Shown piece after piece: positions 1-30,890 of a DNA stretch of 30,890 nucleotides. Source of the stretch: a virus; IMG/VR virus record IMGVR_UViG_3300010318_000024, positions 1 to 30,890 of that record. The stretch is one strand, 5' to 3'. The position numbers were made by a program, and so were the translations under genes. Within the stretch, counting starts at the first letter, position 1. Each line of letters starts with the position of its first letter. A model generated the notes under the pieces. That model worked only from the letters and a program-made list of their open reading frames with translations. It did no database searches and had not been told where the DNA came from.

Positions 1-126
1 ATAATCTTTTTTGATATCATCTGAGATATCTTTTATTTTTTCAATTTTTTTATCAATAACTTCAGGTTGCACAATATCTCCTACGACATTGAACTCGTCA
101 TTTAAACTGTCAAATTTTCTTGCCAT
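1..126 (-). CDS. 16: Terminase small subunit gp16, N-terminal part (runs off window)
   Basis: The first 42 codons are visible. The protein begins MARKFDSLNDEF and reaches a lysine/aspartate-rich stretch ending in KKDY at the window edge, with no stop. The opening MARKFDSLN and the position directly after gp15 fit the small terminase subunit of T4-like cyanophages, which recognises concatemeric phage DNA and regulates the large subunit gp17 during head filling. The conserved central helices and oligomerisation region lie outside the window, so the call rests on the N-terminal sequence and on T4 gene order (15 then 16). Only two bases separate the gp15 stop from this ATG, so the two are co-transcribed and probably translationally coupled. 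No independent Shine-Dalgarno sequence is seen; the upstream bases are the end of gp15. Confidence 0.8.
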   Translation of the reverse strand, partial: MARKFDSLNDEFNVVGDIVQPEVIDKKIEKIKDISDDIKKDY

Positions 127-128
127 TT

Positions 129-1130
129 TTAAGAAATCGTACCACTAAATCCAAAATCGTCGCCTTCTTCAATCAATGCATTATCGGCAGCATTAATAGC
201 ATAAACCGATGTACCCCTAAGATGTTCAGCGGATGATGTCCCGTCCTGCCCTCTTTTAACAGTAATTTTGTTACCAGAAATGGACTTAATGTACATTTCT
301 TCTTCATCTATATCAATGTAAGTAAGAGCAGTGAGTGTACTACCATCTTCAACATCAAGTATTGTTGATGTTTTTGTAACGTCTGCAGTAAGTGTAGTTG
401 CAGCGTCTCCTGTGTAATTTTTTATCGCTCTTGGAGTTGCGGAGTAACTAAGTTCTCTCGTAGTATTTGTAACATCCGTTCCAGTAAGATAACTGACCGT
501 TGCTCTCTTAACAATATCGTTGGTGGCAGAAGTAGTGGGACCAAATAGATAAGTTTTTGCGGTAAATCTCAAAGTGTAAAGAAGAACACGTCTTGTAGTA
601 AAATCTCCTTCATAATCATCTTGCATTGTAATATTTTCCAAAACAATTGGAATATCACGCTTTTCCTTTATAGATTCTACCAACTCTACTGTAAGATTAT
701 AAGATGGCTGAAAATATGGTAAAATTTGTTCTACAATTTGTAAGGCATCATCGTTTAGTTTTGACATAATGCTCAATTCAAATTGTATATTGTATGGAAC
801 TGGCATGTATACTTTTTTAGATTCAGTTCCGTCGTTCGGATCTTTTACAGTATACTGTTGAGTTGTACTAACTTTTCTACTTGGATCATATGTCAATCCT
901 GTCATCTCAAATGACATTCTTGGTAAAGTCATTGCGGTAGACTTATTCAAATTTGGAGACTGCTCAAGTCTTGCCAAAAACTTTTGAGTTGGTCCGTATG
1001 CCAAAGGGACTCTAATGACACTAATAACACTGTCAGAAGAATTGGTTTGTTTTATAGTAATAGAATTAAAGAGAGTACCAAAAGATATGATGGTTCTCCT
1101 CAATATTTCGTTATAAAAATATTCAAACAT
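129..1130 (-). CDS. 15: gp15 tail terminator / proximal tail sheath stabilizer, with C-terminal extension
   Basis: The 333-residue protein is longer than T4 gp15 (about 272). In T4, gp15 forms a hexameric ring capping the tail tube and sheath and joins the tail to the neck. The N-terminus (FEYFYNEILRRTIISFGTLF), the FLARLEQSPNL segment, the PRMSFEMTGLTYDPSRK segment and the central VPYNIQFELSIMSK stretch are typical of the T4-like gp15 family; this core ends near residue 215. From about residue 240 a separate unit appears, with TSTILDVEDGS, YIDIDEEEMYI, KRGQDGT and LRGTSVYAI. This matches a module recurring in the gp7-like and DUF4815 giants of this window and looks like an add-on absent from T4 gp15. 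A 41-base spacer follows gp14 and contains a possible weak late promoter. The assignment is firm; the extension's function is unknown. Confidence 0.93.
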   Translation of the reverse strand: MFEYFYNEILRRTIISFGTLFNSITIKQTNSSDSVISVIRVPLAYGPTQKFLARLEQSPNLNKSTAMTLPRMSFEMTGLTYDPSRKVSTTQQYTVKDPNDGTESKKVYMPVPYNIQFELSIMSKLNDDALQIVEQILPYFQPSYNLTVELVESIKEKRDIPIVLENITMQDDYEGDFTTRRVLLYTLRFTAKTYLFGPTTSATNDIVKRATVSYLTGTDVTNTTRELSYSATPRAIKNYTGDAATTLTADVTKTSTILDVEDGSTLTALTYIDIDEEEMYIKSISGNKITVKRGQDGTSSAEHLRGTSVYAINAADNALIEEGDDFGFSGTIS

Positions 1131-1168
1131 TTTTGAGTCCCTATAATATTATTTACTATAATAAGTAC

Positions 1169-1176
1169 TATTTAGG
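1169..1176 (-). promoter_or_regulatory. Possible weak late promoter upstream of gp15
   Basis: The minus strand reads CCTAAATA, one mismatch from the NATAAATA late-promoter form of T4-like cyanophages. It overlaps the gp14 stop codon and lies 38 bases from the gp15 ATG, further than the other candidates here. The spacer is very AT-rich, so chance is a real possibility. Confidence 0.3.
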
Positions 1177-3757
1177 GAATACCGAATGGGTTCTGCTCTG
1201 AGAAGTCTATAATTGAATCTGCTTCTGTTTCTATATCAATGTTATCTGCAAATCCATCATCTACTGGTTGGACATTAATTGATCTGAGATCATAGGAAGC
1301 TCCAGAAGTAGATCCTATAATTGTTTCTCCAACGGCAAATTCTCCTGTTACAGATGCTACTTCTAAAATGCTAGTATCGGAATTCCAAACTCTAACTCTT
1401 GCTGTAGATTCACTTATTGACCCAGTAATAATTTCATTAAACTGGAATGTTCCAGATCCAGTTGATTCTGCTGCAGAAATAGTTACCTCTGGTTCTATTA
1501 CATATCCATAACCAGAATCAAGAATATTTACGTTAGATATTGTTCCAGCGGTACTTACCGTAGCAATTCCTATTGCAGTAGTAATGCCAGATACTTGCTC
1601 AATATAATTCTTTTCTGATACTTCGTTAGAAATAGTTATTGTAGGAGGTGTTAAATAACCACCACCACCAAAAGTAACTGCGATTCCAGTTACAATACCA
1701 CAATTTTCAATACCAAATTCAAATACAGATGTTGCAATACCAACATTAGTAGCATATTCTGACATTGTTATAGATCCAGATCCAATAGATTGGACAAAAA
1801 CATCATTGGATATAAAGTTGTATGATTTATCATATCCAACACTAAGTCTTACTCTATCACCTACAATAATATTGGTCGTAGTAATTCCAGTAATGACACT
1901 CGATCCTATACCAACAGTTCCTTCTGCTGTGACTGATGTGGATCTAATAGTTGCAATGCCAAGTGCTCTAAATTGCTCATCCACTCCTCCAGGACTTCCA
2001 ATAGTAACAGATGGAGTAGTAAGGTAACCAAATCCACTGTTACCAATGCTAATTGTGTTTACTGTTCCAGCAGCTGAAACGGTAACAGTAGCAGTTGCTT
2101 GTACTGGAGATGGACTTCCGCTGAAGGATATTGAAGGTGCTTCTGTATATCCAAGACCAATAGTTGCTCCAGTTCCAACACACCAAGAATCTGTAGTACT
2201 GTTAAATCCAACTGCGGTGACAATACCCGTTACTGGATCAATTGTTGCAATACCAACAGCAATTTGAATTGGAGCATCTTGCCCAGAAGAAGTTGTTATA
2301 GCCACTGTTGGAGCGGTTGTATATGCTCTACCAGTAGTGCTAAAGGCAATAGAACCTGGATCTATAGAAGATCCAGCAATTCCTATAGTTGCGGATGCAA
2401 CACTTGTTCCTGGATGTGCGATTGTTACTGTTGGAGCACTGGTATAGAATTTACCTCCTGTAGTAATTGCAAGAGTTTCTACTGTTCCTCCAGTTTGTGA
2501 TAATTCGTCTAAAGTTGCAGTTGCTTCAGCGGCATTTCCTGTTCCTGTAGGTAGTGAAAAAGTAACAGTTGGTGCTGTTTTATAAAATACACCACCAGTT
2601 GTTCCTCCTGGGAACAGGAATGCTGATGTACCAATACTTATTGGTGCAGACACAACACTAACACCACCACCGACTATTGGAGAATCTAAAACAGCTGTGG
2701 CAGCTGCCCCAACATGCTTTGGTGCAGATATTGTAACTGAAGGAGAAGTTGTATATCCCGATCCACCAGAAGTTAATGTAACTATTCCAACACCACCTGT
2801 AGTTGAAATTCCTACTGTCGCTGCTGCTCCAGCTCCACTACTAGAAACAAATTTAATTCCTGGTGGACTTATGTATCCACTGCCAGCATTTAAAATTTGA
2901 ACTTGTTGAACCGATTGTGTTTTTGGATTTGCACTTTCATTGCAGACATTAATTCCTCCAATCATTTTTGCAGTTGCAATACCAGTAACTCCTCCAGTTG
3001 GAGCGGAGGATATTGCAACTCTAGGTGGTGTTAAGTATCCACCACCTCTATTTGTCATTCTAATAAATCTAATCGCACCATTCAAAATTCCAGCGGTTGC
3101 TGTTGCAGTTGCCGCTGCACCAATCAAAGTAAGTTTTTGAATACTTCCAATAAGCGTAGAAGATCCAGATTCTGAGATTCCATCTGCAGTTAAATCTCCA
3201 TTTGATACATTTCCATCAGAACCAATAAGAATATCATCAATTTCAGAGATGCCAGTATTAATTTCTTCATTCTCATAACGAAAGATTTCACATCTCAATT
3301 CATAGACATAATTCTTTTGAAGTTGATAGAATGGTTTTTCGTGCTCTACAAATTTGATTTCAAATAGACGATCACCCAAAGGAAAATAAATCAAATCTCC
3401 TTCCTTGGGTCTTGTAGAGAGTTTTATATTTTGCTCATTTTTTATAAGAGGTGTTATATAAGTTTCAAATCTCTCTTTTGAAATAACTAAATTCAGTTCT
3501 TGTTGTTGCTGTATTCCAAATTTTGACAATATTGTGGTATTGTCATTATACCCATCGAAATTGTCTATGTATGCTTCAATTGGATATGCATCATCAAATC
3601 TTGATTGAATAACCTCTTTGATGATTGTCTTTTCTGTAAGATATTTTCTTGGTAAATAATGCACTTCAACACCATACATCCTCAACTGTTCGTTGATAAG
3701 ATCTTGGATTAAATTTTGCTCAGACCTTGATCCTTGTTGAAAGTATGGATTAAGCAT
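1172..3757 (-). CDS. 14: gp14 neck protein, greatly enlarged by a beta-repeat insertion
   Basis: The protein has 861 residues, against roughly 256 for T4 gp14. gp14 and gp13 form the neck (head completion) complex that closes the filled capsid and accepts the tail. Residues 1-175 are the conserved part: MLNPYFQQGSRSEQNLIQDL, YGVEVHYLPRKYL, EGDLIYFPLGDRLFEIKFVE and the ISEIDD end. The last ~30 residues, with DGFADNIDIETEAD and FSEQNPFGIP, also look like a conserved gp14 terminus. Between them, residues ~237-761 carry about ten degenerate repeats of the form G-x-G-Y-x3-P-x-V-x-I, followed by one T-S-G-A/G-E-x-I unit (residues ~770-825). The start ATG is four bases after the gp13 stop, so translation is probably coupled. 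Several plus-strand open frames over this gene are shadows of its repeats. Confidence 0.94.
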   Translation of the reverse strand: MLNPYFQQGSRSEQNLIQDLINEQLRMYGVEVHYLPRKYLTEKTIIKEVIQSRFDDAYPIEAYIDNFDGYNDNTTILSKFGIQQQQELNLVISKERFETYITPLIKNEQNIKLSTRPKEGDLIYFPLGDRLFEIKFVEHEKPFYQLQKNYVYELRCEIFRYENEEINTGISEIDDILIGSDGNVSNGDLTADGISESGSSTLIGSIQKLTLIGAAATATATAGILNGAIRFIRMTNRGGGYLTPPRVAISSAPTGGVTGIATAKMIGGINVCNESANPKTQSVQQVQILNAGSGYISPPGIKFVSSSGAGAAATVGISTTGGVGIVTLTSGGSGYTTSPSVTISAPKHVGAAATAVLDSPIVGGGVSVVSAPISIGTSAFLFPGGTTGGVFYKTAPTVTFSLPTGTGNAAEATATLDELSQTGGTVETLAITTGGKFYTSAPTVTIAHPGTSVASATIGIAGSSIDPGSIAFSTTGRAYTTAPTVAITTSSGQDAPIQIAVGIATIDPVTGIVTAVGFNSTTDSWCVGTGATIGLGYTEAPSISFSGSPSPVQATATVTVSAAGTVNTISIGNSGFGYLTTPSVTIGSPGGVDEQFRALGIATIRSTSVTAEGTVGIGSSVITGITTTNIIVGDRVRLSVGYDKSYNFISNDVFVQSIGSGSITMSEYATNVGIATSVFEFGIENCGIVTGIAVTFGGGGYLTPPTITISNEVSEKNYIEQVSGITTAIGIATVSTAGTISNVNILDSGYGYVIEPEVTISAAESTGSGTFQFNEIITGSISESTARVRVWNSDTSILEVASVTGEFAVGETIIGSTSGASYDLRSINVQPVDDGFADNIDIETEADSIIDFSEQNPFGIP
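1475..3050 (-). repeat. Ten degenerate GxGY beta repeats inside gp14
   Basis: Repeat cores, in translation order: GGGYLTPPRVAI, GSGYISPPGIKF, GSGYTTSPSVTI, GVFYKTAPTVTF, GKFYTSAPTVTI, GRAYTTAPTVAI, GLGYTEAPSISF, GFGYLTTPSVTI, GGGYLTPPTITI, GYGYVIEPEVTI. Spacing is uneven, mostly 40-70 residues. Linkers are rich in G, A, T, S and V, often with A-x-A-T-A or G-I-A-T-x. The pattern suggests short beta strands building a repetitive beta fold. Divergence at both protein and DNA level indicates old duplications rather than recent slippage. Confidence 0.85.
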
Positions 3758-3761
3758 AGGA

Positions 3762-4607
3762 TTAACCGATCATGTCCAGTGGAGGGAGTTCATAAGTATT
3801 TGACATCGTTTCTCTGATCACGTCAAGTTCTTTTTGTGCATCATCATAAATTTGTCTTCCATTTAGTTCAACACCTCCAGGAAGTTTCACCCCCTGGAAC
3901 TTCATGAGGTTTTGTCCCCACTGTCTCTTAATCAATTGAGTTACATATCTCTTAAGGAAAGAATCATTCCAGACTCTTGTAAAGTCATTTGGATTCAATA
4001 GGCGATAGCAATCTATAATGATATAATCATCCTTAGTTACATCTCCCCAATCAACATCCAAGTAAAGTCTGTCTTGTCTTTGATTAAATCTTATTTGCTT
4101 TTGAGTATTCAGAAGAAAATCCATATCTTCCAAATACGTCTTAGTCATAGCATAAGTTAGAAGTTCGGTTGATCCCCAATAGTAGATATCATTGAGGAAC
4201 ATCTGATACTTCACACTAAACATATTATTGCTTACTGTTTGTGATCCATCGTATCTGAATATTTTGTTGATTCCTATTACTTCTGGTGGAATCTGTAGAT
4301 AATTACTGTTCTCTTCAAATGAAAATGTTACGGATGATCCATCAATCGTAGAACTTGCAGTCGTAGTTACAATTCCAACCGCTTTATTGTCTCCTCTAGT
4401 TCTACCTCTATCAATATCTGCCTGAGTAACCTTATATTTTAAAAAGGTTTGAACTACACCGTCAAAATGTCTTTCGTGAAAATATTGAAGTGCATCATCT
4501 ATTAGATCATCAATTTGCTCATCAGCAACATTGACTTCTAAAACTGGTGCTCCCAGTTGTCTTTTGCAATAGTTTATTAGGTCAGACCTACTTGCTGGTT
4601 GAGCCAT
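3762..4607 (-). CDS. 13: gp13 neck protein (head completion)
   Basis: This 281-residue protein is close in length to T4 gp13 (about 309). It partners gp14 in the neck that seals the DNA-filled head before tail attachment. The N-terminus (MAQPASRSDLINYCKRQLGA, then PVLEVNVADEQIDDLIDDA and YFHERHFDGV) is strongly conserved in T4-like cyanophage gp13. The C-terminal half keeps IDCYRLLNPNDFTRVWND, the LKRYVTQLIKRQWGQNL stretch and a proline-rich end, ELPPLDMIG. The ATG lies in a 25-base spacer after the preceding gene, which holds a late-promoter match. No strong Shine-Dalgarno is close to the start; an AAGGG lies further upstream. gp14 follows after four bases. The protein is the normal size, with no repeat insertion, unlike its partner. 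Confidence 0.95.
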   Translation of the reverse strand: MAQPASRSDLINYCKRQLGAPVLEVNVADEQIDDLIDDALQYFHERHFDGVVQTFLKYKVTQADIDRGRTRGDNKAVGIVTTTASSTIDGSSVTFSFEENSNYLQIPPEVIGINKIFRYDGSQTVSNNMFSVKYQMFLNDIYYWGSTELLTYAMTKTYLEDMDFLLNTQKQIRFNQRQDRLYLDVDWGDVTKDDYIIIDCYRLLNPNDFTRVWNDSFLKRYVTQLIKRQWGQNLMKFQGVKLPGGVELNGRQIYDDAQKELDVIRETMSNTYELPPLDMIG

Positions 4608-4629
4608 GTATACAATAATCCCTTAACTG

Positions 4630-4637
4630 TATTTATG
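4630..4637 (-). promoter_or_regulatory. Putative T4-type late promoter upstream of gp13
   Basis: The minus strand reads CATAAATA, an exact match to the NATAAATA form of T4-like late promoters recognised by the phage sigma factor gp55. It lies 22 bases before the gp13 ATG, overlapping the last codons of the preceding gene. Placement is similar to the candidates before gp8 and gp25. Confidence 0.6.
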
Positions 4638-5031
4638 GTGCTGATGAAACAGGATTAACGACTAAAATGTTACCTGATATAAAAGGATAAACAGTTGATC
4701 CGCCACCAACTTGATGTTTAAGCAAAACATCATAAACATATCTACCTTCTGGTGTTGCTCTTGTATTAACAGCACCTAATGATATTTTTAACTTACCATC
4801 ATATGCGCTAGTAAATCCAACAGTAAACGATGAGGTAATACCAAGAGTAGCTCCAACTGCCACACTTTTGGACATAGCAGCAGATCCACTATAGTTTGTC
4901 AAATCAAATGCTGCATTTGACGTTGTATTAACAACTAAATTAACTTCAAAATCCGAACCACCATACATGGTTAGATTTACGCTTTTTGGTACACCAGCAT
5001 CAGGATCAAAGGTTATGTTTTTAGTTGCCAT
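4633..5031 (-). CDS. Putative virion structural protein, beta-sandwich type
   Basis: The 132-residue protein is rich in beta-prone residues, with no charged helices. The layout YGGSDFEVNLVV, then FDLTNYSGSAAMSK, then DGKLKISLGAVNT and GRYVYDVLL, ending in a short V/I-rich strand (GNILVVNP), resembles the N-terminal Ig-like domain of phage baseplate upper proteins (BppU type). I infer a small virion decoration or tail-associated protein; similar small proteins occur between the baseplate and neck genes of marine T4-like phages. Its ATG lies inside the end of the preceding gene (11-base overlap), so translation is probably coupled. It sits where T4 has gp11, gp12 and wac (fibritin), but I see no coiled coil or fibritin foldon. 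Function is not established. Confidence 0.75.
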   Translation of the reverse strand: MATKNITFDPDAGVPKSVNLTMYGGSDFEVNLVVNTTSNAAFDLTNYSGSAAMSKSVAVGATLGITSSFTVGFTSAYDGKLKISLGAVNTRATPEGRYVYDVLLKHQVGGGSTVYPFISGNILVVNPVSSAP

Positions 5032-5203
5032 TTGAAATACCTATTATTGACATTGTTTCCTGTTGTTTATAATAAAGTTTACAAAAGCACTTAGCAATTT
5101 CTCTGAGTTGATTCTTGTCATTACAACTATCTATTACAGTTGCTAACTTGGTATATTCAAAACTTTTAGAAAGATTATCTAAAATTATACTATCTGGATC
5201 CAT
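5021..5203 (-). CDS. Small conserved phage protein (60 aa), unknown function
   Basis: The 60-residue protein starts MDPDSIILDNLSKSFEYTKL and continues with an IDSCNDKNQLREIAKCFCKL helix and a YYKQQETM segment. It looks all-helical, with three cysteines and no signal peptide or membrane segment. Small proteins with this DNLSKSFEY...KQQET pattern are common in T4-like cyanophages next to structural genes, but I know no function for them. The start is well supported: AAGGGAG lies seven bases upstream of the ATG. The gene overlaps the preceding gene by 14 bases and the following gene by 11, so the three small frames form a tightly coupled unit. Confidence 0.75.
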   Translation of the reverse strand: MDPDSIILDNLSKSFEYTKLATVIDSCNDKNQLREIAKCFCKLYYKQQETMSIIGISNGN

Positions 5204-5414
5204 TGATTAACTCCCTTAATAATAATTTAATTTCGGAAATGTCCTGTTTAAGGTTAGCAACTTCATCCTCAATGTTCTGTACTTTTTGATGCTCTTTATT
5301 ATTCACTTCACGTCTTGCAACATATTTTTCATGATCTAAAGAATTCAAGTTCAGAATTGCATTTGTTCGCGGATCCCTTACGAGATCCGCATGATCTTTT
5401 ACTTTATGCATCAT
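5190..5414 (-). CDS. Small coiled-coil phage protein, unknown function
   Basis: The product has 74 residues if started at the first of two adjacent ATG codons (5414, 5411). An in-frame start at 5429 would add MLWLN but lies inside the preceding giant gene and is less likely; related cyanophage proteins begin around the M-x-K-V-K motif. The N-terminal part contains KVKDHADLVRDPRTNAILN, a typical small-cyanophage-protein opening. Residues ~40-70 (VQNIEDEVANLKQDISEIK, then LLLREL) form a heptad pattern of I/V/L and predict a coiled coil. The start follows the stop of the 2510-residue gene by only one base, so translation is likely coupled. A hairpin (5369-5390) lies within codons 8-15. Function is unknown; an oligomerising accessory or fibre-attachment protein is possible. 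Confidence 0.72.
   Translation of the reverse strand: MMHKVKDHADLVRDPRTNAILNLNSLDHEKYVARREVNNKEHQKVQNIEDEVANLKQDISEIKLLLRELINGSR
5211..5217 (-). promoter_or_regulatory. Ribosome binding site of the 60-aa gene
   Basis: AAGGGAG on the minus strand, seven bases before the ATG at 5203. It lies within the last codons of the preceding gene and fixes the start of this overlapping frame. Confidence 0.7.
5369..5390 (-). other. Hairpin in the 5' coding region of the coiled-coil gene
   Basis: A perfect 7-bp inverted repeat (GCGGATC / GATCCGC) with an 8-base loop, GC-rich against an AT-rich background. It starts 22 bases inside the gene and has no following U-run, so it is not a standard intrinsic terminator. 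It could affect translation or mRNA stability. Confidence 0.4.
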
Positions 5415-5415
5415 A

Positions 5416-8400
5416 TTAAGCCAGAGCAAGTACCCTCAGATTTTTGATTCTTGGAACGTATGTCTGTGACGTTCCTGTTAGTAAGATCTTAATTCTATAA
5501 GATCTAAATGTTGGTAATTGATCCATGGTAAAGGTGTGCTCTTTAAATTCTATAGATCCACTGTCAAATCCATATGTTGGAGTTTTGGTTACATATGAAT
5601 CTGGATCACCATTGTTGTTTGCTACATCAATAACTTGACCTCTGGAATTGATGTTTGCATATCCTGGGAAAGGAACAAAGATTGGGTTGAATCCATCTTT
5701 GTTACTAATGGCATAGAAAACTTTAATGTCAGAATAATCATTGATGTGTGCATCAAGAATAACTTTCAATGATGTTGCAGGATTTTGCAGTTTAATTTCT
5801 TTAGAAATGTACTGACATGCTGTTGGATCGGTGAAGATTCCATTTGCCCTCGAATCAGTTGCAAAGTTAGTGATAACATCATTTACTCTGTTAGATGAAA
5901 GAATTACGCTGACTCTTTGCCCATCAATCACTGGCGATATGCGAGAATCGGTAGTCACCATGTTAACTCTCATTTGAAGAGATTTGGATCCTTCAATTGA
6001 GGTAAGTTTGGCATCTTCATTAACTTTAGAACAGATGAGTCTTGTCGAATCAAGATAATTTGGTTGATTGACAATAACAGGTTCAAATCCATTATTAACG
6101 TATGGAATTTCATTACCACTGATGCTTTGACCAGTAACTGTTCTAACTTCTGCATTGAGAGAAGTTCCTCTTACAGTGACATTTTGAACGATTGGAGTGA
6201 TAATTTCAAAAGGCATATTTTGAGTTGCCTTAATCTTTGTTCCACCTGCAGACTTAGTTGCTCCAACATAAAGTTTAGGCCAACCCACATCATTACTTCT
6301 ATCATCATTTTCGGAGTTAAATTTCTCCGACATGTCCAACTTAATATGGTAAGAATCATATGTAATAGAGTTTCCGATAGAAACCTCGCTCAAAGTATGA
6401 GTCTTGTTAATTCTCTTCAGGTTTACTCCACCAAGTTCATACTTATAAACTGGTGTTCCTACTGGATATGTAATGGGGTTAGTTCCTCTAACAATATTCC
6501 CGCCAATAGTGTTTCCTGTGACTGAAGTATATTCAATAATTTCATCTCCAATCAACAAGTAACCAGTATTGGTAGTTCCAACACCAACATTTTCAAATGT
6601 CGTGAAGTTTGATGCACTATCAACAGAAAGACCTGCCGTAGAGTCTGGTGCATAAGATGCACTCAATTTAGTTGGTTTGATATCGGGAGAAACTCCCGAA
6701 ATTATAACTCTGTTGTCAGTGAAATACATTCCATGGTTTTGATGATTGACTTTGAGGTGAAGTCCATCATTATCAACATTAATTGTAGAAATTTGAATGT
6801 CTCCACCAACTCCACCAGGCAAACCATAATTTAATTCAGTTGTGATTCCTGAACTGTTGATATACATCATTGTCTTAGCAGCACCGACAGAGAATTCTCC
6901 CTGAACATTTTCAAAAATAAGTTCATTGGTTTGCCCAATACCAGCAACAGTCAGTCTTACGTTTTTACCTACAGATGCATTACCGATAGTTGTAATTCCA
7001 AGAACGTCACCGACTTGATAACCATTGCCACCTGCATTAGTTACAGTTGCCGCAACGGCAACACCATCGACAACAGTAACGGATGCTTGAGCACCTCTAC
7101 CATTACCACTCAAAGTAACAAGATTAACTCCAGTAAAAGTAAGTGATCCATCATTAGGGGTAAGTCCAATACCTGCGTTAGAAACTGTCAGAGTGCCTAC
7201 AGCAGTTCCTGCGGTTCCAACTAAATCTCCAGTTGCATTTGTCCCTTGCTGGAAGAAAGTATTTCCAAGTTCATACCCAGAATCTGCAACAGTACTTCCA
7301 AGACCAACTCTAATTTTTCTTGAATTGAGAATAATTGAATCGGGTTGAAGTGTTGGAATTTGTCTATTTCCACTTGTGAGTTCTGGACTATAGAATTCAA
7401 TGGTGCCAGAATCCAAGAAGTCTGCCCTGTACATAATAAATTTAAGATCTTCCCACTGACTTGCTTCCCAAGTGGATGCGTTCTGAGACTTGAAGAGCGA
7501 TCCAAGATATGGTTGGTTTGAAATAAATACATCACTAAGGAGATCATTTTCACCAATTCTTGAGATGTAAACACTATACTTAGTAGAGTTGGATGCAAGA
7601 GCAATTGCATACTCTTTACCACCTTCTAAGTAAACTGGTGCCTTAAACTCAATTGTGGTCGCAACAGATCCATCGTTGGAAGTGTTGATATCTGCAGGAT
7701 CAATAACAATTTCAGAGAAAGGAAGAATCTTCTGAGTTGGAAATCCATTCTCCATTGTTCTCAATTGGAACACCAAAGGAATGTCCATATCATCTTTACT
7801 TCTGAAGAAGACATCACACTTGGTGACAAATACACCAGTATCTTCTTCAACTAAGAACGATTGTGCAAGAGGATCATACCAACCAACAATTGTATCATTT
7901 GAGGTTTGATTTACAACTTGAGAACCAACGACTTCTGTTCCAAGATTTCTGTTGACATTTCTTTCTTGGAATTCTTGTCTTTGCTCAACTCTTGCATTTC
8001 TAACAGAAATAATATTTTCTTGAACAGTTTCAAGAGTTCCAGAAGCAGTAAATCCTTCTTCTGCAATTGTTGTTGCTACGTTAGGATCGTTGTCAACATC
8101 ATTGGTTAAGGTAAAGACTTTTGTTCCAGACTCAAATCTTGGATGATTAAGATTATTTGGATTGGGAATGAAGAAACTACCAGTCAGATTTGCAGCAAGA
8201 TCCGAAATAAGTCTTACTCCAGTTACTGTAGCTTCAGCTCCACTTGTAGAACCTCTGAGAATCATACCTTCGGCAACATAACCACTATAAGTGCCTTGTG
8301 CCTCATTGGATAGTGAGAATGTATCTATGTTCAGAATGGATGAAGTTCCAGAGTAAACTGCAGAGAGAGGAGTTCCATCGTATGGATTTTCTCTATAAAC

Positions 8401-11400
8401 TTGAGTTGGTGCATTGTATTCACCCTCTCTGTGATTGGATTGTGCAACTCTAAATGTTATTCTTGGTGGATTTGCTCTGTCAACCGGTCCAAGACCAGTT
8501 AGAGTCATTCTACCAATAACTGTTTCCCCAACCTGGAAAGTTCCAGATGTCATTGAAATTTCCAAAAGTTTTGGAACACAATACTTAGTGACATTTTCGC
8601 CATCAAAGAATGCATACATCTGAGTCAGAGGTTTCATTCTCTTAGAAACGAATTCAACGTTTCTTGATCTCATGTATGGGATTAGATCTCTGCTTACGGT
8701 TCTGTCTCCTACAGACTCTTGATCAAATTGTTCTGTAACAACGGTTCTGAGTCCAGTTCTTGATGCAACTCCAGTTTGAATTGTTTCTCTGAGAGTTTCT
8801 TCTGTTGTTGTGGTAGTTTGCGAAACAACCCATCTTGCTGGGTTATCACTACCGCCATTGATCCAACCACCAACACCTCTTCTACCTCCCTGAGTAGTTT
8901 GAGTGCTTCTTCTTGTTGAATCATTAAATTCGAATCCAGTCCAGTTAGTTTCCCATGCATTCCAGACAATAGGAGCAAATCCTGTTTGTGGATCAAGTCC
9001 CTCGGTTCTTTCTAAGAGAGATACTGTTGCCGCATAATCACCCTCAACATCAATAATTTTTGCTTCAAGTCTTACGGTATCTACCCAAGTATCTGAAGAT
9101 GGATTCAACTCCATCGTTCCTTGCCAGAAACTAATTAAGAAAGGAGTAACACTTTCGGTTCTGGTAGCAAACGGTTGATTAATATATTCAATTTCACTGT
9201 AATCAAGAGTGATTACATCATTTGCCTTTCTTATATTATTTCCTTCAATCGTTGAGAAATTAAGATCGGCTGTTGGGTCAGTATTTACAACTGGTCCAAA
9301 AATAAGATCAACGGAATTTGTATAATGTCTTGGTCTTAACTCTTTATTTGCTCTATCGATACTATTTTTAATTGTTATTTTATCATCTTGAGGAGTAAAT
9401 CCAGAGAAATTGTCAACAAAGAATCCAGACTTAAATCTATTCAATCCATCACTATCTGCAACAAAAAGATTTGCAGTGTTTGTTTCTAATACTGAAAGAG
9501 AAGTGTAATATTCAAGACTTGAGATTCTATTCTCAAGTTTCTTAATATCCTTCATCTGGAATCTCTTATGCTCTAAGAATCTAAGAGAGACTTGTTTTAC
9601 ATCATAAAGATATGGTGGAAGAGTAATCTCTGCAACTTCCAGAGCATCATCAACTGGATTTGGTCTTTGTGGTAAATCTGCAGGGGTTCCGTAAATAACT
9701 TGGAACTTACCCTTCTTATCTAAGAATACTCTATCAATTCTTCCGAGATAATATGAGAAGGTTGTCAGAATTGCTTCGTCTGAAGCTAAGATGTTTGTTG
9801 CAGAATTTCCTGCAGTATTAAAAGTTCTTCCATAGAATTCCAGAGGAGATCTTGATCCTTCAGATGGAGTATATTCAGAAACTCTTGGTCTAATATCAAT
9901 GGTATCTACAGTAGCAAATCCATTTATAGTTTTAATCTCTGTAGCGTAGTCGAAGTTTTTATATGATTCTACAGTTGTAATGTCACCATTATCTGTAGAA
10001 TCATATGAGGCGCTCATATAATAAATTTTAAGTTTCTTAGAGGGTGCGGCCGCACCTTCTTTTCTATTCAATCTTGCATGATCATAGAAAGTTTCTTCTT
10101 GACCAGTTGTAAACTTAAAGTTTGGTGATATATCAAAACTGTCTGATGTTAAAGTAGAAACTACTGCTTGAATTGAAGTTTCTTGGAATACAACAGTTTC
10201 TCCTTCCGCAAATTGAATATCATTTTTGTAAATAAACGAGATTTGACCAGAAGTAAGTTTTTCTGCAACGATTGCATTTGCACCTGTTGTTTGTCCAATG
10301 AAAGATTCACCAACTAACAACTCTCCAGTCGTTGTTGAAGTGCTGTTGATGTCTGTCAGAGATATTTTGGGTGCTGTGGCATTATTTGTGTCTGCTGATT
10401 CAAAAATACCATGAATCTGAATTACATCAGGAACGTTCAAAGAGATTATATGATCTTGAACTCTTGTACCATATGCATAATTTCCATAAGTTAATCCATC
10501 ATTAAGAGTAGTTGATCCGATACCAGAGGCTTGATTATTTGACTTATCTACAATCAGAGTTTTGACTCTATTTTTAATCTTTACTTTTGAAGTTGGTTTT
10601 ACTTTTTTAAGTGAAACAATAAGAGTTGCTCCAGTATCATTTGCACCAAGACCGTAAATGTTCAATCCAGTTCCTGCAGTATTAATAGAAATCTTGTCCG
10701 CAGATAATGGTTCAGTTGTACCATCAGATCTAATTAAAGCATATCTTTCTTCATCAAATGGTAAGAAAGATTCGTTGGCAGATGCAGTAACTTCTGAAGA
10801 TAACTGATTTGAAACAATATCAACAGAGAGAGTTTTTCTAATTGTCAAACTTGCATCACTCAAGTCTACAGATGCAATATTTGATTTTGGTAAATGTGTA
10901 TAAAGTGTATTATCAGAAGAAGAATCAAGTTTTGTTGTTACAAGTTTAAAGTCAGTTGCTTCAAGTTGAGAAGATGGAAGAGTGCCGACAACAATTCCTG
11001 GTACTGGAGTAACTGCCTCAATATCAATACTTGCAGTTCCAACGCTGGTAACTCTAGCCATTACTGGATCAGATACCGATAACCCAGGATCAGTGTATTG
11101 AACAAGATTACCTTCTTTAAATAGTGCAGGTAAAGCATTGCTTGTGCTTCTTACGGTACTAACTCCACCAGATGTAGCGGTAATAGTTGCAATACCAACA
11201 AAAACTGAGTTGGATTGAATAACATCAGCCGTAAAAGTATTGATACCAGTTACTCCATCATTAGTTCCATAAACTGATTTTACATCGGCAAGAGAATGAG
11301 TTGTTACTGCGATAGCAATTCTTCCGTTGGGAATACCATCAAAAATAAGTGATTCATTCTCAATAAATTCACCCTCAACTTCATAGACTGTCAAAGCAGT

Positions 11401-12948
11401 TCCAACTGTTACCGCATCCTTGAGGAATCCAGTTGCTCCACTATTTGAACCTTTAATAAAGGTAGGAACAGTAAGAGTTGTGTTCTGGTTGAGTGAAAGA
11501 TGAGTTATTGTTTGAACGTCATACAGGGCAAGATCCCATTGATTTAGAGATCCATTAGTCGTATCATAAGATCCAGACTCCAGTCTATAGTCATAAACTC
11601 TTGCTACACCAATTTCTCTTCCTGGAGCAGAAGTGTCCGAAGTTAGTCCAACTCTTTCATCTCTGAGACTTAAGACATAAGTATTTCCAATCCCAACTTC
11701 TGGAGATCTAAAAGTTCTATGAACTCTTAAAGTTGGACCAGTATTGTAAATAATAGACTGATCTTCGATTGTCTTTGTTGTTCTTGGTTTTGGGACATCG
11801 ATAAAAGTTGTGCTTGCAACATCAATATCATAACCGCGAACAAATGCTCTACCTGGAGATAATTTATATACTGCCAGATCGTCTGTTGGAACTTGACCAC
11901 CATAGGTCAATTGTCCGACATTAAATACTCCCCTATTTCCTTTTCCGTTGTTGAGTGATTCCTGAACAGCGATATCAAATGCTTTTACGTAGTAGTCACC
12001 AGATTCTGCATACGTTCTTCTGGCAAGAATATCTGTCCAATCTTTATATCCTACTCCTCCACCTAAGTCTCCTCTGTTGGTTGGCGACTTAATATTTCCT
12101 TCTTCAATGATAGACAATTCAACAAATTGATCGTCGTTGTAATCAGTTAAAGGTTTTTTATAAAGACTTACCGATATTTTTAATCTATCAGCACCTGGCG
12201 CGGAATAATTATTATAACCTTGAGAATTGTCATTTAGGGTTTCGTCAGCATCAGCATTAACAATTTCTTCAGTGACTTGAAGACCAACTCTATAATTAGG
12301 ATTTGACCCATATTGATCAAGAATAAGAGTCTCGGTATTTACATTTACAAAATGCCCGCGAACAAAGTAAACACCTTCTTGAATCTGGAAAGCAGATCCA
12401 GTTGTTGAAGCTTCTTCAGCAATAGTAGTTGCAAATGGAGATCCTGCAGCAATTGTGGAATTGCCCAAAAGTCCAGAATCAATTATCTGATTACAAGTTA
12501 AATTTTCCCCATCAGAGAAAGTTTGAGTTGAATTATTAGTTGTGCTTGAATTTAAATAGTTAATATAAAGAGTCAGATTTCCTCGCTCAGAATCTTCTGG
12601 GAGAAGAACCTTATCTACAACAGCACTAACACCAGAGATTTCTCCAGTAATTCTTGTTCCGACTAACTGATTAGCATATGCAGAAACCGGAACTCCAAGA
12701 TAATTATTTTGCAGTTGAATGCCATAATATAATTGAGTATAACCAGTGTTACCTGGAATTACCTTTGCACCTTCTTTAAAAAAATGCTGACCAAACCTCT
12801 CAATCTGATTCTGTAGAATCGATTGTAAAGTAGTTAACTCTCTGGCCTGAACAGGATATCCTGGTTTAAATAGGACTCTATGGTAGTCGTTAGCAGGATC
12901 AAAGTCGTCAAAATATGGAGCTACATTGAGATTTGTTTGCTGAGACAT
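5416..12948 (-). CDS. Giant DUF4815-type baseplate / tail structural protein (2510 aa)
   Basis: Residues ~8-80 (NVAPYFDDFDPANDYHRVLF, QARELTTLQSILQNQIERFG, HFFKEGAKVIPG) match the start of DUF4815 proteins, virion components of T4-like cyanophages. Further landmarks: a short coiled coil near 1120-1150 (MKDIKKLENRISSLEYY); FWQGTMELNPSSDTW near 1285; RSRNVEFVSKRMKPLTQMY near 1430; a conserved tail-protein block from ~1690 (WYDPLAQSFLVEEDTGVFVT, then KDDMDIPLVFQLR and SNQPYLGSLFKSQN); and a C-terminal FRSYRIKILLTGTSQTYVPR segment. Three T-S-G-A/G-E units (near 490, 870, 1550), one I-G-D-E/R-G unit (near 2120) and a G-x-G-Y-like unit (near 1980) are inserted between these blocks. It begins six bases after gp8. 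Position suggests a baseplate role replacing T4 gp9-gp12, which is inference. I saw no enzymatic motif. Confidence 0.85.
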   Translation of the reverse strand: MSQQTNLNVAPYFDDFDPANDYHRVLFKPGYPVQARELTTLQSILQNQIERFGQHFFKEGAKVIPGNTGYTQLYYGIQLQNNYLGVPVSAYANQLVGTRITGEISGVSAVVDKVLLPEDSERGNLTLYINYLNSSTTNNSTQTFSDGENLTCNQIIDSGLLGNSTIAAGSPFATTIAEEASTTGSAFQIQEGVYFVRGHFVNVNTETLILDQYGSNPNYRVGLQVTEEIVNADADETLNDNSQGYNNYSAPGADRLKISVSLYKKPLTDYNDDQFVELSIIEEGNIKSPTNRGDLGGGVGYKDWTDILARRTYAESGDYYVKAFDIAVQESLNNGKGNRGVFNVGQLTYGGQVPTDDLAVYKLSPGRAFVRGYDIDVASTTFIDVPKPRTTKTIEDQSIIYNTGPTLRVHRTFRSPEVGIGNTYVLSLRDERVGLTSDTSAPGREIGVARVYDYRLESGSYDTTNGSLNQWDLALYDVQTITHLSLNQNTTLTVPTFIKGSNSGATGFLKDAVTVGTALTVYEVEGEFIENESLIFDGIPNGRIAIAVTTHSLADVKSVYGTNDGVTGINTFTADVIQSNSVFVGIATITATSGGVSTVRSTSNALPALFKEGNLVQYTDPGLSVSDPVMARVTSVGTASIDIEAVTPVPGIVVGTLPSSQLEATDFKLVTTKLDSSSDNTLYTHLPKSNIASVDLSDASLTIRKTLSVDIVSNQLSSEVTASANESFLPFDEERYALIRSDGTTEPLSADKISINTAGTGLNIYGLGANDTGATLIVSLKKVKPTSKVKIKNRVKTLIVDKSNNQASGIGSTTLNDGLTYGNYAYGTRVQDHIISLNVPDVIQIHGIFESADTNNATAPKISLTDINSTSTTTGELLVGESFIGQTTGANAIVAEKLTSGQISFIYKNDIQFAEGETVVFQETSIQAVVSTLTSDSFDISPNFKFTTGQEETFYDHARLNRKEGAAAPSKKLKIYYMSASYDSTDNGDITTVESYKNFDYATEIKTINGFATVDTIDIRPRVSEYTPSEGSRSPLEFYGRTFNTAGNSATNILASDEAILTTFSYYLGRIDRVFLDKKGKFQVIYGTPADLPQRPNPVDDALEVAEITLPPYLYDVKQVSLRFLEHKRFQMKDIKKLENRISSLEYYTSLSVLETNTANLFVADSDGLNRFKSGFFVDNFSGFTPQDDKITIKNSIDRANKELRPRHYTNSVDLIFGPVVNTDPTADLNFSTIEGNNIRKANDVITLDYSEIEYINQPFATRTESVTPFLISFWQGTMELNPSSDTWVDTVRLEAKIIDVEGDYAATVSLLERTEGLDPQTGFAPIVWNAWETNWTGFEFNDSTRRSTQTTQGGRRGVGGWINGGSDNPARWVVSQTTTTTEETLRETIQTGVASRTGLRTVVTEQFDQESVGDRTVSRDLIPYMRSRNVEFVSKRMKPLTQMYAFFDGENVTKYCVPKLLEISMTSGTFQVGETVIGRMTLTGLGPVDRANPPRITFRVAQSNHREGEYNAPTQVYRENPYDGTPLSAVYSGTSSILNIDTFSLSNEAQGTYSGYVAEGMILRGSTSGAEATVTGVRLISDLAANLTGSFFIPNPNNLNHPRFESGTKVFTLTNDVDNDPNVATTIAEEGFTASGTLETVQENIISVRNARVEQRQEFQERNVNRNLGTEVVGSQVVNQTSNDTIVGWYDPLAQSFLVEEDTGVFVTKCDVFFRSKDDMDIPLVFQLRTMENGFPTQKILPFSEIVIDPADINTSNDGSVATTIEFKAPVYLEGGKEYAIALASNSTKYSVYISRIGENDLLSDVFISNQPYLGSLFKSQNASTWEASQWEDLKFIMYRADFLDSGTIEFYSPELTSGNRQIPTLQPDSIILNSRKIRVGLGSTVADSGYELGNTFFQQGTNATGDLVGTAGTAVGTLTVSNAGIGLTPNDGSLTFTGVNLVTLSGNGRGAQASVTVVDGVAVAATVTNAGGNGYQVGDVLGITTIGNASVGKNVRLTVAGIGQTNELIFENVQGEFSVGAAKTMMYINSSGITTELNYGLPGGVGGDIQISTINVDNDGLHLKVNHQNHGMYFTDNRVIISGVSPDIKPTKLSASYAPDSTAGLSVDSASNFTTFENVGVGTTNTGYLLIGDEIIEYTSVTGNTIGGNIVRGTNPITYPVGTPVYKYELGGVNLKRINKTHTLSEVSIGNSITYDSYHIKLDMSEKFNSENDDRSNDVGWPKLYVGATKSAGGTKIKATQNMPFEIITPIVQNVTVRGTSLNAEVRTVTGQSISGNEIPYVNNGFEPVIVNQPNYLDSTRLICSKVNEDAKLTSIEGSKSLQMRVNMVTTDSRISPVIDGQRVSVILSSNRVNDVITNFATDSRANGIFTDPTACQYISKEIKLQNPATSLKVILDAHINDYSDIKVFYAISNKDGFNPIFVPFPGYANINSRGQVIDVANNNGDPDSYVTKTPTYGFDSGSIEFKEHTFTMDQLPTFRSYRIKILLTGTSQTYVPRIKNLRVLALA

Positions 12949-12954
12949 AATTCG

Positions 12955-14505
12955 TTAGAACTGCAAAATGATTTTGATATCTTCTTTTTGGTTAGATGAT
13001 CTTGTAATTGAGGGTCTATTATCAACGTAAATAATATTTCCTGCATGTTTTTTAACTTCAGGACCCGCAACTCCACTTGTAAATGACTGACCAAGATAAT
13101 ATGTCCTATTATTTATTATGGTTGTGATACCCGTGAAGGATGTGTCAATTGCGAGATTTGATCCACTTGATGGAATAATCGTGACGCTTCCGCCGGCATC
13201 TGGAGTGGCAGTAAATTCTTTCAACTCAAATCCATAAGTTGGATTTGTAATTCCAATCCCAGCAGTTGTAAATCCGGCAAGAGATCTATCTTGCCAATAT
13301 TTTAAAACTCCCGTTGTTGCATCATAACTAACTACTCTGCCAACTGCCGTTGACCCCGTTGCAACTGTTTGAGTAAAATATGAGTCAGCAGTAAAAGATG
13401 CCGAACTATATCCAGTTCCAGTCAATTTCAGGGCACTAAGAGCACTTGCTTTATCCGATGTTAGAATAGTTCCAGTAGATACTTGTGGATTTTCGACAAT
13501 ACCAACTCTTGCGATTTGATTTCCAGTTACAAAATCTGGGTTTTCGTTATCATTTTCAATTCTAGAATAAAGTAAAACATTATTTGCTCCAAGTTCCCGA
13601 TAAATGTCTTTTCCATGTCCTCCCTGTGGGGATATAATAACATCAAATGTTGGAATAGTAGTTCCTGTCGGAACTCCTCCGGATGGCAAGTCCAAACTTC
13701 CATAAGTATATCCTGATCCTTGATTTGATACAGTGACACTACTTACTTTAGAGTCCGCACCAACTGTAAGGGTACATTCTGCTCCAGAACCATCTCCTTT
13801 GATAGGAATTCTCGTATAAGTTTGATTTGCAGTTCCTAAACCAACTCCAGCATTAGTAACGGTAACAATTTTAATAGATCCATCTACAGCATTGTCTCTA
13901 ACTGCCGCATTATCATTAGATGATGACCAGTCCGAAGGAACAGGCATAAAGTCTGTAGATTCAAACTTTACAACTTCATTTGGTTTAATTGTATATAGAT
14001 ATTTCCAAATATATCCATCTCCACTAGAACCTGCGGATCTTGGTTCTAAGTCTGTAAATGTTGGTTCGTCTAGTGATGGTTTACCATTAGGATTTTGAGG
14101 ATCAGTGCCATTTTGAAGACAAATATAAACTCTAAAATCAGAATTCATTACATAATAAAATGCCGAATATAAATTAGTTGCACCGGAAACAGATGCAGTG
14201 TTAGTGACGCTATAGTCGTGACGGTACATATCATATGTAGTACCAGATGTCCAAATTCTTTTTGGAATAACTTGCCTCACATCAGATGAATTAATTTTTT
14301 TCAAAGCAATCATCGTATCCCAATAATCACTCTCTTCCGAAAAATTATCTTTCGGTGCGGGTGGACTTGAATCCCAGTCACTTTGATAGTCACTGGGATT
14401 TGGTAAACCGATGAATGAATAATATGAATTTGAACTGGAACTAACTCCAGCTACAAAATTTTTCGCATTCAAAATTCTAATTTGATCAGTTATAATTGCA
14501 GCCAT
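12955..14505 (-). CDS. 8: gp8 baseplate wedge protein
   Basis: The 516-residue protein compares with about 334 residues in T4 gp8, which forms a dimer in each baseplate wedge together with gp6, gp7, gp10, gp25 and gp53. The N-terminal region (AAIITDQIRILNAKNFV, YYSFIGLPNP, ESDYWDTMIALKKI, VIPKRIWTSGTTYDMYRHDY) and the GDGYIWKYLYTIKPNEVVKF segment are characteristic. An inserted part near residues 210-300 contains IVTVTNAGVGLGTANQTY and VTVSNQGSGYTYGSLDLP, the same beta repeat type that enlarges gp14 and the gp7-like giant. The C-terminus (KHAGNIIYVDNRPSITRS, then KEDIKIILQF) is a typical gp8 end. The start lies 33 bases after the gp7-like stop, behind a late-promoter match; there is no convincing Shine-Dalgarno sequence. 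Confidence 0.92.
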   Translation of the reverse strand: MAAIITDQIRILNAKNFVAGVSSSSNSYYSFIGLPNPSDYQSDWDSSPPAPKDNFSEESDYWDTMIALKKINSSDVRQVIPKRIWTSGTTYDMYRHDYSVTNTASVSGATNLYSAFYYVMNSDFRVYICLQNGTDPQNPNGKPSLDEPTFTDLEPRSAGSSGDGYIWKYLYTIKPNEVVKFESTDFMPVPSDWSSSNDNAAVRDNAVDGSIKIVTVTNAGVGLGTANQTYTRIPIKGDGSGAECTLTVGADSKVSSVTVSNQGSGYTYGSLDLPSGGVPTGTTIPTFDVIISPQGGHGKDIYRELGANNVLLYSRIENDNENPDFVTGNQIARVGIVENPQVSTGTILTSDKASALSALKLTGTGYSSASFTADSYFTQTVATGSTAVGRVVSYDATTGVLKYWQDRSLAGFTTAGIGITNPTYGFELKEFTATPDAGGSVTIIPSSGSNLAIDTSFTGITTIINNRTYYLGQSFTSGVAGPEVKKHAGNIIYVDNRPSITRSSNQKEDIKIILQF

Positions 14506-14532
14506 TTTGTACCAGTTAAACGGAGTTTTTTT

Positions 14533-14540
14533 TATTTATT
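14533..14540 (-). promoter_or_regulatory. Putative T4-type late promoter upstream of gp8
   Basis: AATAAATA on the minus strand, an exact NATAAATA match. It overlaps the stop codon of the gp7-like gene and lies 27 bases before the gp8 ATG. It would give gp8 and the DUF4815 gene a transcript independent of the 12.5-kb gene upstream. Confidence 0.55.
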
Positions 14541-17500
14541 ATGTATTTGATATGATGTAATTCTTAGATTTAAGACTTACAGATCTTTCAACTCTCATGG
14601 AGGTATTAATTCCAATAATTCCTCCAGAAGTGTACGCTGTGTAGGAATTTAATCCAGCTCTAGATGCCATTACCAATTTACCCCAACTATATTCACCATA
14701 ACCAGCAGAAGTGGTTGTGGAAATTGATCCATAAGTTCCAAAGGCAAACGCATTGTCAACATTTACAAATACTCTCTTGAATACAGAAGTTCCTATACCA
14801 ATGATATTCCTTTCAACGTTTTCGACATTTTGTACAACGTATACGTTATCAATAAAGGACTTGCCAACGCCGGCAGTAGAACTATCGACAGGATCAAGAG
14901 AGACTATAGATGTTGATGCTGATCCAATGTTAGAATTGGAAACAATGAAGTAATCATTTACTTGAAGGGCACTTAGAGTTACTGCGGTTCCAACTATTGT
15001 GGTTTCTCTAAGTTTGGAATCATATGGAATATGGAGATCAAAAATAAATTGAGTAGTTACCCCACTTACAGTTGTGGTTCCAAATCCAACAATGATTCCA
15101 GAATCACCAAGATAATCGGTGATGAGGTTTTCTTCTTCTTCATAATCAGGTGGAGAAATCAAGACGACAGGTGGTTTACTGCTTGTGTATCCAGTTCCAA
15201 CATTTGTCAATTCCAGAGCAGAAATTGTTCCACCTACACTAATGACAGCATTTGCGGTAGCAGTTGTAAATCCAAGAGTTACATCCTGTTGAGCAGTTCC
15301 TCCAATACTAACAGTAGCAGTAGAATATCCAACACCACCATCAAATATTACAAGAGAAGAAACTGTTCCTGCAGTGCTTACAATAGCAGTTGCTGACGCA
15401 CCAACTTTTGTGATTTGAGAAGCAAATTTGACTTTTTGTTGGAAGGCTAGAGTAATGTTATTTTCATTTTGTCCATCAAAAAGAGGTCTTACGCGATCAA
15501 CATAAATCATGGTTGAACCAATACCAACTGTTTTGGTAATATATGCATATGGGTAGATTAGAGGTTCATATAACTCTCTATCCTTTGCAACACGTTTTTC
15601 ATCAATAATTTTATCTTCAGTTTGTCTACACCAAACAACAGGTCTATAAAGAGTTTCATCTGCTGTATTACCTGGTCCAAAATATGGGAACGTTTGAACT
15701 TGATCTGTAGAATTTATATTTGTAACTGTCCTTGCTTCCTCTTGTAAGAAATTATCTTGACCACGAGCAGGATCATAACCAATAGTTAATTCATCTCCAA
15801 TTTTAACGGTGTCAATAACCTCTCTAAGGATAACATCAGTGTCATCTCCAGTTCCTTTGAAGAAGAGAATCTTACAAGTATCGCCAACCTTAGGTGGTTC
15901 TGCAAAAGTAATGACACTACCACCTGGGAATTGATAACCTTGGCCTGGTTCTTGGAGAATATCGTTAATAGTAACGATAAGAACTTGCTCAACATCAACC
16001 TTAGACCCTCTTGGTGCTCTAATTGATATCAAACTTCCAGCAAGTGTGAGATTAAATGCCTTTGTCGCACCATCAAAGTTTGCTGATGGATCATCAAGTG
16101 TTTGAAGAACTCCGATACTCCATCCAGTGAATTCGTCAGAGAATACTGATTGAACAGTTAATTCAAACCTATCAAATGTTCCAGAGGTTGGAATTCCAGT
16201 CAGTCCCCCAACAGGGACTGTTAGAATTTCACCTGCTGCATATCCAACACCCTTGTTGTTGACAGAAAAATCAATTACACTTGAACCCTGTCCAACAACG
16301 ATATCGACAGTAGCATTTAAACCAGAGAATGCTGTACCAACATAATTTAATGGAATGTTTTCATATGGCAAAGGAGCGTCAATTCTAACAAATGGTAAAA
16401 TATCCGTTGTGTAACCAGATCCGGGGTTGGTGATCGTTACTGAAGTTGAAATGTTTCCAGTTCCAGTCATAATGGTCGCAAAACCAATATGAGTCATGGT
16501 TGTTACACCTGTTGCACTTTCACCTACGCTAACATTTACAAATCCAATCTGTGGATCTGTAACTGTAATTCTTGTCTGAGTTCCTTGACCAATTAATGTA
16601 TTAATAGTGTCTCCAGTTCCAATTCTTACAAATGTAGATGCTGAAGAGACAATTGTTGCTGGAAGAATTGCAGTTCCAATTCCAATGGTACAATTAGAAC
16701 CAGTATTTAGACTGCTAATCAGATCAAGGACACTACCGGTATTTTCAAGATAAATTTCAGTTGAACCAACGCCTACTGGAGACGCAACATTAGAAAGGAA
16801 TTCGTACTTAGTTCGTCCTCTATATCCAGATCCAGTATTTCCAATGCTAATTGAAGATATGGTTCCAAGTCCAGACACAACTGCAGTTCCACCTGCAGAT
16901 ATCAAAGGTTGATATCCAGATCCTTCTGTTGATCCAAGCGAAAGAAGAACTCCACCAAGAGGAATGTTTGCGGTATTTGCATCAGTTGTTGTAGATGAAG
17001 CAGTTCCTGTCCAAGTAATAGTGGTAATTCCAGCACTTTCTCCCATCGTGAAGTCCCTAGAAATTCCAGGACCTTGAAGGATGTCGTTGATCAGTATAAT
17101 TGCATTTCCGGTAGAAATACCAGAAATTGCGGAAGACCCTGCAGATGTAAGAGTATAAGTTGGAGTGTTTCCGTCAAATTGATCAGAAAGACTATCAAAG
17201 AGGTAGTTTGTGGAATAAGTATCATTTGCAGTATCTGTAAGGCCAGATCTCATAAACATTCTTCCTTGGAAACTGGATCCTGTTGTAATACCAATCCAGT
17301 CTCTATCATCTGGTCTATTAGTAACACTACCAATTGGTTGATTTCCGTAAGGAGCCTCAACAAAGTGAATAGCATTTTCAATAATATTGTAATTTCCAAC
17401 AACCTTAGTGATTGTATCACCCGTTGATCCAACCCCGATTCTTGTACCCAACCATCCTCTACGAACTCTGAAACTATTTGTACTTCCAATGCCGATAGCG

Positions 17501-20500
17501 GTAATCTTCATAATTTCATCACCCATCTTAATCAGATCTGATCCGAAGAATGATGTTATTCCACTCACAAATATATCATTATCAACACTAGAAACTCTAT
17601 CTGCAAGTGTTTGAGTTTGTGCAGTAGAAACGATTGGGGATTGAATTAAATTATCGATCGCAATTAAACATCTTGCATTTTGATTTGTTGCAATAAATCT
17701 ATGAGAAGTTCCAATTCCAACACTTTCTAACTCAATAGGAATAGGGATTCGCTTAAGTGCATTTTCCGCAGTAGATGCAAGTTTAATCTTATCATCACTA
17801 ACCTTAATTGCAAAAATATCTTCGTTAATTGGAAGATATTCAGTATTTGCCACTCCCGCAAAACTTGTTGTTGCAATACCAATAGCAGATGTAATACCAC
17901 CATTCCTATCATATCTAATTTTTTCTCCAGTTACGAAGAAATGATTTGGAATCGTAATAGTATTTGCATCAATAGAAATAATACTAGGATCATTTCCCAA
18001 GAAATATTTTTCAAATACGGGTGCAGATCTATGCTCTAAGTTGAATGATTTTTTAACAGCATTTTCAGTTCCCTCATATCTTGCGTAATGAGTAACTATT
18101 AGTCCATTTTCAAAATCAATCTCATCTTTACTATCATCTTCAAGTCGTAGAGCATTCATGTAAGTTTTGACCGTGACTGCTATTCCAGCATTTGGAGTAA
18201 ATGTTAGAGCAACTCCATCTGATGAAGTTCTAGCACCAAAAGTACCAAGACCTGCTACATATGGTAAAGTTGATTCAGTTTCAACTATACCAAACTCCGT
18301 CATAAAGACAGAACCAGTTCCATCTTCTTGAGTGTCATCATCAAGGAGTAAAAGTTCTCTCATTTCGTAATGATTATTTGTAGCATCTGAAATTTGAACT
18401 ACAAAATAAGCTGCATCATATAGAGAAGAATATGTTGCAACTGTCGTTATTCCTGGAGATCCCGAGGGGAGAATTGCAGTTGTATTTGCATCAATAAGAG
18501 CATGTTTCATCTCAGTTGTTCCAAATCCAACTATAGATTCGGTTGTAATTCCAATTTGAAGAGTGTTTGCAGTTACCGCTATTCCTGCAGAAGGAATAAA
18601 GTCAACTTTAAATGTTGATGTTGAACTATCGAGGTATGGATAATAAGTTCCAAAACCAGTTCCGGTAAATGAACCTCCATTAGAAGTTATTCTTCCATAT
18701 TCTGTTGCATAAACATCAGTTCCATTATGAATTAAATTAAGTTCATCGTATTGATATTCATTATTAGTAAGATCAGATAAACAAGAAAGAACTTTTAATG
18801 TTCTAACCGTATCCGCTACAGAAACAACTGTTGTCCTTCCACCGCTACAATCAATACTATCTGTTTGGATTTCTACAGCATTTCCAAGGAAAACTGTTGA
18901 TCCAAGTCCAGCAATAACATTATCATCTAAATGATATGCAAGGTTAACAATTTGATAATCATTAAATGCGAAATCATTTGGGAAGAATTGTAATGACCCA
19001 TTGACTCCAGATATTGTAAAGTCATACGATCCAAGGTCGCCAACCGTTTCAGTTTTTCCATACTGGTTGAGATATGCAAATGTTCCATCTTGAAGTGTGG
19101 TGACAATATCAAATTGTCTATGTCCTACATATCTTTCATCCTTCACATAAACAAAATATTTGAGAGCTCTACTGTTATTAACATTATAACTATCAATTAA
19201 AGCAAATCTAGTTGCTCTTGGATTACTGTTGAATAGTCCACTAAAATCATCAAAGTTGACAACTCTATTTCCAAAAGACTCGAAGAAGTCTGTAAGAATT
19301 CTACTTGCAAAAATAATTTCATCAGAATAAACACTGCCTGCAATATCAAGAGAATTTTCCGCAACTAGGTCAAAATTATAAACACAATTGAGATCGGCAA
19401 TTCCATAAAGATCATTTACAACACTGAAGTATGACAGTTCCGTTGATAATCCAACTGCCATAGAATTTCCAGCACCTTCAGAGAAAGATGGTGGAGTCTC
19501 AATTTGATAATCAGAAAACTTTTTAAATCCTGCGGTGTGATTTGTGGAACTAACAACATCATTCCAAGTATCATAGTCAACTTTTGATCTGAGTGAGTAT
19601 GAGAAGTTTTGATAGTAGAAACTATCTTGAATTCTCTGTAGACTTGCATTTAGGAATCCAGAATCTGTTTGAGATCCTTTAATCACTCTAGAAGTTGCAT
19701 CGGTATCAAGCGTAGAATCATATGTTGTAATTGAAGATGCAATTCCTTGAGTTTTGGAAGAGGTTCCTTCAATAGTTTCATTTAATAAGAAGTCTTTGTT
19801 TGTTGAAACTCTTAATGTCCCAGTTTTTTTATCCCAACTTTCAACAATACCAGAAGTTGTGTCAGATTTAACAAATTCTCCATCAATAAATTCATTGTCT
19901 TTTAAAGAAATGTCAAATATTGGAAAATGTTTTTCTGGAATGATTCTTCCACCAGAATTAAATGCATCATATTCTCCAACAAATTCACCTCTTGCCGAAT
20001 CAAATAAACCTTCTAGACTATATGCAACAGTTGCACCAACTCCGCCAAGATTTTTATCTACGGCAATAATTGGGAATAGTTTGTATCCATATCCAGAAGA
20101 ATTAAATCCTCTTCCAGTTGATCCAATACCAACACTGATATTTTCGATCAAAACTTTATCACCGACCTCAATGGGGAAAGTCTCAGCTGTGCTGAATCCT
20201 ACTGCTAATGTAACAGTAACTTGATTAGTTGTTGTATTAAATCCAATAGTGCTAATTCCAACTCCATTTGTATTTGCTGTAGGTAAAATAGTTGGAACAG
20301 TGTTACTCATTCCCTTGGTATTTTTCAAGATGTGAACTTGATTGTCCCCGAGAGAATATTTCAGATCTACATCTTTAATTTGCTCATTTGTTTTTCCATC
20401 AAAGACTAAGAGTTTAGGTGCAGATGAATATCCTTTTCCACCAGACGAAATTCCAATAGAATCAAAAGATTTTAGAGATTTGATTTTAATAACATTTGGA

Positions 20501-23500
20501 AGTGTTATTGAAGGTCTCAGAGTTTTATCTGATGGGAAATCGAATCCAATGTCTTTAATTCTTGTCTTATTAATTTTACCAACAGTGTTGCTTTCTGCTT
20601 CTAAAATAATTCCTCTACCGTCTATAGAAGTAACTGTTGTTATTCCTGGAAGAGCAAAATAAGACTTTCCAGAATTAACTACTTCAATTTGAGTTACTGG
20701 ACCTCTAGCATGAATACAAGTTGTTTCATATACAATATTAGCTAAAGAAGTAGAAGAAATATATGAAGATTGCTCAGGAGTTACTCCAATTGTAAACGCA
20801 AATGAATTAGTAGAAGCTGTAGAAACTCTATGTTTTCCATTATAAAGACTCTTTCTTACCCTAGCTGTATTATTTTCAAAAACGTCTTTATCGATGGTAA
20901 TTTCCGTTTTTTCTGCTGGAACGTCATCACTTTCATAGACTGGATCTAATCTGTAGTAAAGTTGATCTGGAGTATTTTCATTGACTACAAGCGATACCTT
21001 TGCAGTTCCATCTATACCAGGTCTTCCAGTTCTTGTTACATCATAATTCTTATTATCACTCAATTTACCAATATACTTGTTGGTAAAGTTTTTATCGTAA
21101 TAGAAGTTAAGTTCAAAAGATGGATATGATGTATTTTGAATAGTATGTGATAAAGATGAATCTGTTAGTGTAAATATAGCGGTAGAGTTCTTGTATAGTG
21201 TGATTGGTGGGTTAATTGGGTTAATTGTTCCACCACCACCAGTGCTGGCAATTCCGACTGTAAATGGAATCGGTCTTGTAGAATCTACATAACTGTTTGC
21301 TAGTTTAAATGAATCGTTATCAACTATGGATACGTAATAGATGTTATTGTTGGTTAGACCTTCAGCACTGTCTCCAGATGTATAAACAATTTTCTGTCCA
21401 TTAGCAAATCCATGGTTTATTATTGTTATAACACCAGTAGATGTATTGATTCCTGTAGAACTATATGATTTTGGATTAACAATTAATTTTCTGTTAAAGT
21501 CATTATACTTAATTGTGAATGACGATAAAATTCCTGGGTTTACGTCCAAGAATATATCATGATCGACAGAAAGTTCGTGAGATTGTCCTGTAGATACGGT
21601 TACAGTATTTCTTGAAATAGTTCCTGTAATTTTATTATAATTTGTTTTGAGACTGTGATAAACCCCTGTGCCAACTCCAAGGAATGCCAAAGTGGTCGAT
21701 GCGGTGGTTCCAATTCCAACAAAAGTACCTGTTGTTCCGAGACCAACCCTAACAGTTGAAAGTCCGATTAAGTTATCTGCAACTTTTGCTACAAATAATT
21801 GAGTTTCATTGGACAAAGTTGTTCCAATACCAACATTTGTCTCATCTTGAACTATAATTCCACTTCCACCATTGGCAGAATATGTAACCAAATCTCCTGT
21901 TTGTAGTCCATGATCTTTTATAAACAAAGTTTTTGTTGGTATCGTTACATAAGTAGCTCCAACACCTGGATTTGAGAAGAAAATAGTACTTCCAATTCCG
22001 ACTCCAGCAGTGCTTCCTAATCCAACAGTGTCTGCTGGATTAAAATAAATTTGTTTATTTGTTTTATATTCAAATTCAGTTTTAAATCCTGCCGCGATAG
22101 TTAATTTCCTTTGAAGTACAGTAACTCCAGTTCCAACAGTATGCGATACTCCAACGACACCATTTATAGATCTTAAAATTCTAAGTCTAGATAAACGAGG
22201 ATCAACATTTAAAACTTTAACTTGTTCTGTTCCAATCCCAAGAATGTCGTTTTCTCTAATGTTTGGATAGTTTAAATTTCCAGAAACATTAATATAAGTG
22301 ACGATTCCAGTTGCTTCGACAGTTCCAATTCCAGAAGATGTTGTTCCGACTCCAACAACTGTATATACATCTGTTCCAATTCCTGCATTATAAACTCCCT
22401 CCAATGATGTAGAAGTCGTCGAAATTCCAGAAACAGTAATAATATCTGAATTGTTAAAATTATGAGGATTATCTGTAAATAATAAATATTTTCCTTTTTC
22501 GGAGGAAGGGTAGAATTCTACATTTGAGATAGAACTATTGGCAACGCTCACACTATCTACAGGTCTTCCTAAAATGCGTGAGACCCTTGCAGAAACGCCT
22601 GTACCACCAGTGTTTGTTTCGTCGAATACAACTGAGTCGTTTACCTTATAATTGTCTCCTCCGGTAATAATTCCAACGGAGTTAATTGATCCCCTTAAAG
22701 CATTTCTAACTTGAATTTCTTGATTTAAGTCATTTGGTAAAGAAAGGTACTTATATCTTGTTGAATCTCCATCAATGTAATTGTATGGAGAAGTATTTTT
22801 GACATAATTTGATTTATTAAAATCAAATTCATCTTGGTTTGCTACTTTTTGGAAGTTAAATGGATTTGGTTTAGCATGGAAATTGTGTCCTACAAGATAT
22901 GGGAACTTAGGTCTTCTAAATCCTGTAAAAGGTGACTGAGTGTCTGAATCATCACTTGCGATAGTTGCAAAATATGCATATGTTCCTTCTGGAAAATCTG
23001 GAGTTATGCAATATCTTCCATTGTTTTCATCAAGTACACCAGATCCAGTTCTATTTTTGTAAGTATAATCCTCAATAAAGAATCCAGAAGGCCAAACAGA
23101 TAATGGAGGTCTATTTGCTTTTGTAGAATCTTCAACATATCCACTTTCCATAATTTGGACTGCGCCACCACTTCTAGTGGAATAACCATATGGTCCATAA
23201 ATTGGATGTCCATCATAAGCCCATCCAATTATTGGAGAGTGTTGAGTTGATACTGCTTCTTGCTTTGTGTTAACATTAATCTTAAGATCTCTATCTCCAT
23301 AAAGATTATTCCCTGCAGCATCTACTGAGTAAATTAATTGTCTAAATTTTCTTGGAGCATATATGTGAGAGTATTGTAATCCAAAATCTTCATTTGTTCC
23401 ATTTTCTACAACTCCATCGTCATCAGCAAATGTATGGAGATATTTTTGGAAAAGGTTAACCCTCCAAGTTTGAATATTTGCCTTTAAAGTCGCACCTCTT

Positions 23501-26500
23501 CCTGGGAAAACTACATTAATAGAAGTAGTTTTTTGATCATATCCAGTTCCAGATTCTAAAACTTTTACTGAAGAAATAGATCCGTTTGTAAGAATTGGAG
23601 TTACAACAGCACCGATTCCATCTCCAGAGATTGATAGATCTGGTGGAGAATTATATTTTTTTCCAGAATTGAGGATAAGAACTTCCTGGAGTTTCCCATT
23701 ATTAATAACAGGTTGAAGTTGTGCTTCTTGGCCAGAAATAGCAGTTATTAATGGTGATTTATCAAGATTTAAAACCTCCGAAGAACCATAACCAACACCA
23801 TTGTTTGAGAGATTAACAGAGGTTATTCTTCCTCTAAAGATAGGTTGCAATTGTGCTTGGAAAGTTTCAGATCCTATTGAAGAAATTCCTATTGGTCCTG
23901 CAATAGAAACAGATATTTCTGGGTAGTTGAATGAATGAGTTCCGGATCCTTTTGAAAGGAATCTTACAAATTCGTTGTTATTATAATAGTACTTTCTTGT
24001 AGAAGTTGTAAGACCAATATTTGCTAGTCTAAAATTATCATTATCAACTTTTATCACATAATACTCAGTTCCGTCCGTAAGTCCTCCGATTGATGAAGTA
24101 CCTGCAGTATACTTAATTTTTTCTCCAGAACTATAATCATGATTTTTTATTGTGATCGTGTCCTGGGATGTGCTAATTCCAGATGTTCCTACAGATCTTT
24201 TTTTATTTTCATATCCAGATCCACTATTAATAATTGAAATTGATTCAACTACAGATTTTTTCTTAACTGATTGCAGTTGATGCACGCCATTACCATAAGA
24301 TGTTAATTCGACGGTATTGATTCCAGCTAAAACATCACTAAGTTTATTGTGAAGTTTTACTGTTTGATTGTTTTGAACAGAGACGTGATATTTTGCATCT
24401 GTAGTCAATCCACCAACTGCCTGTTGTCCCTGAGTCCTGTAGATTACTTGTTCACCATTTCTGAACTTGTGGTATGTACTAAATCCAATTGTGGACTGTG
24501 TAGATCCAAGACCAACTCTATTTGAAGCAACTTCAGAAAAGAATGAAACTGCATGATCAATGAGTTTCATATTGGGACTTGCAGATGCTCCAGTTCCATT
24601 TCCACCAGAAATAGTGATGGTTGGATTTGACGCATAATCAAATCCAGGATCAATTACTCTAATTTCTTGAAGAGATCCAGAAACTGCAATATCTCCAGTA
24701 GCGCCAGTTCCAACTGGATCATTAATAAACAGCAGTGGCGGATCTATAATGTCAAAGTCTTCTCCAGGTGCAATAACGTCTATACTTTTAAGTTCCCCAT
24801 AATAAACAACATCTTTTGATTTGTAATTTAAAATTTCAACCCCATTAACAAGAATTCCATTATAACCAGGTTCTGTTGGAGTTAGTTTTGCAATATGTTC
24901 TGGTTTCTTAGGAATTTCTCTTAATAACTTTTGAGTAGTAAGAGTTCTATCTTTAAATTCAAAAGGTTTTAAAGTATTATTAGTTACTGTAAGTTGACTT
25001 TCAACAGATATGAACTTTTCGTTATAAATATCGTTTCTACTCTTTGCAAGTTTTATCTTTGTGTCTGATATTTTTTTAACATAGTAAAGACCATCCGGGA
25101 AATTAGCACCTAAAGAAGTGCCTCTTACTATTCTTGTATCAACTTTTCCTTCATCGGTAATATACGATTCTGTAGTTAGTTCTGCAGCATAATAAACTGC
25201 ATCTCCAGAGTAAAAATTATGCCTACTAAGTGGAGTTATCTCAAGTTCTTCCCCAAGAAAAGTACCGGAGAAAGTAACTGTCCTATCACTTGTATTAAGT
25301 GTAGAAGAAAAATATGATGGAATAGACGATGATGCTACAAGGAAATTATCTGCATTATCATATACTCCTTGCACATTTGCTTGATATAATCCTGCTGATA
25401 AAAAATTAGCAGAGTTTCCTTTTAAAATGTTTCTATTAACAGTATAGGATCTATTGGGATTTAATGTTCCAGAACCCTTGATTGAAATAATTTTATCAGA
25501 GACAATTTGGTAAACAACAGCTGTTCTTTTAGTTCCAGTTGTGTCAACTATAGAAATGCTATCATTAATTTTAAAATAATGATCATTATTTAAAGTAAGA
25601 TCGTAACTATTATCTGAAGAGTCTACAAGAGTAATAGATTTTACAGAGTGTGATGATGCATAATTATAGAACCAATTTTTAAATGCAGATTCGAATTTAT
25701 CTTTTCCTAAAGTTCTTAGTCTTGCAGTATCTCCATCGCGGAAATTTTTAGTATTTTCTGGTAAATTAACATTACTAAGAACAGAATTGATTCTTACGGT
25801 AATTATTTCATCTTGATTTTTGAATGATCTACCATAAGCAAATGTGTTAATCCCAACGTCTTCTCCATCAAGAATTGTTCCTGTTATATTGGTGCATCCA
25901 AAAAACTCTGTTAATGTTTTAGACGTGTATGAAACAACCCCAGTAGTAGTGTCATTATAAGTGACTACTAATTCTCCGGTTGTTCCAAATCCAACTGTTG
26001 AGTTTACAGATAAAATCGAAGATCCAGATCCAACTTGACCAATTAGTTTCGTTTTGGGGTGTACCGAAAAAGATCCACGAATGGCACCTTGAACTTCAAT
26101 GTCTCTATCATATCCACCATCAAGACTCAATTTGTAAAAACTTTTTGCAGTGCCGACTTGGAGTTTTTCTACCAGGATTATGGGAGCATATGCTTCTACA
26201 ATATTTGCAAATTCATATGGTTGTTGAAAAATTGTTGCCTGATCAAGATCAAGAGGATCTCCTGTTACAGCTTCTACAACCAAGTCATTGGCAACTCTAA
26301 AGTCGGAATTTGATGGAGTAAAGAGAAAATCTCTTGGTTTGACTACAACTACATTTTCATTATATAATGCTTTGAATAATATCTCAAAAGATCTATCAGT
26401 TCCTCTACTAAGATAGAAATCTTTTGATTGTTTGATGAAAAGATTTTGATTCAAATCTTCATCTAAAGTTCTTGAATCGAGAAGGGGTAAAAATTGACGT

Positions 26501-27015
26501 TTTGTCTTTAATAAAAACTCTTTTAGAAAAAGGTTACTTAGATTCTTAATTACAGAACCATTTACGTGATCTGCTATTGTAGAAGTTGTGAATACTAAGT
26601 TCTCTGGATTTGATTCTTCTCTGTAAGAAGTGATACCAACAAATCCCCTGATACATCCAGTGAATTGACTATTAGTTTTTGCAGTGTATGTAATGATCTC
26701 ATCATCAATTTGAATCAGACCATAGGAATCTGGAAACCCTTTAGTTCCTGTTGGATTTACCCCAAGATCAACACTAATTGTTGTGTCATTAATATCTACA
26801 TCCGACAGTAATGTGACAGAATCTGTGAGATTGGTAGTCTCATTAAGTTTAATGTAACGATCAATATTCTGAATTAAATCAATAGGAGCACCTTGAAATT
26901 CCTGTGCCTGATAATATTGCTTTAAAAATTCAGAAATAAGAGGAAACTCCTCTCTAACATAAGAGGGGAGTTGGTTTTGAACAATGGTATTAAACTGAAC
27001 TCTTTTTTCTGCCAT
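14539..27015 (-). CDS. 7: Giant gp7-like baseplate wedge protein with YHYH domain (4158 aa)
   Basis: A single uninterrupted frame of 12.5 kb. Residues 1-240 carry the gp7 signature. KDFYLSRGTDRSFEILFKAL, then YNENVVVV (199-225), parallels the C-terminal T4 gp7 stretch YDFYSTKGIEASYKFLFKVL followed by YNEEVEIEIE (recalled, not aligned by tool). IAKLTPTEPGYNG near 710 also resembles a gp7 stretch. T4 gp7 is about 1032 residues and initiates wedge assembly with gp10. The other ~3900 residues are modular: about seven N-H-x-F/G-x-K-I-x-Y units, about fifteen G-x-G-Y-type units, three D-E/R-G units, a YHYH domain (~1238-1378), a tandem duplication (~2703-2950) and two N-D-I-L-Q units (~3303, ~3680). 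It lies between gp6 and gp8, as T4 gene 7 does. The ATG follows gp6 by 12 bases with no clear Shine-Dalgarno. The gp7 name applies to the N-terminal core only. Confidence 0.85.
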   Translation of the reverse strand: MAEKRVQFNTIVQNQLPSYVREEFPLISEFLKQYYQAQEFQGAPIDLIQNIDRYIKLNETTNLTDSVTLLSDVDINDTTISVDLGVNPTGTKGFPDSYGLIQIDDEIITYTAKTNSQFTGCIRGFVGITSYREESNPENLVFTTSTIADHVNGSVIKNLSNLFLKEFLLKTKRQFLPLLDSRTLDEDLNQNLFIKQSKDFYLSRGTDRSFEILFKALYNENVVVVKPRDFLFTPSNSDFRVANDLVVEAVTGDPLDLDQATIFQQPYEFANIVEAYAPIILVEKLQVGTAKSFYKLSLDGGYDRDIEVQGAIRGSFSVHPKTKLIGQVGSGSSILSVNSTVGFGTTGELVVTYNDTTTGVVSYTSKTLTEFFGCTNITGTILDGEDVGINTFAYGRSFKNQDEIITVRINSVLSNVNLPENTKNFRDGDTARLRTLGKDKFESAFKNWFYNYASSHSVKSITLVDSSDNSYDLTLNNDHYFKINDSISIVDTTGTKRTAVVYQIVSDKIISIKGSGTLNPNRSYTVNRNILKGNSANFLSAGLYQANVQGVYDNADNFLVASSSIPSYFSSTLNTSDRTVTFSGTFLGEELEITPLSRHNFYSGDAVYYAAELTTESYITDEGKVDTRIVRGTSLGANFPDGLYYVKKISDTKIKLAKSRNDIYNEKFISVESQLTVTNNTLKPFEFKDRTLTTQKLLREIPKKPEHIAKLTPTEPGYNGILVNGVEILNYKSKDVVYYGELKSIDVIAPGEDFDIIDPPLLFINDPVGTGATGDIAVSGSLQEIRVIDPGFDYASNPTITISGGNGTGASASPNMKLIDHAVSFFSEVASNRVGLGSTQSTIGFSTYHKFRNGEQVIYRTQGQQAVGGLTTDAKYHVSVQNNQTVKLHNKLSDVLAGINTVELTSYGNGVHQLQSVKKKSVVESISIINSGSGYENKKRSVGTSGISTSQDTITIKNHDYSSGEKIKYTAGTSSIGGLTDGTEYYVIKVDNDNFRLANIGLTTSTRKYYYNNNEFVRFLSKGSGTHSFNYPEISVSIAGPIGISSIGSETFQAQLQPIFRGRITSVNLSNNGVGYGSSEVLNLDKSPLITAISGQEAQLQPVINNGKLQEVLILNSGKKYNSPPDLSISGDGIGAVVTPILTNGSISSVKVLESGTGYDQKTTSINVVFPGRGATLKANIQTWRVNLFQKYLHTFADDDGVVENGTNEDFGLQYSHIYAPRKFRQLIYSVDAAGNNLYGDRDLKINVNTKQEAVSTQHSPIIGWAYDGHPIYGPYGYSTRSGGAVQIMESGYVEDSTKANRPPLSVWPSGFFIEDYTYKNRTGSGVLDENNGRYCITPDFPEGTYAYFATIASDDSDTQSPFTGFRRPKFPYLVGHNFHAKPNPFNFQKVANQDEFDFNKSNYVKNTSPYNYIDGDSTRYKYLSLPNDLNQEIQVRNALRGSINSVGIITGGDNYKVNDSVVFDETNTGGTGVSARVSRILGRPVDSVSVANSSISNVEFYPSSEKGKYLLFTDNPHNFNNSDIITVSGISTTSTSLEGVYNAGIGTDVYTVVGVGTTSSGIGTVEATGIVTYINVSGNLNYPNIRENDILGIGTEQVKVLNVDPRLSRLRILRSINGVVGVSHTVGTGVTVLQRKLTIAAGFKTEFEYKTNKQIYFNPADTVGLGSTAGVGIGSTIFFSNPGVGATYVTIPTKTLFIKDHGLQTGDLVTYSANGGSGIIVQDETNVGIGTTLSNETQLFVAKVADNLIGLSTVRVGLGTTGTFVGIGTTASTTLAFLGVGTGVYHSLKTNYNKITGTISRNTVTVSTGQSHELSVDHDIFLDVNPGILSSFTIKYNDFNRKLIVNPKSYSSTGINTSTGVITIINHGFANGQKIVYTSGDSAEGLTNNNIYYVSIVDNDSFKLANSYVDSTRPIPFTVGIASTGGGGTINPINPPITLYKNSTAIFTLTDSSLSHTIQNTSYPSFELNFYYDKNFTNKYIGKLSDNKNYDVTRTGRPGIDGTAKVSLVVNENTPDQLYYRLDPVYESDDVPAEKTEITIDKDVFENNTARVRKSLYNGKHRVSTASTNSFAFTIGVTPEQSSYISSTSLANIVYETTCIHARGPVTQIEVVNSGKSYFALPGITTVTSIDGRGIILEAESNTVGKINKTRIKDIGFDFPSDKTLRPSITLPNVIKIKSLKSFDSIGISSGGKGYSSAPKLLVFDGKTNEQIKDVDLKYSLGDNQVHILKNTKGMSNTVPTILPTANTNGVGISTIGFNTTTNQVTVTLAVGFSTAETFPIEVGDKVLIENISVGIGSTGRGFNSSGYGYKLFPIIAVDKNLGGVGATVAYSLEGLFDSARGEFVGEYDAFNSGGRIIPEKHFPIFDISLKDNEFIDGEFVKSDTTSGIVESWDKKTGTLRVSTNKDFLLNETIEGTSSKTQGIASSITTYDSTLDTDATSRVIKGSQTDSGFLNASLQRIQDSFYYQNFSYSLRSKVDYDTWNDVVSSTNHTAGFKKFSDYQIETPPSFSEGAGNSMAVGLSTELSYFSVVNDLYGIADLNCVYNFDLVAENSLDIAGSVYSDEIIFASRILTDFFESFGNRVVNFDDFSGLFNSNPRATRFALIDSYNVNNSRALKYFVYVKDERYVGHRQFDIVTTLQDGTFAYLNQYGKTETVGDLGSYDFTISGVNGSLQFFPNDFAFNDYQIVNLAYHLDDNVIAGLGSTVFLGNAVEIQTDSIDCSGGRTTVVSVADTVRTLKVLSCLSDLTNNEYQYDELNLIHNGTDVYATEYGRITSNGGSFTGTGFGTYYPYLDSSTSTFKVDFIPSAGIAVTANTLQIGITTESIVGFGTTEMKHALIDANTTAILPSGSPGITTVATYSSLYDAAYFVVQISDATNNHYEMRELLLLDDDTQEDGTGSVFMTEFGIVETESTLPYVAGLGTFGARTSSDGVALTFTPNAGIAVTVKTYMNALRLEDDSKDEIDFENGLIVTHYARYEGTENAVKKSFNLEHRSAPVFEKYFLGNDPSIISIDANTITIPNHFFVTGEKIRYDRNGGITSAIGIATTSFAGVANTEYLPINEDIFAIKVSDDKIKLASTAENALKRIPIPIELESVGIGTSHRFIATNQNARCLIAIDNLIQSPIVSTAQTQTLADRVSSVDNDIFVSGITSFFGSDLIKMGDEIMKITAIGIGSTNSFRVRRGWLGTRIGVGSTGDTITKVVGNYNIIENAIHFVEAPYGNQPIGSVTNRPDDRDWIGITTGSSFQGRMFMRSGLTDTANDTYSTNYLFDSLSDQFDGNTPTYTLTSAGSSAISGISTGNAIILINDILQGPGISRDFTMGESAGITTITWTGTASSTTTDANTANIPLGGVLLSLGSTEGSGYQPLISAGGTAVVSGLGTISSISIGNTGSGYRGRTKYEFLSNVASPVGVGSTEIYLENTGSVLDLISSLNTGSNCTIGIGTAILPATIVSSASTFVRIGTGDTINTLIGQGTQTRITVTDPQIGFVNVSVGESATGVTTMTHIGFATIMTGTGNISTSVTITNPGSGYTTDILPFVRIDAPLPYENIPLNYVGTAFSGLNATVDIVVGQGSSVIDFSVNNKGVGYAAGEILTVPVGGLTGIPTSGTFDRFELTVQSVFSDEFTGWSIGVLQTLDDPSANFDGATKAFNLTLAGSLISIRAPRGSKVDVEQVLIVTINDILQEPGQGYQFPGGSVITFAEPPKVGDTCKILFFKGTGDDTDVILREVIDTVKIGDELTIGYDPARGQDNFLQEEARTVTNINSTDQVQTFPYFGPGNTADETLYRPVVWCRQTEDKIIDEKRVAKDRELYEPLIYPYAYITKTVGIGSTMIYVDRVRPLFDGQNENNITLAFQQKVKFASQITKVGASATAIVSTAGTVSSLVIFDGGVGYSTATVSIGGTAQQDVTLGFTTATANAVISVGGTISALELTNVGTGYTSSKPPVVLISPPDYEEEENLITDYLGDSGIIVGFGTTTVSGVTTQFIFDLHIPYDSKLRETTIVGTAVTLSALQVNDYFIVSNSNIGSASTSIVSLDPVDSSTAGVGKSFIDNVYVVQNVENVERNIIGIGTSVFKRVFVNVDNAFAFGTYGSISTTTSAGYGEYSWGKLVMASRAGLNSYTAYTSGGIIGINTSMRVERSVSLKSKNYIISNT
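15835..15995 (-). other. gp10-like NDILQ module, second copy in the gp7-like giant
   Basis: The translation shows LIVTINDILQEPGQGYQF, then VITFAEPPKVGDTCKILFF (residues ~3675-3725). This 'V-x-I-N-x-I-L-Q-x-P-G ... I-x-F-x2-P-x2-G-D' unit recurs in phage tail proteins. T4 gp10 has a comparable stretch with F-N-G-I-L-Q. A first copy lies near 16990-17110 (AIILINDILQGPGISRDFTM). Confidence 0.5.
16990..17110 (-). other. gp10-like NDILQ module, first copy in the gp7-like giant
   Basis: Residues ~3300-3340 read AIILINDILQGPGISRDFTM, then ITTITWTGTAS, the same layout as the copy near 15900. It is preceded by a segment with SDQFDGNTPTYTLT, a typical lead-in for this beta unit. Confidence 0.5.
18165..18905 (-). 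repeat. Tandem internal duplication in the gp7-like giant (~120-aa units)
   Basis: Two adjacent copies share an ordered set of motifs. Copy 1 (about 18905-18550) has GLGSTVFLGNAVEI, SDLTNNEYQYDELNL, VYATEYGRI, GTGFGTYY and FIPSAGIAVTANT. Copy 2 (about 18540-18165) has VGFGTTEMKHALID, SDATNNHYEMRELLL, VFMTEFGIV, GLGTFGAR and FTPNAGIAVTVKT. Motif order and spacing agree, while identity elsewhere is low, so this is an old duplication. Boundaries are approximate. Confidence 0.75.
22880..23300 (-). other. YHYH domain inside the gp7-like giant
   Basis: Residues ~1238-1378 contain GWAYDGHPIYGPYGYS, then GVLDENNGRYCITPDFPEGT, YAYFAT and KFPYLVGH. This order (D-G-x-P-I-Y-G-P-x-G, then L-D-E-x-N-G-R, then a Y-x-Y-F-A-T stretch and F-P-Y) is the signature of the YHYH domain (Pfam YHYH family), known from bacterial and cyanobacterial secreted or surface proteins. 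The eponymous YHYH tetrad is replaced by YAYF here. Molecular function is unknown. Confidence 0.75.
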
Positions 27016-27027
27016 TTTATGATACTA

Positions 27028-29103
27028 TTAGTAACCGTATGAACCGCCACCTGAGCTTCCGCCAGATGATGGTGTGGATGTTGTTGGGGTGTATGTACCG
27101 CCAGATACTGTAGCAATCGTTGTAGTTCCGTTTGTTGTGGTGGTAGTTGTAGTTGTAGTTGGAACACTACCTCTTCCACCTGGGCGGACTAAAACGCCAT
27201 TTGCATAACTTGAAGAAACGACATAATTTGATGCCGATGGATCCAATCCAGAAGAAATTTCATCTACCACAGTTTCAAAGGTGCTATTAGAGATATCTAA
27301 TTGCAAATATAGGTCTTGGAGACCAATCACATCATTAGAAGTTGGTGATCCAGAAATTTCAATAATCGTTTGACCAGATTTTGTTTTTCCTGATAAAACG
27401 TTGATTGGATTCAGAGTTAATATGCCCCTCTTATAATCAATTGTTCCAACATTTCTTCTTAAAATAGAAGGACTTGTTGAATTTATAGAAGGAACAGAGA
27501 ATAAGAATAATTCTCCAGTTTCTCTATTAGAGTTTGGCAAGTCGGAGATATAAACATCAGTGTTAATACCATCAACTCGGAAAGCCGAGGTTTTGATATT
27601 ATATCCATTCATACTTCTAATATAAAAAGCATTACCAAATCCAATAGAATATTCAACTAATGCATTTAATGTTACTCTCAAATCACGTCTCATCTGAATA
27701 GTTGTAATATTCGATGTTATGGATTCATGACTATCATCAATTACTTTCAAGAATTTACTGTACTTAAATCTTGCTCCATACTTATTTAACTCAGTTGATT
27801 CTGCGTATTTTGTGACATTATTTTGAACTAACGTAGAAATATATTCTGAAGATGGTGACAAATTTGTGTTATAATAAAGTTTAGTGGTACTTTCAATGTA
27901 TAGGTATTTGAGATCAAGAATTTCTGGAACAATACCTGCTACAGAATACTTCTTTAATTTTAGTTTAATATTTTCTTTAATTAAATTTGGAAGATAATCT
28001 CCAAATCTTGGTTTGATACTGATAAAAACTTTACCATATTGGGGAGGAACTAATTCTTCTCCACCAAATACTGATATTGACTCAGTTTCTGGATAAATTT
28101 TTGAAGGAATCAGAGTTTCATAGTCATTTGCTGTCAGAGCTCTATTCTGTGTTGCATAAATTCTTGGAGCAAACTTTTTAATAGATTCAACCGTTTCAAT
28201 ATTTTCTCCACCAGAAGCAACAACTCCTGGAGAAATCAATGAAACTCCAGATGTTACGTTATAAGTAACTCCATTACGAGTATATGTTAAATTACCGGCA
28301 AATCCAAACTGACTGATTCCATTTGCAGAATCACCATTACTTACAATATAATTTGCTGTAATATAATTTCCTTCTTCAAGTGCTTTTCCGAAAACATCAT
28401 CCCCAAATAGTAACTCATATCTTTCATCTTCAATTTCTTGCAAATAGTATACTTTTGAAGATGAGTTAATATCAAAGAGGCTATCTTGAAGACTATATTT
28501 TGCTGAAGCCGTTGCAAATTGATTATTTTTAACTGTTACGCGAATAAGTTCGGTATCGATACCTGCATTTGGTAAAATAAATCTTTGATTTAAGTTTGTT
28601 GATGAATATGTAAAATTTGACTCTAAAAGAAAACCCTCATGTATTTCAAGATCATCAAAAGAAGCAAGTCCATTATAAACCGGAACTGTGACATCTTCTA
28701 AAATTGAAAATACAAAGGATTGTCCCGCAAATGCACCCGTTGAAGCTGCAACAACTCCTTTTTTAAGTGTAATTGACGATGGAGTTGGTGTAATATTTGT
28801 AGTGTCCACAAAAAAACTAATTGTTGCCATTGCGGACTTTCTTGACCTTGGCACATATCCAATATTTCTTGCAAGAGCAACAACATTCTCTCTTAATGTT
28901 GCACTATCAATAAAAACTTCATTCGCAACCATGTTTGCGTTGTATGAAGTAATATATGTGTTATATGCCAATACATCAAGGATTGTTGAGAGGTTTGAAC
29001 CCTCAAAATCATAGTCAGTGAAATTGGAGTTTGACCTTAAATATTCTTTAAGTGATGTTTTAACCTGGTCAAAGTCCAGATTAGAAAAATTGACTAATGG
29101 CAT
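27028..29103 (-). CDS. 6: gp6 baseplate wedge protein
   Basis: The 691-residue protein is close to T4 gp6 (about 660), which forms the continuous dimeric ring that holds the six baseplate wedges around the hub. The N-terminus (NFSNLDFDQVKTSLKEYLRS, DYDFEGSNLSTILDVLAYNT, ANEVFIDSATLRENVVALAR) is the highly conserved gp6/baseplate J-like start. Further conserved pieces are NRALTANDYETLIPSKIYPE near 320 and FGGEELVPPQYGKVFISIKP near 345. The last ~45 residues are low complexity: a run of nine threonines, then NGTTTIATVSGG and a G/S-rich tail ending GGGSYGY. The ATG follows the gp25 stop by one base; AAGG lies four bases upstream, inside the end of gp25, so the two are translationally coupled. 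Confidence 0.95.
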   Translation of the reverse strand: MPLVNFSNLDFDQVKTSLKEYLRSNSNFTDYDFEGSNLSTILDVLAYNTYITSYNANMVANEVFIDSATLRENVVALARNIGYVPRSRKSAMATISFFVDTTNITPTPSSITLKKGVVAASTGAFAGQSFVFSILEDVTVPVYNGLASFDDLEIHEGFLLESNFTYSSTNLNQRFILPNAGIDTELIRVTVKNNQFATASAKYSLQDSLFDINSSSKVYYLQEIEDERYELLFGDDVFGKALEEGNYITANYIVSNGDSANGISQFGFAGNLTYTRNGVTYNVTSGVSLISPGVVASGGENIETVESIKKFAPRIYATQNRALTANDYETLIPSKIYPETESISVFGGEELVPPQYGKVFISIKPRFGDYLPNLIKENIKLKLKKYSVAGIVPEILDLKYLYIESTTKLYYNTNLSPSSEYISTLVQNNVTKYAESTELNKYGARFKYSKFLKVIDDSHESITSNITTIQMRRDLRVTLNALVEYSIGFGNAFYIRSMNGYNIKTSAFRVDGINTDVYISDLPNSNRETGELFLFSVPSINSTSPSILRRNVGTIDYKRGILTLNPINVLSGKTKSGQTIIEISGSPTSNDVIGLQDLYLQLDISNSTFETVVDEISSGLDPSASNYVVSSSYANGVLVRPGGRGSVPTTTTTTTTTNGTTTIATVSGGTYTPTTSTPSSGGSSGGGSYGY

Positions 29104-29104
29104 T

Positions 29105-29506
29105 TTACCTTGTTGGTTGCAACACGAATTCTAACTGTTGTGCAGGAACGTCTGCACCAATAATATCGTATATAACTGTCACATCAAATTGATTTTTTTC
29201 ATAATCTGGAAAAGTACTAACAGATCTTAATCTTACTCTTGGTTCATTGTTTCTGATTGATCTGTCAATCTCGTCTCTGATATTTGATGCTGTTAGGTCA
29301 TCAATATTGTCAAATAATAATTTTGAGATTTTAGAACCAAATCTTTCATTATAAAATTTCTCTCCAGGAAGAGTAAATACAATATTTTTAATAGAACGAG
29401 CAATTGCATTCTCATTTTTGAGCGCAATTAAGTCACTGGTCAACGGATTGACCTTAAATGACATGCTAACATCCCTGAAACCTTGACTTACCCTCTCTAA
29501 AGGCAC
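29105..29506 (-). CDS. 25: gp25 baseplate wedge protein
   Basis: The 133-residue product is almost the length of T4 gp25 (132). It belongs to the gp25/W family, also present in type VI secretion baseplates as TssE, and stabilises the wedge core at the sheath-initiation site. PLERVSQGFRDVSMSFKVNP, KNENAIARSIKNIVFTLPGE and the KFYNERFGSKISKLLFDNID segment are diagnostic; the E-R-F-G part corresponds to the family's conserved E-x-x-x-G region. The start is GTG, not ATG: family members begin M-P-L-E-R-V-S-Q-G-F, which places initiation at 29506, and upstream in-frame codons reach a TAA with no ATG. A late-promoter match lies 21 bases before the start. gp6 follows after one base. Confidence 0.95.
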   Translation of the reverse strand: MPLERVSQGFRDVSMSFKVNPLTSDLIALKNENAIARSIKNIVFTLPGEKFYNERFGSKISKLLFDNIDDLTASNIRDEIDRSIRNNEPRVRLRSVSTFPDYEKNQFDVTVIYDIIGADVPAQQLEFVLQPTR

Positions 29507-29527
29507 AATAATACGGCAATTATAACT

Positions 29528-29535
29528 TATTTATC
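29528..29535 (-). promoter_or_regulatory. Putative T4-type late promoter upstream of gp25
   Basis: GATAAATA on the minus strand, an exact NATAAATA match in the 40-base spacer between the 66-aa gene and gp25, 21 bases before the GTG start. It would drive gp25, gp6 and possibly the gp7-like giant late in infection. Confidence 0.6.
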
Positions 29536-29540
29536 ACCGA

Positions 29541-29552
29541 TTTTGATCAAAA
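29541..29552. other. Perfect 12-bp palindrome after the 66-aa gene
   Basis: TTTTGATCAAAA spans the stop codon of the 66-aa gene and lies just upstream of the gp25 late-promoter match. It is AT-rich and has no loop, so a terminator role is weak; a protein-binding site is possible. Confidence 0.3.
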
Positions 29553-29747
29553 TTCATTGAGAACAATGGGTTCATCAAGGTCATTTGGAATATTTGGATA
29601 ATTGGAATCCAAATATTCTTGAAAAATCTCAGAATCTCTCTTTTGATTCGTCTTTTTGGGAGTTAATTTGTCATTTGCAATTTCACGAAGCATTTTTTGA
29701 TGATGATCATTAGCTAAATTGTCTAAAAAATCGTTATTTGGGTTCAT
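29547..29747 (-). CDS. Small hydrophilic phage protein (66 aa), unknown function
   Basis: The protein starts MNPNNDFLDNLANDHHQKML and is strongly charged (REIANDKLTPKKTNQKRD), ending in an acidic segment NIPNDLDEPIVLNEF. It has no membrane segment, signal or known domain. Upstream in-frame starts exist (to 29816), but the ATG at 29747 is chosen because AGAGG lies four bases before it and the longer versions would overlap the preceding gene by up to 62 bases. The upstream TAG stop is directly fused to the ribosome binding site (TAGAGG), indicating translational coupling. Its place just before gp25 suggests an accessory structural or regulatory role; I do not recognise it. Confidence 0.7.
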   Translation of the reverse strand: MNPNNDFLDNLANDHHQKMLREIANDKLTPKKTNQKRDSEIFQEYLDSNYPNIPNDLDEPIVLNEF

Positions 29748-29751
29748 TTTA

Positions 29752-29756
29752 CCTCT
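29752..29756 (-). promoter_or_regulatory. Ribosome binding site overlapping the upstream stop codon
   Basis: AGAGG, four bases from the ATG at 29747. Its first two bases are the end of the TAG stop of the 241-aa gene, a typical termination-reinitiation arrangement. Confidence 0.65.
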
Positions 29757-30480
29757 ATTCGGCATTAATACAACGTACATCACAAGGATTTTGTCCGCAA
29801 TTTGAACATTTATCACTATTTAAAGGTTCTTTTTCGCGTTCTTTGGCAGTTTTCCAAAAATATTCATCTTCACGTCCCATTCCAAGACGTTCAAAACCAT
29901 TTTCAACCTGATAATACTGAGTTGAAACCTTAAAATCAGGCATTTTTGGTTCAACAGGAGTCAGACTATTGTCAAAAATACGCATTCTATTGTTTGGATA
30001 GAGTGCATACTGCCCATTATCAAGTTCAATCAGATTATGTGACTTATGTTCAGCTGGATTTTCACTTGTTGCATAATCAATGACATCAGGATCTTGATGA
30101 TAATTATCTAATGTGCAAATATATATTCCTTTTTGAATACCAAAGTCGCGTGTATACAATTCATAGTCCATTGAACCAATAAACTGCTTATGAATTGAAA
30201 CAACACCATAATCCATACAGTTCCAGAACTGTAGGTTAGGAAGGTCTAGATCGGGGTCTGGAAGCGTCGGAGACGAGAGAAACGCACTGATAGGTAGTTT
30301 ATCATACATTGCAGCATATTCTGGTAAATACGTCTCAAAATAAAAAGTGCGCCCAGGTATCGACTTTGCCGATACCCAAACGCCTTTAACAAATTCTCCA
30401 TGACCACTTTGGTGATCAGTAAGATATTCTTTACGTACCCAGACCTCTACCGAGGGAAGGTTGCAAATAAGAGCAGACAT
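29755..30480 (-). CDS. Conserved cyanophage protein (241 aa) with C-terminal four-cysteine motif
   Basis: The product starts MSALICNLPSVEVWVRKEYL, continues with HGEFVKGVWVSAKSIPGR and FYFETYLPEYAAMYDKLPIS, and has LIELDNGQYALYPNNRMRIF in its second half. This overall sequence is familiar as a conserved protein of unknown function in T4-like marine cyanophages, usually close to baseplate genes. The last 18 residues hold C225, C228, C233 and C237 (CSNCGQNPCDVRC), which could bind a metal or sit in a redox-sensitive tail. It has no membrane segment, signal peptide or enzymatic motif that I can identify. The 19-base spacer upstream lacks a clear Shine-Dalgarno. The stop overlaps the ribosome binding site of the next gene. 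I assign no function. Confidence 0.8.
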   Translation of the reverse strand: MSALICNLPSVEVWVRKEYLTDHQSGHGEFVKGVWVSAKSIPGRTFYFETYLPEYAAMYDKLPISAFLSSPTLPDPDLDLPNLQFWNCMDYGVVSIHKQFIGSMDYELYTRDFGIQKGIYICTLDNYHQDPDVIDYATSENPAEHKSHNLIELDNGQYALYPNNRMRIFDNSLTPVEPKMPDFKVSTQYYQVENGFERLGMGREDEYFWKTAKEREKEPLNSDKCSNCGQNPCDVRCINAE

Positions 30481-30499
30481 TAATCAATTGTAACTGTTC

Positions 30500-30634
30500 T
30501 TATTTACCTTGTCCTCGATATTTCTTTTTTGCTTTATTGCGAGAAGTCGCGGAAAGCAAAGTATTTTGCGAGCGACCTTGGCGAGTCTTCTTCGGCTTAC
30601 CGGGAGTATAAGTCCCACCTTTCATCATTGCCAT
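30500..30634 (-). CDS. Small basic protein (44 aa), conserved type
   Basis: The frame encodes MAMMKGGTYTPGKPKKTRQG, then RSQNTLLSATSRNKAKKKYR and GQGK. It has 14 lysines and arginines and no acidic residue at all, so it is strongly cationic and probably binds nucleic acid or another polyanion. Start and expression are well supported by a near-perfect Shine-Dalgarno (AAGGAGG) seven bases before the ATG, the best in this window. I recall similar Y-T-P-G-K-P-K-K ... K-Y-R-G-Q-G small proteins in marine cyanophages, of unknown function. It lies 15 bases after the glycosyltransferase-like gene and 19 bases before the 241-aa gene, on the same strand. Confidence 0.82.
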   Translation of the reverse strand: MAMMKGGTYTPGKPKKTRQGRSQNTLLSATSRNKAKKKYRGQGK

Positions 30635-30641
30635 AATAAAA

Positions 30642-30648
30642 CCTCCTT
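30642..30648 (-). promoter_or_regulatory. Strong ribosome binding site of the 44-aa gene
   Basis: AAGGAGG with seven-base spacing to the ATG at 30634. It is the strongest Shine-Dalgarno seen here and confirms a very short gene. Confidence 0.8.
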
Positions 30649-30649
30649 A

Positions 30650-30890
30650 TCAAATAACGCGAGTTTTTTCGTGACCAACTCTGATACGAGGATCGCACCA
30701 GATTTCATAACCTGCTTCCTTAGCATCTAAACAGAATGAGACATCCTCACCACACATGTCCTGAACCTGACCAGATTCAAATTGTTGCATCTTAGGAGCA
30801 AACCAAGGATACTCAAGATTCTCAAAAACACCTTTCTTAATCAGTACCCATCCAAAACCTGTATAATCCACGGTGAAAGGTTTACGACGC
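30650..30890 (-). CDS. Glycosyltransferase-like protein, C-terminal end (runs off window)
   Basis: The frame stays open to the window edge (RRKPFTV before DYTGFGWVLIKKGVFENLEY), so the real start lies outside; an internal GTG at 30871 is not the start. The 80 visible residues contain GFGWVLIKKGVFENL, YPWFAPKMQQ and, after CGEDVSFCLDAKEAGY, EIWCDPRIRVGH. The order E-D-x-x-F-C ... G-Y ... D-P ... V-G-H is the acceptor-side end of family-2-like (GT-A) glycosyltransferases, in which the E-D acid is often the catalytic base and the late histidine helps bind the metal. The catalytic D-x-D is not visible. It may glycosylate virion or host surface components; T4-like cyanophages commonly carry such enzymes near structural genes. 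It ends just before a strong ribosome binding site. Confidence 0.72.
   Translation of the reverse strand, partial: RRKPFTVDYTGFGWVLIKKGVFENLEYPWFAPKMQQFESGQVQDMCGEDVSFCLDAKEAGYEIWCDPRIRVGHEKTRVI

Follow-up and report, generated by a model that had tools for sequence, protein, structure and literature searches.

The gp14 gene and its head-closure domain

The virus record analysed here (30,890 bases, hereafter the window) carries a gp14 of 861 residues, and the question that it raises is what the additional residues form, where they lie on the virion and what they may do there. T4 gp14 has 256 residues and the gp14 of cyanophages without repeats has 292–310, so that the protein is roughly tripled in length, as an initial annotation of the sequence had proposed. 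The gene, that of the head closure protein Hc2 or T4-type neck protein, lies at positions 1172–3757 between gp13 (the adaptor, 3762–4607) and gp15 (the tail sheath stabiliser, 129–1130), all on the minus strand, and the T4 gene order gp13-gp14-gp15 is thus kept. Over its first 8 kb the window is closest, among named phages, to Synechococcus phage S-SM2 (80.7% over 76%), and we therefore take it to derive from a T4-like cyanophage.

Residues 1–176 of gp14 (3230–3757, minus strand) constitute the head-closure domain, which is recognized by sequence and by fold. Residues 1–174 match the Pfam family T4_neck-protein (PF11649) at 1.7e-32 and 113.3 bits (cut-off 25), the profile of PHROG_460 (head closure Hc2) matches gp14 at 3.3e-143, and in a sequence search of the PDB the T4 gp14 structure 9mkb covers residues 2–176 (E 2.5e-27). 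T4 gp14 is also the top match of the predicted gp14 structure (Foldseek, 9mkb, E 5.6e-9), and the VIA fold comparison of the domain with T4 gp14 gives a Z of 10.2 (rmsd 3.0, 97 residues aligned). The earlier assignment of the first ~175 residues to gp14 is therefore confirmed; the gene is a cyanophage gp14, the N-terminal barrel of which closes the head, by homology. The protein shares the head-closure domain, the fold and the gene order with T4 gp14 (PF11649; 9mkb, 9lu4–9lu7) and PHROG_460 (385 positions), whereas the T4 protein has neither the base domain nor the array described below. It represents a variant form of an established neck protein and is not unique to the window: PHROG_460 also matches the array and base regions, so array-bearing cyanophage proteins are already included in this family. 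(A gp14 that is 100% identical over its full length is found on a second IMG/VR contig, L009.)

An array of ten GxGY units

A unit profile finds exactly ten units within residues 227–770 of gp14, with scores of 17.6–37.7 bits, in agreement with an earlier motif scan and with the ten GxGY repeats that had been noted at 1475–3050 (about residues 237–761). Units 1–8 span residues 227–600 (1958–3079, minus strand; motif scan and unit profile) and units 9 and 10 residues 687–770 (1448–1699, minus strand; unit profile), the starts of adjacent units being spaced by 36–63 residues save for an interruption at ~601–686. When residues 177–832 were shuffled 1000 times, no shuffle reached 8 bits and three reached at least 3 bits; because the window was among the gp14 relatives used to train the profile, these shuffles test the pattern, not its independence. 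In its strict form GxGY occurs in no more than about half of the units; their actual pattern is G-x-x-(x)-Y/F...P-x-V-x-I. At the level of sequence, the presence of ten such units in gp14 is firm. Literature searches, judged by title and abstract and covering mainly openly accessible papers, gave none that evidently treats gp14 arrays or GxGY repeats.

Two structure models, one of full-length gp14 (from 35 sequences) and one of the C-terminal portion of a relative with four units (from 57 sequences), predict the array as β structure without long helices, and in these models the insert is repetitive, as the initial annotation had anticipated. In the full-length model the array has pLDDT values mostly of 70–90 with dips to the fifties, and the pTM of 0.47 leaves the relative placing of the domains unsure; in the four-unit relative the units reach 85–95. 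According to the latter model, each unit would consist of three strands, the first long and the second short with the G-x-x-Y turn between them, and the third pairing with the next unit in a hairpin.

The base domain, the inner barrel and the C-terminal tail

The sequences on either side of the array seem to belong together. Ahead of it, residues 177–226 (3080–3229, minus strand) contain a linker and, as judged from model strands and flank alignment, the first strands of a base domain (207–211 and 219–225); after it, residues 771–831 (1265–1447, minus strand) form the second part of this domain, to which positions 290–342 of PHROG_460 match at 4.2e-12. In repeat-less cyanophage gp14 a stretch of ~90 residues plus the tail follows the head-closure domain, and the joined flanks of the window align with the gp14 of P-RSM4 (49 of 116 residues identical, score 173 against a shuffle maximum of 83) and with that of S-PM2 (50 of 120, score 194 against 86). 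In the VIA list of the four-unit model many entries, translation-factor barrels among them, run from residue 13 to ~264 with no more than 60–75 residues aligned, at low Z values of 4–5.7; the strands on both sides of the array thus seem to form one barrel in the model. Because the flanks align with repeat-less gp14 and VIA rows span both sides, it is well supported that the array grows from a loop of the small cyanophage base domain. Homologues with and without the insert exist, and the latter is no part of the ordinary gp14 fold.

The annotation had pictured ~550 residues of repeats lying between two conserved ends. The ten units fit this description, but the array is inserted within the base domain and is broken up by a small β barrel that is not a repeat, at residues ~601–686 (1700–1957, minus strand; delimited by VIA). 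Residues 607–682 of this inner barrel resemble 8eci_1 from Arthrobacter phage Bridgette (VIA, Z 7.7, rmsd 1.8, 65 aligned, 29% identity); a sequence search of the PDB for solved relatives gave no significant match.

The conserved C-terminal tail (residues 832–861 plus stop, 1172–1264, minus strand) was defined by alignment. The suggestion that the last ~30 residues are gp14-like is borne out for repeat-less cyanophage gp14, in which they are clearly conserved, but not for T4 gp14, against which the alignment scores at chance level (equalled or exceeded in 285 of 1000 shuffles). Residues 178–256 of T4 gp14 are described as disordered before tail joining and as contacting gp15 extensively in the virion (PMC12270204); by analogy, the conserved tail presumably grips gp15, and the array would therefore leave the protein near gp15, at the top of the sheath.

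Variation of the array among relatives

The number of units was compared in a mostly marine sample consisting of the best 80 loci of each of five gp14 scans; its unit counts therefore do not represent frequencies in nature. The 414 loci gave 410 frames, of which 388 were complete and 331 unique (incomplete and duplicate frames being dropped), and the window was added as the 332nd row. Units are absent from 57 sequences, and the others have 4 (117 sequences), 5 (14), 6 (57), 7 (3), 8 (4), 9 (3), 10 (69), 11 (5) or 12 units (3); most sequences thus have 0, 4, 6, 8, 10 or 12. The length of gp14 varies from 212 to ~1,100 residues and correlates with unit number at 0.94. Even numbers, zero included, account for 307 of 332 sequences in a first pass and for 313 of 331 at a looser threshold, with the caveat that related sequences are not independent and that a change of threshold makes some odd counts disappear and others arise. 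From the models and these mostly even numbers we infer that the units pair, the array of the window then forming about five small β domains plus the one extra barrel.

A quickly built N-domain tree of 109 rows, in which 39 of the 105 inner branches are left open, requires at least 18 changes of unit class and mixes four- and ten-unit forms within a 34-row clade of support 100. (In this tree S-PM2 was set to zero units without its own scan, a state covered by a six-frame scan, and the four units of S-SKS1 were assigned separately.) The closest named relative found, S-SM2, has an N-domain 86–88% identical to that of the window (87.6% in direct comparison), the same first units, base domain and tail; its gp14 differs in having 481 residues and 4 units, that is ~six units and the inner barrel fewer. 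Units 1–3 of the two proteins are 72, 54 and 68% identical, respectively. Given these matching units beside a close N-domain and arrays of 4 versus 10 units, the sequences establish that arrays lengthen or shorten as whole blocks of units are gained, lost or exchanged. The idea that four-unit forms arose by simple deletion was considered and rejected: for a few residues, unit 3 of S-SM2 looks as if units 3 and 9 of the window had been joined, which is not the case in the four-unit gp14 of AG-345-O18, P-TIM68 or S-SCSM1. Between the window and L003, L006, L007 and L010, four pairs that are not independent, dS is 0.53–0.65 for array residues 227–600 and 1.2–1.5 for the N-domain; the lower value of the array, about half of that of the N-domain, fits an exchange of arrays between phages, which may have occurred, values of dS above 1 being near saturation.

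Resemblance to domain I of T4 gp18

The best VIA match of the four-unit model is domain I of T4 gp18 (3foa_A residues 99–188 to model residues 40–119; Z 6.5, rmsd 3.1, 76 aligned, 18% identity), followed by 3j2m and 3fo8, so that gp18 appears in three entries. A Z of 6.5 falls in the range that VIA calls possibly a common arrangement. By this comparison with the four-unit relative, two units would correspond to one six-stranded domain I, and the apparent likeness extends to the two-unit size, the strand order, GxxY-like turns and the nature of domain I (98–188) as an inserted domain; it differs in being a single domain in the sheath, and its kinship in sequence is weakly supported. The VIA list for the full-length model of the window itself does not include gp18. 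Foldseek searches of the repeats against the PDB gave nothing below E 0.04, which does not make the fold new.

Sequence comparisons of the units with gp18 gave mixed results. Domain I of T4 gp18 carries the motifs GSNY and GKNY, 41 residues apart, and a profile of 212 unit pairs aligns with it in register over both motifs, at 11.7 bits (33 of 3000 shuffles as high). On 13 other gp18 rows, which have II or IV where T4 has the NY of the second motif, the best score is 17.9 bits (4 of 3000 shuffles) and the worst is at chance (480 of 3000); on other parts of gp18 the pair profile scored below 0 in three cases and gave no score in the fourth. Alignment of unit pairs with domain I by hhalign was not significant (probability 0.4%). 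In gp18 of marine relatives (L435–L514, 535 to 883 residues, taken as the longest complete frame), a unit of at least 8 bits is present in 5 of 70 unique complete frames, all S-PM2-like and with one unit each. At this threshold no unit is found in T4-type rows, two of which are short fragments of 453 and 519 residues, and 700 shuffles gave no hit. Kinship of GxGY pairs and gp18 domain I is possible.

In T4, domain I of gp18 is described as protruding and as binding the retracted long tail fibres, and the gp18 mutations G106S, S175F and A178V as inhibiting fibre retraction (PMC3004832). Counted without the first Met, these positions are the glycine of GSNY and residues within the SSGLAA loop. 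Should the kinship hold, it would connect the arrays with a domain of T4 in which mutants of fibre retraction are known.

Fibritin and the wac position

The annotation had also remarked that wac, the separate gene for whiskers in T4, is not visible in the window. In agreement with this, Fibritin_C matches neither the window nor any of nine cyanophage records; the clear match in T4 is the sole one among the 11 records searched. Where T4 has wac, the window has three small genes (4633–5429, minus strand), none of which is fibritin. T4 fibritin is reported to dock on domain III of gp13 (PMC12270204), and the gp13 of the window (281 residues; PHROG and alignment) is without most of this domain, ~40 of the 50 residues of T4 190–239 being missing in cyanophage gp13. 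(The gp13 of S-CAM9, L084 371–1492, has 373 residues and an insertion of ~90 residues with respect to other cyanophages.)

According to a 2010 review, wac is one of the T4 tail genes that cyanomyoviruses have not been found to carry, and proteins still to be identified are expected to take over such tasks; the review also describes a cryo-EM picture of S-PM2 as being without collar (PMC2984593). The gp14 of S-PM2, of 292 residues, has no unit at 12 bits in the six-frame scan and groups with the repeat-less forms in the tree; that a phage without collar is also without array agrees with a whisker-like role, as a single case. The same review mentions a cyanomyovirus with distinct whiskers from St. 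Kilda, as an unpublished observation (PMC2984593). S-SKS1 (gp14 of 491 residues, 4 units) was suspected to be this phage from its name; its record says North Atlantic, and we do not take it as evidence.

Possible function of the array

T4 gp14 is reported to be a hexamer contacting gp13 and gp15 (PMC12270204). Because of this hexameric state, and because six times ~540 residues cannot fit the DNA channel, six gp14 arrays would encircle the neck from outside; it is probable that the array protrudes from the neck or lies at its surface. In the mechanism that we propose, the head-closure barrel would be followed by the base domain and by the tail on gp15, and one loop of the base domain would extend into the ten units, paired into small β domains. 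At the upper end of the tail this array would offer a surface for docking and keep the tail fibres retracted, as gp18 domain I and the whiskers do in T4. The proposal, to which we assign a probability of roughly 0.4, draws by analogy on the moderate fold match to gp18 domain I and on the absence of fibritin. It is weakened by the gp18 match having come from the four units of a relative, by the Z value and the Foldseek and hhalign results given above, by the pTM of 0.47, by a laminin-G-like insert pointing to adhesion and by the occurrence of the same kind of module in a baseplate-wedge-like protein (see below for both). The array would resemble the collar and whiskers of T4 in its proposed neck position and role, but T4 fibritin is a separate trimeric coiled-coil protein on domain III of gp13, whereas the array is predicted to be β structure.

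In fibritin-less cyanophages the stopper might even act as the collar, six gp14 arms of pairs kin to gp18 domain I holding the retracted fibres with a reach tuned by the number of unit pairs; taken as a whole, this picture is unlikely. If it were true, GxGY pairs would serve T4-like virions in general as a module for docking fibres. A modular stopper arm of variable length would be a concrete candidate, in many marine phages, for the work of the missing wac, and the question can be tested with isolates, by comparing the array-less S-PM2 and P-RSM4 with S-SM2 and P-SSM2 (4 units each) and S-SSM7.

The main rival, given that one lineage has a lectin-like domain inside its array, is an adhesive arm, in which the array would serve as a scaffold at the neck whose binding surfaces face the cell surface, glycans or seawater particles, with no role in fibre retraction. 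The lineage in question is represented by S-SSM7, the gp14 of which (L088 1495–3780) has a Laminin_G_3-like stretch at residues 323–448 amid GxGY units (E 7.6e-6, 26.6 bits, below the curated 27.6); of 242 relatives found with the S-SSM7 query, the best 80 align with the query along almost its full length. The identity of arrays, which between close relatives is below that of head-closure domains, also speaks for adhesion. A receptor binder, however, would be expected to change fast, and all regions of gp14 are under purifying selection, dN/dS of the array being 0.11–0.19 in four related pairs. (Positive selection on the array was considered as well and none was seen in these pairs.) Anabaena phage A-1(L), likewise a cyanophage, has beaded neck fibres, but these (gp80–82) are three separate proteins on a 15-fold ring, whereas in the window the stopper protein itself carries the array. 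The carbohydrate-binding module at the distal end of the A-1(L) fibre is described as not binding to its host (PMC10966104). On balance we regard an adhesive arm as somewhat unlikely.

Alternatively, the array might be a brace or collar that lies flat around gp15 and the upper end of the sheath and stabilises the joint. The base domain adjoins the tail corresponding to those C-terminal residues of T4 gp14 that contact gp15 extensively (PMC12270204), and the domain placing left unfixed by the model would accommodate such an arrangement. Yet 57 of the 332 related sequences do without any array, and a brace might be expected to have co-evolved with gp15, the length of which does not follow unit number. 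The gp15 of the window (333 residues; PHROG, Pfam and alignment) has an extra domain at ~245–310 ahead of its conserved C-terminal tail, and named phages hinted at such an extension as the partner of the array; this did not hold over 294 loci, in which gp15 has 340–349 residues in 30 of 54 repeat-less cases and 270–279 residues in both 12-unit loci with gp15. A brace is accordingly improbable.

Least credible is an array with no dedicated task, made of common cyanophage virion repeats that were spread by recombination and are tolerated here: the units do match many virion PHROGs and their number switches between relatives as close as S-SM2 and the window, but the array is under purifying selection, the 10-unit form recurs across many contigs and unit numbers are mostly even.

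A docking surface for retracted fibres, the reading that we prefer, would employ a module that is not specific to the neck, since an array of the same kind is found in a baseplate-wedge-like protein of 4158 residues (PHROG_2885; 14539–27015, minus strand). This protein contains six weak GxGY units, and its residues 2072–2437 match PHROG_460 in the array and base regions of the latter, with an E value of 2.7e-22, from which it follows that neck and baseplate share a composite module. A gp8-like protein (12955–14505, minus strand) has a match to the repeat part of PHROG_460 (205–267, E 6.5e-4) and may thus also hold a unit. A PHROG_3704 protein, named ferredoxin and of the auxiliary metabolic class (29755–30480, minus strand), adjoins the baseplate genes.
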